Shown here: positions 1 through 64,000 of the stretch, piece by piece
Layout of the letters: each line of letters begins with the position of its first letter
Numbering within the stretch: position 1 is the stretch's first letter
Source: Ahniella affigens
Lineage (GTDB): Bacteria; Pseudomonadota; Gammaproteobacteria; Xanthomonadales; Ahniellaceae
Length of the DNA: 64,000 nucleotides
Assembly: GCF_003015185.1 (NCBI RefSeq)
Contig: NZ_CP027860.1
Coordinates: forward strand, 4,805,001 to 4,869,000
Direction of reading: 5' to 3'
Program-made: the position numbers and the translations under genes
The notes under the pieces: generated by a model
What the model was told of the DNA's origin: nothing
The model's input: only the letters and a program-made list of their open reading frames with translations
Database searches by the model: none

Positions 1-1013
1 TTGAATTGATGCGACTGGCCACGCAGCAGCCGAGCGCTGCGCTGTACGCACATGACGCGCTCGAACACTGCCTAGCGTGTGGACAATGCGAGCGCAACTG
101 CCCAATCAATGTGCCGTATCTCGATGCACTCGTGGCATCGCGACAACGCGCGCGAACCAAGCAGCGCTGGCCCCACAGGCTGCTCGCGTCACCGCGATTG
201 CTGACGTGGTTGGTTGCGGTCGCGGCATTGTTGCCATTGTGGTTGCGACGCAGGTTGCCGCTTGGTCGCGCGCTGACAAGACGACCACTCGGACCAACAC
301 GAATCGCGCGCATGGCACCCCAAGCGAATACGCAAAGCAACATCGCGTTGCTTTCTGGTTGCACCGGCCACGCATTGGATCGCGCGGCGATCGCTGCAGT
401 CATAGAGATCGCGACAGCGCTCCGTCATTCGATCACCATCTTGCCGCCGCAGTGCTGCGGCAGTCTGCACCGACATGCTGGGGATTTGGAGACTGCCACG
501 GCGTTGCAGTCGGCCATGCGAAATACACTTGAGGCCGCCGGCGACACGACCATCGTGCATCTCAACTCGGGCTGTGACCAACAGGTCCGAATGATTGCGG
601 GCATCGCTAAGCGCCCGGCCTTGACGGTATTGCAGTGGCTGACGGCGCAATCCGCTTCGCTTCGTTTCCGGCAGAGCGCGGAGCGCGTCGCCTTGCATCA
701 TCCATGCACGAGCAGCCAATCGGAACGACAAGCCGTGGAACGCCTGTTGCGCATGGTCCCGGGATTGGACATCCGCATTCTTGATCAGCATGCCGGATGC
801 TGCGGCGCTGCGGGTGATCAGTTCCTGCGCGACACTGAGCGCGCAGACGCGTTTGTGACACGTTGGCTCGCCGGTTACGCGAGCAGCAACGCGTCAATCA
901 TTTTGAGCAGCAATATTGGCTGCAGCCTGCAACTCAGCAATCAGGACACCATTTCGGCGACAATCATGCATCCCGTGGTGTTTCTGGCCTCGCTAATGGA
1001 GCCATCCGCATGA
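1..1013 (+). CDS. glcF: Glycolate oxidase iron-sulfur subunit-like protein, 5' end outside window
   Basis: The reading frame is open to the left edge, so the start is missing. The visible part begins with one ferredoxin-type motif, CLACGQCERNCP, which looks like the second of the two 4Fe-4S motifs of the GlcF/LutA family; the first would lie before the window. Two cysteine-rich CCG domains follow: one with SGCTGHA and QCCGSLHRHAG, the other with HHPCTSS and HAGCCGAAGD. Such subunits pass electrons from an FAD-linked hydroxy-acid dehydrogenase (GlcD-type) to the quinone pool. The stop overlaps the coq7 start as ATGA, so the two are translationally coupled. The true substrate (glycolate, lactate or another hydroxy acid) cannot be told from this fragment. 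Confidence 0.8.
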   Translation, partial: ELMRLATQQPSAALYAHDALEHCLACGQCERNCPINVPYLDALVASRQRARTKQRWPHRLLASPRLLTWLVAVAALLPLWLRRRLPLGRALTRRPLGPTRIARMAPQANTQSNIALLSGCTGHALDRAAIAAVIEIATALRHSITILPPQCCGSLHRHAGDLETATALQSAMRNTLEAAGDTTIVHLNSGCDQQVRMIAGIAKRPALTVLQWLTAQSASLRFRQSAERVALHHPCTSSQSERQAVERLLRMVPGLDIRILDQHAGCCGAAGDQFLRDTERADAFVTRWLAGYASSNASIILSSNIGCSLQLSNQDTISATIMHPVVFLASLMEPSA

Positions 1014-1657
1014 GTACATTTCGCAGCGCTTCCTTTCTGGATCTTGCACTTGGCGCGATCGATGACGCGCGCGGCGCTGGGTATGCCGAGCCCGTGCAAC
1101 CAAATCGCGCCCATCCAGCCGCCGGCATTCCGGTGCCGGAGCTCGGCGCGAGCGAACGCGATGATGTCGCTGGCTTGATGCGCATTAACCACACTGGCGA
1201 GGTCTGCGCGCAGGCCTTGTACAAAGGTCAGGCCGCCATGGCCAAGGATCCCGCCACGCGTGCGCAGCTGCTGCAGGCCGCCCAGGAGGAACAGGACCAT
1301 TTGAGTTGGTGTGCCGATCGTCTTCGGGAACTGGACGCACCGCCTTCGTTGTTGAATCCACTCTGGTATCTGGGCAGCTATGCGATCGGCGCCACTGCGG
1401 CGGCCGTCAGTGACCGGATCAGCCTTGGTTTTGTCGTCGAAACCGAACGTCAAGTCGAGGCCCACCTGCAATCGCACCTCGAACGCCTGCCAGTCCAAGA
1501 CGATCGCTCCAGAGCAATCCTCTCGACGATGCAGGCTGAAGAGATCGAACACGCTGACCATGCGTTGGCGAGCGGCGCCATGGCGTTGCCACAGCCCGTG
1601 CGGCGGCTGATGGGCCAGATGGCGGACGTGATGCGGTTTCTGGCGTATCGGGTTTGA
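1010..1657 (+). CDS. coq7: 3-demethoxyubiquinol 3-hydroxylase (Coq7)
   Basis: A 215-residue di-iron hydroxylase of ubiquinone biosynthesis, which adds the last ring hydroxyl to demethoxyubiquinol at the inner membrane. The carboxylate-histidine ligands of the Coq7 family are visible: E64 in RINHTGEVCAQ, E94-x2-H97 in QEEQDHLSW, E144/E146 in VVETERQVE, and E178-x2-H181 in QAEEIEHADH. Length fits the family (about 210-217). The chosen ATG overlaps the preceding stop; a longer frame to 863 exists but runs inside the upstream gene. Coupling to a quinone-linked oxidase subunit is functionally sensible, since one makes the quinone and the other reduces it. Confidence 0.95.
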   Translation: MSTFRSASFLDLALGAIDDARGAGYAEPVQPNRAHPAAGIPVPELGASERDDVAGLMRINHTGEVCAQALYKGQAAMAKDPATRAQLLQAAQEEQDHLSWCADRLRELDAPPSLLNPLWYLGSYAIGATAAAVSDRISLGFVVETERQVEAHLQSHLERLPVQDDRSRAILSTMQAEEIEHADHALASGAMALPQPVRRLMGQMADVMRFLAYRV

Positions 1658-1703
1658 GCTGAGGTCTCGAGTTTGCTTGGAACTTTGTCTCGAGATCGAG
1701 CCT

Positions 1704-1726
1704 CACCCCGGATCAAGTCCGGGGTG
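1704..1726. repeat. 23-bp palindrome downstream of coq7
   Basis: Arms CACCCCGGA and TCCGGGGTG surround a 5-nt loop (TCAAG). It is a perfect hairpin of the dispersed type found between genes in many proteobacteria. No run of T follows, so it is not a classical terminator by itself. Confidence 0.55.
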
Positions 1727-1833
1727 ACGCAAGGAACGTTGGGGCGCGCGCTGGATCCCGACTCGCGTGACGTCCGCCTTCTCGTTACGTCTGCGGGTTG
1801 GCCGCGGCTCTGATTTCCGAATCCCATAAAAGC

Positions 1834-1872
1834 AAAAGGCCGGCCGCTGCGATACAGCGACCGGCCTTTTTT
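1834..1872. terminator. Bidirectional intrinsic terminator between coq7 and speD
   Basis: A GC-rich stem (AAAAGGCCGG paired with CCGGCCTTTTTT, with an inner CGCTG/CAGCG stem) has A-rich DNA on one side and T-rich on the other. It can serve both the rightward coq7 and the leftward speD transcripts, which converge here. Confidence 0.8.
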
Positions 1873-1882
1873 GCATCATGCA

Positions 1883-2674
1883 TCAGACCAGGTTGCGGCC
1901 GTGATAGAGCTCTTCGATCTCGCGCTTCAGCAGCGTTTCGATGGTTTTCCGTTCCTTGAAGCTCAAATCCGACGAATTCGTCTCGAACAGATACGTGTCG
2001 AGGTCGAACTCCTTCAGGTGCATCTTCGTATGGAACAGGTTCTCCTGGTACACGTTGACGTCGAGCATCTCGTACTTCTGATGAATGCTCTTGGCCAGGT
2101 AGTCCTGGATCGAGTTGATCTTGTGGTCGATGTAGTGCTTGTTGCCGCGCACGTCACGAGTGAAACCGCGCACGCGGTAGTCCATGACCACGATGTCGGA
2201 CTCAAAGCTGTCGATCAGGTAGTTCAGTGCCTTCAGCGGCGAAATCACCCCGCAAGTCGCCACGTCGATGTCGGCACGGAACGTCGAGATCCCGTTGTGC
2301 GGGTGGCTCTCCGGGTACGTGTGCACCGTGATGTGACTCTTGTCCAGATGGGCCACCACGGCATCCGAGAGGATGTCCTTGCCGGCGTCCTTCGAATCAA
2401 TCACGGGCTGCTCGGAGATCAGGATGGTCACTGAAGCGCCTTGAGGATCGTAGTCCTGGCGGGCAATATTCAGAATATTTGCGCCAATCCGATCCGACAC
2501 GTTCGTCAGGATCTTCGTCAGACGCTCCGCGTTGTAGGCCTCGTCGATGTACTCGATGTAGCGCTCGCGCTGCTCCGGCGTCACGGCGTAGCAGATGTCG
2601 TAGATATTGAAGCTCAGCGACTTCGTCAGGTTGTTGAAGCCCTGAAGCTTGAGCCGGGGAAGCGGTTTGACCAC
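1883..2674 (-). CDS. speD: S-adenosylmethionine decarboxylase proenzyme
   Basis: This 263-residue protein makes decarboxylated S-adenosylmethionine, the aminopropyl donor for spermidine. Length and sequence match the E. coli-type SpeD class (264 residues). The autocleavage site is seen in [12 protein letters not shown]113 would become the pyruvoyl cofactor after cleavage of the K-S bond. The start is GTG, preceded by AGAGGAC at a suitable distance. It is transcribed away from clp, an arrangement known from Xanthomonas relatives. No spermidine synthase gene (speE) lies in the window. Confidence 0.95.
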
Positions 2675-2769
2675 GGTCGTGTCCTCTGGAAATCAGCCAC
2701 CCCGGATTTTGGGGGGCGCGGATTATGGGGCAAAAACCGACGTTCTGGGGGACCCGATTCAGCAACTGT

Positions 2770-2798
2770 TTGAAAACCAACGCCAGCCGTCCTATAAG
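2770..2798 (+). promoter_or_regulatory. Candidate sigma-70 promoter for clp
   Basis: TTGAAA (2770-2775) and TATAAG (2793-2798) are separated by 17 nt, near consensus on both boxes. Transcription would start around 2805 and give a leader of about 180 nt before the clp start chosen here. The call rests on sequence match only. Confidence 0.5.
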
Positions 2799-2869
2799 TA
2801 AGACCTGAAACCGCCCTTCCTGGCCTCTGCGATCGGTGTCGGCACCGGCACCCGCCTGGCCTAGACACC

Positions 2870-2900
2870 TGTGAATCAAGCACTTGCAGTTTGATTCACA
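2870..2900. promoter_or_regulatory. Inverted repeat in the clp leader
   Basis: TGTGAATCAA (2870-2879) and TTGATTCACA (2891-2900) are perfect complements around 11 nt. It could be a leader hairpin or a protein site; the TGTGA/TCACA ends recall CRP half-sites, but their spacing is too wide for a normal CRP box. Fifteen bases of it (2873-2887) are identical to hairpin 3 of the MITE-like element at 26604-26763. Confidence 0.5.
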
Positions 2901-2983
2901 TTGAAGCCAGGTTGGCCCGCATGGCCTTCGGATTCGTTCGGAGGACTGAGCAAGTGCACCGTTCCAAGCTGGAATTCGAGCCG

Positions 2984-3688
2984 ATGCCTGTACAAGATCC
3001 TGCAGCTTTACTGATGGAAACCATGCCAAAAAGTGTCACCCCCAGGGCTTTGGCCTTGGACGACGCCACCCTGGCGCGCTTTTTGTCTGCCTGTCACCGC
3101 CGGCGCTACCCCAATCGCACGGCGATCTTCATGCCTGGCGACCGGGCGGACGTCATCTATTACATCGTCGATGGCTCCCTGTCAGTTGTCGCCGAAGACG
3201 ATGACGGTCGCGAGCTCATCTTGGCCTACCTGAACAAGGGAGAGTTCATTGGCGAGCTGGGTCTGTTCGTCGAGACCAGAAAGCGCGAAGTGCTGGTGCG
3301 CACGCGTGCGTCTTGCGAACTGGCCGAGATCAGTTACGAGCGACTGTTGCAGCTGTTCGAGGGCGCGCTCCGCGATGAGTGCCCGCGAATCCTGTTCGCG
3401 ATTGGCTCGCAGCTGACCCGGCGCCTCCTGCACACGAGCCGCAAGGTCAGCCGCCTGGCGTTCATGGATGTGACGGGCCGGATATCCCGGGCGCTGCTCG
3501 ACCTCTGCGCCGAGCCAGATGCACTTTCGCACCCGCAGGGCACCCAGATCCGGGTGTCGCGCCAGGAGCTCTCGCGCATCGTTGGGTGCTCACGCGAAAT
3601 GGCTGGTCGTGTCTTGAAGCAGTTGGAAGAACAGACCAAGATTTCCGTGACGGGCAAGACCATTGTGGTGTTCGGGACCCGCGGCTGA
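2984..3688 (+). CDS. clp: CRP/FNR-family transcriptional regulator Clp
   Basis: A 234-residue regulator with a cyclic-nucleotide-type beta-barrel (about residues 30-140), a dimerisation helix, and a winged helix whose recognition segment VGCSREMAGRVLK closely resembles that of E. coli CRP. It most resembles Xanthomonas Clp (about 230 residues), which controls virulence and secretion genes and is inhibited by cyclic-di-GMP rather than activated by cAMP; that ligand is assumed, not shown. The start at 2984 gives the family length; ATGs at 3014 and 3023 are alternatives, and the frame is open back to 2891. It overlaps the next gene by one base and probably heads a clp-GNAT-thrE operon. Confidence 0.88.
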   Translation: MPVQDPAALLMETMPKSVTPRALALDDATLARFLSACHRRRYPNRTAIFMPGDRADVIYYIVDGSLSVVAEDDDGRELILAYLNKGEFIGELGLFVETRKREVLVRTRASCELAEISYERLLQLFEGALRDECPRILFAIGSQLTRRLLHTSRKVSRLAFMDVTGRISRALLDLCAEPDALSHPQGTQIRVSRQELSRIVGCSREMAGRVLKQLEEQTKISVTGKTIVVFGTRG

Positions 3689-4149
3689 TGTCCGTCCCGG
3701 CGTCCATGGCGGTCGATATCCGGTTTCGCGACGCGAAACTGGCGGACGCGCCAGCCGTCGCGGCCCTGATCGAAGCCTTGGGCTACCCATGCGAACTTGG
3801 CGAGGCTGAGCGCCGCATCCGCCGCGTGAATGCCAGCCCGCGGCAGGCGCTGATTCTGGCCATCCTGGGCGATTCGGTCTGTGGGCTCATCTCGGTGGAC
3901 TACATGTTCTATCTGCCGCTTGGCCGTGACACCTGCCGGATCACGGCCCTGGTCGTCGACGCCCGGTTCCGAAGCCAAGGCGTCGGCCGGGCTTTATTGC
4001 GCCATGCCGAAAGCTTGGCTCGGCGCGAAAACGTGGCTCGCATTGAATTGACAACCGCTGGCCATCGCCACGAAGCGCACGCGTTTTACACGCAGTGCGG
4101 CTATGAGCGGAGCTCGGTGCGCTTCGTGAAGCCTCTGGGCGATGCCTGA
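3688..4149 (+). CDS. GNAT-family N-acetyltransferase
   Basis: A 153-residue single-domain GNAT enzyme. The acetyl-CoA pyrophosphate loop is seen in RSQGVGRALL, after the beta strand ITALVVDARF. The C-terminal part with HAFYTQCGYE is the usual final strand and helix of small acetyltransferases. The acceptor substrate is not evident. Its ATG overlaps the clp stop, and the next gene starts 3 nt after its own stop, so it is co-transcribed with both. Confidence 0.85.
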   Translation: MSVPASMAVDIRFRDAKLADAPAVAALIEALGYPCELGEAERRIRRVNASPRQALILAILGDSVCGLISVDYMFYLPLGRDTCRITALVVDARFRSQGVGRALLRHAESLARRENVARIELTTAGHRHEAHAFYTQCGYERSSVRFVKPLGDA

Positions 4150-4152
4150 GCC

Positions 4153-5385
4153 ATGCAGGCGGCTCTGTTTGAAGCCAAGGTCCGATTCGTCTCGGAACTG
4201 GCCAAGCGGTTGCATCAGTACGGCACCAGCGCGCCGCGTCTGGAGTCGGCAATCGACAGCGTCTCGACTCGCCTGGGTCTGAGCTGCAACAGCCTTTCCA
4301 CCCCTACGTCGATCATTCTGTCGATCGGCAGCCTGGAGGACGGCCCCGATGCGCTGCCTCGGTTCACACAGGTGCTGCGGGTGGAACCGGGCGAGGTCAA
4401 TCTGCGGCGGCTTTCCGAAACCGATGACATCGCCGAGCGGGTCTACCATGGCCAGCTTGATGTCGCGCAGGGGCTGAAGCTCCTGCAAAACCTACGTTCC
4501 GGCCTGAGCCGAAAGGCTGAGGTGCTCCAGGTCCTGTGCTTTGCCATCGCGTCCACCACCGTCTCGGTGCTGCTGGGCGGTGGGTTGGGCGACGTGCTCA
4601 CCGCCACCTGTTTCGGCCTGATCATCGGCTTGTTGGGCACGCTGGCGGGTCGAATCGAGAGTTTTGCCGCCTCGTTCGAACTGGTCGCCGCATTCATCGC
4701 CACATTTGGCGCGTCACTGGTGGCAGCGCACTGGGTCGCGATCAACGTGCGCTCCGTGGTCATCGCCGCGCTGATCGTGCTGTTGCCGGGCCTGATGCTG
4801 ACCACCGCCGTCGTCGAACTCAGTTCCCGACACCTTGTGGCAGGGAGCGTGCGCCTGATGGGTGCCAGCGCGATCCTGCTCAAACTGGCAGTGGGTGCCG
4901 CCGCAGGATTCCAACTCGCCAAAACGCTGCATTTGGGCGAGGCCGCAGCCGTGACACCAGCGCTGCCAAGCTATGCCTCCTGGATTGCCCTGCTGGCAGG
5001 TACCTATTCGTTTGCGATCCTGTTTCAGGCGGCAAAGCGCGATATTCCGCTTGCCATGGCGTCGGCCTGGCTCGGGTATCTATGTACGACCTATGCTGGC
5101 CAAGCCTATGGTCAAGAGTTCGGCGTGTTTTTTGCAGGCCTGGTGGTGGCGTGTGCGTCCAATCTGTTCGCCCGGCTCAAGAACCGCCCGGGTGCGATTG
5201 TCCGGGTGCCCGGCATTATTCTGCTCGTGCCCGGCTCGGTAGGCTTCAGGAGCCTGTTCTTTGTGTTCGAGCGCGATGTCTACCTTGGACTCGATATGGC
5301 GTTTTCTTTGGTCGTGCTGTTGGCGTCCCTGGTTGCTGGCCTGTTGCTGGGAAATGTACTCCTCCCGCCACGGCGAAGCCTGTAG
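4153..5385 (+). CDS. Threonine/serine exporter family protein (ThrE-like)
   Basis: A 410-residue inner-membrane protein with a soluble N-terminal segment of about 115 residues followed by roughly ten hydrophobic segments. The first half has the ThrE-type start (ERVYHGQLDVAQGLKLL) and the second half matches the ThrE_2 type (FFAGLVVACASNLFARLKNRPG, IILLVPGSVGFRSL). In Corynebacterium ThrE exports threonine and serine using the membrane potential; the substrate here is inferred. The full-length architecture is a natural fusion of parts that in some bacteria are two genes. It follows the GNAT gene directly. Confidence 0.8.
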   Translation: MQAALFEAKVRFVSELAKRLHQYGTSAPRLESAIDSVSTRLGLSCNSLSTPTSIILSIGSLEDGPDALPRFTQVLRVEPGEVNLRRLSETDDIAERVYHGQLDVAQGLKLLQNLRSGLSRKAEVLQVLCFAIASTTVSVLLGGGLGDVLTATCFGLIIGLLGTLAGRIESFAASFELVAAFIATFGASLVAAHWVAINVRSVVIAALIVLLPGLMLTTAVVELSSRHLVAGSVRLMGASAILLKLAVGAAAGFQLAKTLHLGEAAAVTPALPSYASWIALLAGTYSFAILFQAAKRDIPLAMASAWLGYLCTTYAGQAYGQEFGVFFAGLVVACASNLFARLKNRPGAIVRVPGIILLVPGSVGFRSLFFVFERDVYLGLDMAFSLVVLLASLVAGLLLGNVLLPPRRSL

Positions 5386-5451
5386 CGAATCGGTCCCTGA
5401 TTGTCGAAAGCCTAGTCGCGTGATCCGACTGCAGACCGACTTATTCCGAAA

Positions 5452-5799
5452 TCAACCTAAATACATTTGCGCTTCCGTAATGCCGTCAGCTAATGCATCG
5501 GAAAACCATTTTGGCCGCTTGCCCCGCCCCGCCCACGTCTGCAATGGGTTGGCTGGATTCCGGTATTTGGGCGCTACGGCCTTCTTGTTCGAGCCAGCAT
5601 CCCCATTCGCAGCGGGCTTTTTCGGGCGCCCCTGACCAAAGACCTGGTCAAAGGTCAGACCTTCATCGGAGATCAGTTTGAGACAGCGCTCGCGTACCTG
5701 TTTGACATTTTCTTCTGCTAATTCCATTTGCCGCTTTTGGGCATTTGAAATCAAATCACGTAATTGACGGGCATTGAGCCCTCTCAAGTCGACACTCAC
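5452..5799 (-). CDS. H-NS-family nucleoid protein
   Basis: A 115-residue protein with an N-terminal helical, coiled-coil-like oligomerisation region (LRDLISNAQKRQMELAEEN) and the H-NS C-terminal DNA-binding core PKYRNPANPLQTWAGRGKRP, where the QTWAGRGKRP loop is the AT-hook-like minor-groove contact. The GTG start at 5799 is preceded by GGGAGG at ideal spacing; the longer frame to 6111 overlaps the divergent gene and is unlikely. Such proteins silence AT-rich or foreign DNA. In Xanthomonas relatives the homologue is called XrvA or simply H-NS-like. It is monocistronic and convergent with thrE. Confidence 0.88.
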   Translation of the reverse strand: MSVDLRGLNARQLRDLISNAQKRQMELAEENVKQVRERCLKLISDEGLTFDQVFGQGRPKKPAANGDAGSNKKAVAPKYRNPANPLQTWAGRGKRPKWFSDALADGITEAQMYLG

Positions 5800-6010
5800 A
5801 TTAGCCTCCCGGAACCTGCAACTCCGGATAATGCCATGGCTGACGGGGCTCGGGTAACCAGACACACACGCAAACTTTCGTAGGTTTTGCGGCATAGCAA
5901 CATCTTGCAAAACGTTCGACCAGTCTTTGGCATGTTTCGAGCATCTAGCTCTTGACGGAAGCCGGGCCCAAGGCAGGATAATGCTTCTCGGCAATGAAGG
6001 ACACACAGCG

Positions 6011-6889
6011 ATGGGTCTCCTAGACGATCTTGAACAAGAAGCGCAAAAAAAGCGCGAAGAAAAAGAAGAGCTGCAAGCGCGCAAGCGCGAGTTCTTCAAA
6101 ACCAACACCATCCCGGCGATGGAGAATCTGTATGACTATTTGACGCGCTTGGCCAAATCGCTGAACTTTCTGAAAACGGAGCGCCGTACGCGATTCCGGG
6201 TGATTGGCTATGGCGATGTGGTCGTTCGAATCGAAAATGACATGACCATCCAGGCTCAGATGCCGATGTATGCCCGCGAGATCAAACTCGCGGTCACTGG
6301 CATCATTGACACCGCTGCCTGCCCCTTGCTGAAAGTTGAGGGTGCGAGCAAGGTGGAGGCGCTGCAAGATGCCTTTCGCCGATGCGGCTTCGAGGGCGTT
6401 CAGCGCGCGGAGCGGGATGATCGCGGCAATATTCTGTCGGCGCAGTTTCAGCCCTTTGGCAAAATCCAAATGGTGGCTTCGTTTTTTGCCGACATGAATT
6501 CCGAAGTAATGAAGATGGAGTTCGCGAACTTCGACAGCCTGGGCGTGCGCAGGGAAACCGTTGCAATCGGCACGCTGAACGACGATCTGTTCGATCAGAT
6601 CGGCAAATACATCGCGTTGCAGCAAAACTATGTCGTGCGGGAGACCATCTCCGAAGACACGCGCGAAGCGTGGCGCCGGGGCCTGCAGACCGAGAACCAG
6701 AAGCGCGATGTCGAAGCCAAGATCGCCCAGCAGCAGGCCAAGGAACTTGAGCGCCTGGAAGCCCAGAAAAAGCCGGGCAGCATCACTGAGCGCATCAAGG
6801 CCGTGATCATCGACAACTCCGAGCCGGAACCCAAGAAAGACGAGCCCGGGTTGCTCGGCAAGCTGTTCGGATTTGGTCGGAAGAAGTAG
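6011..6889 (+). CDS. Conserved protein of unknown function, 292 aa
   Basis: Family not recognised. The protein is cytoplasmic by composition: no signal peptide and no membrane segment. The first 30 residues are a charged helix (QEAQKKREEKEELQARKREFF). A mixed alpha/beta middle (about residues 30-210) follows. Then comes a second charged helix (EAKIAQQQAKELERLEAQKK) and a basic, glycine-rich tail (LLGKLFGFGRKK). The start at 6011 has AAGG about 10 nt upstream; the frame extends to 5927 but overlaps the H-NS gene's promoter region. A terminator follows, so it is a single-gene unit. The coiled-coil ends hint at a structural or binding role, but no function is claimed. Confidence 0.6.
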   Translation: MGLLDDLEQEAQKKREEKEELQARKREFFKTNTIPAMENLYDYLTRLAKSLNFLKTERRTRFRVIGYGDVVVRIENDMTIQAQMPMYAREIKLAVTGIIDTAACPLLKVEGASKVEALQDAFRRCGFEGVQRAERDDRGNILSAQFQPFGKIQMVASFFADMNSEVMKMEFANFDSLGVRRETVAIGTLNDDLFDQIGKYIALQQNYVVRETISEDTREAWRRGLQTENQKRDVEAKIAQQQAKELERLEAQKKPGSITERIKAVIIDNSEPEPKKDEPGLLGKLFGFGRKK

Positions 6890-6916
6890 ACGCGAGTTTC
6901 GCCTCGCAATAACCCA

Positions 6917-6943
6917 GAAGGCCCGCCGCGAGCGGGCCTTTTG
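6917..6943 (+). terminator. Intrinsic terminator after the 292-aa gene
   Basis: The stem AGGCCCGC / GCGGGCCT with a 5-nt loop is followed by TTTT, 28 nt after the stop codon. Confidence 0.8.
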
Positions 6944-7005
6944 ATCTTTGCGATGCGCTTATTCTCGGTTCGAGTCGCGGCGCCTTGGCCAGGTCAGCGC
7001 GCAAC

Positions 7006-7032
7006 AAAAAACCCGCCAACGGCGGGTTTTTT
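7006..7032. terminator. Intrinsic terminator, A6-stem-T6
   Basis: AAAAAACCCGCC and GGCGGGTTTTTT face each other around a 3-nt loop. The symmetrical A and T runs fit a terminator for the leftward small membrane protein gene and a backup for rightward transcription. Confidence 0.8.
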
Positions 7033-7066
7033 GGGATGCGGATTCGCACCCGACAATCGAACCAGA

Positions 7067-7321
7067 TCAGGTCGGCTGAATGTTTTCCAGAGCCGGCGCA
7101 CCCAATACCGTGCCAATCACCATGATGACGATGCCGGCCAAGTAGTACAGGAAGGGCTTCTTCGCAACGTCCCAGTGCATGATGATGAACACCAGTTGCA
7201 CGGGTGCCAGGAACAGGCAGCCCAAACCCCACAGAATGCTGGTCTGAAAGGCTTTGACCAGCAGCCAGAGGCCACCGACAAGAGCCAGGCCAATACCCAC
7301 AATCATCAAAATCATACCCAT
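7067..7321 (-). CDS. Small membrane protein of unknown function
   Basis: An 84-residue protein with three hydrophobic stretches: GMILMIVGIGLALVGGLWLL at the N terminus, ILWGLGCLFLAPVQLVFIIM in the middle, and YYLAGIVIMVIGTVLG near the end. The ATG at 7321 is preceded by GGGAGACGG. It resembles short uncharacterised inner-membrane proteins common in this order, and no catalytic motif is present. It is a single gene with its own terminator. Confidence 0.65.
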   Translation of the reverse strand: MGMILMIVGIGLALVGGLWLLVKAFQTSILWGLGCLFLAPVQLVFIIMHWDVAKKPFLYYLAGIVIMVIGTVLGAPALENIQPT

Positions 7322-7700
7322 AAGTTTCCGTCTCCCGAAAAGTTTTGGCGCTCGCCTGCGGCCGGCGCATTCGGCCAGGTTTGTCCCAGATCGGCAGGCG
7401 AACCGAGCATAGCGGGATCATGAGCGCGCAGATAGCGGTAGGGCGACCCGGGCCGCCGATCGTCCATTCGCCCTCCCGAATTATTGGGAATACCAGCTCG
7501 GCGACGCTTTGGAACGATCCCTAATCCTTGGGAGGCGTTCGGCTACCCAGTTTGGGGCGCTTCGTCGCGCATCGAAGCGTCGGTGCCGTTTCGCGGTTCT
7601 AACGACGTCGCGGTGTCGCAAGCTGCCACGTGCCGCGCCCTTTCCCACATGCGTGGGGGAGCGCGCACGCTCGCCCCAACCAGCAAAGTACCGGCAACAA
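7322..7700. other. Intergenic stretch with no recognised gene
   Basis: About 380 nt between the small membrane protein gene (leftward) and the end of proS (leftward). It presumably holds the promoter of the small gene. A loose hairpin around CCCACATGCGTGGG (near 7646-7660) recalls the CCCTCTCCC repeats found elsewhere in the window but is too diverged to assign. Confidence 0.5.
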
Positions 7701-9509
7701 TCAGTCAGTCAACAGGACGCCGAGGCGCTCGCCAACTTGGGACAGGCTTAACGCCTCGGCCTCGGTTGCGCGGCGGGCGCGGTACTCGTAGGTGCCGGCA
7801 GTGAGACCACGTTCGGAGACCACAACACGATGCGGCACACCGATCAGCTCGATGTCGGCGAACATCGCGCCCGGACGGAGCCCGCGATCGTCGAGCACAG
7901 CCTCCACGCCTGCGGCCTGCAGCTGTTCGTAGAGCGCGACGGCAGCTTCAGTCACCTTCGCATCACCCTTCGGGTTGATCATGCAGACCGCGACCTTGTA
8001 CGGCGCCATCGGCTCGGGCCAAATGATCCCATTGGCATCGAAATTCTGCTCGATCGCCGCCGCGACGATACGCGACACACCAATCCCGTAGCAGCCCATG
8101 AACATGACCTGGTTCTTGCCCTGCTCGTCGCTGACTGTGGCCTTCATGGCCTCGGCGTACTTCTGACCGAGTTGGAAGACATGGCCGACCTCGATGCCGC
8201 GACCAATGCGGATCTCGCCATGGCCGTCCGGCGACGGATCACCGGTTACCACGCTGCGCACGTCAGCCACCACTTCCGGCTCGGCGAGGTCACGGCCGAA
8301 GTTCACGTGCGTCAGGTGGAAGCCGTCTTCGTTCGCGCCGACGACAAAGTCACCCATGGCGGCCACGGTGCGGTCGGCAATAACGCGCAGGCGACGCGTG
8401 ACGTCCTTCAATCGGCTGGTCGTCGGATCGGTCCACAGCCGGTTTTCGGCAATGTCTTCGGCCTGGATTTCTTTGGTTGTAATGGCGGTGACTGGCCCCA
8501 ACGACCCTGGCGACGCGCCGAGCATCGCGCGGATCTCCTTCTCGGTCGCGAGGCGGCACTCGGCCAGGCCGGCAACTTTGGTCAGCTTGACCTCGTTGAC
8601 GTTGTGGTCGCCGCGGACCAGCACCAGCACAAATTGCGCGTCTTTTTCGGTGTCGACACAGTAGGCCACCGTCTTGACGGTCTTGTCGATGTTGATGCCG
8701 AGCAGCTTGGCCACGTCCTCGCAGGTTTTTTCCTTCGGCGTGGCAACCTTGGCCATCGCCTCAGCCGCTGCCGGACGCGGCGTCGCCGGCGCCACGGCTT
8801 CGGCCAATTCGACATTCGCAGCGTAGTCGGAGCCGGTCGCAAACGCGATCGCGTCTTCGCCCGAATCAGCCAGCACATGGAACTCATGCGACGCCGAGCC
8901 GCCAATCGCACCCGTATCGGCAAACACCGCACGGAACTTCAGCCCGAGGCGGGTGAAGATGCGCGTGTAGGCCTGATACATGTTCTGGTATTCCCGGGCC
9001 ATGCAGTCCTTGCTCAGATGGAAGGAGTAGGCGTCCTTCATCAGGAACTCGCGCGCGCGCATTACCCCGAAGCGCGGCCGGATTTCGTCGCGGAACTTGG
9101 TTTGGATCTGATAGAAATTGATCGGCAGCTGCTTGTAGGAACGGAGTTCCTGACGCGCAAAGTCGGTGATCACTTCCTCATGCGTGGGTCCGTAGCAGAA
9201 CTCCTGCTGCTTGCGGTCCTTGATCTTCAGCAGCTGACCGCCGAACTTCTGCCAGCGCTCGGTCTCTTCCCAAAGTTCGCGCGGCTGGATCGACGGCATC
9301 AACACCTCGAGCGCGCCTGCGCGGTTCATTTCCTCACGGACCACCGTTTCGACCTTGCGCAGTACCTTGAGCCCGAGCGGGGTCCAGGTATAAATGCCAG
9401 CGGCGAGTTTCTTGATCAAACCGGCACGCAGCATCAGCTGATGACTGACGATTTCGGCGTCGGCGGGAACTTCTTTGACGGTGCTGAGGTGGAACTGACT
9501 GAGGCGCAT
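7701..9509 (-). CDS. proS: Prolyl-tRNA synthetase, bacterial type
   Basis: A 602-residue class II synthetase that charges tRNA-Pro. Motif 2 ([20 protein letters not shown]) and motif 3 ([17 protein letters not shown]) are clear, and the N terminus [20 protein letters not shown] is typical of ProS. The insertion between motifs 2 and 3 carries the YbaK-like editing domain that removes mis-charged alanine (around [16 protein letters not shown] and [14 protein letters not shown]). At 602 residues it is somewhat longer than the usual 565-575; the extra length lies partly in an Ala/Pro-rich linker before the editing domain. The larger frame reaching 10151 is an antisense shadow of the tat genes. 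It is divergent from tatA. Confidence 0.96.
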
Positions 9510-9741
9510 ACGGGCGAATCCTGAATGAACCCTCGATTGTAGCAGGCCGAATCGAACCGCCCAGGCCACCAACCAAGCGCCAACCACCCCACGCAACCGC
9601 CTGTTTATAAAAGAACAATTTGCGAACGGGGAACCAAATCCCGTGCCCTGGGTCGCAATTTGGCTGGTCCCTGCCTGTCTTCGCGGGCATGTTCGAGCGC
9701 GTGGCGGTATCCTCTCGACGTAAACCTCAAGGAGAGCAGCA

Positions 9742-9936
9742 ATGGGAATCGGCAGCATTTGGCATTGGCTGATCGTGCTTTTGATCGTGGTGCTGATTTT
9801 CGGCACGAAGAAGCTGCGCAATATGGGCGGCGACCTCGGTGGCGCGGTGCGCGAATTCAAGAAGGGCCTGAACGGTGACGAGGAGCAGAAGCGCCTGGAA
9901 GCCGACAAGTCGGAAAGCAAGGACGAGAAGCAGTAA
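9742..9936 (+). CDS. tatA: Sec-independent protein translocase subunit TatA
   Basis: A 64-residue pore-forming subunit of the twin-arginine translocase. It has one N-terminal membrane helix ([16 protein letters not shown]), the conserved FGTKKLR hinge, an amphipathic helix ([14 protein letters not shown]) and a charged tail. AAGGAG lies 7 nt before the ATG. It leads the operon tatA-tatB-tatC-moxR-VWA, with 6 nt to tatB. Confidence 0.95.
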
Positions 9937-9942
9937 GCAGCC

Positions 9943-10248
9943 ATGTTTGAGGTTGGCTTCAGCGAAATGGTGGTCATCGCGGTGATCGCCCTCATCGTGC
10001 TTGGCCCGGAGCGGCTGCCTAAAGCGGCCCGCATGATCGGGGCTCTGACACGACGGGCGCGTTCGGCGGTGACAAACTTGCGCAATGAACTCGAGCGCGA
10101 AATTGCGGCCGACGAATTGAAGCGGCACCTGAAGGAAGCTGAGCAGAGCATCCAGTCGGCGGTTCAGGAAGTCGCCAAAGTCGACCCGCTGGCCGGCATC
10201 AAGGATGACTTGAACAGCCTGACACCGACGGATCAGCCGAAACCATGA
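9943..10248 (+). CDS. tatB: Sec-independent protein translocase subunit TatB
   Basis: A 101-residue protein that with TatC forms the signal-peptide receptor. It has the hallmark MFEVGFSEM start with E8, one membrane helix, and the [11 protein letters not shown] hinge that distinguishes TatB from TatA, followed by a long amphipathic region. Its stop overlaps the tatC start as ATGA. Confidence 0.95.
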
Positions 10249-10997
10249 GCACCGAACACGATCAGGAAATGCCGTTTCTGTCGCATCTGATTGAGCTCAG
10301 AACGCGCCTGCTGCGCGCCGTGTCGGTCATGCTGCTGGTCTTTCTCGCCATGGTCCCGTTTGCGAACAAGATTTATAGCCTGTTTGCCGGCCCACTGCTG
10401 AAGCACATGCCGGAAGGCGGCCAGATGATTGCCATCGAGGTGATCAGCCCGTTCATGGTACCGGTCAAACTGTGCTTTTTCCTCTCGGTGATCGTCACGG
10501 CGCCGTGGATTCTCTATCAGGCTTGGGCCTTCGTTGCGCCTGGGCTGTACCGGCACGAAAAACGTCTGGCCAAGCCGTTGCTCGCGTCGGCGACTTTTCT
10601 GTTTTACGGCGGCTGCGCATTTGCGTTCTTCGTCGCACTACCGGGGGTCTTCAAATTCATGCAGGCCTTTGCGCCAGAAGGCGTCGCCGTGATGACCGAC
10701 ATCACCAAATATCTCGACTTCGTGCTCGTGATGTTTCTGGCCTTTGGTGTCTGCTTTGAAGTGCCGGTAGTGGTCATGATCCTGGTCTTGCTGGGCTGGG
10801 TCAGCATCGAGCAGCTCAAGGAGGCGCGCGGCTATGTGATTGTCGGCGCGTTCGTCGTCGCCGCCATTGTCACCCCACCTGATGTGGTCAGTCAGCTGAT
10901 GCTGGCCGTGCCGATGTGCCTCTTATATGAAGTCGGCATCCTTGCCGCCCGTGTTCTGGCCAAGCGCCAGGAGAACAAAATCGCCCCTTCGGCCTGA
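10245..10997 (+). CDS. tatC: Sec-independent protein translocase subunit TatC
   Basis: A 250-residue, six-helix inner-membrane protein that reads the twin-arginine signal. The N-terminal cytoplasmic signature FLSHLIELRTRLLRA is present, as is the conserved loop YQAWAFVAPGLYRHEKR. The carboxy end is short and basic. Overlap with tatB indicates coupled translation. A candidate substrate, the DUF1579 protein with an ARRNLLQ signal, lies at 63.2-63.9 kb. Confidence 0.97.
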   Translation: MSTEHDQEMPFLSHLIELRTRLLRAVSVMLLVFLAMVPFANKIYSLFAGPLLKHMPEGGQMIAIEVISPFMVPVKLCFFLSVIVTAPWILYQAWAFVAPGLYRHEKRLAKPLLASATFLFYGGCAFAFFVALPGVFKFMQAFAPEGVAVMTDITKYLDFVLVMFLAFGVCFEVPVVVMILVLLGWVSIEQLKEARGYVIVGAFVVAAIVTPPDVVSQLMLAVPMCLLYEVGILAARVLAKRQENKIAPSA

Positions 10998-11002
10998 ATC
11001 CC

Positions 11003-11842
11003 ATGCGCTTTGACAGTACCGAACGCTACATCGCCACTGATGATCTGAAGTTGGCGGTGAACGCCGCGATCACCTTGCAACGACCGCTGCTGATCAAAGG
11101 CGAGCCCGGCACGGGCAAGACGCTGCTCGCCGAAGAGATCGCGAAATCGATGTCGGCACCGCTGCTCGAATGGCACATCAAATCGACCACAAAAGCGCAA
11201 CACGGATTGTACGAGTACGACGCCGTGGCCCGCCTACGAGACTCGCAGCTCGGCGACCCGCGCGTGGCGGACATCAAGAACTACATCATCCCGGGCAAGC
11301 TCTGGGAAGCCTTCGCGTCGCCCGAACGCGTGGTGTTGCTGATTGACGAAATCGACAAGGCCGATATCGAGTTCCCGAACGACCTGCTCCGTGAGCTCGA
11401 CCGGATGGATTTCCATGTTTACGAAACGCGGGAAACCGTGCGGGCGATCCACCGGCCGATTGTGATCATCACGAGCAACAACGAGAAGGAACTGCCCGAC
11501 GCGTTCCTCCGCCGCTGCTTCTTCCACTACATCCGCTTTCCGGACCCAGACACCCTGCTTCGCATTGTCGACGTGCACTTCCCGAATCTGAAGCGCGAGT
11601 TGATCAACGAGGCATTGACCGCGTTCTTCCAAGTCCGCGAAACGCCAGCGCTGAAGAAAAAGCCAAGCACGTCAGAACTCTTGGATTGGATCAAGCTCCT
11701 GGTCGCCGAAGACATTCCGATCGAAGTGCTCCGTGAGAAGAATCAGAAAAAGTCGATCCCGCCGCTATACGGCGCGTTGCTGAAGAACGAGGCCGACGTG
11801 CAGCTCTTCGAAAAGTTGGCGTTCCTCAGCCGGCGCAGCTAA
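11003..11842 (+). CDS. MoxR-family AAA+ ATPase
   Basis: A 279-residue AAA+ ATPase. The Walker A motif GEPGTGKT spans residues 33-40, the Walker B motif VLLIDEID residues 111-118, sensor 1 is TSNN near residue 158, and arginines R170/R171 follow. MoxR proteins act as chaperones with partner von Willebrand A proteins, often inserting cofactors or switching complexes on. The partner gene follows after 3 nt, and tatC ends only 5 nt upstream. The pair may mature an exported or membrane enzyme, which the link to tat would suit, but the target is not identifiable here. Confidence 0.9.
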   Translation: MRFDSTERYIATDDLKLAVNAAITLQRPLLIKGEPGTGKTLLAEEIAKSMSAPLLEWHIKSTTKAQHGLYEYDAVARLRDSQLGDPRVADIKNYIIPGKLWEAFASPERVVLLIDEIDKADIEFPNDLLRELDRMDFHVYETRETVRAIHRPIVIITSNNEKELPDAFLRRCFFHYIRFPDPDTLLRIVDVHFPNLKRELINEALTAFFQVRETPALKKKPSTSELLDWIKLLVAEDIPIEVLREKNQKKSIPPLYGALLKNEADVQLFEKLAFLSRRS

Positions 11843-11845
11843 GCC

Positions 11846-13021
11846 ATGCTGATCTCCTTCCTGCTCGCAGTCCGGATTGGCGGCTTGAAGACCAGCATCA
11901 CCGAGTTCCTGGCGTTGCTGGAAGCGCTGAAACACGGCTTTGCGCAGTGTTCGATCAGCGAATTTCACAGCTTGGCGCGCACTTGCCTGGTCAAGGACGA
12001 AAGTCAGTACGACCGCTTTGATCGGGTCTTCAAGGCGTGGTTCGATGGGATCGAGAACGCCACGAACGGGCTGTTCGGCAAGGTGCCGGAAGATTGGCTG
12101 CGGGCGCAGTTCGAACGCGAGTTCAGCGAGGCGGAAAAGGCCAAAGTCCGCCAGCTTGGCAGCTTGGAAGAACTGATGAAGCAGTTCGCCGAACGCCTTG
12201 CTGAGCAGCAGAAAACGCATCAGGGCGGCAATCGCTGGATCGGCACGAACGGCACCTCGCCATTTGGCAACAACGGCTTTCACCCGGGAGGGATGCGGGT
12301 CGGTGGCAGCTCCCGCAACCGGTCAGCCGCCAAGGTTTGGGAACAGCGCCAGTTCGCAAATCTGGATGACCAAGTCGAACTTGGCACGCGCAACATCAAG
12401 ATTGCATTGCGCAAACTGCGGCGGTTTGCACGCCTGGGTGCGGCCGAGGAATTGGATTTGGAACGCACGATTGAAGGCACGGCGCGCAATGCGGGCTGGC
12501 TCGATTTGAAGTTCCGCCCGGAGCGGCATAACGCCGTCAAGGTACTGCTGTTTCTGGACGTTGGCGGGTCCATGGACACGCATGTGCAGCTCTGCGAGGA
12601 GTTGTTCTCAGCCACCAAATCCGAGTTCAAGCACCTGGAGCATTTCTACTTCCACAACTTCGTCTACGAGCGCGTATGGCGCGACAACAAGATGCGTTGG
12701 CAGGAAACCACTCCGATGTTCGACGTGCTGCACAAGTTCGGCAGCGACTATCGCGTCATCTTTGTGGGCGACGCGAGCATGGCGCCGTCGGAGATCAGCA
12801 TGCCCGGTGGTTCGATCGAGCATTGGAATGAAGAGTCCGGCGCCACCTGGCTCACGCGCATTACCGACCTGTATCCGCGCGCCATCTGGCTGAATCCTGT
12901 GCCCGAGCCACAATGGGAATGGACGCCGTCGATTGCGATGACCCGCGAACTGATGGGCGAGCGCATGTTTCCGATGACTTTGGCGGGACTCGACCGCGCC
13001 ATTCAGAAGCTGCGTGCCTGA
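11846..13021 (+). CDS. VWA domain-containing CoxE-like protein
   Basis: A 391-residue cytoplasmic protein. The C-terminal half is a von Willebrand A fold with a metal-ion (MIDAS) motif FLDVGGSMD near residue 237; this is DxGxS, the variant usual in CoxE-type proteins. The N-terminal half is helical and charged, with a Gly/Asn-rich linker near residues 130-155. CoxE-like proteins pair with MoxR ATPases, for example in carbon monoxide dehydrogenase maturation, though no such enzyme is encoded nearby. It is the last gene of the tat-moxR operon, and a large inverted repeat follows. Confidence 0.85.
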   Translation: MLISFLLAVRIGGLKTSITEFLALLEALKHGFAQCSISEFHSLARTCLVKDESQYDRFDRVFKAWFDGIENATNGLFGKVPEDWLRAQFEREFSEAEKAKVRQLGSLEELMKQFAERLAEQQKTHQGGNRWIGTNGTSPFGNNGFHPGGMRVGGSSRNRSAAKVWEQRQFANLDDQVELGTRNIKIALRKLRRFARLGAAEELDLERTIEGTARNAGWLDLKFRPERHNAVKVLLFLDVGGSMDTHVQLCEELFSATKSEFKHLEHFYFHNFVYERVWRDNKMRWQETTPMFDVLHKFGSDYRVIFVGDASMAPSEISMPGGSIEHWNEESGATWLTRITDLYPRAIWLNPVPEPQWEWTPSIAMTRELMGERMFPMTLAGLDRAIQKLRA

Positions 13022-13160
13022 ATCGCCGCAGGCGCTTTCGAACAAGTTCAGTGCCGGTTCGGGCCCTCGATGGGCGGTGTATTCGGCCGCACTTATCAAA
13101 CACGCAATGACCGATTGATTGGTGTGATCACAACATTTGTGTGCGATGACCATCCTGCTC

Positions 13161-13256
13161 GCAAGTAACCCTCTCCCCAGCCCTCTCCCACTCGCGGGGG
13201 AGGGAGCGCTCCCTCTCCCACGCGAGTGGGAGAGGGCTGGGGAGAGGGCTACTTGC
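13161..13256. repeat. 96-bp inverted repeat pair (CCCTCTCCC family)
   Basis: Two copies of a 46-bp unit face each other around a 6-nt centre (AGCGCT): 13161-13204, with a 2-nt deletion, and 13211-13256. Each unit starts GCAAGTAGCCCTCTCC and contains its own hairpin CCCTCTCCCAC..GTGGGAGAGGG. The arrangement is that of a REP doublet (REPIN). It lies between convergent genes and could form a strong terminator for both. Two more copies are at 36579-36624 and 36767-36812. Confidence 0.85.
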
Positions 13257-13327
13257 CACACTGCGCCGTTGTAAGAATCGCGCATCGTCGCCGACATTTT
13301 GATGCGCGAATCAGCGCACTGTCGGTG

Positions 13328-13349
13328 CGACCAGTACGTGTACTGGTCG
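13328..13349. other. 22-bp palindrome beside the kinase stop codon
   Basis: CGACCAGTAC and GTACTGGTCG are exact complements with only 2 nt (GT) between them, 3 nt beyond the stop codon of the leftward kinase gene. The tight centre favours a double-stranded protein site over an RNA hairpin, although it may also act in termination. Confidence 0.5.
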
Positions 13350-13352
13350 AAC

Positions 13353-15899
13353 TCAGTCCGCGTCCACTGGTGCCAACAATTCAGTCGCCAAAACCTGCCG
13401 GGCCTGGATCAACTCGCCCTCGGCGATCGGGACGCCTGCCGTCGCCGCTTCGATCATCGCCTGCGCGAGGACTGGGTGCCGCTGCGGCAGTCCGGCGCGC
13501 GCGATCTGTAGCATCGATTCCAGATGCGTCTTCGCCATTTCGGGCTGCTGCCTGGCGGTAGCAATCCGAGCGCGCTGTCTTTTGGCTTCTGCGGCTAGCA
13601 ATACTGACGGCACCTGCAAGCCTTGATCGTTCGCCTGCTCGACCTGGTGCAGTGATGCCTCAGCCGCTTCCAACTGACCCTGCTGGACTTGCATCCGCGC
13701 CAGCACCAGGCGTGCACGCTCAGAAAAGTAACTTCCCGAACCAAACGATGCCGACATGGCGCTCACGGCCGCTTGCATCGACTCGTTCAAACGCGTTGTG
13801 TCGGCGTCATTTGCAAGCATGATTGCAGCGTGTCGAACCACCCAGAAGTGATCTTCCATTGCGCGTTCTGCCAAGGGCCGACTGAGCGTACTGACGCCCT
13901 CGTTCGAAATGCGAAGCGCCTCGACGGGATCGCCCATGTCCACCAGCAACAAAGCCAGGCTGCCGTGATCACTGAGCCAGTGCGGACCGACGCGCCCCAT
14001 GGCTTGTTCGAGCAGTCCGAGCGAATCGATCAACGTGCGCCGGGCATCCTGATAGCGCCCCTGAAACCAGAGATTCTCCGACAAGTCGTAGCTTACGGCA
14101 TGTTGCCGGTACAAGCGTTGCTGCCCGGTCCAAAGACCGTTTTCGGCCAACTGCGCGCGCAGAATCGCTTCCGCGCGCGCCATTTCGCCAGCTTGACCAA
14201 GCACGCGCGCCTGCTGTGTCGTTTCGATGATGCAGACCGCGTCCGATTCACCGTAGTAGCGCTTGCAATCATCCAACAGGCGTTGGCCTGCCGGAGCGGC
14301 TTCGCGCACTTCCCAACGATTGCGATAGATGGACACCAGCAGCTGCCTGGCCTGAAAGAGCTGCGAACTATCCGCACCATAGCGGGCCTCGCCAATCAGC
14401 ACGGCACGCTCCAGAAAGCGCTTGGCCGACTCATATTCGAGGGCGTTCAGGTGATACTCGCCGATCTGTTGATGGGCGAGCATCAGCGTGTGGGACGATT
14501 GGTTGCGAAGCTGCTCCAGCGTCTGTTCGGTTTCGGCGGCGAATCCACGCGCTTGCTCGCGACGCCCTGCCAACCATTCCAGGCGGGCCAACGCAGACAA
14601 ATACAGGGCCAGATCCGATGCACCGGTTTCACCTGATTGCCGCGCGATCCCGATCGCCGCTTCCAGCAGCGGGCGCGCAGCATCGGGACGTTCCATCTGA
14701 ATATTCGCCTTGGCGAGCGCGTGCAACAAGGCCGCATGGGTGCGCTGATCGGGCGATGGGTGGGCCAGTAGCCGCTGTTGACCACGATCAAGCAGTTCGG
14801 CGACGCCGCCCTCAGCGGTCACCGGCTGGTTGAACAGCTCCACGAAAAAGCCACCAATGGCCGTCGCAGTACCTTCTTCGCGCAGCGTTGCCGAGCGCTC
14901 CTCTGCTTCGCGGCTCTTGCTTTGAAACAGCAGCACTCCCGACAGGACCAGGCTGATCGCCAAGGCCGCAATCAGTGTCGAACTGAATGGATGCCGCCGA
15001 AAACCGAGCACGAGCCGATGCATTTCGCCACCAGCTCGTGCCGACACGGGACGCGCTTCGCGGAGCGCAATCAAGTCGTCCCGAAACAGCATCGCGCTGT
15101 GGTACCGGTCTGCGGCCGCAGGTGCGGTTGCCCGCGCGATGACAGCCGCCAAATCGCTGCGCGAGCTCGCCGGCGCGATCGCAAAACCGTGCTGATTCGC
15201 CCGATTCAGCACGGTTTGCAACGTCAGCCCAAGCTGGAAGATGTCGGTGGCGGTCGTGATCGGTCCACCTTGAAGCTGCTCAGGTGCCGCGTAGCCTGGC
15301 GTCATAATTCGATCGTTGTCACTAACCCGATCGTGCTGTCCGAGCGCAATGCCGAAATCGAGCAACCGCACGCGGCCCTGCTGATCGACCATGACGTTGC
15401 CGGGCTTGATATCCCGATGCACCAGCAGGTGCGAATGGGCGTGTGCAATTGCCGCGCAGAGGTCCTCGAACAGCCGCAACGTTTCGATAAACGACAAGCG
15501 CTGGCGCAACACATAATCGTCGAGCACCAGACCGTCGATGTGCTCCATCGCAAACCACGCACCGCCGCCGGGCAGCTCACCGCCATCAATCAAACCCGCA
15601 ATCCCCGGGTGCGCGAGACGCGCCAGGATCCGACGTTCCTCCTGAAACCGCGCCAACATCTCACCTTGGCGCGGCACGATCTTCAGCGCCACCTTTTGCT
15701 CGAAGCTGGCCTGACTGCGACTAGCGAGATACACGTCGGACATACCGCCCGACCCGAGCAGTCGCTCGATTCGCCACACACCAATCTGCTCACCCGGGTT
15801 CAGTGCCGGCTCGCGGCCGTCCAACATGGCCTGCGGCAGGCGCCCTTGCCAGGCACCACCGGTCTTGAAACGCAGCGTGTGATCGTCGGAATCGCCCAT
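13353..15899 (-). CDS. Transmembrane Ser/Thr protein kinase with TPR-like C-terminal region (kinase 1)
   Basis: An 848-residue eukaryotic-type kinase. The domain (about residues 38-290) has a glycine loop GSGGMSDVY, catalytic K73, HRDIKPGN (161-168), DFGIA (181-185) and APE (205-207), so it should be active. One membrane helix follows near 305-325. The remaining 500 residues are helical repeats of TPR type, predicted to face the periplasm. It lies downstream of a second kinase of the same plan, the ADYC gene and the N-G repeat gene on the same strand. The layout matches kinases known to activate ECF sigma factors (PknS in Xanthomonas citri, PknT in Vibrio); an ECF gene of the relevant type lies at 20.5 kb. 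That partnership is inferred. Confidence 0.88.
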   Translation of the reverse strand: MGDSDDHTLRFKTGGAWQGRLPQAMLDGREPALNPGEQIGVWRIERLLGSGGMSDVYLASRSQASFEQKVALKIVPRQGEMLARFQEERRILARLAHPGIAGLIDGGELPGGGAWFAMEHIDGLVLDDYVLRQRLSFIETLRLFEDLCAAIAHAHSHLLVHRDIKPGNVMVDQQGRVRLLDFGIALGQHDRVSDNDRIMTPGYAAPEQLQGGPITTATDIFQLGLTLQTVLNRANQHGFAIAPASSRSDLAAVIARATAPAAADRYHSAMLFRDDLIALREARPVSARAGGEMHRLVLGFRRHPFSSTLIAALAISLVLSGVLLFQSKSREAEERSATLREEGTATAIGGFFVELFNQPVTAEGGVAELLDRGQQRLLAHPSPDQRTHAALLHALAKANIQMERPDAARPLLEAAIGIARQSGETGASDLALYLSALARLEWLAGRREQARGFAAETEQTLEQLRNQSSHTLMLAHQQIGEYHLNALEYESAKRFLERAVLIGEARYGADSSQLFQARQLLVSIYRNRWEVREAAPAGQRLLDDCKRYYGESDAVCIIETTQQARVLGQAGEMARAEAILRAQLAENGLWTGQQRLYRQHAVSYDLSENLWFQGRYQDARRTLIDSLGLLEQAMGRVGPHWLSDHGSLALLLVDMGDPVEALRISNEGVSTLSRPLAERAMEDHFWVVRHAAIMLANDADTTRLNESMQAAVSAMSASFGSGSYFSERARLVLARMQVQQGQLEAAEASLHQVEQANDQGLQVPSVLLAAEAKRQRARIATARQQPEMAKTHLESMLQIARAGLPQRHPVLAQAMIEAATAGVPIAEGELIQARQVLATELLAPVDAD

Positions 15900-16106
15900 C
15901 GTTGGCGGCAGTTTATCAGGCCGAAAACGCCCTCACACCAGAGACGCGATCATCCGGTTCGGAACCGACGGTTCAGCCTGAATTCGCGCTGTGTACCAGC
16001 ATTTGATGGCAGGTTGGATGCGTTTGCGAAAGAGGCCGCTCAGCCGTGAGCGCGACTCGGCCGGCCACGAGTGTGCCGCCAGAGGTGTGCCGCGACAGGC
16101 TGCCTA

Positions 16107-18854
16107 TCAGTTGCTGTGCGCTGGCGCCGCCCTGACGGAATCATCAAAATCTGCCAGCAGTGCGCCGATTTTGCGCGTGCGATAGTCGTCCGGGCCGAGT
16201 TCGTTGCGAAGTCGGTGTTCGGCATTCCGGAGCACGGTCATCCCGGCCGGATCGCCATTCAACGCCCGGCACGCGCCCAGTAGCGCAAACTGGTATTGCA
16301 TCCGTATCGGCGCATTGGGATTGCCGTCGTCATTCAGATCAAACGCCCGTTGCGCCGAACGACAGTCGGGCTCGGGCTGGCGCTTGGCCAGTTGCACACG
16401 CACAAGGTCGTTCAATGATCCGGACAACATGTTGGTGCTGGGGCCCATCGCTGCCTCCAGACTGGCGATGGCCCGGCGAAACAACGCTTCGGCCTGATCG
16501 AGGCGACCGGCATCGAACTCGACATTGCCGAGCGTCCGCAACGACATCGCGGTGTCGCGGTGATTCTCGCCAAACAGCTGCTCTCTGAGCGCTAGTGCCG
16601 TCTCGGCATAGGGCCGGGCCTCCGCCGACCGGTCCATCGACACCAGCGTGGTCGCGATGTTCGTATTGATCAACGCGATCAACGGATGCTCCGGTCCGAG
16701 TTGCTGCTGCCGGCTGATCAGCACGCTTTGAAACAGGGCCAACGCCTCAGCATAGCGCTGCTCGGAGAATAGGACGGTGGCCAGATTGTTGCGGCTCGAC
16801 ACCGTGTACGAATGCTGATCACCAAACACGGCGAGCGTGAGATCGTACTCTTCGCGGCGCAGCGCCTCGGCTTCGGTCATCGGCCCAGTATGCGACACCA
16901 CTACGGCATGCGCACCGAGCGCACGCGCAAAGAACTCGTTGTCACGCGGCGATTGTCCGCGTTGATGGTCCACGATGGCCTTGGTCAAGACGTAGGCCTC
17001 ATCGGCGCGATCGCGCAGAACGAGCCAAGAGGCATACCGAATCACGCTTTCCTCGGTCCGTCGGTCACGCTCGCCATAGCGCGTGCGCTGGCCCTGCAAT
17101 AGCTGATCGAAGATCGCACCAGCTTCGTCCAGGCGATTCATCGAAACATTGGTCACGGCCCGGCGCAGATCGACCTGATCCATCAGGTCCTGATCGGGAC
17201 GCAAACCGCCTTGGACTGTCGCCCGCAAGGCACCGAGCTCGGCGAGCGATTCGTCGAATTGACCCAACTGATGCAACACAATCGCGTGCGACAGGCGGGC
17301 GCGATCGTTGTCTCGGGTGAGCGCTGCTGATTCCGCCAGCACCGGCAGCGCTTGGTCGAAAAGACCCAGCCCACGGTACGCATCGCCCATCGCGAGCAGC
17401 AATTCGGCGCGTGCGTCCGGCTGGTCCAGCAATTGCTCACGGATGCGGTGACTGCCGGTATCGAGAAGTTCGCGGGCCGTTACCCGTTCACCTTGCGTCG
17501 CCACGGGGTCGGCGAGGGTGAACAGGCCCGTCATGAAATCCAAGGCTGCGCGCGACTTGCGCGCTTCGGCCGCAGCCTGCTCGGCCTGCCACAAAGCGAC
17601 GCCCGCCCCCACCAGCAACGACAGCACAGCAATCATGCCGAGCGCGCTGGCCAACGCGTGGCGCTGCAGGAAGCGGGTCATGCGGTAGCGCAGGTTCCCA
17701 CGCCGCGCCAGGACCGGCTCATGTTGCAGGTAACGCTCAACATCGTCGGCCAATGCGCTGGCAGACGCGTAGCGTTGCTCTGGCTCCTTGCGGAGTGCCT
17801 TCAGAATGATTGCGTCCAGGTCGCCCGATAGGGCGGTACTGAGCTGCTGCGGCTGCAACTGTCGCGCGGCCGCGCAGTCGATGATTTGGGTCGGTGCGTC
17901 CGGATCGCGGTCCAGCACGGCCTGCGAGGGGCGCTGCGGTTCCAGATTCAGAATGGCATGCTCATACGCTGCCGGGGTGGTCGCTGTGATGCCGTAGGGC
18001 TTCCTGCCGGTCAACAGATGAAACAACAGCAAACCTAGCGCATACACGTCGACACTGGTCGTAACCACTTCTCCGCGCAGCTGCTCGGGCGCGGCGAACT
18101 CGGGCGTGAACACGCGGGTCTGGGTGCCTGTGATCGAAGTCTTGGACTCGATCAGCTTGGCAATGCCAAAGTCGAGCAGCTTCACCTGCCCAGTGGCGTC
18201 GATCATGATGTTCGACGGTTTCAGGTCGCGATGTACCACCAGTCGATGATGCGCATGGCTGACGGCCGCACAGACCGTCAAGAAGAGTTGCAGCCGACAC
18301 TCAATGGTCAGCTGTTCGGTATCGCAGTACTGGCCGATCTCGCTGCCTTCGACGTATTCCAGCACCAAGTAGGGCTTACCGTCAGCGCTGACGCCGCCAT
18401 CGAGCAGACGGGCGATATTCGGATGATTCAATGTGGCCAGGATCTGCCGCTCGGCGCGGAAGCGCTGCAGCAGTTCGCCCAAGTCCCAACCTGGGCGCAC
18501 CAGCTTGATGGCCGCCTGCTGTACGTATTCGCCATCGTCGCGCTGCGCCAAATAGACCGCGCCCATGCCGCCCCGACCGATTTCGCGAAGCAGCCGCCAG
18601 GGCCCCAGACGCTGTCCGGCGAGCGCGTTTTGGTGATCGCGATGCAACGCCAGCATGAGGTCAGGCGCCGCGCCACCCAATTCGGTGGCCTCCTGATTGG
18701 CCCGCGCGTCTGCCGCCAGCAGGGCATCCACTTCGGCACGCAACGCTGGTTCGTCGACGCACGCGTGCGCCAGGAACGCTGGGCGCGCCTCGGCGTCGAG
18801 GATCACGGCCTGCTCAAAGAGCGTTCGGATTCGCGCCCAGTCCGGCTTGGGCAT
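16107..18854 (-). CDS. Transmembrane Ser/Thr protein kinase with TPR repeats (kinase 2)
   Basis: A 915-residue kinase. An N-terminal helical segment of about 80 residues (start MPKPDWARIRTLFEQAVILD) is of the kind often found before such bacterial kinases. The catalytic domain spans about 82-370: glycine loop GRGGMGAVY, K117, HRDLKPSN (208-215), DFGIA (228-232) and APE (255-257). One membrane helix near 400-420 (LASALGMIAVLSLLVGAGVALW) precedes a long TPR region with typical repeats such as LFSEQRYAEALALFQSVL. GAGGAG precedes the ATG. It is clearly related to kinase 1, and the two lie in tandem with 207 nt between them, consistent with an old duplication or paired function. Confidence 0.9.
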   Translation of the reverse strand: MPKPDWARIRTLFEQAVILDAEARPAFLAHACVDEPALRAEVDALLAADARANQEATELGGAAPDLMLALHRDHQNALAGQRLGPWRLLREIGRGGMGAVYLAQRDDGEYVQQAAIKLVRPGWDLGELLQRFRAERQILATLNHPNIARLLDGGVSADGKPYLVLEYVEGSEIGQYCDTEQLTIECRLQLFLTVCAAVSHAHHRLVVHRDLKPSNIMIDATGQVKLLDFGIAKLIESKTSITGTQTRVFTPEFAAPEQLRGEVVTTSVDVYALGLLLFHLLTGRKPYGITATTPAAYEHAILNLEPQRPSQAVLDRDPDAPTQIIDCAAARQLQPQQLSTALSGDLDAIILKALRKEPEQRYASASALADDVERYLQHEPVLARRGNLRYRMTRFLQRHALASALGMIAVLSLLVGAGVALWQAEQAAAEARKSRAALDFMTGLFTLADPVATQGERVTARELLDTGSHRIREQLLDQPDARAELLLAMGDAYRGLGLFDQALPVLAESAALTRDNDRARLSHAIVLHQLGQFDESLAELGALRATVQGGLRPDQDLMDQVDLRRAVTNVSMNRLDEAGAIFDQLLQGQRTRYGERDRRTEESVIRYASWLVLRDRADEAYVLTKAIVDHQRGQSPRDNEFFARALGAHAVVVSHTGPMTEAEALRREEYDLTLAVFGDQHSYTVSSRNNLATVLFSEQRYAEALALFQSVLISRQQQLGPEHPLIALINTNIATTLVSMDRSAEARPYAETALALREQLFGENHRDTAMSLRTLGNVEFDAGRLDQAEALFRRAIASLEAAMGPSTNMLSGSLNDLVRVQLAKRQPEPDCRSAQRAFDLNDDGNPNAPIRMQYQFALLGACRALNGDPAGMTVLRNAEHRLRNELGPDDYRTRKIGALLADFDDSVRAAPAHSN

Positions 18855-18879
18855 AGAGGCTCCTCAAATGCGACGGGGC

Positions 18880-18919
18880 GCACTGCCGCGCCGCCTCATT
18901 ATGAACCCGGCGGCAGTGC
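18880..18919. other. Hairpin between the ADYC gene and kinase 2
   Basis: GCACTGCCG (18880-18888) pairs with CGGCAGTGC (18911-18919). It sits just upstream of the kinase 2 start on the leftward strand and has no T run. It may slow or partly end transcription arriving from the ADYC gene. Confidence 0.35.
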
Positions 18920-18975
18920 ATCGGAAAGATACCCGTGGTTCATAGATGTCGCCAAGTACAGCGCGCGACGCTCGT

Positions 18976-19791
18976 TCACTGATGCGAAGCGGTCAGCTTG
19001 GATCGATTGAACAGCAAAGCCCCGGCCGTGTTGGCAGTCGCATCGTCACAATCCGCGCCACTGGGCGCCTCTGCCAATCTCGGGCAGTTGGTGTGCAAGC
19101 CATCAAGGGTCAGGTTTTCGACGATCCGAGTATGCGCGACGCAGACCGCACCGTGCTCGTTCCAGCCGGCTTCAAACGCCATATCGGTTATGGATGCATC
19201 GCTCGTTTGCACGCCGACGCGATCGTAGATGTCGATCGCCGTGCCATTGCGCGTGCTCGGTGCATCGTTGCCACAGTAGTCGGCACGCGCCATATTGATG
19301 CAGGCCGTATAGTAAGGCTCGAGCGACGCGCCGTTGGCCGGCGCGGTACGCCACGGCAGATAGCCCCAACGCAGGCATTTTGCCTCGACGCCGCTGACAC
19401 AGCTGAGACTGAAGCGGGTGGCGTCGGCGACGTAGCGACGATCCTGGTCAAAGTATCCCTGATACACGACGACGCGTGTGTCGCCATACGGATCAGGGGC
19501 GCAGAATGATTGGAACATCAGCGCGCCGGTCGGTCGCAATTGCAGTTGGTACAACCAGACTTCGTCAAAGCGCGCGCTTGGGTCTTTGCTGGCACTCAGA
19601 ACTTGCAGGGTCCCAGCGGTGCCGAGTTGCAGCTCAGCACCGACGAGATCGGCTTGCTCGCGCTCGCGCCCTTGATCATCGGTGACAACCAGGCGCGTGC
19701 CTTCGACGCGAAGCGCCTGTGGATTTGCAGCCAGCAGTGCGCTGCTGACGGCGCCAAGAATCAGACCAACGATGAGGTTTGGCAAGCGCAT
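18976..19791 (-). CDS. ADYC domain-containing secreted protein
   Basis: A 271-residue exported protein with a signal peptide (MRLPNLIVGLILGAVSSALLAA). The segment CINMARADYCGNDAPSTRNG carries the ADYC signature that names this little-studied domain, followed by the conserved GTAIDIYDRVGVQ. Several cysteines (FCAPD, LSCVSGVEAKC, VCVAH, TNCPRL, ADCDD) suggest disulfides in the periplasm or outside the cell. The early part forms beta strands. No enzymatic motif is seen. It directly follows the N-G repeat gene (8 nt) and precedes the two kinases, so these secreted proteins may share a regulon. Function is unknown. Confidence 0.75.
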   Translation of the reverse strand: MRLPNLIVGLILGAVSSALLAANPQALRVEGTRLVVTDDQGREREQADLVGAELQLGTAGTLQVLSASKDPSARFDEVWLYQLQLRPTGALMFQSFCAPDPYGDTRVVVYQGYFDQDRRYVADATRFSLSCVSGVEAKCLRWGYLPWRTAPANGASLEPYYTACINMARADYCGNDAPSTRNGTAIDIYDRVGVQTSDASITDMAFEAGWNEHGAVCVAHTRIVENLTLDGLHTNCPRLAEAPSGADCDDATANTAGALLFNRSKLTASHQ

Positions 19792-19799
19792 GGCACACC

Positions 19800-20318
19800 T
19801 CAGCGTTGGGCCAAGGTCACGCGGACCTGATCAAGCGCGATGCCGGACAGCGGCTCGGCCGTCGCAGCGTTGCGCAGCACGGTGTAGGTGCCTTGTGGGC
19901 TCTGCCCGTTCAGGGTCAAACCATTCACCTTGAGACCGTTCAAGGTCCAGCCGTTCAGTGTCCAGCCGTTAATTTTCATACCGTTCAGAGTCCAACCGTT
20001 CCAGCGAATGCCGTTCCAACGTAGACCGTTGAACTGGATTCCTTGCAGTTGAACGCCCTGGAGAATCGGGCCATTCATGCGTGCACCGTTAAGCCAGATG
20101 CCTTGCAGGCTGATGCCATTGACTGTGAAGCCATTGACTGTGAAGCCATTGATTCTGAGGCCGTTGAGCGTGAGACCGTTCAGCGAGAAGCCGTTCAGCG
20201 AGAAGCCGTTCAACACCGGCCCAGGTTGCCGAGCCCGCGACGGTGAGTCGATGGCGTGGCATTGCGTGGACAACAGAACCAGGGACAAAGTGGCGGCGAG
20301 CAGCGTACGTGTGGTCAT
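19800..20318 (-). CDS. Secreted N-G pentapeptide-like repeat protein
   Basis: A 172-residue protein with a signal peptide ending near CHAIDS. Residues from about 36 to 143 are about 21 tandem 5-residue units of the form [L/I/V/W/F]-[N/Q]-G-x-x, for example LNGFSLNGFSLNGLTLNGLR. A hydrophobic residue followed by N-G every five residues suggests a right-handed beta-helix like pentapeptide-repeat proteins, but the classic A(D/N)LxX consensus is absent. The tail (NAATAEPLSGIALDQVRVTLAQR) is non-repetitive. The DNA shows matching 15-bp periodicity. It is co-oriented with the ADYC gene and divergent from the ECF gene. Function is unknown; surface or ligand binding is possible. Confidence 0.75.
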   Translation of the reverse strand: MTTRTLLAATLSLVLLSTQCHAIDSPSRARQPGPVLNGFSLNGFSLNGLTLNGLRINGFTVNGFTVNGISLQGIWLNGARMNGPILQGVQLQGIQFNGLRWNGIRWNGWTLNGMKINGWTLNGWTLNGLKVNGLTLNGQSPQGTYTVLRNAATAEPLSGIALDQVRVTLAQR

Positions 20319-20490
20319 GACGATTCTCCGAAAGTGGTTTTTGAATTTGGGAGGCTGAATTTGCGCCTCACTAGCACATACGTGACGGTCTTGACTCAGA
20401 GATCATCCGCTGCAAGAAAATTTCGGTTCGGTACACTTGGGCCCGGGGTGGACGATCTGCAGATCTGCCCATTGGCGCTTGAGGTGATCC

Positions 20491-21075
20491 ATGAACGCAT
20501 CTGAACCCGACTCCTCTGGCATTACCCAGCAAGTCGCCCGGGCGGGTGAAAGTCCGACGGCCCGCGGTGAACTCATGCAGCGCGTCCACGCCGATCTGAT
20601 GCGCATTGCCCGCGCCGAGTTAGCCCGACACCGGCGCGGCAATACGTTGAATACCCGTGCGCTGGTCAACGAGGCGTATCTCAAGCTTTTTGCCGGTCAG
20701 GGGGCCGACTTCGAAAGCGGGCATCATTTCTTTGCGACAGCGGCAAAGGCCATGCGCCAGGTCGTGATCGACTACGCCCGCATGCGGCTGGCCGAATGCC
20801 GCGGCGGTGGGGTCACGCCCTTGGGTTTGGACGAGCTCGAAGCGCAGCTGGTGTCAGTCGATGCGCAAGCCGAGCGCCTCGTGGCGATTGATGCAGCACT
20901 CAGCAAACTGGCGGAGTTGGACGAGCGTCTGGCGCTCGTCATGGAGATGCGGTTCTTTGCCGGCATGGAAGTGGAAGATGTCGCCCAGGCACTCGGCGTG
21001 TCGGTGCCCACCATCATTCGCGACACGCGCACCGCCAAGGCCTTTCTACAGCAGCAACTTGACGAGCAGGGCTAA
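20491..21075 (+). CDS. ECF-family sigma factor, kinase-linked (ECF43-like) type
   Basis: A 194-residue sigma-70 factor with regions sigma-2 (about 25-100, including LVNEAYLKLF, HHFFATAAKAMRQVVIDYARMR) and sigma-4 (about 125-185, VEDVAQALGVSVPTIIRDTRTAKAFL). These sequences are those of the long ECF group in which the anti-sigma factor is replaced by control through Ser/Thr phosphorylation. Thr52 and Thr55 (GNTLNTRALVN) sit at the place where the activating threonine was mapped in Xanthomonas EcfK and Vibrio EcfP; exact correspondence needs an alignment. GAGGTGAT precedes the ATG. It is divergent from the N-G repeat and ADYC genes and near two kinases. Confidence 0.88.
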   Translation: MNASEPDSSGITQQVARAGESPTARGELMQRVHADLMRIARAELARHRRGNTLNTRALVNEAYLKLFAGQGADFESGHHFFATAAKAMRQVVIDYARMRLAECRGGGVTPLGLDELEAQLVSVDAQAERLVAIDAALSKLAELDERLALVMEMRFFAGMEVEDVAQALGVSVPTIIRDTRTAKAFLQQQLDEQG

Positions 21076-21140
21076 TGTCGTGCTCCGCAAATAACTCGAA
21101 TAAAGCGCTTCGATTTGTTCGCGGCACAATCGGCTGATTG

Positions 21141-22223
21141 TCAACGGCCTGCCAACACGCGCCGACTCTCGGTGTGCACAGTGTCGATCAGCAGCTTGAG
21201 TTTGTCTGGCTGGATCGCCGGATGAATGCCGTGGCCGAGATTGAACACGTGCCCCGGATGGGGACCAAACGACTGCACGGCACGCGTGGCCTCGGCCGCG
21301 ATGGCGGCTTCCGACGCATAGAGCACCACCGGGTCAACATTGCCTTGCAACGCCACGCGATCGCCCACCCGCCGGCGGGCATCGCCCAGATCGATGGTCC
21401 AGTCCAACCCGAGTGCATCGGCACCCGTGTCAGCCTGCTGTTCCAGGGAATGCGCGCAGCCCTTGCTGAACAGAATCAGCGGCACGTGCTCGCCGTTCGC
21501 TTGGCGCGGGAGATTCGCAGCGATCTGCGCCAGATAGCGGAGCGAAAACTCACGGTAATGCGCGAGTGACAACGCGCCGCCCCAGGTGTCGAACACCATG
21601 ACCGCTTGCGCGCCCGCTTCGATCTGAGCGCGCAGGTAATCGGTGACCGCGCGGCCAAGGAGTTCCAACAGGCGATGCGCGGCTTGCGGGTCGTCCCAGA
21701 GTAATGCTTTAGCGTGCTCAAAATATTCCGAACCACCGCCTTCGATCATGTAGCAGGCCAAAGTCCAGGGGCTGCCGGAAAACCCGATCAACGGCACCTT
21801 GCCGCCAATCTCGCGCCGGATCAGGCTCACGGCATCGGTGACATAACGCAGGTCGCTGGCGACGTCCGGCAGTTTCAACGCGTCAATGTCAGCGCGCGAG
21901 CGCACGGTGCGCTCGAACTTTGGGCCCTCGCCTTCGGCAAAATACAAACCCAAGCCCATCGCATCGGGTACCGTCAAAATGTCCGAGAACAGAATGGACG
22001 CATCGAGCGCAAAGCGCGCCAAGGGCTGCAAGGTGACTTCGCAGGCCAGCTCGGGCGTCTTGCAGAGCTTCAGGAACGACCCGGCGCGCGCGCGGGTAGC
22101 GCGATATTCCGGCAGGTAGCGACCAGCCTGGCGCATGATCCAGACCGGAGTTTGATCGACCGGCTGACGGCGCAGGGCGCGCAGAAAGCGGTCATTCGCG
22201 AGCGGAGCGAATGGTGCTGACAT
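21141..22223 (-). CDS. hemE: Uroporphyrinogen decarboxylase
   Basis: A 360-residue cytosolic enzyme that removes four acetate carboxyl groups from uroporphyrinogen III to give coproporphyrinogen III in haem synthesis. Family signatures are clear: [16 protein letters not shown] near the N terminus (with the substrate-binding Arg residues), the [14 protein letters not shown] stretch with the catalytic Asp, [16 protein letters not shown], and [14 protein letters not shown] near the end. The start at 22223 gives the family length; the open frame extends to 22556 only as a shadow of the upstream gene. It lies 11 nt after the SPOR gene and is the last gene of a WGR-SPOR-hemE unit. Confidence 0.97.
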
Positions 22224-22234
22224 AAGTGGATTCC

Positions 22235-23236
22235 TTACGGTCCGACGGCGTCGAACTCGCGTTGCAGGTATTGGATCTTGCGGGGCCAGTTGCGGGTCAG
22301 GCCGGGCACGTTGGGCAAACGGGCCAGCAGCGCCTTGGCGGTGTTGGCGTCGGCAAATTCGCCGTGGGCGAGCAGCCACCAGTCCTGACCATCGCGCTTC
22401 ACTTTGAGTACGTAGCAAGACGCCGGCGCCAACCCGAGTTCGGCGATCAAACGCGGAAACGCTTGCGGCGAGGCGGCGTCCGCCAGCTGCAACGTGTACG
22501 CATTGCCGTTCAGATTGGCGAATTCGCGCGCGGTGGCCAGATCGCTGAGCTGCCATGCGACTGCCACCGGGCTGGAACTGGCCACAGGCTCTGGCGTACT
22601 CACAGGCGCTGACTCTGGCGCTGGCGCTGGCTCTGGCTCTGGCGCTAGCGACACTGGCTCAGATGGCGGCGGTTCGTAGGGTGCTGGCTCCGGAATCGGC
22701 TCGCTCGCCGCCCCGACGGGTTCGGGTTCGACCGCAACCGGTTCAGCCGGGGCCGGCTCCGGCGCAATCGGCTCTGGTTCGGATTCTGGCTCTGGCTCGG
22801 GCGAAATCGCCTGTGGTTCAGACATCACTGTTTCGGGCGCAGGTGACGCGTCGGGTTCGGGTTCCGGCACCGCGCGATAGAAATCGGACAGCGGCGTGGC
22901 GTCTTCGGGTGGCGCGGCAACGAGCGGGGGCGGTGCGGGCGCAGGCTCTGTTTCCGCGGCGCTCGCCGGTTCCATATACGGTTCAGGCAGCGGCGTGGGT
23001 TCGGGCTCGGTCGGCGCATCTGTCGCAACAGATTCTGCTTCCGAGACGGGTTCTACGGGTGACGCCGAGGCATCGGCGGTGCTGGTATTGCGGTTGCCGG
23101 AGTCGGCACATTCCCAACCCGTCCGGTCGGCGTTTGGAACGCAGCGATGGCGGCTGCCGGCGCTTGGTCCGTCATTTGCCAGCGTCAGGCTGGCCTGGAG
23201 GAGCAATAGCAGCAACAGGCGCGAATCAGGCTTCAT
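22235..23236 (-). CDS. SPOR-domain protein with Pro/Glu-rich spacer
   Basis: A 333-residue exported protein: a signal peptide ([20 protein letters not shown]), a short cysteine pair (RHRCVPN, WECADS), and about 170 residues of low-complexity Pro/Glu/Ala sequence ([16 protein letters not shown] and similar). A C-terminal SPOR-type domain (about 255-325, with [20 protein letters not shown] and [20 protein letters not shown]) completes it. SPOR domains bind denuded peptidoglycan at division sites; the spacer would span the periplasm. It overlaps the WGR gene by 11 nt and precedes hemE by 11 nt. Confidence 0.8.
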
Positions 23237-23498
23237 AGCGGGACCCCATTGGCCCTTCCATTCCTTGTGCGAACATCACCGTGAAGCCCTTTTTCAATTG
23301 CTGATCGCGGGCCTGGATCAAGGCCTCCTCAGCGTGCTCGCGGACTTCGAAATAGTCTTTCTTGCCGCTGGCGCGACCACCTTGCTGACCCCATTCCCGA
23401 GTCAGAATCCAGCCACCCAGCAAGTCTTGCTGGAGGATCAGGTGGTAGTAGCGCGGCGGCTCTTTGCCCGCCGGCTTGGTTTGCATGAAAAGGCGCAT
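23226..23498 (-). CDS. WGR domain-containing protein
   Basis: A 90-residue protein (MRLFMQTKPAGKEPPRYYHL...) built from a single WGR-type domain: YYHLILQQDLLGGWILTREW, a Gly-rich turn (GQQGGRASGK), then the DQQLKKGFTVMF helix and strand. WGR domains occur in eukaryotic PARPs and in bacterial proteins linked to nucleic acids; short stand-alone versions have no settled role. The start at 23498 fits relatives that begin MRxxMQ; an in-frame ATG at 23534 would add 12 residues. Its end overlaps the SPOR start. Confidence 0.75.
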   Translation of the reverse strand: MRLFMQTKPAGKEPPRYYHLILQQDLLGGWILTREWGQQGGRASGKKDYFEVREHAEEALIQARDQQLKKGFTVMFAQGMEGPMGSRYEA

Positions 23499-23668
23499 GC
23501 GCCGGAGTCTAGCAGCCTGTGGCGAATCGCTCATACAGGGCGGTTTCAGACGATGTCGGCGACGCTATCTACCCGCTGCAATATCGCTTTGTGTCATGGG
23601 AAAGTCCTTGTCACTGGGGAAATCCGCCCGTTAGGCTCGCGCACCGTTTGATTCGTGGGAAGCCGATC

Positions 23669-24757
23669 ATGTTGAAGAAGACAGCGTTGCATCCGGCCCA
23701 TCTGGCCGCCCAGGCCAAAATGGTCGACTTCGGCGGCTGGGACATGCCGTTGAACTATGGCTCCCAACTCGAAGAGCACCACTTGGTCCGCCGCGATGCC
23801 GGCATGTTCGATGTGTCGCATATGACCGTCGTGGACCTGCACGGTGACCGGGTGCGCGCCTTCCTGAGCGAGTTGCTGGCCAATGACGTCGCCAAACTCA
23901 AGGTTTCCGGCAAGGCGCTTTACTCCTGCATGCTGACCGAACAGGGCGGCGTCATCGACGACCTGATCGTCTATTACCTGACCGAGTCGTTCTTCCGCAT
24001 GGTCGTCAACGCCGCCACGCGCGACAAGGATCTGGACTGGCTGGCTCGCCACGCAACCCGCTTCGGCGTCACGCTGACCGAACGCCGCGATCTGGCCATG
24101 GTGGCCGTGCAGGGCCCGAATGCCCGCGCCAAAGTCATCGGTCTACTCAGTGAGGGCGTGCGCGCCAAGGTCGAGAAGCTCGGCAAATTTGTCGCTGCTG
24201 AGGCCGACGGCCTGTTTATCGCCCGTACCGGTTACACCGGGGAAGACGGCTTCGAGATCATGGTGCCGGAAACCGACGCCGTGACATTCTGGAACCGCCT
24301 GCTCGACGCCGGCGTGAAGCCCGCGGGCCTGGGCGCCCGCGACACCCTGCGCCTCGAAGCCGGCATGAACCTGTACGGTCAGGATATGGACGAGACGGTA
24401 TCGCCATTCGAAGCCGCGCTCGCCTGGACGGTCAGCCTGGAACCCGCGACGCGGGCGTTCATCGGGCGCGACGCGTTGGCGGAACAGAAGGCCGCCGGCG
24501 TGCCACGCGAGATGATCGGCCTGGTCCTCGACGATAAGGGCGTGATGCGCCACGGCCAGAAGGTGCTGACCTCGGCCGGTGACGGCGAAGTCCTCAGTGG
24601 CACCTTTTCGCCGACACTTGGCAAATCCATCGCATTAGCTCGTGTACCCGCGGGTGCCGGCGACGACCTGAAGGTCGACATCCGCGGCAAGGCGGTGCCA
24701 GTCCGCAAGGTCAAGTTTCCGTTTGTCCGCGACGGCCAGCCTCAACCCGGAATTTGA
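23669..24757 (+). CDS. gcvT: Glycine cleavage system aminomethyltransferase (T protein)
   Basis: A 362-residue tetrahydrofolate-dependent enzyme that releases ammonia from the aminomethyl group held by GcvH and forms methylene-THF. Typical GcvT features: [33 protein letters not shown], the folate-binding Asp region around [37 protein letters not shown], and [20 protein letters not shown]. The ATG at 23669 is preceded by GTGGGA; the frame is open back to 23519 without support. No glycine riboswitch was recognised upstream. gcvH follows by 76 nt, while gcvP is not in the window. Confidence 0.97.
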
Positions 24758-24833
24758 TGCACCGGCTACGCCGCAACGGCTCGAACGCACTATCATTACC
24801 CCATCTGTCCCAACCCTCTAGAAGGCCAAGATC

Positions 24834-25223
24834 ATGAGTGAGATCCCTGGTGACCTGAAGTTTCTGAAATCCCATGAATGGGCCCGGCTGGAAGACAGCG
24901 GCAACGTCACGGTCGGCATTTCCGACCACGCGCAGCGTGCCCTCGGTGACCTGGTCTATGTCGAATTGCCGGCCGTCGGCGATGTGATCGAAGCCGGCAA
25001 CGGCGCCGCGGTGGTCGAGTCGGTGAAGGCCGCCTCCGACGTCTACGCGCCGGTATCGGGCACGGTTGTCGCCGTCAACGATAAGCTCAGCGACAATCCG
25101 GAAACGATCAACGAAGACGCTTACGGCGAAGGCTGGATGTTCGTGCTGAAGCCGAGCAACCCGAGCCAGCTGGACGAGCTGTTGAGTCCGGATGACTATT
25201 CGGAGCAGATCGAAAACGAGTAA
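24834..25223 (+). CDS. gcvH: Glycine cleavage system H protein
   Basis: A 129-residue lipoyl carrier that shuttles the aminomethyl intermediate between the P, T and L proteins. Lys65 in [11 protein letters not shown] is the lipoylation site, in its usual hairpin. The N terminus ([18 protein letters not shown]) and the end ([13 protein letters not shown]) are typical. AGAAGG precedes the ATG, and a strong terminator lies 28 nt after the stop. Confidence 0.97.
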
Positions 25224-25250
25224 TTCTGGTCGTTCGATTTGGATGAACTG

Positions 25251-25282
25251 AAAGGCCCGGTGCAAACCGGGCCTTTTTGTTT
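25251..25282. terminator. Intrinsic terminator between gcvH and queC
   Basis: AAAGGCCCGG and CCGGGCCTTTTTG form a stem with a 5-nt loop. It has a T run for gcvH and an A run that would serve the convergent queC transcript. Confidence 0.85.
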
Positions 25283-25301
25283 CAGGTGATGGGTGACGGC
25301 G

Positions 25302-25967
25302 TCAGCGATAGCGTGTTGGATCGGGCAATCCGGCATCATGAAAGCCTTGCGCGCGCAGTCGGCACGCATCACATTTGCCGCACGCCCGACCCTGGTCATC
25401 GGCCTGATAGCAGCTCACGGTAATGCCATAGTCGACGTCCAGTTCGTGCCCTTTGCGGGCGATATCGGCCTTGCTCATCGCGATCAGTGGCGCATGAATG
25501 CTGATCAGTTCGCCATTGACGCCAGCCTTGGTCGCCACTCGCGCCAGATGCTCAAACGCTTCGATGAATGCCGGCCGGCAATCGGGGTAACCAGAATAGT
25601 CGACAGCATTGACGCCACAGAAGATGTCATCGCTGCCTAGTGTCTCCGCCCAGGCCAAGGCCAAAGACAGCATGATCGTGTTACGCGCCGGCACATAGGT
25701 GACGGGAATACCCTGACTCGGCGCTTCCGGAACGGCGATATCGGCGGTCAGTGCCGAGCCGCCAAAGCGGCGAAGGTCGAGCATTTGGACGTGATGTTCC
25801 ACCGCACCCATCGCTTCGGCAACGCGCTTCGCAGCATCGAGCTCGGCGTGATGCCGTTGACCGTAGTCCACACTCAGCGCATGGCAGACAAACCCCATTT
25901 GCCGCGCAATCGCGAGCGTCAACGCAGAATCCATTCCGCCCGAAACCAGCACAACCGCGTGCTTCAT
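25302..25967 (-). CDS. queC: 7-cyano-7-deazaguanine synthase
   Basis: A 221-residue enzyme that converts 7-carboxy-7-deazaguanine to preQ0 with ATP and ammonia, a step towards queuosine in tRNA. The PP-loop [11 protein letters not shown] lies at the N terminus. Zinc ligands C186, C196, C199 and C202 are seen in [17 protein letters not shown]. The conserved [17 protein letters not shown] segment is intact. The start at 25967 overlaps the upstream gene stop as ATGA; the longer frame to 26114 is antisense-free but unsupported. queD, queE and queF are not in the window. Confidence 0.96.
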
Positions 25968-26389
25968 GCCTGCTGCCCCAGCAGCCAGGCGGCGTAGGCC
26001 ATGAACAACCAGAGCGCGATGCAGCTGATCAAGAACGCGTAGAAGCGATGCCAGACTTTGTTGTACGTCACGTGGATGAAGGCATGAATGGCGCGGGCTG
26101 CAACAAAGGCCCAAGCCATTGGCAGCAGCACGCTCTGATCAAGCTTGGCAACCGCAATCACCACCAGGGTGAAGTAAAAGAGCACCGGCGTTTCGAACAG
26201 ATTCGAGTAGTGGTCCAATGCCTTGGTGTTGCTGAGCAGTTGCGCCGCTTGTACCCGACTCGCCACTTTTTGCGGGTGAATCCGCTTGGCTTTCATTTCA
26301 CCGACCCGATCGGTGTACATCCGAATCCAGACCACAAAGGTGATTGCGGCCAGCGCAAAACCGGGCCAGAAAATTGAATGGGCTGACAT
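25964..26389 (-). CDS. MAPEG-family membrane protein
   Basis: A 141-residue protein with four hydrophobic helices of MAPEG type (eicosanoid and glutathione metabolism membrane proteins). Diagnostic parts are [20 protein letters not shown], which carries the N-x-x-E/x-x-P motif region, and [20 protein letters not shown]. Bacterial members are uncharacterised; glutathione-dependent activity is possible. GGAGT lies 6 nt before the ATG at 26389. It overlaps queC by 4 nt, so they are co-translated, though no metabolic link is evident. Confidence 0.82.
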
Positions 26390-26603
26390 GACGTGACTCC
26401 AGACCTTGAAGCTGCTCATTTTGCCCGCTTGCACACGCCAGGGCGAGCCTCAACATTCATTCTGGCGCATCCAGCCTGAATTCTGTCGGGCTTGGTCACC
26501 GAACCTGCCGAGCAGACCGTTTGGTAGGCGCCGGGAGGTCGACTAGCTAGGCAGGTTTCATTGCCGGTACTGGCGCAGGTCGAGCGAGCGCCGGATCGGG
26601 ACG

Positions 26604-26763
26604 CTAGGGAGGGTCTGAACAAGTCCATCCTGGACTTTCAGACCCGCGATGAGTCCGGCACGTGTCCGGACTCATCGCTCCAGAATCAAGCACTTGCGTG
26701 CTCGATTCTGGGCGGGCCATCCATGGCCCGCATCGCCTCTGAACTTGTTCAGAGGCTCCCTAG
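26604..26763. repeat. 160-bp MITE-like element with five consecutive hairpins
   Basis: The ends are near-perfect 20-bp terminal inverted repeats: CTAGGGAGGGTCTGAACAAG (26604-26623) against CTTGTTCAGAGGCTCCCTAG (26744-26763), two mismatches. Inside are five hairpins in a row: 26611-26645, 26646-26678, 26680-26711, 26712-26731 and 26735-26756, leaving almost no unpaired base. No coding capacity and no clear target-site duplication are seen. It lies between the end of the ECF gene and the MAPEG promoter. Confidence 0.7.
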
Positions 26764-26785
26764 GCCCTCGTCGGATCGCCTTGGA

Positions 26786-27358
26786 TCAATGGCCCTTCAT
26801 GCGCTCGGAGAGCCAGGATCGCGCTTGGTTCCAGTCGCGCTGGGCAGTCCGGAGACTCACCCCCAGCGCATCTGCCGTCTCTTGTTCGCTCAAACCGGCA
26901 AAGTAGCGACACTCAAACACACGCGCAGCTTTCGGGTGTTCAAGCTCCAGTTTGGCAAGCAGGTCGTCCAGCTCGACCATGTCGCTCGCTTCGGCTTCGA
27001 GTTGCGCGTCGACCTTTTCCAGGCCCGTATGCGCAGCACCGGCACCACGTTTGTCGGCCAGCCGCTCGCGCGCGTAGTCGCACAACACCTGGCGCATGAT
27101 GCGGGCAGCGAGATTCAGGAAGTGCTGCTTGGACTCGACCCGCCCGGAAACCGACTCACGAATCCGCAGGTAGCATTCGTGGACGAGTACCGTCGCGCTC
27201 ATGGTGCGGTCGCGGCCGCGGTTGGCGCCTGACAACTGCGCGCCCGCAAGGCGCCGCAAGTCGTCGTAAATCAGGGCGATCAGCCGCGCCGAGGCGTCGG
27301 TGTCGCCACCTTTGAACTCGGCCAGGATGCGGGAAAAATCTCGGGTCGGCGCATTCAT
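26786..27358 (-). CDS. ECF-family sigma factor, kinase-linked (ECF43-like) type (second copy)
   Basis: A 190-residue sigma factor of the same group as that at 20.5 kb: sigma-2 (about 20-100, TVLVHECYLRIRE, KQHFLNLAARIMRQVLCDYARERLADKRG) and sigma-4 (about 130-185, LSEQETADALGVSLRTAQRDWNQARSWL). Thr56 in TMSATVLVHE is at the position expected for the phosphorylated threonine of EcfK/EcfP-like factors (inference). No anti-sigma gene adjoins. It lies 134 nt downstream of a large secreted BNR protein on the same strand, with a hairpin between them. A MITE-like element follows it. Confidence 0.87.
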   Translation of the reverse strand: MNAPTRDFSRILAEFKGGDTDASARLIALIYDDLRRLAGAQLSGANRGRDRTMSATVLVHECYLRIRESVSGRVESKQHFLNLAARIMRQVLCDYARERLADKRGAGAAHTGLEKVDAQLEAEASDMVELDDLLAKLELEHPKAARVFECRYFAGLSEQETADALGVSLRTAQRDWNQARSWLSERMKGH

Positions 27359-27422
27359 GCCGGCATCCTAGCAGGCCTTTGGGTCGGCGCTGAGGTTCGA
27401 ACCGTGACATCGCAACACGAAC

Positions 27423-27446
27423 GCGCCCGGCACTCGTGCCGGGCGC
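27423..27446. terminator. Hairpin between the BNR gene and the ECF gene
   Basis: GCGCCCGGCA and TGCCGGGCGC form a perfect 10-bp stem with a 4-nt loop, 46 nt after the leftward BNR stop. The trailing sequence is only weakly T-rich (GTTCGTGTTG on the leftward strand), so termination may be partial. Confidence 0.55.
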
Positions 27447-27492
27447 GGGACGGTCAGGACCGACTGCAAGATGCAGCCGGTCCGCCTTGGGT

Positions 27493-30429
27493 TCAATCGT
27501 CCCGACCGCGGAGCTTGGGGGCGTCCGGCGCACGCGCGCGAAACGGCTCGGGCGCATCGATCTGCAGGGAACCCTCAGCATGATGACGACCTTGGGTGAA
27601 TTTCAGCGTATAAGCCCCCGGCAGCGCCAACAGACGGTGGCCGAGCCGCACAGATTCCGCGTAAGGGTGCTTGGCCAGTTCGCCCTCAGTGCTCTTTGGC
27701 TTACCGGCCTTTTTCGATGCCGCCGCTTCGGCCTTCAGCGCCAGGGCTTGGTCCACTTGCGCGTTCCACGTCAGCTGGTTGAGCCCCGCTTTGGCGTCCT
27801 GGCTCACGTTCTGCACCGTGTGACCATTACTGTCGACAATCGCAACGGAAACGGTGCCGGCCGCTGCTGCCCAATAGCTCACCGTGACTTGCGGTAGATA
27901 GGCGCTCTCGTCGAACCACAGACTCGGCCGCGCACGCCATTCCCGCGAGGCACTGAGCTTGTCGATGTAGAACACGTGCAGGGGCTCGGCCTGGACCTTA
28001 GCGCTGAGCTCCTGAACGGGCAGCACGTCGATGACGAACGCGCTACGGCCATGCGTCCCCGCGACCAACTCGCGATCGCGCGGATGGACCATCAGGTCAT
28101 GGACGGGCACGTTTGGCAAACCCGAATTCATGACTTGCCACGATTGACCACGGTCGAGTGATACATACACACTGCGGTCGGTGCCGACATAGAGCACATT
28201 CTCGCTGACCGGATCTTCGCGCACGACATTGATTGTTTCCTGCGGCAGATTCGCGGCGATCGACTGCCATGTCTTGCCCAGATCCTCGCTAACCCACAGA
28301 TACGGCGTGATGGAATCTTCACGATAAGCGTTCATCGCCAAATAGGCGCGATCGCGTTGATGGCTCGATGCGACCACGCGCGACACCCACTTGCCAGGCA
28401 AGCCCGCCGACACATTGCGCCAGTCATTGCCACCGCCGGTGGTCACCCAGACTTGGCCATCGTCCGTCCCGGCCCAGATCAAGCCGAACTGCTTCGTAGA
28501 TTCTGAGATGCTGGTGATCGTCGCGAACGGCACGTCGCCACGCACCTTGCTGACGGTCAGATCGTCGCTGATCGCAGTCCAGTGTTTGCCGCGATCCATT
28601 GAGCGGAACAACTTGTTGGCACCGAAGTAGACGATGTCCGGATTGTGCTTGGACAGGACAACGGGCGTGTTCCAGTTGTAGCGCAATGCGGGCTCACCCA
28701 GCTTTTCGCGCGGCCGCACTTCGCCACCACCCTCGCCTTCCTTGCGGTAGTAGCCGAACTGGTAACCGGTGTAGGCGCTGTTGTCGCGCGGGTCTACGGC
28801 TACGTGCATGCCATCACCGCCGCCGATGAACTGGAAGTCCTCGCCGAGTTCCCAGCGGGACTTCGAAGAACCTTTCACTGTGCCATTGTCCTGCAGACCG
28901 CCGTAAACGTTGTAAGGCTCGGCCATGTCCACGTTGATCGTGTAGAACTGCCCCACGGGCTGCGCATCAAGCTTCAGCCAGGTTTTGCCGCCGTCGTAAC
29001 TGATGTCGGCACCGCCGTCATTGCCATTGATGATCCGCTGCGGATTGCTGGTGTCGATCCACCAAGCATGGTGGTCGACATGCACGTCCGGGTCGTTCAG
29101 ACCGCTGAAGGTTTTGCCGCCATCGGCCGAGGTCACCATCGGCACGCCCGTGACATAGATCCGATTGGCGTCGGTCGGGGACACGCGAATCTGGCCGAAA
29201 TAGTACCCGTACGTGTAGGTGACTTCGGTCAGTGGCTTGTCGTGCGTGCGCTTCCAACTCGCGCCGCCATCTTCGGATCGATAGATCTCCAAGCCACGGA
29301 CATCGGCGTTGAACAGAGCCGCTTCAGCATCGTTCAGTGCCGCCACGAGATCAGCGACCTTCAGCTTGTCTGACTTGATATCGGCAATCAGCGACTTGGC
29401 GTCGATGCTAACGTCGAAATCGTTGCTGCGGATGAACGCCTCGATCTCATCGGGGTCCTGGCGCAGGAACTCGTCCTTGCTCATGGTCTTCAGGCGGCGC
29501 GGCGTCAGCGGCCGATCGCCGAGGTCCTGCTCGCTGGCGGGCAGGTCATCCCAGTTGTCGACGCTGGCATAAAGCACACCGGGCGTTGTCGACACCGCGA
29601 GCCCTATGCGGCCAACGTGTTTGCCTTGCGGGAACCCGTTGCCCAGCTTGGTCCAGGTCTTGCCGCCATCAGTGGATTTCCAGACACCGGAGCCTGGCCC
29701 GGATTCATTCAAATTCCAGGGTTTGCGCGAACGCTCCCACGTCGCGGCATAGAGCGTGTCGGATTGATTGGGGTCGAAGGCCAGATCAATGGCACCCGTG
29801 TAGCCTTCGGTCTTCAGGACATGATTCCAGCTCGCGCCGGCATCGTCGCTACAGAGCACACCACGCCGACCACCCTCGCTGTAAAGCTTGCCCAAGGCCG
29901 CCACGCAAACATGGTTGCCGTTCTTTGGGTGCACCACGATCCGGGCAATGCGATCGACATCGGTCAGCCCGGCATGGCGGAAATTCGCACCACCGTCATC
30001 GGACACGAATACGCCCATACCGCCATAGTTGGAGCGGGCGGAATTCGCCTCGCCACTGCCGATCCAAAGACGGTTCGGATTACTTGGATCCACCGCGATA
30101 TCGCCAGTCACCATCGACGGCAACCGGTCTGACAACGGCGCAAAGCTGACGCCATTGTTCGTGGTCTTCCAGACGCCGCCGGTGGCATACGCCAGATAAA
30201 AACTGTATGGCTCGCCGGGCACGACTTCGACATCGACCACGCGCCCGCCCTGGATGGTTGGGCCGATCGAGCGCCAGTTCAGACCATTGAGTTTGGACGC
30301 CGCGACCATTTTCTGATGCGCCGCATACGCCTGCCAATGCGGGTCGTTGGCGTCCTTCGAATCCAGCGCCGGCGCCAACGCCGGAATCAACAATGCAGCA
30401 ATGAAGCCCGCTAGTGGTGTCTTGGACAT
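27493..30429 (-). CDS. Secreted BNR/sortilin-like beta-propeller protein
   Basis: A 978-residue exported protein with signal peptide (SKTPLAGFIAALLIPALAPALDS). Many Asp-box (BNR) motifs of the S-x-D-x-G-x-T/S-W type recur, such as KSTDGGKTWTKLG, RSEDGGASWKRTH, SADGGKTFSG, SYDGGKTWLKL and VSEDLGKTWQSI, implying one or two large beta-propellers as in sortilin/VPS10 and family 74 glycosidases. The C-terminal 180 residues look like an Ig-like domain plus a Lys/Ala-rich linker. Catalytic aspartates of xyloglucanases cannot be assigned, so enzymatic activity is open. GGAGGGAG precedes the ATG at 30429; the frame extends upstream to 30519 without a signal peptide. Confidence 0.82.
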   Translation of the reverse strand: MSKTPLAGFIAALLIPALAPALDSKDANDPHWQAYAAHQKMVAASKLNGLNWRSIGPTIQGGRVVDVEVVPGEPYSFYLAYATGGVWKTTNNGVSFAPLSDRLPSMVTGDIAVDPSNPNRLWIGSGEANSARSNYGGMGVFVSDDGGANFRHAGLTDVDRIARIVVHPKNGNHVCVAALGKLYSEGGRRGVLCSDDAGASWNHVLKTEGYTGAIDLAFDPNQSDTLYAATWERSRKPWNLNESGPGSGVWKSTDGGKTWTKLGNGFPQGKHVGRIGLAVSTTPGVLYASVDNWDDLPASEQDLGDRPLTPRRLKTMSKDEFLRQDPDEIEAFIRSNDFDVSIDAKSLIADIKSDKLKVADLVAALNDAEAALFNADVRGLEIYRSEDGGASWKRTHDKPLTEVTYTYGYYFGQIRVSPTDANRIYVTGVPMVTSADGGKTFSGLNDPDVHVDHHAWWIDTSNPQRIINGNDGGADISYDGGKTWLKLDAQPVGQFYTINVDMAEPYNVYGGLQDNGTVKGSSKSRWELGEDFQFIGGGDGMHVAVDPRDNSAYTGYQFGYYRKEGEGGGEVRPREKLGEPALRYNWNTPVVLSKHNPDIVYFGANKLFRSMDRGKHWTAISDDLTVSKVRGDVPFATITSISESTKQFGLIWAGTDDGQVWVTTGGGNDWRNVSAGLPGKWVSRVVASSHQRDRAYLAMNAYREDSITPYLWVSEDLGKTWQSIAANLPQETINVVREDPVSENVLYVGTDRSVYVSLDRGQSWQVMNSGLPNVPVHDLMVHPRDRELVAGTHGRSAFVIDVLPVQELSAKVQAEPLHVFYIDKLSASREWRARPSLWFDESAYLPQVTVSYWAAAAGTVSVAIVDSNGHTVQNVSQDAKAGLNQLTWNAQVDQALALKAEAAASKKAGKPKSTEGELAKHPYAESVRLGHRLLALPGAYTLKFTQGRHHAEGSLQIDAPEPFRARAPDAPKLRGRDD

Positions 30430-30500
30430 GCGCTCCCTCCAGGAAAGCCCCGACCATATCCAACTTGCGGCGGATTCGCCACGGCAGAAAGGCCCGTGCG

Positions 30501-30550
30501 GACAAACGTCCACAATCATGACAAACGAGAGTCCACGATCATGACAAACG
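30501..30550. promoter_or_regulatory. Direct repeats between BNR gene and M50 peptidase gene
   Basis: GTCCACAATCATGACAAACG (30508-30527) and GTCCACGATCATGACAAACG (30531-30550) are near-identical with a 23-nt period, and GACAAACG also occurs at 30501-30508. The repeats sit in the divergent promoter region and look like tandem operator sites. No regulator can be named. Confidence 0.4.
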
Positions 30551-30622
30551 GGGCATGTCGCGGTTCTGTGCGGGCGCTAGCGTGACCACCAAGTTGCGGT
30601 AGGTCCGCAAGGGCAGGCGTCA

Positions 30623-31729
30623 GTGAACAAGTCGAAGCAGATGGGCATTTCCATGGTAGTCGGCGGGGCGATTGGCGCATTGGGTGTCTTCGTAGGCCGC
30701 CAGGCTGGCTTCCATACTGAGTCCAGAGCTGCCGTTCGGGCGGTGCTCGACATCGGCGTGTGGTGGGTGTTCATCTGGTGGACGATCGCCGTCCTGATTC
30801 ACGAAATCGGCCACATGCTGGCGGGTTTTTCCCAGCGAATGGGCTTTCTGTTTCTGACGGTCGGACCGTTCCGTCTGCGGCAGTCAGTGAGCGGCCTGCG
30901 CTTTGAATGGGCGGGCTTCGGCATGGGTTTTGGTGGCTTGACTGCGATGATGCCTAATGCGGACGCTGACCTCAGCCGGCAATTGCGCGTATTGGTCCTG
31001 GGCGGGCCGTTGGCTAGCCTGCTGCTTTGTGCGGTCGGCGGGATGATGATCCTGACGGCGGGCCCGCTGTCCGTTCACGGATATATGCTGTTCTTCGTCA
31101 GCGCCTTCATCTTCGGCATCACCGTCCTGCCCATGAAAATCGGCCCGATGCAAACCGATGGCGCCCAATTCGTGGCCCTGCAGCAAGGGAGCCGGGAAGT
31201 GCAGGTCCGCCATCAGGTGATTGCGTTGTACGGACAATCGGCGAATGGCGTGCGCCCGCGCGATTGGGACCCCCGCACGCTTGCCGATCTGGCATCACTG
31301 CAAAGCGACGACAAGCGGCAATTGGCGATGATTGCGTGGATGCGTTATCAACATGCACTGGATGCACGCCGCCTTACTGATGCCGAGGCGGCACTCAACG
31401 ATCTCCTGGCGCACCCGGATGTGTTCGGCGGCGGCTTTGACCAAGCGGTGGCGGTTGAAGGCGCGTATTTTCATGCCCGCTACAAGCGCAATATTGATAC
31501 CGCCGAGCAGTGGTTGGCGAAGAGCCAGGGCGGTTCGGTTGAGCCTGCGATGCGGCAACTTGCGAAGGCCGCCTTGGCTTTTGCCAAAGGCAATGCGGAT
31601 CAGGCCCGGATTGATGCCGAAGCGGGGCTGCTGCAGCTCGCGAAGGGCTCAAGCCTTGGCATCAATCAATTGATCGAATCCGAATTACGGGGATTGATCG
31701 ATGCCGCGTCAGGCGGTGCAGCGGTCTGA
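30623..31729 (+). CDS. M50-family membrane metalloprotease-like protein
   Basis: A 368-residue integral membrane protein. H60-E-I-G-H64 lies within a hydrophobic helix (FIWWTIAVLIHEIGHMLAGF), the zinc site of site-2-type proteases. The third ligand is probably D179 in LPMKIGPMQTDGAQF, the counterpart of the family's PDG motif. The last 170 residues are soluble and helical with repeat-like character (DAEAALNDLLAHPDVFGGG), suggesting TPR-type protein binding. The chosen start is GTG at 30623; ATG at 30641 is an alternative. It is divergent from the BNR gene. The substrate is unknown. Confidence 0.78.
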   Translation: MNKSKQMGISMVVGGAIGALGVFVGRQAGFHTESRAAVRAVLDIGVWWVFIWWTIAVLIHEIGHMLAGFSQRMGFLFLTVGPFRLRQSVSGLRFEWAGFGMGFGGLTAMMPNADADLSRQLRVLVLGGPLASLLLCAVGGMMILTAGPLSVHGYMLFFVSAFIFGITVLPMKIGPMQTDGAQFVALQQGSREVQVRHQVIALYGQSANGVRPRDWDPRTLADLASLQSDDKRQLAMIAWMRYQHALDARRLTDAEAALNDLLAHPDVFGGGFDQAVAVEGAYFHARYKRNIDTAEQWLAKSQGGSVEPAMRQLAKAALAFAKGNADQARIDAEAGLLQLAKGSSLGINQLIESELRGLIDAASGGAAV

Positions 31730-31746
31730 AACCCCGCAGCGAGGAC

Positions 31747-33381
31747 TCAAAAGCTCGACTGCGTCCGTACCAGCAGTTGCACTTTGTCGATTGACGGATC
31801 ACCGTCCAACGGTGTCGCCAGGTCGATATGAATCACCTTGGCAAGCGAGCTTCGGGTGTTGAACAGACGCAAGCCAATGCCAACGTCCCGGAGTGTGCCG
31901 CTCGGGTCTGGTCGACCGTCAAAATGGTTCGCGCCGACATCCGCAAAGACCGCGGCGCCGACCTTGAACAACTGCCACGGGTACCAGTCGGTATAAAAGC
32001 GCTGCTCGGCGCTGAACAGGCTGATCTTGTCGCCGCTCGCATAGCGAAGCGGATACCCACGCAAGCCGTTGTCACCGCCCAAGTACAACGCGTGATCGGC
32101 GTCCAGATTCTGGCCTTTGACCAGTTGGTAGCTGAAATGCGACGTGGTCAGGTCGTTCCAGCGATAGTCCCACCGAAGGTCCAACTGCGAACGCCCGTCG
32201 CGAAGCCCCTGATCGGTGCGACGCCCGGACAAGTCCACATTGACGCCGATGCTTGAGAAGTCATTCAGCTGAAACGTTCGACTGGCCAGAAACCGGTAGA
32301 CCCAGCTGTCTTCCCCCGCGCCAAACGACTCTCGGCTCGCACCGATCCGCAATGACGCATACCAGCCGAGTTGCAGGTCTTCGGTCTTGCCCATGGCATC
32401 GCGATTTTCGGTCGTCGCAAACTTGTCCTCGGCATATTCCAGGCCGACAAACGGATATACGAGATCGCGCGGCGCGAGATCGATTGTCGGCAGCGGTGAC
32501 AGGTCAGCGAGACGTTGGAACAGGGCCTGGTCTTCTGCAAGACCCACATACCAGCGCAACGCCTTCGTCCGCGTGGGCGTGGTGTGACCGAGATCGATGG
32601 CACGCCCAAGACTCACCTCGGCGCGCCGCGCATCGACCGCAAACCCTTCGGTCTTCTCGCCAAGCTCGTAAAGATACTGATCATACGTCTGGTCGGACGC
32701 GCCCAACGAAAACGCCCAAGGCGTGTCGAATGCGTAGAACGGCCGGGCAGCGCTGAATGCGTAAGCGCGGCCGTCCGAGTTGTCGGCATAAGACACGTTG
32801 GCGCGCCAGCGCCGTGAGCCGAGCTCCGGCGTGACCAGATCAAACTCCTCGCCACTGCGATCGACGGAGTCGAAGTAGCTGAGCGAAATGGAGTAGCCCA
32901 TACCAAGGAGGTTTGACTCCTTGATGCCGAACGAGGACTTGTTCTGGCCACCCGATCGACCGAACGAGATTTCCGGCTCCAGACTCCAGACGTCCTGCGT
33001 GCGCACTTCCACGTCCACTTCCTGGCCGCGCACGGCAACGACTCGGATTTTGGCGTCCTGAATCTGTTTTCGGCCCCGCAACAGGCGTTCGGATTCGGCC
33101 AGCAACCTGGGCTGGAACGCCTCTCCGGACTTGAACAGCAGGACCCGGCGGATCGTCTCCTGCCGAGTGTCGATGTGCAGACGGTTGGCCAGACGGTAAA
33201 CCGCCTTGTCCTCACCGGGTCGGCTTGGATCAAACACGTCACCGGGCACAATCGTGATCGTTCCGATCCGGGCGCCGGATTGGGCCAGCGTTTTCAACTC
33301 GGCGGCCGTGGGGGTCGTCACGTCAGCTGCAACACAAACCACTGAAGACAGCCCAAGAAACAAGGAGATGGCGATGCGCAT
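31747..33381 (-). CDS. Outer-membrane POTRA/Omp85-like (surface antigen) protein
   Basis: A 544-residue protein with a signal peptide (MRIAISLFLGLSSVVCVAAD). It has a POTRA-like region around residues 35-135 (ITIVPGDVFDPSRP, LRGRKQIQDAKIRVVAVRGQEVDVEVRTQDVW) and a C-terminal beta barrel ending in QSSF, the final Phe expected for BAM substrates. Within the barrel, GLRGYPLRYASGDKISLFSAEQR resembles the L6 loop V/I-R-G-Y/F motif of the Omp85 superfamily. With a single POTRA it is closer to surface-antigen or patatin-associated barrels than to BamA, which has five. The start at 33381 follows from the signal peptide; the long frame to 34194 is shadow over glyQ. Confidence 0.82.
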   Translation of the reverse strand: MRIAISLFLGLSSVVCVAADVTTPTAAELKTLAQSGARIGTITIVPGDVFDPSRPGEDKAVYRLANRLHIDTRQETIRRVLLFKSGEAFQPRLLAESERLLRGRKQIQDAKIRVVAVRGQEVDVEVRTQDVWSLEPEISFGRSGGQNKSSFGIKESNLLGMGYSISLSYFDSVDRSGEEFDLVTPELGSRRWRANVSYADNSDGRAYAFSAARPFYAFDTPWAFSLGASDQTYDQYLYELGEKTEGFAVDARRAEVSLGRAIDLGHTTPTRTKALRWYVGLAEDQALFQRLADLSPLPTIDLAPRDLVYPFVGLEYAEDKFATTENRDAMGKTEDLQLGWYASLRIGASRESFGAGEDSWVYRFLASRTFQLNDFSSIGVNVDLSGRRTDQGLRDGRSQLDLRWDYRWNDLTTSHFSYQLVKGQNLDADHALYLGGDNGLRGYPLRYASGDKISLFSAEQRFYTDWYPWQLFKVGAAVFADVGANHFDGRPDPSGTLRDVGIGLRLFNTRSSLAKVIHIDLATPLDGDPSIDKVQLLVRTQSSF

Positions 33382-33564
33382 GCGCGGTTCTCGTGCTGGT
33401 GTAATGGGCACTTTCGGACGTTGACCGTGTGGATTCCGTAAAGCCGAGACGTGATGATCGTCAGCAATCGTCTCGACAGCGTTTGCGGGGCAAGCACCTT
33501 CGGCGTCCGCCAAGACCGCGCCAGCCGCTATACTCAGCGGCTTTCCTGCCGAATCGGCCTGACC

Positions 33565-34458
33565 ATGAATGCCCTGACGTTTCAAGATGTGATCCAAACC
33601 CTGAATCGGTACTGGGCCGACCAGGGCTGTGTGTTGATCCAGCCCCTGGACACCGAAGTAGGCGCTGGCACGTTTCATCCGGCCACCTTTTTGCGCGCAC
33701 TCGGCCCCGAGCCCTGGCGCGCTGCCTATGTGCAACCGTCGCGCCGTCCGACCGATGGCCGCTATGGTGAGAACCCGAATCGTCTGCAGCATTACTACCA
33801 GTATCAGGTGGTACTGAAGCCAAATCCCGAGGACATTCTCGAGCTCTATATCGGGTCGCTGAAGGCACTCGGCATCGACCCACTGACGCATGATCTGCGC
33901 TTTGTCGAGGACAACTGGGAATCGCCAACACTCGGCGCCTGGGGCCTCGGCTGGGAAGTCTGGCTGAACGGTATGGAAGTCACGCAGTTCACGTACTTCC
34001 AGCAGGCCGGTGGCCTCGATTGCAAGCCGGTTACGGGCGAAATCACGTATGGTCTGGAACGGCTGGCGATGTACCTGCAGAACGTCAACAACGTCTATGA
34101 CCTCATCTGGGTCAAAGGTCCGCAGGGCACGGTCACGTATGGCGACGTGTATCACCAGAACGAAGTCGAGCAGAGCACCTATAACTTCGAACATGCGAAT
34201 GTCGAAGCCTTGTTCAACTGGTTTACGGTCTGCGAACAGGAAGCGCTGAAGCTGGTCGAGAAAGGCCTGCCGTTACCGGCTTATGATCAAGTCTGCAAGG
34301 CCAGCCATAGTTTCAACTTGCTCGATGCCCGCCGCGCGATCAGCGTGACCGAGCGTCAGCGTTACATCCTGCGGGTGCGCACGATCGCGAAAGCGGTCGC
34401 CGAGTGCTACTACGCGCAACGCGAGCGCCTGGGTTTTCCTGGCGTGAAGAAGGCTTGA
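33565..34458 (+). CDS. glyQ: Glycyl-tRNA synthetase alpha subunit
   Basis: A 297-residue class II catalytic subunit of the alpha2beta2 glycyl-tRNA synthetase. The family opening [22 protein letters not shown] is followed by [42 protein letters not shown] and [21 protein letters not shown], which form the active site. Start at 33565, about 30 nt after a TATACT box (33529-33534) without a clear -35. glyS follows after 10 nt. Confidence 0.98.
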
Positions 34459-34468
34459 GGGCAAGACC

Positions 34469-36541
34469 ATGAATCAGAATCTGCTGATTGAACTTGGCAC
34501 TGAAGAACTGCCGCCGAAGGCGCTTGATGAACTGTCGAATGCGTTTGTCGATGGCGTGGTCGCCGGCCTGACGAAGCGCGGGATCGCGTTCAACGAGCAA
34601 GGCGTCCATCGCCTGAACTCGCCACGTCGGCTCGCAGTTATCGTTGAAGACGTCGCTGATACGCAGCCTGAGCAAAAGCTTGAGCGTCGTGGCCCTGCGG
34701 TAAATGCCAGCGTCGGCGCTGACGGCGCACCGAGCAAGGCCTTGGTGGGCTTTGCCGCGAGCTGCGGCGTGACCGTCGACGCGCTCGAAAAGCTGGAAAC
34801 CGACAAGGGCGCCTGGTTTGTGCATCGCTCGGTGAAGCCGGGCGCCGCCACGACGAGTCTGCTCGGCGACATCATCGATGAGTCGCTGAAAGCGCTGCCG
34901 ATTCCAAAGCCGATGCGCTGGTCAGACAAAGAGTTCCAGTTCGTGCGTCCGGCGCATTGGTTGGTCGTGCTGTATGGCACTGATGTGGTGCCCGCGACGA
35001 TTCTGGGCCTGCAGTCAGATCGGATGAGCCGCGGTCATCGCTTCCATCACCCGCAAGCGGTGTGGATCAATGATGCGAACGGCTATATCGATGCGCTGCG
35101 TGCGGCGAAGGTGCTGGTGAATCCGAATGAGCGCCGCGAGCGCGTGCTAGCCGAAGTTTCCCGTGTGGCCGGCGCCACCGGCGGCCGGCCGCGTCTGCGC
35201 CCGGAGCTCTTGGAAGAGGTCAAGAATCTGGTCGAATGGCCGGTCGCGATTGCGTGCACCTTTGAGCCGGAGTTCCTGAAGGTGCCGCAGGAAGCACTGA
35301 TCACGACGATGGAGAGCAATCAGAAGTTCTTCCCGGTGTTCGATGCGGCGGGTCACTTGACTGAGCATTTTATTGGCATTGCGAACATCGACAGCAAGGA
35401 TCCGTCTGAAATTCGTAAGGGCTATGAGCGCGTGATCCGCCCGCGTTTTGCGGACGCCAAGTTCTTCTTTGATGATGACTTGAAGACACCGCTCGCGTCG
35501 CATCAGGAGTCGCTGAAGAACGTCACGTATCAGGCCAAGCTTGGCTCGGTGTGGGACAAGGTGTGCCGCGTCGCTGAGCTTGCGCGCGTCATCGCAGGTC
35601 GCGTGGGCGTCGACGCGGCGTCTTCAACGAAAGCCGCAGCATTAGCAAAGTGCGACCTGATGACCCGCATGGTCGGTGAGTTCCCCGAGTTGCAGGGCAT
35701 CATGGGTCGGACGTATGCGTTGACGCAGGGCGAACCGGCGCCGATCGCCGCCGCGCTGGATGAGTTCTATCAGCCGCGATTTGCGGGCGATGCGATTGCG
35801 CCGAGCGCGCTCGGCCAGGTGCTCGCCATTGCCGAAAAGCTGGACACGCTTGCTGGCATGTTTGCGATTGGCCAAAAGCCGACGGGCAACAAGGACCCGT
35901 TCTCGCTGCGCCGGAACGCGTTGGGTTTGGCGCGGACGTTGATTGAGGGTGGGTTGGATCTGGATGTGCGGGCGCTGATTCTCGATGCCCTGTCGCCGCT
36001 GGCTCAGGACAAGTCGGCGGCGATTGCTGAGGACCTGTATGAGTTCATTCTCGAACGCCTGCGCGGCTATTTCGCCGAGCAAGGTGCCACGCCACAGCAG
36101 TTCGATGCCGTGGCGGCGCTCAAGCCGTCCAGCCTGCTCGACTTTGCCGCACGCTTGAAAGCGGTTCGAGCGTTCAGTGAGTTGCCGGAAGCCGTGCAGT
36201 TGGCCGCAGCGAACAAGCGGTGCGGGAATATTCTGAAGCAGGCTCGAGACAAGAACGAAGCAATTGCAGATTTCGTCCAGCCGCACGCATTGACGGCTGG
36301 AGCGGAAGCCGAGTTGGCTGCTGCATTGACCAAAGCTGACCTTGACACCCGCCCCTACATCAAGTCTCGTGACTACGTTCAGACTCTGACACGCCTTGCA
36401 GAACTTCGGCAGCCGATCGATGCTTTCTTCGATACGGTCATGGTGATGGATCCTGACTCAGCAAAGCGATCCAATCGTCTCCGCTTGCTGACAAACATGC
36501 GCGATTTGTTTGCGTCAGTCGCAGCGATTGATTTGCTGTGA
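34469..36541 (+). CDS. glyS: Glycyl-tRNA synthetase beta subunit
   Basis: A 690-residue tRNA-binding subunit. The N terminus MNQNLLIELGTEELPPKAL is diagnostic, as are KPMRWSDKEFQFVRPAHWLV, TTMESNQKFFPVFD and RYADAKFFFDDDLK-like sequence (PRFADAKFFFDDDLKTPLAS). The HD-like middle and the C-terminal anticodon-binding DALR-type region (DSAKRSNRLRLLTNMRDLF) are intact. Length matches the family (about 690). It is the second gene of the glyQS operon, and a CCCTCTCCC repeat follows it by 37 nt. Confidence 0.98.
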   Translation: MNQNLLIELGTEELPPKALDELSNAFVDGVVAGLTKRGIAFNEQGVHRLNSPRRLAVIVEDVADTQPEQKLERRGPAVNASVGADGAPSKALVGFAASCGVTVDALEKLETDKGAWFVHRSVKPGAATTSLLGDIIDESLKALPIPKPMRWSDKEFQFVRPAHWLVVLYGTDVVPATILGLQSDRMSRGHRFHHPQAVWINDANGYIDALRAAKVLVNPNERRERVLAEVSRVAGATGGRPRLRPELLEEVKNLVEWPVAIACTFEPEFLKVPQEALITTMESNQKFFPVFDAAGHLTEHFIGIANIDSKDPSEIRKGYERVIRPRFADAKFFFDDDLKTPLASHQESLKNVTYQAKLGSVWDKVCRVAELARVIAGRVGVDAASSTKAAALAKCDLMTRMVGEFPELQGIMGRTYALTQGEPAPIAAALDEFYQPRFAGDAIAPSALGQVLAIAEKLDTLAGMFAIGQKPTGNKDPFSLRRNALGLARTLIEGGLDLDVRALILDALSPLAQDKSAAIAEDLYEFILERLRGYFAEQGATPQQFDAVAALKPSSLLDFAARLKAVRAFSELPEAVQLAAANKRCGNILKQARDKNEAIADFVQPHALTAGAEAELAAALTKADLDTRPYIKSRDYVQTLTRLAELRQPIDAFFDTVMVMDPDSAKRSNRLRLLTNMRDLFASVAAIDLL

Positions 36542-36578
36542 TCAGGCGAGGCTGTTGCGCAGAGCTTGTGAACTCTTA

Positions 36579-36624
36579 GCAAGTAGCCCTCTCCCCATCC
36601 CTCTCCCACTCGCGTGGGAGAGGG
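36579..36624 (+). repeat. CCCTCTCCC-family REP unit (left copy of a pair)
   Basis: A 46-bp unit starting GCAAGTAGCCCTCTCCCCAT and ending in the hairpin CCCTCTCCCAC..GTGGGAGAGGG. The partner in inverted orientation is at 36767-36812, so the two form a doublet with a 142-bp centre. It lies 37 nt after glyS and could end its transcript. Confidence 0.85.
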
Positions 36625-36766
36625 GGCTTTCCTTCCGCGCCGCTGTTCATCTCGGCCTGGAACATCAATCTCTTCTGATTCGCGGGCCTGTGGGCGCCAA
36701 GATCGAATCGCCCTAGGCAGTTGCAATCGCCCCCAACCTTGCAATCGCGGACGAGCGAGATCAGCT

Positions 36767-36812
36767 CCCTCTCCCACGCGAGTGGGAGAGGGCTGGGGAG
36801 AGGGCTACTTGC
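36767..36812 (-). repeat. CCCTCTCCC-family REP unit (right copy of a pair)
   Basis: Reverse complement of the unit at 36579-36624, with near-identical sequence ending GGGCTACTTGC. The reverse complement of its CTA (36805-36807) supplies the distal stop codon of the broken DUF559 gene. Confidence 0.85.
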
Positions 36813-37137
36813 CGAGCTCATTCCAGATCACAGACAGGACCGCCGTCAGCTTGTCGTTCACGTCACTGTTCCAAAACCGCAGCACCCGAAACCCTCGCTC
36901 TTGCTAGTAGTTGGTCCGTCGGCAATCGTAGTCCGCCGCGTCAGCATGCTGACTACCATCCAGCTCAATGATCAGTTGGCACTGTAGGCAAACGAAGTCC
37001 ACCACGAACGGCCCGATCGGATATTGGCGCCGAAAATGGAACCCCCGAAAACGCTTTGCGCGCAAGTGCCTCCAGAGCATTCGCTCCTCGTCCGTTAGCT
37101 GATTCCGAAGGATTCGCGCTGTCTGTTCGCGCCACAT
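36805..37137 (-). pseudogene. DUF559 (Vsr-like endonuclease fold) gene with internal amber codon
   Basis: The frame begins MWREQTARILRNQLTDEERM and contains the DUF559 core FHFRRQYPIGPFVVDFVC and IIELDGSQH, the restriction-endonuclease-like Asp/Glu-x-Asp site. At codon 78 it meets TAG (36904-36906) after RRTNY. Read through this codon, the same frame continues QERGFRVLRFWNSDV and ends at a second TAG (36805-36807), giving exactly the family's usual 110-residue length with no other damage. Relatives have Leu after the Tyr, so one TTG-to-TAG change is likely. Either a recent nonsense mutation or an amber read in vivo; a 77-residue truncated protein is the default reading. Its DNA role is unknown. 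Confidence 0.8.
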
Positions 37138-37414
37138 AGCGATGCCTTAGTGTCTCTCTATCGGTCGATTGTCCCCCGCATTCGGGACGGCTTTGACCAG
37201 ACGGCGACGTTGCATGCGAGCGTTGTGCGCCAATGTAGTCGACGCGGGTTGGGATTGAGTCACGTGAAGACGCATTTGAGTCGCCATCTAGTCGCTCCTG
37301 ACGTCCGCAACCGGCCGACGATCCGCTCCCTGCTGCACCGCAGCTTGCCCCATGGTCCACTGGTGAACAATCGATTCCTGTGGCTCAGTGTGCACCATCA
37401 CTGGGAGGTGAGTC
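37138..37414. other. Intergenic stretch upstream of the esterase gene
   Basis: About 277 nt between the DUF559 start (leftward) and the esterase start (rightward). No gene, repeat or clear promoter was recognised; frames crossing it extend into the esterase gene in the wrong phase. Confidence 0.4.
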
Positions 37415-39238
37415 ATGGTCACGATGGTTCGGCAGTTGGGTGGGTTTGGTTTGCGGTGTCGGCGCTTGGCGCTGGCGGTTTTTGGGCTTGGTGCATTGAT
37501 CAGTCATCCGGTATTCGCGCTCAGCGAAGTCACGGGATTTGGCAGCAATCCCGGCAATCTACGGATGTTCAAATACGTGCCAGCCAGCTTGCCAGCAGGC
37601 GCGCCGCTCGTGGTGGCGCTGCACGGCTGCGCACAGTCGGCCAGCAGTTACGACGCGGAAACCGGCTGGGAACTGCTCGCGAATCGCTATCAGTTCGCCG
37701 TACTCCTGCCGCAGCAACAAAGTGCGAACAATTCGAGTTCCTGTTTCAACTGGTTTGAGCTCGGCGATATTTCTCGCGGCCAGGGCGAAGCGTTGTCGAT
37801 CAAGCAGATGGTCGATCGGATGATCACCGATCACAGCAGCAACACGAGCAAGGTCTACGTCACCGGATTGTCGGCGGGCGGCGCGATGACGTCAGTAATG
37901 CTCGCCGCCTACCCCGACGTATTTGCGGGTGGCGCAATCATCGCTGGCATTCCGCATCGTTGTGCCACGTCGCAGTCCGCCGCCTTCAGCTGCATGAATC
38001 CCGGCAGCGATCAGACGCCCACGAGCTGGGGTGACAAAGTCCGCGCATCGTCTACATGGACTGGACCTTGGCCGATCGTGTCGATCTGGCACGGCGATGC
38101 CGATTTCACCGTGCGACCAATGAATCTGACCGAATCGATGGAGCAATGGACCAACGTACACGGCATCGACCAGACCGCCGATGTCAGCGATACGGTTGGT
38201 GGTTTTCCGCACAAGGTCTACAAGACGACGGGTGGTGTGCCAAAAGTGGAGACCTACACGATCACCGGTATGGGCCATGGCACGCCGGTCGACCCCGGCA
38301 CCGGCGAAACGCAATGCGGCACGGCGGGCGCCTACATTCTCGACGTGAATATCTGCTCCAGCTACTACATCGCGCGCTGGTTCGGGCTCGACAATCTGGA
38401 TGCGGTGCCGCCTACCGTCAGTCTGACGGCGCCACTGGATGGCGCGAGTGTCAGTGGCTCGGTGCCGGTGTCGGCCAATGCAAGCGATAACATCGGCGTC
38501 GACCGCGTGGAGTTTCTGCTTGATGGCGCGCTGTTGCAGTCCGACAACACCTCGCCTTACAGCATCACCTGGAACAGCGCGAGCAGCAGCAACGGCACTC
38601 ACACGCTGCAAGCACGCGCCTACGATCTGGCAGGCAATGTCGCAACGTCTGCGTTGGCAACCGTCACAGTCAGTGGCGGTACTTCTGGCGGCACCCCGGT
38701 GACGGTGAGCTTCAGCAACGAGAGTGCCAACGATGGCTATGTCAAAGCAAACAGTGGCGGCGGTGCGCCAGCGGTCGGCACATTGGAATCCACACTTGGT
38801 CTCGCCATTGGTCGTGGCACGGACAGCAAGTTCAATCGCACCATGCTGTCGTTTGACACCAGCAGCCTCCCCGATACCGCAACGGTCACCGCAGCTACCT
38901 TGACCGTGTCGTACCGGAGTGCGTCGGGCGATCCGTGGGCAAGCCCGAGTGGCAATACGCTGGTCATCGATATCAAGAACGCTTGCTTTGACGCCTGCAC
39001 GATCGAAACGACCGATTGGGCCGCGGCAGCGACCGCCAATGCCGTCGCGCAGATTCCGAAATTCACCGGCAGCAATCAGGCCAGCACGCTGTTCAATGCA
39101 AGTGGTCTCGGGGCCATCAGCAAGACCGGTCGAACGCAGCTGAAACTCCGCTTCAGCGCCGATCAAACCGCGACAAACTACATCTGGATCGGCAATAACG
39201 CGACGGGTGCGAGCTTGAGCGTGACGTATACGCCATGA
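37415..39238 (+). CDS. Extracellular PHB depolymerase-family esterase with Ig-like and C-terminal accessory domains
   Basis: A 607-residue secreted alpha/beta hydrolase. A long signal peptide (about residues 1-35, ending HPVFALS) precedes the catalytic domain (40-330): oxyanion region VVALHGCAQSASSY, nucleophile in GLSAGGAMT (about S152), acid in WHGDADFTV and His in TGMGHGTPV. An Ig-like domain follows (about 333-425, PPTVSLTAPLDGASVSGSVP, typical Big-type). The last domain (about 430-607, YVKANSGGGAPAVGTLEST, with FDTSSLPDTATVTAATL) resembles DNRLRE-type carbohydrate or surface modules. Likely substrates are polyhydroxyalkanoates or feruloyl-type esters. GGGAGGTGAG precedes the ATG. A type II secretion system is encoded nearby. 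Confidence 0.88.
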   Translation: MVTMVRQLGGFGLRCRRLALAVFGLGALISHPVFALSEVTGFGSNPGNLRMFKYVPASLPAGAPLVVALHGCAQSASSYDAETGWELLANRYQFAVLLPQQQSANNSSSCFNWFELGDISRGQGEALSIKQMVDRMITDHSSNTSKVYVTGLSAGGAMTSVMLAAYPDVFAGGAIIAGIPHRCATSQSAAFSCMNPGSDQTPTSWGDKVRASSTWTGPWPIVSIWHGDADFTVRPMNLTESMEQWTNVHGIDQTADVSDTVGGFPHKVYKTTGGVPKVETYTITGMGHGTPVDPGTGETQCGTAGAYILDVNICSSYYIARWFGLDNLDAVPPTVSLTAPLDGASVSGSVPVSANASDNIGVDRVEFLLDGALLQSDNTSPYSITWNSASSSNGTHTLQARAYDLAGNVATSALATVTVSGGTSGGTPVTVSFSNESANDGYVKANSGGGAPAVGTLESTLGLAIGRGTDSKFNRTMLSFDTSSLPDTATVTAATLTVSYRSASGDPWASPSGNTLVIDIKNACFDACTIETTDWAAAATANAVAQIPKFTGSNQASTLFNASGLGAISKTGRTQLKLRFSADQTATNYIWIGNNATGASLSVTYTP

Positions 39239-39346
39239 CGGTCCGGATTCGTGGCTCGGTTGCAACTCGGGCGCGACGGGCGCGGATCACCAGTCGTTGA
39301 ATTCGGGTCACAACATCAACGCACGCCGGCACGGCATACTGTCGGC

Positions 39347-40267
39347 GTGCAGAACGAACCGTCCAGCCCCCAACATGTTCTCGTCACCGGCAGCAGTGGC
39401 CGAGTTGGCAGCGCTGTGTGCGCGGCATTGAAGGCAGCAGGACTGACGGCACGTGGACTGGATCGGGTTGCTGGCCCAAACACCCAGGTGCAGTCCGAGA
39501 TCGATGATTTGCCCACGTTGCGGCAGGCCTTGCGCGGCATCGATGCGGTGGTTCATTGCGCCGCCTTGCACGCCCCGCATGTTGGCCAATATGCCGATGC
39601 CGAGTTTCGTCGCATCAACGTCGACGCCACGCGCCAGCTTGCCGAATTGAGCGTAGCCATGGGCATCGGGCGATTCGTGTTTACGAGCACGACGGCACTC
39701 TATGGACGGGCCGCGGAGCGCCCGGATCGAACGGCGTGGATCGATATCGATACCCCAGCCGAGCCCGACACGATCTATCACCACACCAAGCTGGACGCGG
39801 AGCACGTGCTGCTGACGTTGGCCGAGTCGGCGTCGATCAGCCTCAGCATCCTTCGGATGTCGCGCTGTTTTCCAGAGCCGGCCGATCAGATGGCCGTGCA
39901 TCGTCTGCACCGCGGCGTCGATGTCCGCGACGTGGCTGCAGCGCATGCGCAGGCGTTGCGCCAAACCATTGGCGTTCGGCGCTGGCTCGTCTCGGCCACG
40001 CCCGTGTTCAAGCGCGAGGATTTGCCCCGATTGTTTGACGAGGCCGATCGGGTGATTTTCGAGCGCGCCCCCGGGTTGGCCCAAGCCTTTGCCGTCCGCG
40101 GCTGGCCGCTACCCAGGCATCTCGATCGCGTTTATGACCCGGGACTGGGGCCGATGACCGCGGGTTGGCGCCCGGCGCATGGCTGGGAAGCTGTTCTGAA
40201 TGCGCTGGCGGAGGGCCGACTGACGGTATTGGCCGCATCGCCAAACAGCGGCACGCGCGACGCCTGA
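39347..40267 (+). CDS. NAD(P)-dependent epimerase/dehydratase (extended SDR) family protein
   Basis: A 306-residue Rossmann-fold oxidoreductase. The nucleotide motif TGSSGRVG lies at residues 14-21, followed by NAD-binding and catalytic elements: VVHCAALHAP, FVFTSTTALYGR and Y144-x3-K148 in YHHTKLDAE. The C-terminal half binds the sugar or other substrate, as in nucleotide-sugar epimerases. The start is taken as GTG at 39347 because the Rossmann strand starts 10 residues later; the frame extends to 39251 but the first 32 residues look non-coding. The substrate is not known. It stands alone between the esterase and gspC. Confidence 0.8.
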   Translation: MQNEPSSPQHVLVTGSSGRVGSAVCAALKAAGLTARGLDRVAGPNTQVQSEIDDLPTLRQALRGIDAVVHCAALHAPHVGQYADAEFRRINVDATRQLAELSVAMGIGRFVFTSTTALYGRAAERPDRTAWIDIDTPAEPDTIYHHTKLDAEHVLLTLAESASISLSILRMSRCFPEPADQMAVHRLHRGVDVRDVAAAHAQALRQTIGVRRWLVSATPVFKREDLPRLFDEADRVIFERAPGLAQAFAVRGWPLPRHLDRVYDPGLGPMTAGWRPAHGWEAVLNALAEGRLTVLAASPNSGTRDA

Positions 40268-40528
40268 GGGAACTGTCTGGGGCTGCGACGGCATCCGGAC
40301 TCGGGTGATTTTGACTTGATAATCAAATATTTAACACGCTTTCTGGCTTGATTCGAGAATCCGGACGCGGCGCCGGGACGACGAGTCGGATCGGAATGCC
40401 GCATCAGCGATGGCTATCCGAACGTCGCGAAACACGGCAAAACACCCCATTTGACAATTCGCCCGCCAAAGAAATAGCTGTTTTTTCAATATCTTGGTAG
40501 GCTTCGCAAAACCAAGGTCTCAAGAGCG

Positions 40529-41476
40529 ATGTGGGCAAAGGCAAGCGAGTTCTTCAGTGAATCCAAAGAAGCGGTGTGGCTGGCCCAGCTTGGTATTGCT
40601 GCGGCGGCGGCGGGCATGCTCTGGATCCTGTTGCAACTCCTTTGGTTAGGGCTCGGCTGGTCGGCACCTTTGCCGCAAGCGGCCATCCTGCCGACGACGT
40701 CCGCAGTGCCGCAATCCAGCACGACGTCGCTCGCGGCTTGGCATTTGTTTGGCAACGCGAAATTGCTGGCTGACCCGCGCGCGCAAGCGCAGCTGGCGCC
40801 TACGACGACGCTGAATGTCACGCTGACCGGCGTGCTCGCCTCCAGCGATCCGCGTGCCGGTGTGGCGTTCATTGCCGGTGGCGATGGTGAGCCGCAAAAG
40901 ATCCGCGTGGGCGAAGAAATCCAGTCCGGTGTGATGCTCGACCAGGTCTACCCGGATCGTGTCATCTTAAATCGCGGCGGCAATCTGGAATCGCTGCCGC
41001 TGCGCGAAGACAGCGGCGCCAGTTCGGGCAACAACACCCGTTCGACTGGTCGCGCGACAGCCAGCAATTCGACCATGCCGACACCGAGCCAGAACACGAG
41101 TTTCATGGCCCAGGTCGGTCAAATACAAGGCCCGGTCGGTGCGCCCAACATTCCGGCACAGGGCATCGACCTGGAAGCCGTGCGCAAGCAGTATGACGTC
41201 GACCCGATGGCGCTTGCCCGTGCCATCACGCCCTCTCCGGTGATGGTCAACGGTGAATTTGTCGGCGTTCGGTTAAATGCCGGCCCGCAGCAATCCATGT
41301 TGCAAAAGCTCGGCTTGCAACCAGAGGACATCGTGACCTCGGTCAACGGCCAGTCGATCACCGACCCGTCCCGCATACAGGGCATCGTCGCCGGACTCGG
41401 CAATGCAACGAGCGTCAGCATCCAGGTGCTGCGCAACGGTAAGCCCCAAACACTCACCCTCAACGTCCCACGCTGA
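40529..41476 (+). CDS. gspC: Type II secretion system protein GspC
   Basis: A 315-residue inner-membrane protein with one N-terminal membrane helix (LGIAAAAAGMLWILLQLLWLGLGW). A periplasmic homology region contacts the secretin GspD (about 85-160: LNVTLTGVLASSDPRAGVAFI, IRVGEEIQSGVMLDQVYPDRVIL). A C-terminal PDZ domain follows (about 230-315: GVRLNAGPQQSMLQKLGLQPEDIVTSVNG). A Ser/Thr/Asn-rich linker joins the two. A perfect TTGACA (40451-40456) lies upstream, but its -10 (TAGCTG at 18 nt) is weak. It heads gspC-gspD-gspE, with 8 nt to gspD. Confidence 0.93.
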   Translation: MWAKASEFFSESKEAVWLAQLGIAAAAAGMLWILLQLLWLGLGWSAPLPQAAILPTTSAVPQSSTTSLAAWHLFGNAKLLADPRAQAQLAPTTTLNVTLTGVLASSDPRAGVAFIAGGDGEPQKIRVGEEIQSGVMLDQVYPDRVILNRGGNLESLPLREDSGASSGNNTRSTGRATASNSTMPTPSQNTSFMAQVGQIQGPVGAPNIPAQGIDLEAVRKQYDVDPMALARAITPSPVMVNGEFVGVRLNAGPQQSMLQKLGLQPEDIVTSVNGQSITDPSRIQGIVAGLGNATSVSIQVLRNGKPQTLTLNVPR

Positions 41477-41484
41477 GAGATGCC

Positions 41485-43446
41485 ATGAAGAAATCCCTGC
41501 TCGCCCTGCTCCTGATGATCGCCTTAAACGCCGAAGCGCAGGAACAGACGCATACGTTGAATCTCAAAGACTCCGACATCCGGGTGCTGATCGCCTCGGT
41601 CAGCGAGATCACCGGCAAGAATTTCATTGTCGATCCGCGTGTCGAGGGCAAGGTCAATGTGGTGTCGGCAAAGCCCATGAAGGCCGACGAGGTCTATCAG
41701 GTCTTTGAGTCGGTGCTCCGAGTGCATGGTTACGCACTGATTCCAGCGGGCAACATGGTCAAAATTCTGCCCGAGGCCGTCGCCAAGCAGGACGGCGCCG
41801 CGAGCCTCAACGGCGGCAATGGCCCCGACTCCTTGGTCACGCGCGTCATTCCGGTGCGCTACGTGGCGCCGGCGCAAGTGGTGCAAGTGCTCGCACCACT
41901 GGTGCCGCAGACTGGCAGCGTGGTCGTCAGCCCAGCCGGCAACTCGGTAATCATCACGGACCGCGCCGGCAATGCGACACGCCTGGAAAAGCTGATTCAA
42001 CGGATCGATATCGAGAGCGACTCGGCAATCGAGATCATCAACCTGAGCCACGCCAACGCGAGTGAAGTGGCCAACACGGTCAACCGGCTCAGCGATAAGA
42101 ACACGCCGGCCGGCACGCCCGCTGCGAATGCGGTGGCCGATCCGCGGACGAACTCGATTCTGCTGTCGGGCGACCCGAGTGCGCGCCTGCGTCTGCGCGC
42201 CTTGATCGGGCACTTGGATACGCCGTTGGGCGACAACGATGCCACCGAGGTGGTGTACCTGCATTACGCAAAGGCCGAAGATCTGGTGTCGGTGCTCGAC
42301 GGCGTTGCCCAGACCCTGACCGGCGAATCTGCCGGCACCGCCGAAAACCCCGGTAAGCGCAGCGCGACCATTCAGACCCACAAAGAAACGAATTCGCTGA
42401 TCATCACCGCGGCGCCAGCAGTGTTTCGAGAACTGCAGGCCGTGATCCGGCAGCTTGATGTGCGCCGCCCGCAAGTGATGATCGAAGCCATCATCGCCGA
42501 AGTATCGGACGAGGCATTGAAGGAAATTGGCGTGCAGTGGCAAGCCACGGATTCGCTGAACGGCTCTGAAGGTTTCATTGGCGGCACCAACTTTCCCGAT
42601 ACCAACAGCGGTGGCAGCATTGTCGGGGCCATCACAAATCCGCTGGCCGCACTCGGCCGCGGATTCAATGTGGGCTACATCACTGGGACCACCACACTGC
42701 CCGGCACGGACACCACAGTGTACGAGATTGGTGCGCTGGCGAAGTTGCTAAAGGGCGATGGTCGTTCGAACATTCTGTCGATGCCGTCCATCGTGACGCT
42801 CGACAACAAGGAAGCGAATATCTCGGTGGGTCAGGAGGTGCCGTTCCTCACTGGTTCTTACACCAACACCGGCACCAACGGCGGTGGTAGCAACCAGCCC
42901 AACAATCCGTTTCAGACGATCGAGCGCAAGGAAGTCGGCATCAAGTTGACGGTCACGCCTCAGGTCAATGAAGGCGACTCGGTGGCACTCGACATCTTCC
43001 AGGAAGTGTCGTCGTTGGCGCCAACGCCGCAGGGTGCAACCGACCTCGTCACCAACAAGCGCGAAATCTCGACGAGCGTGCTCGTTCCCGATGGCGGCAT
43101 GCTGGTGCTGGGCGGCTTGATTTCGAATCAGGTGGACCAGAGTGTGAGCAAGGTGCCTGGGCTGGGCGATATCCCGCTGCTCGGCAACTTGTTCAAATAC
43201 CGCAATAGCAAGGCTCAGAAGCGCAACCTGATGGTGTTCCTGCGCCCGACCATTCTCCGTGATGCCGAGACCGAGCGGGCCTTGTCGCAAGAGCTCTACA
43301 ACCGCATGCGCGGCGAGCAGATTCAGGCGCGCGACAATCGCGATGCGATGTATCGGCCGGATCAAATGCCGTTGCTGCCGGAATGGGGCGAACCGCTGCG
43401 CGCGGACCCGCGTGCCGCAGCCGGCATGACCCCGCACAACGAGTAA
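41485..43446 (+). CDS. gspD: Type II secretion system secretin GspD
   Basis: A 653-residue outer-membrane channel. It has a signal peptide ([18 protein letters not shown]) and an N0 domain ([36 protein letters not shown]). N1-N3 repeats follow, with the typical [20 protein letters not shown] and [20 protein letters not shown]. The secretin core is [17 protein letters not shown]-like (VRRPQ region), [23 protein letters not shown] and [41 protein letters not shown]. The short hydrophilic tail after the barrel could hold a pilotin-binding segment, but no pilotin gene is seen. Confidence 0.95.
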
Positions 43447-43465
43447 GCAGCAGGCAGGTGTAGCG

Positions 43466-44980
43466 GTGAGTGTCAGCGAGATCCCTGGTCAGGAAGTCAG
43501 TGCCCCCCGCGTGATCGGGCGTCCGCCTTACGCGTTTGCCAAACGCCAGGGCGCTACGGTCCATGAACGCGTTGGCGAGCGCACCGTCATTGCCCATCGT
43601 GGCGACGCTCGCCTCGAAACGCTGCTCGAACTGCAGCGCTTTGCCGGCGCGCCCGTGCGCTTTGCCCGCTTGGCCGATGACGAATTCGAACAGTTGCTGC
43701 GCGAGCTGTATGAATCGGGCGGCGATGCCCAGCAGATGGCCGCCGACCTGGGCGATCGCGAAGACTTGGGCGCGCTCAGCGACGCGCTGCCTGAGCCACA
43801 GGACCTCGCCGAGAGCGACGACGAAGCCGTCATCATCAAATTGATCAACGCCCTGCTCGCGCAGGCGATCCGCGAAAACGCGTCCGATATTCACATCGAG
43901 CCGTATGAAAACCGGCTGGTCGTGCGCTTTCGTGTCGACGGCGTGTTGCGCGAGGTGCTGAGCCCGGCACGTGCGGCGGCGGCACCGATTGTGTCGCGCA
44001 TCAAGGTCATGGCCAAGCTCGATATCGCCGAGAAGCGTCTGCCACAGGACGGCCGCATTGCACTCCGCGTTGCCGGTCGCCCCGTCGACGTGCGCGTGTC
44101 CACGATCCCGGCCGGCTACGGCGAACGCGTCGTGCTGCGTCTGCTCGACAAACAGGCCGGTCGCCTCGATCTTGGCAAGCTCGGCATGAGCGATGGCATG
44201 CTCGGCACGCTGAATGATCTGATTCATCGCCCGCACGGCATTTTGCTCGTCACCGGCCCGACCGGCTCGGGTAAGACCACCACGTTGTATGGCGCGCTGT
44301 CCCGCCTCAATGACGCGACCCGCAACATTCTGACCGTCGAAGACCCGATTGAGTATTACCTGGACGGCATCGGCCAAACCCAGGTCAACACGAAAGTCGA
44401 AATGACCTTCGCACGCGGTCTGCGCGCAATTCTGCGGCAAGACCCGGATGTCGTGATGGTCGGCGAAATCCGCGATCTCGAAACCGCCGAGATCGCGGTG
44501 CAAGCATCGCTGACCGGCCACTTGGTCATGTCGACGCTGCATACCAACTCGGCGGTCGGTGCGGTCACGCGTTTGCGTGACATGGGCGTCGAACCGTTTC
44601 TGTTGTCGTCGTCATTGATCGGCGTGCTGGCGCAGCGTCTGGTGCGCTCTCTCGACCCCACGACGCGTGAGGCGTACCTCGCAACCGCCACCGAGCTCGC
44701 GGCCTTCCACCGACCGAAGTCGGACGAAGGTGTCACGCTGTTCCGTCCACAAACGGGCTTGACCGGCAAACTGGCTGGCTACAAGGGCCGAACCGGCATT
44801 TACGAACTGATCAGTGTGGACGAAGGGATGCGCAAATTGATTCACGAAGGCGCGGCCGAAGCTGATCTTGAGGCCTACGCGCGCAAGCGTTCGCCATCGA
44901 TGGCCGATGATGGCTGGCAGAAGTGCGTGTCTGGCCAGACCTCGATCGACGAAGTCCTGCGCGTGGTGCGCGAAGAGTAA
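43466..44980 (+). CDS. gspE: Type II secretion system ATPase GspE
   Basis: A 504-residue cytoplasmic motor ATPase. The Walker A motif [16 protein letters not shown] starts near residue 262; Asp box, Walker B ([21 protein letters not shown]) and His box ([20 protein letters not shown]) follow. The end is GRTGIYEL plus a helical tail. Notably the zinc-binding tetracysteine between GVLAQRLVR and [11 protein letters not shown] is absent: the stretch contains no cysteine. Start is GTG at 43466 with AGGTG upstream. It follows gspD by 19 nt. gspF-N are not in the window, so the pseudopilin and platform genes must lie elsewhere. Confidence 0.94.
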
Positions 44981-45047
44981 GCGCAGACTTGCAGTGTCCC
45001 GGCCCGCGGGCAACAATGTTCGCTCACCATGCTTTGGAGCGCACCCC

Positions 45048-45506
45048 ATGTTGACGACCCCTGACACCGAAAAAGCGATTGCCGTTCTCAACAAGATCAT
45101 GGAGCTCGAACTCGCGGGCGTGGTGCGCTACACGCACTATTCGCTGATGGTGTTCGGCTACAACCGGATTCCGATAGTGTCCTGGCTGAAGGGCAATGCC
45201 ACCGAAGGCCTCGATCATGCCTACAAGGCGGGTGAGATGCTGACCATGATTGGTGGCCATCCGTCGCTTCGGATTGGCCAGTTGCTGGAAACGCACAAGC
45301 ACGACATCGGCGACATTCTGCGCGAAACGCTGGAGCACGAACAGACTGGACTTGCGGCGTACTATGAACTGCTCGATGTGGTCCGCGACAAGTCTGTGGT
45401 GCTCGAAGAATATGCGCGCGACATGATCTCGCTCGAAGAGCTGCACTTGGATGAAGTGAACAAGATGCTGCGCCGCCCGGGCGACATTGCGCCGTACAAG
45501 GCTTGA
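45048..45506 (+). CDS. Bacterioferritin-like (ferritin-family) protein
   Basis: A 152-residue four-helix ferritin-like protein. Di-iron ligands of the bacterioferritin type are visible in ELELAGVVRYTHYSLMVFG (E and the helix B His region), EGLDHAYKAGEM, LEHEQTGLAAYYELLD and SLEELHLDEVNKML. The usual haem-binding Met of true bacterioferritin cannot be placed with certainty, so it may belong to the haem-free relatives found in this order. The start at 45048 has a GGAG in TTTGGAGCGC upstream. It is separated from gspE by 67 nt and probably has its own promoter. Likely role: iron storage or detoxification. Confidence 0.78.
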   Translation: MLTTPDTEKAIAVLNKIMELELAGVVRYTHYSLMVFGYNRIPIVSWLKGNATEGLDHAYKAGEMLTMIGGHPSLRIGQLLETHKHDIGDILRETLEHEQTGLAAYYELLDVVRDKSVVLEEYARDMISLEELHLDEVNKMLRRPGDIAPYKA

Positions 45507-45536
45507 TGTCGCTGCTGGCTGAAACGAGGCAAGCTT

Positions 45537-45639
45537 GATTCGCGGCTGAAGCCGCTCCCACAGGTAGGCCGCTTTCACCAGCCATGCTGCGAGTGCGCCA
45601 GCACACCGCACACTTGTAGGAGCGCCTTTAGGCGCGAAC
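45537..45639. repeat. GTAG-type REP doublet
   Basis: A leftward unit GATTCGCGGCTGAAGCCGCT plus CCCACA (45537-45562) and a rightward unit beginning TGTAGGAGCGCCTTTAGGCG and ending CGAAC (45615-45639) flank 52 nt. Each has an internal hairpin (GCGGCTGAAGCCGC; GCGCCTTTAGGCGC). They are the same two units as in the array at 47946-48430, here as a single pair next to the end of the TonB receptor gene. Confidence 0.8.
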
Positions 45640-45731
45640 AGTCAAGCGATCCACCGGCATGGAGGCCGCGCCAACTGCGCCTCCATACCGACGCACCGGA
45701 CTCGCAGAATGCTTGTCCTTGAATCGCCTGC

Positions 45732-47837
45732 CTAGAAGCGCCAACCGAACGAGAGTCGGATCGCGCGCGGTTCGATCGGATGAAAGTGCAGATCATCGAT
45801 CCCGCCCTCTGGCTCACCGGGCAGATGCGATGGATAGAAGTAATCAATGTCGTGCGCGTCGGTGTCGAGCAGATTCAAAACCTCCACATGCGCGGAGAAG
45901 CGATCCCAGTCCCGGCCCACGCGCAGATTGACGGTCGTCGAGCCGGAAGCCTGCGCGCTGCCATCTTCGATCAACGCATAACGCCCGAAATGCCGGATCC
46001 GCGCGCCGACGCTCCAGTCTGATGCGGTCCGCCACGTCACGCCTGCTGCAACGACCCAAGGAATCGCACCAGGGATCGCATCGGCGTTGCTGGGCTGCTC
46101 GGCGAAACGCGCTTCGGTGTAAGACACTTCGAGATCGGCGGCGAGTTGCTCGCTTGGAAAGAAGTAAATGCCGAGCTCGGCGCCGTTGCGATCACTCGGA
46201 AACGACGCCTCGGTATTGCCCGCATCACCGACAAACAAGAGCTCCGAGTCCAGGTGCAGATGCCAATACGCGAAACTCGCATGGAAGCGCTCGCTCCAAT
46301 ACCAACGCGCGCCGAGCTCGGCGCCTTCTGAGCGCACCAGCGGATCGGCAGACTCGGCTGGCTCGCCGGTGACCGGGTCAACTTGCAGCGTGACCCCACG
46401 GGCATCATTCGAATGAAACCCTTGACCGGCACTCAGATACCACTCAAACGACTCGGTGGGACGATGCACCAACGCGAGTTTGGCCGATGCCAAGTCAGCT
46501 TGTTCGCGGCCCGAGTTTTGCGGATTGCCTGCATCAACCTCAAACTCGAACCAGTCCTGGCGAAGGCCGGCGTACACGCGCCAGGTCTCGCTTAGATCCG
46601 CATCGGCGGCGACAAACAATCCGACACTCTGCTCGTCGATCGAATCCTCGCGGACGGTGCTGAGATATTGTCGGGCGCGCGTGCGATACAAGCCAATCGC
46701 ATCGATATCGTCGTATCGATAGTCCAATCCGAGCTGCCACCGCACGCGCGACTGTTGCCAGGACTGTGTCACCGCCAATCCGTGTACGGTTCGGCGATCG
46801 AACTGCTGAAACTGGTCGCCGTTGTCAGGGTCGTCCAGAAAGTAGGTGAAGTTCGACCAGAGTTTGAAGTCCGAATCGATCCAATAGGCCTGGGCTTTCA
46901 GGTCGCCACCGAATGCAGCACCAGTCCAGCCCCCGGACACGCTGGTTCGTGACGAGTTGCCGCCGAGCGTCGTATCAAGCGAGCCCAAAAGCGTGATCAG
47001 ACCCTGCGCCACTGCACGCGCCGGGATCTGATCCGGCGCATTCCACTCGTTGTCATAGGCCATGGCCTGCACATGCACGCGGCCCGAGCCGAGCTCGTGA
47101 CCCACGCGCAGGGTCAGATTGAGCTTCTCCACCGATTCCTCAATGTCTGCCCAGGGCCCGTCGTACTGCTGCGTCTCGATGCCGTAGAGCCATTCGGTGT
47201 CAGCGTGGCGTCCGGAGTCAGCCACCAATCCGCGGGCATAGCCGAACTCGCCAAGAGTTGCCTCGGCGAGCCCATGTGGCAGTTGATCGGCGATTTGAAA
47301 ACGCGCCGAACCGGCCGCTGAGAAGTCGCCGACGTCGGCATAGTAAGTGCCTTTCCGGTAAGACAGTGCTTCGACCAATTCCGGAATCAGGAAGTTGAGA
47401 TCGGAGTAGCCTTGGCCGTGACCGTGGCTACGCAAATTCACGGGCATGGCATCAACAAACGTGGCGAAATCGGTGCCGTGATCCAGGTTGAAGCCACGTA
47501 GAAAATACTGATTTGCTTTGCCACTTCCGGAGTGCTGGGTCGCGACCATGCCGGGCACGAGTTCCAGCAGGTCGCCACTGCGCACCCGCGGCCGCCCGGC
47601 GATGTCATCGCGGCCCACGTAACCCTCGGAGGCGGACACCGCTTGGCCGATGAGATCGAGCTGACGCCCGAGGACTTCCAGTTCGGGAAGTGTTTGCGGA
47701 CTGCTTTTGGTCTCGGGCGCTTGATCCGGATCCGCGGTTGGTTGCGAGTGATCGGAGACGACCGCAGGCTCGGCATCAGCGAGCGCAGCGACACAACAAA
47801 AAGCTGTCAGCAACGACAGTCGGCAGAACGCACGCAT
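45732..47837 (-). CDS. TonB-dependent outer-membrane receptor
   Basis: A 701-residue receptor: signal peptide (MRAFCRLSLLTAFCCVAALADA), a TonB-box-like acidic/Leu stretch (LPELEVLGRQ), the plug domain (about 60-170: GRDDIAGRPRVRSGDLLELVPGM, YFLRGFNLDHGTDFATFVDAMPVN) and a 22-strand barrel ending GWRF. The plug motif GHGQGYSDLNFLIPELVEAL marks a subfamily of receptors whose substrate is not established. GGGAG precedes the ATG. Its gene is flanked by REP doublets on both sides: one after its stop and an array before its start. No iron box was recognised in the upstream 108 nt. Confidence 0.9.
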   Translation of the reverse strand: MRAFCRLSLLTAFCCVAALADAEPAVVSDHSQPTADPDQAPETKSSPQTLPELEVLGRQLDLIGQAVSASEGYVGRDDIAGRPRVRSGDLLELVPGMVATQHSGSGKANQYFLRGFNLDHGTDFATFVDAMPVNLRSHGHGQGYSDLNFLIPELVEALSYRKGTYYADVGDFSAAGSARFQIADQLPHGLAEATLGEFGYARGLVADSGRHADTEWLYGIETQQYDGPWADIEESVEKLNLTLRVGHELGSGRVHVQAMAYDNEWNAPDQIPARAVAQGLITLLGSLDTTLGGNSSRTSVSGGWTGAAFGGDLKAQAYWIDSDFKLWSNFTYFLDDPDNGDQFQQFDRRTVHGLAVTQSWQQSRVRWQLGLDYRYDDIDAIGLYRTRARQYLSTVREDSIDEQSVGLFVAADADLSETWRVYAGLRQDWFEFEVDAGNPQNSGREQADLASAKLALVHRPTESFEWYLSAGQGFHSNDARGVTLQVDPVTGEPAESADPLVRSEGAELGARWYWSERFHASFAYWHLHLDSELLFVGDAGNTEASFPSDRNGAELGIYFFPSEQLAADLEVSYTEARFAEQPSNADAIPGAIPWVVAAGVTWRTASDWSVGARIRHFGRYALIEDGSAQASGSTTVNLRVGRDWDRFSAHVEVLNLLDTDAHDIDYFYPSHLPGEPEGGIDDLHFHPIEPRAIRLSFGWRF

Positions 47838-47945
47838 TCAGGCTCCCAATGAGCAGGTGATCCAAACCTTACGCGCCTAATGCTAAATCAGATGCAGGCG
47901 CAATACATCCGTCGGCAGGTCCTTCTTGCGGGAGTGCCTCTCTTT

Positions 47946-48430
47946 GTAGGAGCGCATTTAGGCGCGAACGATCTCGCGACTCACCAACATCATGGCAAGT
48001 TTGATTCGCGGCTGAAGCCGCTCCCACAAAAGCGGTCGCCAACCGCCCCAACGCGAACTCGCACCCTCGCCGCACGCATGTGGGAGCGCCTTTAGGCGCG
48101 AACGATCTCGCGACTAACCACCATCATGGCAAGATTGATTCGCGGCTGAAGCCGCTCCCACAAAAGCCTCGCCAACCGCCCCAACGCGAACTCGCAAGCT
48201 CGCCGCACGCATGTGGGAGCGCCTTTAGGCGCGAACGATCTCGCGACTAACCAGCATCATGGCAAGTTTGATTCGCAGCTGAAGCCGCTCCCACAAAAGC
48301 GGTCGCCAACCGCCCCAACGCGAACTCGCACCCTCGCCGCACGCATGTGGGAGCGCCTTTAGGCGCGAACGATCTCGCGACTAACCACCATCATGGCAAG
48401 ATTGATTCGCGGCTGAAGCCGCTCCCACAA
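47946..48430. repeat. Tandem array of a 134-bp REP-doublet unit (about 3.6 copies)
   Basis: The landmark GGCGCGAACG recurs at 47961, 48095, 48228 and 48362, giving periods of 134, 133 and 134 bp. Each unit holds a rightward REP (GT(A/G)GGAGCGCCTTTAGGCG, continuing CGAAC), a 45-nt spacer with GATCTCGCGACTAACCA, a leftward REP (GCGGCTGAAGCCGCTCCCAC) and a spacer with CCGCCCCAACGCGAACTCGC. The first unit starts GTAG, the others GTGG. The fourth copy is cut after its leftward REP. The array lies upstream of the TonB receptor gene and downstream of the GNAT gene, both leftward. No ORF across it is credible. Confidence 0.92.
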
Positions 48431-48478
48431 GAAGCCGCTCCGCACGAGGCCGTCTGCAGTCGCAGCTTTGGCTATGTC

Positions 48479-49159
48479 CTAAACAAGAGCGCCAGCAGCC
48501 CGGAGACACTCGCCCAGACCGACCCGCTGTTGCCCATCAGCATCAAAATTCGACGGATCCAGCCAACGCTGATATCCGGCTCGCAACAACGCCCAATCGC
48601 CATCGGTCATCGCGAACCACGCGGTATCGCGATTCGCGCCTTTCTGCACCATGTGCTGGCGAAAGATGCCCTCGAACTGGAAACCAAACCGCAACGCTGC
48701 CCGGCGACTGGGCGCATTCAGGCTATTGCACTTCCATTCGAAGCGACGATAGCCAAGCGTATCGAACGCGTATTCGGCGAACAGATACAACGCCTCCGTC
48801 GCCACGCGCGTGCGGGCAATCGCATCACCCCAAAGGATGCTGCCAATTTCGATGACGCCATGCTCGGGCGTGATCCGCATCAGACTCTGCCGCCCTTCGC
48901 AGCGACCCGTCGCCTGATCGATCACACCGAAGTACAAGGGGTCGTTGACCGTCGGGCACCGCGCCATCCACGCATCGAACGCCGGCCTGTCCTGCACCGG
49001 CTCAAACAGAAAGCGAAAGCGCGCCTCGGCGTCGCCCGTACTGGATGCCTGGAACAATTCTTCCCCCTGCGAAAAGTTGGCGTCGAGCGGCAACAGACGG
49101 GTGTACTGTCCGTGCAGCGGGGCCCATTCTGGGCGGGGTCTTGGCAGCGTTGGCAACAT
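48479..49159 (-). CDS. GNAT-family N-acetyltransferase (RimJ/RimL-like)
   Basis: A 226-residue acetyltransferase of the RimJ/RimL group. After an N-terminal strand region comes FGVIDQATGRCEGRQSLMRI, then IEIGSILWGDAIARTRVATEALYLFAEYAFDTLGYRRFEW, which contains the acetyl-CoA-binding T-R-x-A-T/S-E loop. The segment CNSLNAPSRRAALRFGFQFEGIFRQHMV is very typical of the group. Acceptor unknown (ribosomal or other N-terminal amine, or small molecule). The start at 49159 is chosen from the family N terminus; the frame continues to 49234. Confidence 0.85.
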   Translation of the reverse strand: MLPTLPRPRPEWAPLHGQYTRLLPLDANFSQGEELFQASSTGDAEARFRFLFEPVQDRPAFDAWMARCPTVNDPLYFGVIDQATGRCEGRQSLMRITPEHGVIEIGSILWGDAIARTRVATEALYLFAEYAFDTLGYRRFEWKCNSLNAPSRRAALRFGFQFEGIFRQHMVQKGANRDTAWFAMTDGDWALLRAGYQRWLDPSNFDADGQQRVGLGECLRAAGALV

Positions 49160-49500
49160 GATGGACCGATTCTGGCGGCAGTAGGCAAGGCACCGAGCAT
49201 ACGCCGAAACTCGAAAATTGCCAGGAAACCCCATTAAATCAAAGCTCTAGCCGACAGCCGCTGCGCCAAACCGGGGACCTGATGCGCACCTGCACGCCCG
49301 ACGTGGGCCCAATCGGATGGGCGCAATTCGCCCCACAAACCGGCGGGCGACGCCCAAACGGCCGGCCCGATCAGCCACAACTACTGACAATCTTCCGCGC
49401 ACTTCCGGCAAATTGGCGACTTGGCGTCCAGCCAGAACAGGATTAACCTCAACTTCCGGTCGCAAGCGGTTGTCCGTGCGACGTTTTGCTGGGGTAGGCC
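49160..49500. other. Divergent intergenic region, no feature recognised
   Basis: About 340 nt between the GNAT gene (leftward) and the GGDEF-EAL gene (rightward). It should contain both promoters. Apart from GGGGTAGG just before the ATG at 49501, no clear boxes, repeats or small ORF stand out. Confidence 0.4.
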
Positions 49501-52077
49501 ATGACTGCTGTGCTCATTGCGGAAACCTCAATTACCCGTCGCCGGGCGATATCGGCGGTGCTGGCCAATGCTGGATTCACGGTCCAGTCGCTCGGTAGCT
49601 TCGAGGAATGCATGGCGTTCCTGGAGCGTATGCCACGAAGTTCGAGTGAGATTGGTGCCGTCGCGGTCGGTTGGCCGGACTACGGTGAACCGAAAGCCGA
49701 TGAAGTCTTTGACCTGTTGGGTCGCGACCAGTTCGAGCATTTACCCGTGCTGGTGCTTGCGGACGCATCAAGCCCTGGTGCCGTCAATTGGATGATGAAG
49801 CGGCCGCGCGCTGCAATGCTCAACTGGGGCGACTACAACGATGCCGGCGATGCTTTAACGAAACTACTTCGGCCCAGCGCGAGGGCACAGTCGGCGGACG
49901 ATCCGAGTGCGTCGGGCGGCAACTTGCGCGTGCTGCTGGTCGATGATTCGGCCACAGTGCGCCTGGCGTTCCAGAAGCTGCTTGCGAAGCAGGGATACCA
50001 AGTCGAAATCGCATCGAGTGCCGCCGAAGGTCGCAAGAAATTCGAAGCGCAGCCGTTTGACATCGTGGTGACCGACTACTTCATGCCTGGTGAAAACGGG
50101 CCCGAGCTGATCCGCTCAGTCAAGGCGCACGCGGCAGGCCGCGCGACCGTATGCGCGGTCATCACGGGCACCTATTCCGATCAAGTCATCAACGACTCGC
50201 TGGCTTCGGGTGCCATCGAATGCATGTTCAAGAGCGAGGCCAAGGAACTGTTTCTGGCCCGCCTCGCCTCGTTGGCCCGCATGGTGCACGACCGCAAAGC
50301 GGTGGACGCCGAGCGCCGGCGCCTCGAGGGCATTCTCGGCTCGGTCGGCGATGGCGTGTACGGTGTCGATCGCAGCGGCTTGATCCAGTTCATCAATCCG
50401 GCAGCCGTGCATTTGCTCGGCTATGCCGCGCAGAATGATCTGGTGGGCGAATCGGCCTACGAGAAGTTCCATCACGCGTTTGAGAATGGCGCGCCGATGC
50501 CAAAGAGCGCGTGCTTCCTGTCGGCGTGCTACCAGAACGGCAACCAAGTGCCGAACTGGCAGACGATTTTCGTGACCGCCGCGCGTCGGCCCATTCCGGT
50601 CGAGTGCACGGTGTATCCGATGACGGTGGACGGTGTGCGCGAAGGCTCGGTCGTGGCGTTCCGCGATGTGTCGGAGCGACGTGTCCTCGAAGAAGAGCTG
50701 CGCTGGCAGGCCACGCATGACTCGCTGACCAAACTGCACAATCGGGCATTCTTCGAAAGCCAGCTCGATCAGGAAGTCGCGCGGCTGCGGCGCTCGGATC
50801 AAACCTCGCTGCTGCTGTTCATCGACGTGGACCGCTTCAAATACATCAACGATACCGCCGGGCACAGCGCGGGCGATCAGCTGCTGGTGGAGGTCAGCCA
50901 GCGCTTGAAGTCGCGGCTCCGTCAATCCGACAGTCTCTCGCGCATGGGTGGTGACGAATACGCCATCATTCTGCGGAGCGTGAAGAGCCAGGACATCGAC
51001 TCGATCGCCGACGAGTTCCGCCGCGCGTTGACCACGCATCCGTTTGTCTACGCCGGGAAGAGCTATCGCATTACGATCTCGATTGGCGTGGCGCGCATGG
51101 ACCGCTTCACCGAATCGCCCGAAGACGCAATGGCCGCGGCCGACATGGCCTGCCATATCGCCAAGAATGGCGGCCGCAATCAGACCCACGTGTTCTCCAG
51201 TGAGTCGGATCAGCGCGCGAGCATGGATCAGGAGCTCGGCTGGTCCACGCGCCTGGAAGAGGCGCTGCGTTCGGACGGCTTTGTGCTGAGCTACCAGCCC
51301 ATCGTGCCGTTGGCCGATTTTCACGACACGGGCGTGACCGACACACGTCGGCTGGAACCCTACTTCGAGGCACTGATCCGGCTCCGGGACAATCACTCGA
51401 ACCGTCTGCTCGCACCCGACGCGTTTCTGCCGACCGCTGAGCGTTTTGGCATGATGCTCGATATTGATCGCTGGGTGATCCAGAACGCGTTTCGTGCACT
51501 CCGCGAGACGGCGCGCACCGGTCGGCGCGTAAGGCTGTCGATCAATCTGTCCGCGCAATCGCTGACCAGTTCGGCCACCGCAGCGTTCGTCACCGACAAG
51601 TTCGTCGAGTTCGATGTCGATCCCAAACAACTCGTGTTCGAGATCACCGAATCGCGGGCGGTGTCGAACCTCGAAAGCGCACGCGCGCTCATTGGCCACC
51701 TGCGCGCGCTGGGCTGCCAGTTTGCACTCGACGATTTCGGCGTGGGCTTCTCGACGTTCTCGCATCTGAAGCATCTCGATGTGGACTTCCTGAAGATCGA
51801 TGGCTCGTTCATTCAGGGCTTGGTCGATGACAAGATCGATCAGGCGGTGGTCAAGGCAATTACCGGCATTGCCCACTCGATTGGCAAGGCGACCATTGCC
51901 GAGTTCGTTGACCGGCCGCAGATCCTGCCGTTGCTGCGCGACGCGAATGTCGATTATCTGCAGGGCTATTTTGTGGGCGAGCCGCAGGTCGGTCTGGAGC
52001 GGGCCCTGCCGTTCGCCGGCTTTGGCCCGGTCAACCCGGCGAGTATCGTCCCCGAGGCCCTGCGCGCGACCGGATGA
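49501..52077 (+). CDS. REC-REC-PAS-GGDEF-EAL protein (cyclic-di-GMP turnover)
   Basis: An 858-residue signalling protein. An N-terminal receiver-like domain (1-125) lacks the phospho-acceptor Asp (AVAVGWPDYG). A second, intact receiver (about 140-260) has LLVDDS and D192 in VVTDYFMPG. PAS (about 285-395), GGDEF (about 405-570, catalytic motif GGDEY at 483-487) and EAL (about 585-835) follow. The EAL domain keeps the key residues: E in FEALIRLR, N in SINLSAQSL, E in FEITESR, the pair in LDDFGVG, K in DFLKIDGS and E in IAEFVD. Either or both activities may operate; GGDEY is often still active. Its stop overlaps the sbcB start as ATGA. Confidence 0.92.
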   Translation: MTAVLIAETSITRRRAISAVLANAGFTVQSLGSFEECMAFLERMPRSSSEIGAVAVGWPDYGEPKADEVFDLLGRDQFEHLPVLVLADASSPGAVNWMMKRPRAAMLNWGDYNDAGDALTKLLRPSARAQSADDPSASGGNLRVLLVDDSATVRLAFQKLLAKQGYQVEIASSAAEGRKKFEAQPFDIVVTDYFMPGENGPELIRSVKAHAAGRATVCAVITGTYSDQVINDSLASGAIECMFKSEAKELFLARLASLARMVHDRKAVDAERRRLEGILGSVGDGVYGVDRSGLIQFINPAAVHLLGYAAQNDLVGESAYEKFHHAFENGAPMPKSACFLSACYQNGNQVPNWQTIFVTAARRPIPVECTVYPMTVDGVREGSVVAFRDVSERRVLEEELRWQATHDSLTKLHNRAFFESQLDQEVARLRRSDQTSLLLFIDVDRFKYINDTAGHSAGDQLLVEVSQRLKSRLRQSDSLSRMGGDEYAIILRSVKSQDIDSIADEFRRALTTHPFVYAGKSYRITISIGVARMDRFTESPEDAMAAADMACHIAKNGGRNQTHVFSSESDQRASMDQELGWSTRLEEALRSDGFVLSYQPIVPLADFHDTGVTDTRRLEPYFEALIRLRDNHSNRLLAPDAFLPTAERFGMMLDIDRWVIQNAFRALRETARTGRRVRLSINLSAQSLTSSATAAFVTDKFVEFDVDPKQLVFEITESRAVSNLESARALIGHLRALGCQFALDDFGVGFSTFSHLKHLDVDFLKIDGSFIQGLVDDKIDQAVVKAITGIAHSIGKATIAEFVDRPQILPLLRDANVDYLQGYFVGEPQVGLERALPFAGFGPVNPASIVPEALRATG

Positions 52078-53555
52078 ATCAAGCCAGTTTTCTGTTTCAC
52101 GACTACGAAACCTTCGGGGCCGATCCCAAATTGGACCGGCCGGCGCAGTTTGCCGCGATTCGCACCAATGCCGACTTCGAACCGATCGACGAGCCCGTCT
52201 CGATCCTGATGAAGCCGGTGCTCGATTGCCTGCCCGATCCGGTCAGCTGCTTGATCACTGGTCTGACTCCGCAACGTGCCGAGCAGGAAGGTTTGGACGA
52301 ACCAGCGTTCTTTGCCGAAGTGCATCAGCAGATGATCACGCCGAGGACGTGCACGCTCGGATTCAATTCGATCCGCTTCGATGACGAGTTCACGCGGCAC
52401 GGCTTCTTTCGAAATTTCTACGAGCCGTATGCGCGCGAATGGCAAGGGGGAAACTCGCGGTTTGATCTGCTTGACCTGACGCGCATGTGCTACGCCCTGC
52501 GACCAGAAGGAATCGAATGGCCAGAGCATGCGCCGGGCAAACCCAGCTTCAAACTGGAGCATCTGGCACGAGCGAATCGCCTGACGCATTCCCACGCGCA
52601 CGAGGCGCTGTCGGATGTCGAAGCCACCATTGGCCTCTGTCGCCTGATTCGCACCCATCAGCCGCGGCTTTTTGACTTTCTGTTTGAGCTCCGCGACAAG
52701 CGGCGCGCGGGTGCGCTGCTCGACTGGGCCAAGCGTACGCCGGTGCTGCACAGCTCGTCACGGATTCCAGCTGAGCGCGGTGCCACGACGATTGTCATCC
52801 CGCTTGCGCAACATCCGGTGCTGCCAAACGGCGTCATCGTGTTTGATCTGATGAGTGATCCCACCGATTTGCTCGACCTGGACATCGACGACATTCGCGA
52901 CCGCGTATTCGTCGACCGCAACGCCCTGCCCGAAGACGTCAGTCGAATTCCGCTAAAGGTCGTGCACCTGAACAAGGCGCCTGCGTTGGCGCCGCTCAGT
53001 GTCCTAAACGGCGTGAACACCCATCGGATCGGCCTGGACCCGGATCGCTGCGCCCGTCACGCGCTGCGCCTGCAAGCCGCTGAGGTGAGCCTGGCGAGCA
53101 AGGTTCGCGATGTGTTCGCGCCGCTCGCCGATTACCCGAAACAAGATGCGGAGGCCGCGCTCTATGACGGGTTTCTCGCCCAGGCGGATCAGGCGTTGTT
53201 GCCCAAGATTCGCCGCGCCGCGCCGGAAGCGTTGCAGGAGTTGGCGCAGGGGCTAAAGGACGCGCGCCTGAAAGAGCTGGTATTCCGCTTCCGTGCCCGC
53301 CACGCCGCATACACGCTGAGCCCGGCGGAAGCGTCTACTTGGCAGCGCTTCCTCAACACGCGTCTCTACGATGCGCCCGACCGGCCCGAGCGAAGCCTGC
53401 CCGCGCGCCTGACGCAGATCGCCGCAATGCGCCACAACCCTGAGTTGCGCCCGCAGGATGTGCCGATACTCGATGCCGTCGAGCAATGGTTGCGGGCGCT
53501 CCCAAATCGACTGGGCTTGAGTGCTGAACCAATCAGCACTCCCGCTTTGGATTGA
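52074..53555 (+). CDS. sbcB: Exodeoxyribonuclease I
   Basis: A 493-residue 3'-to-5' single-strand DNA exonuclease, slightly longer than E. coli ExoI (475). The DEDDh exonuclease motifs are FLFHDYETFGADPKLDRPAQF (D and E of ExoI), TLGFNSIRFDDEF (ExoII) and HSHAHEALSDVEATIGL (ExoIII, with His and Asp). The SH3-like and C-terminal regions (PLKVVHLNKAPALAPLSVLN; YTLSPAEASTWQRFLNTRL) are typical. It works in mismatch repair and in processing recombination intermediates. Coupling to a cyclic-di-GMP protein is unusual and has no evident functional reason. It converges with kinase 3, with only 6 nt between stops. Confidence 0.95.
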   Translation: MNQASFLFHDYETFGADPKLDRPAQFAAIRTNADFEPIDEPVSILMKPVLDCLPDPVSCLITGLTPQRAEQEGLDEPAFFAEVHQQMITPRTCTLGFNSIRFDDEFTRHGFFRNFYEPYAREWQGGNSRFDLLDLTRMCYALRPEGIEWPEHAPGKPSFKLEHLARANRLTHSHAHEALSDVEATIGLCRLIRTHQPRLFDFLFELRDKRRAGALLDWAKRTPVLHSSSRIPAERGATTIVIPLAQHPVLPNGVIVFDLMSDPTDLLDLDIDDIRDRVFVDRNALPEDVSRIPLKVVHLNKAPALAPLSVLNGVNTHRIGLDPDRCARHALRLQAAEVSLASKVRDVFAPLADYPKQDAEAALYDGFLAQADQALLPKIRRAAPEALQELAQGLKDARLKELVFRFRARHAAYTLSPAEASTWQRFLNTRLYDAPDRPERSLPARLTQIAAMRHNPELRPQDVPILDAVEQWLRALPNRLGLSAEPISTPALD

Positions 53556-53561
53556 AGCTCA

Positions 53562-56018
53562 TCAGCGAGGCGGCACCGACTGCAGCAGGCTCCATTGATC
53601 GCCAATGGCACGCAGTTGATCCGCCAGGGCTGCAGCGGCCGGTTGTTCGCCGCGGAGCGTGTAGCGCAGATACTCCAAACGAAGTCCCGAAAGGTCCGTC
53701 GTACCCGGTTCCGTTCGGAACTCGTCGGCGAGCTTCAGCGCGGTGTCGCCGGCAAGCTCGGCGCCGCTTGCTTGATCAAAGGCGGCGCGCCTTAGCCCGA
53801 GTTCGTACAGGCCACGACGTGCGTCCGCGGCCTGCGCCTCAACTTTGAGCAGCGGCATCAGGCCGTCCCGCGCAGCACGTTCCTCGATCGCGAATCCATC
53901 GGCGTCGCGACGCTCGGCATACGCCTGCACGAGTCCGATTCGTGCCCGCGCACGAAGCCACTGCAGATCCGTGTTGTCGGGCTGCGCGATCAGCATGTCG
54001 GTCAATCGATCCCGCGCCGCGAGCAACCTGGGCTCAGCGTCCAGGAATCGACCGCGCAGGCCGAGACCCTCACCTTCGCTGAGATCGATCGTAGCCATCA
54101 GTCGTTGCAAGTCCACGCTGGCGGGCTCATTGTCGAGCGCGGCGCGCGTCAAGGTGCGCGCTTCCTGCCAATGGGCTTGCGCCTCCGGCAGCGCACCGAA
54201 CTGTACCGTCAGCTCGGCCAGATACCGCAACGCAACCGCGAGGTCTTCCCGTATCAGCGCATCATCCGGATCAGCCTGGTACAGCTGCCGCAACGTTTCC
54301 ACCTGGGTCAGACGGGTGACGGTTCCGGCCGACCACAAACCAAGCGCCAGTTCGATCGAACTCAGCCAACCAAGCGCGCCCGCCCGCGTACTTTGAATGT
54401 CGCGATTGCCCGGATCATCGCGCAGCATCTCATCCCAGATCGAAACGGCTTTCGTGAGATCGGCGCGCGCTTCGGGAAGCTTGCCGAGCGCGTAGCGAAC
54501 GCTGCCGAGATTGTTGTAGCTGGACGCCAGATCGTTTCGCACGGTGGGCGGTGAGGCTTGATGCAAGAGTGCCTGCTGCCGCAGCCGCGCAGACTGCTCA
54601 AACAGTTGCTCGGCCTCGGTCAAGTTGGACATTTGATCCAGCAGTAGAAACGCTTGCCATTCCTGAGCGGCAGCAAGATTGATCTGATAGAGCGGGTCTT
54701 CGGGACTCCGCGCCAGCAAGTCCGTCGCCAGGCTGAGTGCCCGCTCTGCCGCGCGCGATGCGGCCGGCAGCTGACCCTGCTCTTTTGCGACATCGGCCAC
54801 TTGCAACAGGCTTTGCACCCGCGCGCCGAGCTCGGCCTCGCTCAGTTCGTCGGCGGGAATCGCCGCAAAATACTCTTCGGCGCGTTCGTTCACGCCTTGC
54901 AGCAGGTCGATCTTGCCAACTTTGCTGAGCCGCGTGCGCAAATCGCCCAGCATGAACCCAATCATTTTTTCGGCCTGCGCCTGCCGGATCTGCGCCTTCG
55001 CCCGCTCCACGCTCGCCTGCCACGCAAAATAGGCCACCACCAATGTGACCGCGACCAGCAACACGGCCGCCCATGCCTGGATGCGCCGCTGCACCCGCTC
55101 GCGGGCCCGAATTTGCGGCCAAGCCAACGCCTGATCGATGGCCTGCACGACCTCGGCAGCGCTCGGGCGCCGGGTCGGATCGACGCGCTGCATCGTTTCG
55201 ATCAACAGACTCAGGTTTGGCGGCAACTCCGCTTCGGCCACCTTCGGCTTGATCTGCCCAAGACACTCCTGCAGCAACACGCCGAGCGAATAGATGTCGC
55301 TACTGCCCTGCACTTCCCGGCCCTGTGCCTGCTCTGGACTCATGTACCGGCGCGTGCCAAGCACCACGCCGTGTTCGGTCAGCTCGCTGGTCCAGTCGGT
55401 CAGTACTGGGTGTTCGCTGGTGCCGGCATCCGGTCGCACGAGCACTTCTGCGGTCACTGGCAAACGCTCGGTCGCCAGGGCCTCGGCTTCTTCCAGGCTC
55501 ATGCTCGGCTGCGGCGCAGCGACTACAGTGGCCGCATGCAGATCGGCGATACGAGCGATACCGAAGTCGAGCACTTTTACTGATTGCTCGCGACCAATCA
55601 TGATGTTGTCGGGCTTCAGATCGCGATGCACCACACGCTCGCGATGCGCCGCCTGCAGGGCCGAGGCAACGGCCCGCACCACGTGCAGCAACTCGGGCCA
55701 GCTCATGGGTTCGGTGCGGAGGAATTCGCGGAGCGTTACGCCATCAACGAATTCCAGCACCAACAGATCGCCGTCAGGCGTTTCGAGCCAGTCATGAATC
55801 TGGCAAATTGCTGGGTGACCGAGTCTTGACAGCACTTTGGCTTCGCGGTTCAGGCGTGCTTTCGATTCCGCACTGAAGCGCGTGCGGTCGTTCAACGCCT
55901 TGACCGCAACCCGTCGCTCGAGCCGGGTATCGAAGCCCTGGTACACCTCACCCATGCCGCCACTGCCCAGGAGGGCGTCGATCCGAATGGCGTCGAAGGT
56001 GCGACCGACGAGGCTCAT
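53562..56018 (-). CDS. Transmembrane Ser/Thr protein kinase with TPR-like region (kinase 3)
   Basis: An 818-residue kinase. Domain about 8-310: glycine loop GSGGMGEVY, K40, HRDLKPDN (131-138), DFGIA (151-155) and SPE (227-229). The activation segment between DFG and SPE is unusually long (about 75 residues, against 20-30 normally), with an acidic/Ala-rich insert (SLEEAEALATERLPVTAEVL). One membrane helix near 318-336 (AAVLLVAVTLVVAYFAW) precedes a long helical TPR-type region. It starts 4 nt after the pdxJ stop, so the two are co-transcribed. It lacks the N-terminal helical segment of kinase 2 and is not its close copy. Confidence 0.88.
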   Translation of the reverse strand: MSLVGRTFDAIRIDALLGSGGMGEVYQGFDTRLERRVAVKALNDRTRFSAESKARLNREAKVLSRLGHPAICQIHDWLETPDGDLLVLEFVDGVTLREFLRTEPMSWPELLHVVRAVASALQAAHRERVVHRDLKPDNIMIGREQSVKVLDFGIARIADLHAATVVAAPQPSMSLEEAEALATERLPVTAEVLVRPDAGTSEHPVLTDWTSELTEHGVVLGTRRYMSPEQAQGREVQGSSDIYSLGVLLQECLGQIKPKVAEAELPPNLSLLIETMQRVDPTRRPSAAEVVQAIDQALAWPQIRARERVQRRIQAWAAVLLVAVTLVVAYFAWQASVERAKAQIRQAQAEKMIGFMLGDLRTRLSKVGKIDLLQGVNERAEEYFAAIPADELSEAELGARVQSLLQVADVAKEQGQLPAASRAAERALSLATDLLARSPEDPLYQINLAAAQEWQAFLLLDQMSNLTEAEQLFEQSARLRQQALLHQASPPTVRNDLASSYNNLGSVRYALGKLPEARADLTKAVSIWDEMLRDDPGNRDIQSTRAGALGWLSSIELALGLWSAGTVTRLTQVETLRQLYQADPDDALIREDLAVALRYLAELTVQFGALPEAQAHWQEARTLTRAALDNEPASVDLQRLMATIDLSEGEGLGLRGRFLDAEPRLLAARDRLTDMLIAQPDNTDLQWLRARARIGLVQAYAERRDADGFAIEERAARDGLMPLLKVEAQAADARRGLYELGLRRAAFDQASGAELAGDTALKLADEFRTEPGTTDLSGLRLEYLRYTLRGEQPAAAALADQLRAIGDQWSLLQSVPPR

Positions 56019-56022
56019 GGGT

Positions 56023-56775
56023 TTAGTGCTGCAGCGCCTGAAGGTACTGCTTCACCGTCTGATCCAGACCGGCATAAAGGGCGTCATTGAACAGCGCGTG
56101 ACCGATCGATACCTCGGCCAACATCGGCAACGCGCGGGCCAGAACCCGCAGATTCTCGGTGTCCAAGTCGTGGCCGGCATTGACGCCAAGTCCGGCCGCT
56201 GCTGCGGCCTGCCCCGCTGCGACGCAGTCGGCGAGTGCCTTGCCGTAGTCCTTTCTGCCAAACGCTTCGGCATAGGGCCCGGTGTAGATCTCGATGCGAT
56301 CGGCACCGAGCGCGGCAACGTCGGCGATCTCCTCGCTGTCGGCATCCATGAACAGGCTGACGCGGCAACCGAGCGCCTTGAATGCCGCGATCACGGGTTG
56401 TAAGCGCCCAGCATCGCGCTTGATCGAAAAGCCATGATCGGACGTGATCTGATCGTCCGAATCGGGCACCAGGGTGATTTGGTCAGGCAGGGTTTCCGCC
56501 GCCAGCGCCAGCAAACCGGGATACCCACGCGTGTTTGGCGGGGCAAACGGATTGCCTTCGATGTTGAACTCCACGCCCGCTGGCAACATTGCCTTCAGTG
56601 CGCGCACGTCGTCTGGGCGGATATGCCTCAAGTCCGGTCTTGGGTGCACGGTGATTCCAGCCGCACCGGCCTGAATGGCCACCGTTGCCGCCGCCACGAC
56701 GGAAGGCAGGCGACCGCCCCGGGAATTTCGCAGCACCGCGACTTTGTTGACGTTGACGCTGAGCTTGGCCGGCAT
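56023..56775 (-). CDS. pdxJ: Pyridoxine 5'-phosphate synthase
   Basis: A 250-residue TIM-barrel enzyme that condenses 1-deoxyxylulose 5-phosphate with 3-amino-2-oxopropyl phosphate to form pyridoxine 5'-phosphate. Signatures: [17 protein letters not shown] at the N terminus, [19 protein letters not shown] with the active-site His and Arg, [24 protein letters not shown] and [10 protein letters not shown], then [14 protein letters not shown] near the end. Length fits (about 240-250). It is followed by a Ser/Thr kinase gene after 4 nt and is divergent from the propeller diguanylate cyclase gene. Confidence 0.97.
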
Positions 56776-56914
56776 CGTTTGGATCCGCTTAAAACAAGGT
56801 GTGGCGCAATTCTGGCCAGCATGGGCGGCGCAAGCAACCGGGACGGTTTGTAAAATTGCCAGCCGCCACTAGGTCAGTACTTGGATTCGGCCCGATCTGT
56901 GCTCAAATTAGGGC

Positions 56915-59875
56915 ATGCAGCCTCGCAACTCCTCTCGGGCGGATTGGCTACAGTCAGGCTCAGACTGTGTCGCCCGGCTTTTGCCGTCTGTCCACCATAA
57001 CTTGACTACCAGCCTGTCCGCGGTGCTGGTCGGATTGCTGCTGGCCGCATCGGGCGCGCTCGCCCAGTCAACGCTTCCACCCGAGCTCATCGGCGCGCCC
57101 TTGGTGCAGCGCTACACCGCCGAGGACTACCAGGTGGCGCCTCGTCACTTAGGGGTGACGGCAGATGCCGAGGGCCGGATTTTTGTCGGCAATGTGGAGG
57201 GCGTTCTCGTTTTCAGCCAAGGCCGCTTCGAAACCATCACACTACCGAGCTGGAGTGCGGCGCGCCGACTCGTGGTTGGCCCGGCTGGCCGCGTCTATGT
57301 TGGGGCTTACGACCACTTTGGCTATTTGGCAGAAGACGAGCTCGGGGCCTGGCAATTTACCGACCTTGATGCGCGCTTTCCCAAAGATGAGGCGCATTCG
57401 CTCGGCGAAGTCTGGGAACTCCTCCTGCTTGGTGACGCCGTTTATGTTCTGACCGACGAGCGGCTCTATCGAATCGATGGCGAGCAGGCAGACTCCTGGT
57501 TGCTGCCGGGGCGTAGCCACACCATGTTTGTGGATCAGGGTCAGTTGTACCTGCGCATCCAAAGTCACGGCCTGATGCGGTTCTCAGAGGGTCAGTTCAC
57601 GCTCGTACCCGGGGGTGAACTGCTGGCCGACGTCCGCGCCAACCTCGCCCTGTCCCTGGACGATGGCGTATTGATCGGCAGTCGCCAGGACGCGCTATTC
57701 CGATTCAGGGGTGGCCAGTTGACGGCGATCAAAACACCCCTGGACGACTGGTTCAAACGCGCCGAGCTTTACTGCGGCCTGAAGCTTCAGGACGGCAGCC
57801 TGGTGATTGGCGCCTTGAACGGCGAAGTCATGCACCTAGACCCGGACCTGCGTTTGCTCGATCGGTTTCAAGCCTCCAGTTACCCGATCGTCGCATTGAC
57901 AACCGATCACGAAGGCGGCCTCTGGGCGGCGACCGATGGCGATCTGGTGCGCGCTGCCTGGCCCTCCCCATGGACTCAGATCACCAACGAAGACGGCTTG
58001 CTGGGCTCGATCGAAGACAGTGCGTTCTTTCAGGGGCGCCGCTACGTTGCGACATCGATGGGGCTCTTTGTCAGCAACTTGAGCCCAGATCAACGTGTGA
58101 GCTTTACGCGCTTGCCCGAGCTTGGGAGCGACGAGGTGTGGGACCTGACCACGCATCAGGGCATGTTGCTCGCCGCGCATCGGCGCGGCGTGTTCGTGAG
58201 CCACGGCGGCCCATTCGAACAAATCGCAGAAGGCAGTTACGCCTCCGACATTGTGCTGTCGCGCTTTCATCCTGAGCGTGTTTATGTCCTGCATGAAACC
58301 GGCATCCTGGTGCTGCAGCGCGAACACGATCAGTATCGTCGGGTCGCCTCGCACGAGCTACCTGGATTCGGTTTGAGCTCGTTGGTCGAAGCCGACGCGA
58401 ATACCTTGTTCCTCGGCAATTTTCGCGGTGACCCGGCACGCGCCACGCTGAGTCCCGATGGCAGCCAGATGCTCAACCACCAGATTCTTGGCGACAGCTT
58501 TGGCATTCATGTCACGGACGGCGAGCTCAGCACGGTCGGTTTGTATCAAGGCGCAGTCGTGCTCGGGATTGCGGCCGGGTTTTATCGTTGGGATGGTGCC
58601 CGCTTTGTCCCCGACAACCTTGATGGTTTAGAGGCGGATTACGAACGACGGGACGAGTTCAATCTGCGACAGGCCGACGACGGTCGGCAATTTGCGTTCA
58701 GCTCGCGGCAGTTGTTTGAGCGACAACCGGGTCAAGGCTGGCACCGGGTCCAGATCAGCTCACCGCTGGCGCGCGGCTTTGTCGATGTGGCGATGGAGCC
58801 CGAAGGATTGGTCTCGGTGATCACTTGGGGCGCACTCCTGACCTTGGATGAACGACGCAGCAGCCCCGATGAATTGGCGCCATCGGTCAGCATGCACCGG
58901 GTGGAGCTGATCGGTCAGCGTCAAGCCGTGTCGCGGCTACCAATCAACAGTGCCACACCGATCAACGTGGCGCCGCATCGGCAGCTTCGCTTCGAATTTG
59001 GCGCCAACAGCGCCGAGCGCGGCATCGAATACCGGTCGCGCCTGGTTGGCTTCGAGTCGAATTTCAGCAATTTCAGCAACGCGAATGCTCGGGAATTTTC
59101 CGCGCTGCCACCGCACGTCTACGAACTTCGGGTCGAAGCGCGAGCGGCATCCGGGCGCGCCTTTGCGCCGCTGCGCTATCGCTTCGAAGTGCTGCCGCGT
59201 TGGTATCAGACTACCTGGGCGGCCTGGCTGATTTCGGGATTGATGCTGGTCGTTGGCACCTTCCTCGCCTGGGTGTTCAGTCGCTGGCGCTCGCAGAAAT
59301 TGCGCGAGCGCAATCAGGAGTTGGAGCGTTCCATCGAAAGCCACACAAGGGAGCTCGAAGTCGCGAATCAACGACTCGCAAAGCTGGCCGTCCAAGATGG
59401 GCTGACCGGCGTGACCAATCGCCGCGGCTTTGAGCAGGCGTACGCCCGATTGTGGAACCGCTTGGCTGAAGTGCGTCAGCCGTTAGCGGTGCTGATGGTC
59501 GATGTGGATTTCTTCAAGCAGTTCAATGATGCCTTCGGCCATTTGGCGGGCGACGAAGTCCTGCGCAGCATCGCCCGCGCCCTGGAGCTCCACGTGCATG
59601 AGCCCGCCGAGGTTCTGGCCCGGTTTGGTGGCGAGGAGTTCATTGTGCTGTTGCCCAATACTCAGATCGACGAGGCGTTGAATCGCGCACAAGTCCTGCG
59701 TCAGGCCTGCGAGGAAGCCGGCAAGGCCAATGACATCACAGTCAGTGTGGGCGTAGCCGTCTCGATCCCCCGAGGCGGCCTGAAGCCGACGCAGTTGGTC
59801 GATGAGGCCGACGCCGCGCTGTATCGCGCCAAGAAGGCCGGTCGCAATCGGATCGAGCGCGGGCGGACCTTGTAA
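56915..59875 (+). CDS. Beta-propeller (two-component-regulator type) diguanylate cyclase
   Basis: A 986-residue membrane sensor. A signal or anchor near residues 30-50 (LSAVLVGLLLAASGALAQ) is followed by about 640 residues of propeller repeats of the ligand-binding Reg_prop type (VTADAEGRIFVGNVEGVLVF, ALTTDHEGGLWAATDGDLV). A Y_Y_Y-type Ig-like domain follows (about 680-760, YRSRLVGFESNFSNFSNANAREFSALPPHVYELRVEAR), then a membrane helix near 769-790 (AAWLISGLMLVVGTFLAWVF), a coiled coil, and a GGDEF domain with GGEEF at about 905-909 and the lead-in VQDGLTGVTNRRGFEQ. It should make cyclic-di-GMP in answer to a periplasmic ligand. It stands alone, divergent from pdxJ. Confidence 0.92.
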   Translation: MQPRNSSRADWLQSGSDCVARLLPSVHHNLTTSLSAVLVGLLLAASGALAQSTLPPELIGAPLVQRYTAEDYQVAPRHLGVTADAEGRIFVGNVEGVLVFSQGRFETITLPSWSAARRLVVGPAGRVYVGAYDHFGYLAEDELGAWQFTDLDARFPKDEAHSLGEVWELLLLGDAVYVLTDERLYRIDGEQADSWLLPGRSHTMFVDQGQLYLRIQSHGLMRFSEGQFTLVPGGELLADVRANLALSLDDGVLIGSRQDALFRFRGGQLTAIKTPLDDWFKRAELYCGLKLQDGSLVIGALNGEVMHLDPDLRLLDRFQASSYPIVALTTDHEGGLWAATDGDLVRAAWPSPWTQITNEDGLLGSIEDSAFFQGRRYVATSMGLFVSNLSPDQRVSFTRLPELGSDEVWDLTTHQGMLLAAHRRGVFVSHGGPFEQIAEGSYASDIVLSRFHPERVYVLHETGILVLQREHDQYRRVASHELPGFGLSSLVEADANTLFLGNFRGDPARATLSPDGSQMLNHQILGDSFGIHVTDGELSTVGLYQGAVVLGIAAGFYRWDGARFVPDNLDGLEADYERRDEFNLRQADDGRQFAFSSRQLFERQPGQGWHRVQISSPLARGFVDVAMEPEGLVSVITWGALLTLDERRSSPDELAPSVSMHRVELIGQRQAVSRLPINSATPINVAPHRQLRFEFGANSAERGIEYRSRLVGFESNFSNFSNANAREFSALPPHVYELRVEARAASGRAFAPLRYRFEVLPRWYQTTWAAWLISGLMLVVGTFLAWVFSRWRSQKLRERNQELERSIESHTRELEVANQRLAKLAVQDGLTGVTNRRGFEQAYARLWNRLAEVRQPLAVLMVDVDFFKQFNDAFGHLAGDEVLRSIARALELHVHEPAEVLARFGGEEFIVLLPNTQIDEALNRAQVLRQACEEAGKANDITVSVGVAVSIPRGGLKPTQLVDEADAALYRAKKAGRNRIERGRTL

Positions 59876-60014
59876 GCCACGCCGCGTTCCGGGTGCATCG
59901 CGGACGGCGATGGTGCTCCACATTGTCGGTGCCGATCATCTGCAACCGCATTTCTTAAATCGTCACGGTTGTCCGTACACTCGGGAATTGGTTCGTCGCC
60001 ACAGGGATCTAGCC

Positions 60015-61349
60015 ATGACTCAAGGACACCTGCATCGCCATCTCAGGCTGCCCGACCTCGTGCTTGCGCAAATCCTGATTGTGGTCGGCACCAACTGGTT
60101 TGGTGCGGCGGCGACACTGGGCATGCTCGGCGTGCTGTTCTGGCCCTTGGCGCTGTTGCTCTATCACGGGCCGCTGGCCGTGGTGGTCATGGCACTGGTG
60201 CGCGCCTGCCCAGAGGAAGCCGGACCGTATCAGTGGGTCAAGCGCGCTTACGGGCCGCGCATGGGGCTGTTCTTTGGCTGGATCTTGTGTTCGTTCATGC
60301 TCGTGTTCCTGGCGGCCGGCTGCCTCGGGTTGGCCGGTGGCCTCAGCTACGCACTGAAGAGCGTCGACGTTGACTTGCAACAATGGCCGGTCGTCGGCAC
60401 CGCGCTTCCATTTGTGTTTCTAGCGCTGCTGACCGCATTCGGTTGGTCGGGTTTCCGTCAGGCGCGATGGGTCCAGAATCTGGCAGCCGTTGCGCTGCTT
60501 TTGGTATTGGGGTTGCTCGGCTACCGCATCCTGCAAGCCGGGTTGCTCGACACCTGGCCGGGCTTTGGGATGTCTGTGCCGACCGACTCCCGGACTTGGA
60601 TCAGCCTGCTCAAGATTCTGGTTTTTGCGCTCTCCGGCCTGGAATTTCTCGCGCTTGTTGCGGGGGAATGCGAACGACCGGAGCGCACGTTGCCGCGGGC
60701 GATCCAGATCGCGGCGCCCATCAACATCGCGATCTACATGATCGGCACGTTCGCGGTGGTGCTGACGATTCCGCTCGCTGCGATCGATCAGGTCAATCCG
60801 GTTGCGCAAGTACTGGGCAGCCTCGGCGGTGTGGTCGCAACCGGCGTGCTGTGGGCGCTACTGCTGCGCGATTTCGGACAGAATACGCTCGGGCTATCCG
60901 GCGTGTCGCGCTTGCCAATGCAGGTCGGTCTGGACGGCCGCCTGCCCGCTTGGTTCGGGCGGGTCAACGCACGCGGCGTGCCCACGCATGCCGTCCTGAT
61001 CTGTGCCCTGATTATTGCCGCCATTCTTTCAGTAGTGACCGCCGGCTCGGATCGCCAGGAAGCGTTTCAGATGCTGCTGTCGGCGGCGGGCATTCAGTTT
61101 GGTCTGACGTATGTCCTGATGTTCAGTCTGCCGGTGTTCGCCAGCGCCGCGTTTGGGCTCGCCCAATCCGCCTTGCTGCGGGTCTGCGCGCTGCTGGGCG
61201 GCAGTCTGGCCACGGTGTTTGTGCTGATCTCGGTGTACCCCATCGACTCCGATCCGGACCCACTGCGCCACGCCTGGCGCGTGTTGCTGATCGTGCTCGT
61301 GCTGCTGCTACCGGGCGCTTTGCTGGCGTTTCTGCCGCAACGGCGTTGA
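60015..61349 (+). CDS. APC-superfamily amino acid permease
   Basis: A 444-residue transporter with about twelve membrane helices. The first helix region (LVLAQILIVVGTNWFGAAATLG) and the segment CPEEAGPYQWVKRAYGPRMGLFFGW are APC-type signatures, as is FALSGLEFLALVAGECERPERTLPRAIQIA near helix 6. It probably imports an amino acid or polyamine by proton or sodium symport, or by antiport; the substrate is not clear. AGGGA lies near the ATG at 60015. Its end overlaps the convergent WYL regulator by 42 nt, which is uncommon and could allow antisense interference. Confidence 0.85.
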   Translation: MTQGHLHRHLRLPDLVLAQILIVVGTNWFGAAATLGMLGVLFWPLALLLYHGPLAVVVMALVRACPEEAGPYQWVKRAYGPRMGLFFGWILCSFMLVFLAAGCLGLAGGLSYALKSVDVDLQQWPVVGTALPFVFLALLTAFGWSGFRQARWVQNLAAVALLLVLGLLGYRILQAGLLDTWPGFGMSVPTDSRTWISLLKILVFALSGLEFLALVAGECERPERTLPRAIQIAAPINIAIYMIGTFAVVLTIPLAAIDQVNPVAQVLGSLGGVVATGVLWALLLRDFGQNTLGLSGVSRLPMQVGLDGRLPAWFGRVNARGVPTHAVLICALIIAAILSVVTAGSDRQEAFQMLLSAAGIQFGLTYVLMFSLPVFASAAFGLAQSALLRVCALLGGSLATVFVLISVYPIDSDPDPLRHAWRVLLIVLVLLLPGALLAFLPQRR

Positions 61350-62309
61350 ACGCGGCGCATGGGCTTGCAGGCACTGCTCGGCCAACGCAGCCAATTCGCG
61401 ACGTAACGCTTCTGGCTTCAGTACGCGAACTTCGGCACCCAGGCTCAGTAACTGCCGTGCCCCATGTGCCAACGACTCAATGGCCACATGCAAGCGTTGC
61501 CAACCCGCCGCGGAGCCAGCGACCGAAAGCACCTGGTGGGGCATACGCAGATTTTGCAGCCACTCCAGACCGCGAGCCGTGACTTCGAGGTCGACATCGA
61601 TCTGGCGCAGCGAGGCTTCAAAACGCTGACAGGTCTGTTGCCAGAACGCACTGAGGTCAAAGTCGCGCGGACGCTTGACCGCACGCTTGGTGACCTGCAA
61701 CGACAGCACCTTGGCAAGCCGGTACGTCCCAAGGTGCCCGGAGCGTTCCGAGGCGGCCACCAGATACCAAGTCCCGGCCTTGATCACCAGCCCGAGTGGC
61801 GCGAGGTCGTAGTCCCGTGGTCCATTCCAACTCTGATAGCGCATCGTCAGACCATGACCGTCCCAAACCGCTTGCGCGATTGCACCGAGCGCCTTGGGCT
61901 GCTCGGATTGGCGATACCAGTCGATCGGGTCAATGTGAAAGCGCTCGCTGACTTGTGCACTCTGCTCACGCCATGGCGTGGGCAAGGCCGAGAGCATTTT
62001 TAGACGTGCGGACAAGGCTTGCGCACCAAGGCCGAGATCCATCGCCGGCCCGGGTAATCCAGCGAAAATCAACGCGCGACTTTCGGCTTCGGTCAGCCCA
62101 TTAAGGTCGGTGCGCCAGTTGCGACGCAAGCAGAAGCCGCCATCGCGACCACGCTCAGCATAGACCGGCACACCGGCGGCCGAGAGCTGATCAATGTCGC
62201 GCAGGATGGTGCGTTCCGATACCTCCAAGAGCCGCGCCAATTCGGGCGCAGTCATGCGCTCCCGGCTTTGCAGGTGCATCAAGAGGGACAGGAGTCGGCT
62301 GGCGCGCAT
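61308..62309 (-). CDS. HTH/WYL-domain transcriptional regulator (YafY-like)
   Basis: A 333-residue regulator. The N-terminal winged helix (MTAPELARLLEVSERTILRDIDQLSAAGVPVYAERG) is DeoR-like, and the middle WYL domain (about 140-215, MRYQSWNGPRDYDLAPLGLVIKAGTWYLVAASER) is of the ligand-sensing kind that binds nucleotides or nucleic acid. The C-terminal WCX extension is present. Such proteins usually control a divergent gene; here the NIPSNAP-like gene starts 136 nt away. Its last 42 nt overlap the permease gene on the other strand. Confidence 0.9.
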   Translation of the reverse strand: MRASRLLSLLMHLQSRERMTAPELARLLEVSERTILRDIDQLSAAGVPVYAERGRDGGFCLRRNWRTDLNGLTEAESRALIFAGLPGPAMDLGLGAQALSARLKMLSALPTPWREQSAQVSERFHIDPIDWYRQSEQPKALGAIAQAVWDGHGLTMRYQSWNGPRDYDLAPLGLVIKAGTWYLVAASERSGHLGTYRLAKVLSLQVTKRAVKRPRDFDLSAFWQQTCQRFEASLRQIDVDLEVTARGLEWLQNLRMPHQVLSVAGSAAGWQRLHVAIESLAHGARQLLSLGAEVRVLKPEALRRELAALAEQCLQAHAPRSTPLRQKRQQSAR

Positions 62310-62445
62310 CAGAGGTTGACGACATCACTTAAGGCAGAATCATGCCACAGCTTGTCAGGTTTGGTCTGGCAGGCTGGCAAGACTAGCGGCTGCCATGACT
62401 AGCGGCTGGCATCACACCGACTGGCATTACGAATGGAGCCCTTCC

Positions 62446-63177
62446 ATGTCCGAATCCGACAACCACTTTCCGATACTCGAACTGCGTCGATACGCCATGC
62501 AACCGGGCCAACGCGATGCCCTGGCTGACCCGTTCGATCATGAGTTCATTGCCGAGCTCGAGTCCTTGCCGATGCGGGTGATCGGCCAGTTTCGGGATGT
62601 TGACGACGCCGACCTCTGGGTCTGGATGCGCGCCTTTCGCAATCATCGGGAGCGCGCTGAATCGTTGACGTCGTTCTATACCAGTCCGTTCTGGTTGCAG
62701 CGCCGACAGCGTGTGAACGCTACCCTGATCAGCTCCGATGACGTGCATCTGCTGGTTCCGGCCTGGCCCGGTTCGGCCCTCGGACAGACTGGAACTGGTT
62801 GGCCCGTGGATCGCAGTCGTGCCGCCGAAGGTGCGCTTTATGTGCAGATCATGCCACTGCCCGAGCATCGGTCGATGCCCGATCTGCGCGCCGCTTGGGA
62901 ATCGCTCATGGCGGACCACCAAGCCCGGGCATGGGCTTGCTATGTCAGCGACAACGCACCGAATTCGTATCCACGTCTGCCCGTTCACGAAGGCCGCCAA
63001 GTGCTCGTGGTGTTTGCGCTGTTCGCAACGCTCGCGACCCTGGACCAGTGTTTGGCTGATGATCTCTCCGCGCATCTCTTCCACTGGGCAGGGGTGCCAG
63101 CCGAACGCACAGTGGTCGCCCCTTGGCAAGGCCGGCATCGCTTGCTGCCCACCGGCCGCTCGGCACTGCGTGCCTGA
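62446..63177 (+). CDS. NIPSNAP-family protein
   Basis: A 243-residue soluble protein of the NIPSNAP fold (dimeric alpha/beta-barrel, two repeats). The opening ILELRRYAMQPGQRDALADPFDHEF and RVIGQFRDVDDADLWVWMRAFRN are typical, as is the second half. NIPSNAPs are small proteins without a firm enzymatic role; bacterial forms are often controlled by neighbours. The start at 62446 has GGAG 8 nt upstream; the frame to 62395 is possible. It is divergent from the WYL regulator, which is its likely repressor or activator. Confidence 0.82.
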   Translation: MSESDNHFPILELRRYAMQPGQRDALADPFDHEFIAELESLPMRVIGQFRDVDDADLWVWMRAFRNHRERAESLTSFYTSPFWLQRRQRVNATLISSDDVHLLVPAWPGSALGQTGTGWPVDRSRAAEGALYVQIMPLPEHRSMPDLRAAWESLMADHQARAWACYVSDNAPNSYPRLPVHEGRQVLVVFALFATLATLDQCLADDLSAHLFHWAGVPAERTVVAPWQGRHRLLPTGRSALRA

Positions 63178-63200
63178 GTCCTGACTATCAAGGTAGCCGT

Positions 63201-63224
63201 GCCTGCATCTGCTCGGATGCAGGC
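63201..63224. other. Hairpin between convergent genes
   Basis: GCCTGCATC and GATGCAGGC pair around a 6-nt loop, between the ends of the NIPSNAP gene and the DUF1579 gene. It lacks a T run, so it is only a possible weak terminator. Confidence 0.4.
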
Positions 63225-63240
63225 GCAACGCGCGCAGCAC

Positions 63241-63864
63241 TCAGAACACCTGATGCCGTGTCCAGTGCATCTCCCAATCCATCTCCCAGGTTTGGCCACT
63301 GTCATTGGATGTGGCCTGATGCCACCGGCAGGAATTCGGCGTGATGCGGTCCCAGACGCTCCGATAGATACTGGTCTTGCCATCGACCGTCTCCGTCACG
63401 ATGAAGCTGCCAACGCCATCCTCGAAGCCGCCGGGCATGCCCGGTCCAACCACTACCCCTGCCTTCGCATTGACCCAGATGTCGTGCCAGATACCGGTCG
63501 CCGCTTCGAGCACGCGAAGACCCATGCCCGCGAAGTCCCGTGCCGGAATCCGAAGTTCTTCGACATGCACGCGCCCGCCCAGCAAGGACGTACACGTCGC
63601 CTCGCCCTCAAACTCGTCCCAACCGCCCGGGCTATCGGCCTTGCGCTTGCGATTCTTGATGCGCCATTCCCCACTCAGGAAATCGAACTGACCCGGGAGG
63701 CCTTTCGGAACATCGGCGGCGGATTTGGCTGGTGACGCGTTGGTCTCGGTCGCGTCATCTGCCGCTGCCTGTGCCGGCGTCGGGCCGATTGCAGCCAGTA
63801 CGGACAGGCCCAAAGCAGATTGCAGCAGATTGCGACGAGCGATTGTGGTTTCGGATTCGGACAT
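63241..63864 (-). CDS. DUF1579-family exported protein with Tat-like signal
   Basis: A 207-residue protein. The signal MSESETTIARRNLLQSALGL has a twin-arginine motif (ARRNLLQ) followed by a hydrophobic stretch and an AQAAA cleavage region, so export by TatABC is plausible. The mature part has the DUF1579 pattern FDFLSGEWRIKNRK, then AGMGLRVLEAATGIWHDIWVNA, SFIVTETVDGKTSIYRSVWDRI and a final WEMDWEMHWTRH. The function of this family is unknown. AGGAGA precedes the ATG at 63864. Confidence 0.8.
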   Translation of the reverse strand: MSESETTIARRNLLQSALGLSVLAAIGPTPAQAAADDATETNASPAKSAADVPKGLPGQFDFLSGEWRIKNRKRKADSPGGWDEFEGEATCTSLLGGRVHVEELRIPARDFAGMGLRVLEAATGIWHDIWVNAKAGVVVGPGMPGGFEDGVGSFIVTETVDGKTSIYRSVWDRITPNSCRWHQATSNDSGQTWEMDWEMHWTRHQVF

Positions 63865-64000
63865 GTTCAGTCTCCTGTTGGTGCCGACATTGAAACCGAC
63901 AAACCTGTCATCGCCTGTCAGGATTCCCTGCCGTCGTTTCACTCGCGAACCACTACACGGTTATTGGATTGTCGCCCATAAGATCAAATCGGCGTTTTCG

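Follow-up and report, generated by a model that had tools for sequence, protein, structure and literature searches.

A Lysobacterales ECF Sigma Factor Subfamily without the Usual Phospho-Threonine and Its Candidate Regulon of Exported Proteins

The window analyzed here, a stretch of 64,000 nucleotides from Ahniella affigens, contains neighboring genes for an ECF sigma factor, an N-G repeat protein, an ADYC-domain protein and two Ser/Thr kinases, K1 and K2. We consider it probable, at roughly two chances in three, that this sigma factor is devoted to a regulon of its own, consisting mostly of exported proteins, in a single order, the Lysobacterales, with kinase K2 as its upstream signal and the N-G and ADYC proteins as partners. 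In the mechanism that we propose, the sigma factor would recognize promoters of the form TGATCYC-N16-CGTANG and K2, the TPR region of which should sit outside the cytoplasmic membrane, most likely signals the state of the envelope to it. Because an arginine occupies the relevant position, K2 cannot use the phospho-threonine that is usual in group ECF43; the invariant Thr55 would be the best candidate for a shifted phosphosite, with a close rival in an acidic linker that would make phosphorylation needless. The probable role of the ADYC protein is to bind the N-G repeat, or to cap it, outside the cytoplasm.

Gene Cluster and Its Conservation

All five genes of the preliminary description are present as open reading frames (table 1). 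The neighbors of the sigma gene in the window are the N-G gene and an open reading frame that, by eye, we take to be hemE. Both kinases possess the HRD and DFG motifs, and their most hydrophobic segments span residues 307-327 in K1 and 401-422 in K2.

Table 1. Features of the cluster, in positions of the window.
Feature	Position	Strand	Evidence
K1, Ser/Thr kinase	13353..15899	-	Pkinase E 1.1e-31 plus TPR; second transmembrane TPR kinase
K2, transmembrane Ser/Thr kinase with C-terminal TPR region	16107..18854	-	Pkinase E 1.5e-47 plus TPR
ADYC-domain protein with signal-peptide-like start	18976..19791	-	PF20032 E 3.1e-50
N-G repeat protein	19800..20318	-	signal-peptide-like start; 22 N/Q-G pairs at period 5
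ECF sigma factor	20491..21075	+	PF07638 E 5.8e-36; TIGR02999 161.3 bits
Predicted -35 box TGATCTC of the N-G operon promoter	20399..20405	-	conserved motif
Predicted -10 box CGTATG	20377..20382	-	16 nt past the -35 box, 58 nt before the N-G start codon

Members of the sigma subfamily occur in 25 of the 398 genomes of the order and ADYC proteins in 11, nine genomes having both (Fisher p 1.7e-10, a value that ignores kinship); in eight of these nine the sigma gene lies inside the ADYC cluster. Among culturable relatives, Tahibacter possesses the cluster. A search of 369 genomes of the class returned two matches to the subfamily, both inside the order, while ADYC was found in seven of 61 relatives, in all seven with the N-G gene directly upstream. 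The cluster of related genomes is formed by the sigma factor, N-G, ADYC and a K2-type TPR kinase, so that the conserved neighborhood previously proposed as a check for all five genes is seen for these four and does not extend to K1. The kinase itself is less constant: among the 24 sigma neighborhoods examined (out of 27 matches, leaving out G008 contig 9, G133 and G162), 17 have a K2-type kinase near the sigma gene and seven lack one nearby, three of the latter being on contigs shorter than 14 kb. Since the kinases of other clusters give better scores to K2 than to K1, we dropped the reading in which both kinases form the core of the system, and with it the notion of a conserved kinase pair; K1, not conserved in the clusters, is probably a local addition.

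Loss of the Usual Phosphosite in the Sigma Factor

The TIGR02999 score of the sigma factor exceeds the family cut-off of 126.15 bits, and we take this family to be equivalent to group ECF43. Its region 2.2 reads N-T-R-A where Q-T-T-A is usual and has no acidic residue at the position of the acidic DxxD motif (DAED), as is characteristic of ECF43. Arg56 falls on the position of Thr51 in EcfK and of the phosphorylated threonine in EcfP, a position that was placed from the published motif description, the alignment itself comprising subfamily members and paralogues (29 of the 34 other strong matches in the same genome). Threonine is found at this position in none of 27 subfamily members, 19 of which have arginine, versus 27 of the 29 paralogues; the residue just before, Thr55, is threonine in 27 of 27 members versus seven of 29 paralogues. 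The linker between sigma2 and sigma4 shows no conserved Ser or Thr across the 27 aligned members; that of the window sigma factor has one Thr (GVTPL).

As judged from these alignments, the sigma factor belongs to a subfamily without the usual ECF43 phospho-threonine. Absence of this residue has precedents, for the EcfK paper reports that it is conserved in 88% of ECF43, about 12% of the members thus being without it anyway (PMC13147305). The alignment by which the preliminary description had hoped to locate the EcfK/EcfP threonine leads to an arginine. Its designation of the sigma factor as phosphorylation-controlled stands as far as the TIGR02999 family, the missing DxxD and the neighboring kinase are concerned, but cannot be transferred as such because the acceptor threonine is missing.

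A Candidate Promoter and Its Targets

Of the 11 genomes of the order that have ADYC, 10 carry the motif TGATCYC-N16-CGTANG ahead of N-G. Its spacing is identical in all 10 loci examined, including that of G022, in which the sigma gene is on a different contig; the eleventh genome, G314, has neither the sigma factor nor a motif site. The 16-nt spacer fits a pair of -35 and -10 boxes, and start codons follow the motif at a median of 44 nt. Of the shared promoter that had been suggested as a search target, what is seen is an ECF-like promoter shared by the secreted proteins, which are divergent from the sigma gene.

In the genome sequences the motif is strongly associated with the presence of the sigma factor: it occurs in 23 of 25 sigma-bearing genomes (67 sites, 0 to 6 per genome) versus nine of 41 sigma-less genomes (12 sites, including three in G019), with a p value of 1.9e-8 that ignores kinship. 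The reversed pattern, used as a control, gave no site in 20 genomes, one in 30 and none in 17. The 9-base form TGATCYCTG has 41 sites in sigma-bearing genomes, two in G019 and none in the other 40 sigma-less genomes. Two sigma-bearing genomes, G133 and G187, are without a motif site, and G019 has two convincing sites and no sigma factor of the subfamily, its best match (E 5.4e-34) being at paralogue level. Given that the sigma-bearing genomes are related, motif and sigma factor could share descent without contact; we infer from their association that the sigma factor would recognize the motif, which makes the regulon predictable from sequence.

A signal-peptide-like start, called by a crude heuristic, is found downstream of 55 of 61 annotated sites (out of 63, identical sites being counted once), compared with 734 of 3914 random positions (19%), drawn from stretches around the sites rather than from whole genomes, and with two of nine sites in sigma-less genomes. 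Two further sites, of which the window's own passes the heuristic and that of G019 contig 19 fails, bring the count to 56 of 63. Among the 55 is L177, yet its open reading frame is antisense to the sigma gene, and a few sites precede non-exported or doubtful products (a methyltransferase at L262 and the open reading frames of L257, L277 and L178). Four of the six sigma-bearing genomes considered last have sites, seven in all. By eye, a delta-60 or CSLREA-like exported protein follows at least three of them; five of the seven pass the heuristic, one of them (70 aa) being doubtful.

The kinds of target include delta-60 propellers, trypsin-like proteins and the N-G/ADYC proteins, Pfam having been run on 30 downstream proteins with no match for eight. 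In the genome of the window the motif has four sites, one ahead of the N-G/ADYC operon and one each ahead of the genes for a 1378-aa protein, for a delta-60 propeller/IgGFc-binding-like protein of 896 aa and for a trypsin-like protein of 419 aa. One kinase gene (L188 4512-7271) is preceded by the motif at a distance of 44 nt, and kinases can therefore themselves be regulon targets. The two secreted proteins proposed earlier as natural targets of the sigma factor do have the motif promoter; the predicted output is wider than this pair, a regulon of several genes, most of which encode exported proteins.

The N-G and ADYC Proteins

In the N-G protein each of the 22 N/Q-G pairs after the first lies exactly five residues past the previous one, and the C-terminal segment reads LSGIALDQVRVTLAQR. 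No Pfam family matches it above cut-off, and with 17.3 bits against a cut-off of 38 for PF13599 it does not qualify as a pentapeptide-repeat protein. Its AlphaFold2 model, with a mean pLDDT of 47.6 and values near 80 in no more than the final 19 residues, is unusable, also for judging the four-sided right-handed beta-helix of that family. The ADYC protein matches PF20032 over nearly its full length (171.2 bits, cut-off 27), with the ADYC motif present, and has a confident AlphaFold2 model. With this model, Foldseek found nothing in the PDB at E <= 0.001, and VIA-align reached a best Z of 2.8 over 57-63 residues (mostly model residues 1-106); a sequence profile search had no match at E <= 0.1. 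Since these searches returned no relative, no function can be assigned by fold, and novelty of the modeled fold is claimed no further than the PDB searches made.

Among the best 80 of 238 ADYC loci, N-G and ADYC are neighbors or fused in 57, from many groups, a pairing that is evident at the level of sequence. The repeat test fails in the other 23, 12 of which are Myxococcota or Deltaproteobacteria by record; in seven Myxococcota-type loci the repeat is inside the ADYC protein itself. ADYC adjoins kinases in Myxococcota too. Several Myxococcota neighbors that match K1 or K2 were rejected as kinases, Pfam identifying TPR-CHAT or TPR proteins without a kinase domain (L129 10881, L136 10954 and L135 8450).

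Alternative Explanations

If the sigma factor followed the classical scheme of EcfK and EcfP, the adjacent kinases would activate it via the usual region 2.2 threonine, as its TIGR02999 membership, its DAED position without acidic motif and the kinase linkage in 17 of 24 neighborhoods would lead one to expect; the absence of the acceptor in 27 of 27 members, with arginine in 19, the linker without conserved Ser or Thr and the seven neighborhoods that miss such a kinase render this scheme very improbable. A sigma factor that works independently of phosphorylation is, by comparison, a serious minority possibility. Its acidic linker (LDELE in the window) would provide the charge of phospho-Thr106 in EcfK, a putative correspondence, and the kinase would be a regulated target or a leftover neighbor. 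The linker pattern [LI][DE]xx[DE] is present in 22 of 27 subfamily members versus two of 29 paralogues, and on this account such independence gains weight while the classical scheme and kinase control lose it. Loss of the phospho-threonine, sigma neighborhoods without a kinase and the motif upstream of the L188 kinase point the same way, as do the acidic linker residues noted in the EcfK paper for sigma factors without kinases (PMC13147305). Retention of the kinase linkage in most neighborhoods argues for kinase control nonetheless, and so does the invariance of Thr55, which is uncommon among the paralogues.

The motif might alternatively belong to a DNA-binding regulator that accompanies the sigma factor, motif and sigma factor being tied only by co-occurrence and G019 having sites without the sigma factor; two unlike boxes at a constant spacing of 16 nt, the second with CGTA, are, on general knowledge, closer to an ECF promoter than to an operator, and with start codons at the median distance given above we find a regulator quite improbable. 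It is also unlikely that N-G and ADYC form a sensor rather than an output, namely a periplasmic ligand for the TPR region of the kinase. In several loci their genes do lie between those of the sigma factor and the kinase and share the strand of the latter, and the proximity of ADYC to kinases in Myxococcota is consistent with such a role, but most of the remaining motif targets are unrelated exported proteins. Moreover, 72 of the 80 ADYC loci have no sigma match in the surrounding stretch, indicating that the pair manages without the sigma factor elsewhere. We retain a regulon of exported proteins with K2 upstream as the main reading.

Comparison with Known Systems

A broader synthesis, which we advance tentatively and at somewhat less than even odds, would join these results as follows. 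One clade of kinase-linked sigma factors may have displaced its phospho-switch to the adjacent residue, Thr55, or substituted fixed acidic residues for it, and in the process gained a promoter code of its own together with a regulon that consists almost entirely of exported proteins, with many repeat proteins among them. N-G and ADYC would in turn make up an exported structure of two parts, widespread and undescribed, for which the PDB searches found no relative. Its two parts have separate genes in proteobacteria and cyanobacteria and are joined in a single protein in some Myxococcota, and the structure would have been wired to Ser/Thr kinase signaling more than once. The open-licence literature searched yielded no paper that deals with ADYC or that links delta-60 proteins to a sigma factor, and no report of a sigma/N-G/ADYC system in searches including EcfK/EcfP, ECF43, DUF5122 and the missing threonine, in agreement with the earlier statement that an ADYC/N-G output is undescribed. 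A clade that lacks the region 2.2 acceptor and yet mostly keeps a kinase would be a natural mutant for the study of sigma switching; the regulon would also give a first context to families of unknown function (ADYC, DUF5122 propellers and N-G repeats) and a concrete hypothesis, namely that N-G and ADYC cooperate outside the cytoplasm.

Few kinase-activated sigma factors of the family have been studied, those named in the papers cited below being from Xanthomonas citri, Vibrio parahaemolyticus and Hyphomonas neptunium, with a phosphorylated threonine of region 2.2 or a linker site as the mechanism. EcfK/PknS of X. citri (ECF43) shares with the present system a transmembrane Ser/Thr kinase as neighbor and a region 2.2 without acidic DxxD (QATE in EcfK), whereas the sigma factor studied here has Arg at the Thr51 position and, across its subfamily, no conserved Ser/Thr in the linker, the region in which EcfK has Thr106; the output of EcfK is a type VI secretion system, that predicted here exported proteins (PMC13147305). 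EcfP/PknT of V. parahaemolyticus (ECF43) similarly shares the kinase partner and the region 2.2 without acidic residues, but has STTA, with the second Thr phosphorylated, in place of N-T-R-A, and functions in polymyxin resistance (PMC8999054). With the pentapeptide-repeat proteins of PF13599 the N-G protein has the period of five residues in common; it differs in falling below their cut-off, in having N/Q-G at a fixed phase and a signal-peptide-like start, and in its model, which is not confident. Compared with its relatives in the ADYC family (PF20032), finally, the ADYC protein of the window has a separate N-G partner, whereas the seven Myxococcota-type loci carry the repeat within the ADYC protein.

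Gene Cluster and Its Conservation

ORF checks and profile searches confirmed that the five genes previously proposed to form a phospho-signalling system resembling EcfK/PknS and EcfP/PknT are real and correctly delimited (see table). Both kinases, K1 and K2, possess HRD and DFG and carry a strongly hydrophobic segment C-terminal to the kinase domain with TPR repeats beyond it, so that the TPR region of each is expected on the outer side of the cytoplasmic membrane. The N-G protein contains 22 N/Q-G pairs with a period of exactly 5.

Features of the cluster and of its surroundings in the window
Feature	Position	Strand	Remarks
K1	13353-15899	-	Ser/Thr kinase
K2	16107-18854	-	Ser/Thr kinase
ADYC	18976-19791	-	
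N-G	19800-20318	-	
Predicted promoter motif site	20377-20405	-	58 nt before N-G start
ECF sigma factor	20491-21075	+	divergent from K1, K2, ADYC and N-G genes
Second TIGR02999-type sigma factor	26786-27358	-	ordinary kind; Thr at phosphosite, SATV (L037)

Of 61 relatives, 7 have ADYC and 15 have the N-G protein; in each of the seven ADYC genomes the N-G gene lies directly upstream of ADYC. Across 398 genomes of the order, 11 have ADYC, 25 have the sigma subfamily (E <= 1e-42 to the window sigma) and 9 have both (Fisher p 1.7e-10, kinship being ignored). The sigma gene lies within the ADYC cluster in eight of these nine genomes and on another contig in G022. Eight of the 11 ADYC genomes have a K2-type kinase in the cluster; none is found in the stretch examined in G020 and G314, and the only one in G019 is about 6 kb away. 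In G043, sigma, kinase, N-G and ADYC follow each other on one strand, with 35 nt between sigma and kinase, overlapping N-G and ADYC genes, and the predicted promoter motif described below within the gap of about 220 nt preceding N-G. The expected conserved neighbourhood thus holds for sigma, N-G, ADYC and the K2-type kinase but not for K1, which has no close counterpart in the ADYC/sigma clusters of other genomes. In the class as a whole, a sample of 369 genomes contained two with the sigma subfamily, both from this order.

In the A. affigens genome (6.12 Mb), which has a single ADYC gene, kinase-type sigma factors have expanded greatly: there are 35 strong TIGR02999 matches, 34 of them above the cut-off. 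The second such factor in the window lies about 6 kb from the first, and similarity searches of window positions 24001-34000 found no K1/K2-like kinase near it.

Missing Region 2.2 Phosphosite of the Sigma Factor

According to two studies, region 2.2 of the ECF43 group bears the motif QTTA, the second Thr of which (Thr51 of EcfK) is phosphorylated by PknS/PknT and conserved in 88% of the group, and EcfK requires either the Thr51 site or the linker Thr106 (PMC13147305, PMC8999054). The window sigma has N-T-R-A instead, and the acceptor position of 27 subfamily members is occupied by Arg (19), Gly (3), Gln (2), His (2) or Cys (1), never by Thr, vs 27 Thr, one Ser and one His in 29 paralogues from the A. 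affigens genome. Thr precedes this position in 27/27 members whereas it does so in 7/29 paralogues; the linker has no Ser/Thr shared across the 27. Lacking the acceptor Thr, the proposed switch cannot work in the manner of EcfP. The subfamily forms one clade with respect to the 29 paralogues (FastTree support 0.88), and the acidic linker pattern [LI][DE]xx[DE] is found in 22/27 members vs 2/29 paralogues. The phospho-switch may therefore have either shifted to Thr55, the residue before Arg56 at the acceptor position, or been replaced by acidic residues.

Predicted Promoter Motif and Regulon

TGATCYC and CGTANG precede N-G at identical spacing in all ten loci examined. These represent ten of the order's 11 ADYC genomes; the remaining one, G314, shows neither a motif site nor a subfamily sigma. 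TGATCYC-N16-CGTANG resembles a -35/-10 pair in form, and the site before N-G is its sole exact match in the window, matches with two mismatches being no more frequent than expected by chance. Scanning of 20 genomes yielded 63 sites (backwards pattern, 0), and that of 30 sigma-less genomes 9 sites in 8 genomes (backwards pattern, 1); the remaining six sigma genomes have 7 sites in 4 of them, and ten further sigma-less genomes none. Overall, the motif is present in 23/25 sigma genomes (67 sites) vs 9/41 sigma-less genomes (12 sites, 3 in G019; p 1.9e-8). The 9-base form TGATCYCTG is found at 41 sites in sigma genomes, at two in G019 and at none in the other 40 sigma-less genomes.

G019 is the exception, with two convincing sites preceding N-G/ADYC and a trypsin-like gene (L028, L271) and no subfamily sigma found in its draft genome; the sigma may have been lost recently or missed in the assembly, or a different sigma may have taken its place. 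Conversely, G133 and G187 possess the sigma and show no motif site on genome scan. Two genomes also carry the motif past the sigma gene's 3' end, oriented antisense into the gene (L177, 10262, -; L178, 9010, +).

An ORF with a signal-peptide-like start, scored by our own heuristic, begins within 140 nt downstream of the motif at 55 of 61 annotated sites (the L177 ORF, antisense to the sigma gene, is doubtful), compared with 734/3914 random positions and 2/9 sites of sigma-less genomes. The start codon lies at a median of 44 nt from the motif end. The six failing sites include a methyltransferase (L262) and the K2-like kinase of G327 (L188), the latter starting 44 nt after the motif, so that feedback on the kinase is possible.

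Grouped by similarity, 60 products comprise a delta-60 (propeller) group of 21, 9 N-G proteins (window excluded), 3 trypsin-like proteins, a group of 4 (two scanned, both without Pfam match), six pairs and singletons. Pfam searches of 30 downstream proteins returned DUF5122 (11), trypsin (3), no match (8) and, once each, beta-helix, Vps10/BNR, PD40/DUF11, histidine kinase, methyltransferase, alpha/beta hydrolase and carboxypeptidase regulatory-like domain, one match among the 30 being below its cut-off. In the last six sigma genomes searched, the same kinds of families follow, by eye, at L288, L290 and L292. Of the four sites of A. affigens, one lies before the N-G/ADYC operon; the others precede a 1378-aa protein with a carboxypeptidase regulatory-like domain, an 896-aa DUF5122/IgGFc-binding protein and a 419-aa trypsin-like protein. 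Homologues that also have the motif were found for the 1378-aa protein in G001 (48% identity over 1376 columns) and for the 896-aa protein in G037 (41% over 886).

The N-G/ADYC Pair beyond the Order

At 80 ADYC loci inside and outside the order (the best 80 of 238 relatives in named genomes), a period-5 N/Q-[GAS] repeat protein accompanies ADYC in 57, 50 within 1.5 kb and 7 inside the ADYC protein itself, vs none of 2845 ORFs farther away. Among the sources of these 57 are alphaproteobacteria, cyanobacteria, a Fibrobacteria MAG and Myxococcota, and all seven fusions are from Myxococcota or Deltaproteobacteria by title. The test fails at 23 loci, several with weaker repeats and others with none visible by eye. 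N-G proteins have in common a signal-peptide-like start and often show, by eye, a short xAVxLP-type segment at the C-terminus. In Mesorhizobium (L069, L072, L075, L076, L077, L080), ADYC genes are preceded by a variation on the N-G theme, a small protein with S-N-[AGS]-[LV]-T repeats, after which D-P-N repeats follow in some loci.

Eight of the 80 loci, all from this order, show the sigma motif and none of the other 72 does, so that elsewhere the pair is coupled to different regulators. According to a Pfam scan of eight proteins, ADYC follows a kinase gene at several Myxococcota loci, either kinase-nSTAND1-FGE (L129, L134, L135) or a TPR kinase (L120), and TPR-CHAT proteins then follow in L129 and L136; the nSTAND1-FGE and TPR-CHAT neighbours recall conflict or cell-death systems. 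The predicted ADYC model is confident (pLDDT 95.7, pTM 0.91), and neither fold nor sequence comparison with the PDB turned up a convincing relative; the N-G model is not usable.

Proposed Mechanism and Comparison with Known Systems

The outer TPR region of K2 would sense an envelope condition and K2 would act on the sigma, which would bring RNA polymerase to TGATCYC-N16-CGTANG promoters and so increase the production of a group of exported proteins; N-G and ADYC would act jointly outside the cytoplasm. Gene clustering, the lost acceptor, the motif with its distribution and the signal-peptide-like starts are read from the sequences; we infer that the sigma contacts the motif, that the kinase acts on the sigma and that N-G and ADYC interact. 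Assignment of the regulon to this sigma has a probability of about 0.75 in our estimate; a physical partnership of N-G with ADYC is nearly as probable, and kinase control of the sigma has an even chance.

Searches of open-licence papers yielded no description of ADYC, a delta-60 regulon or the present sigma clade. The system resembles EcfK/PknS and EcfP/PknT in the outline of its working; however, the region 2.2 phospho-threonine, a defining trait of those systems, was tested for in the window sigma and is absent, and for this reason we do not file the window system with the phosphorylation-switched type.
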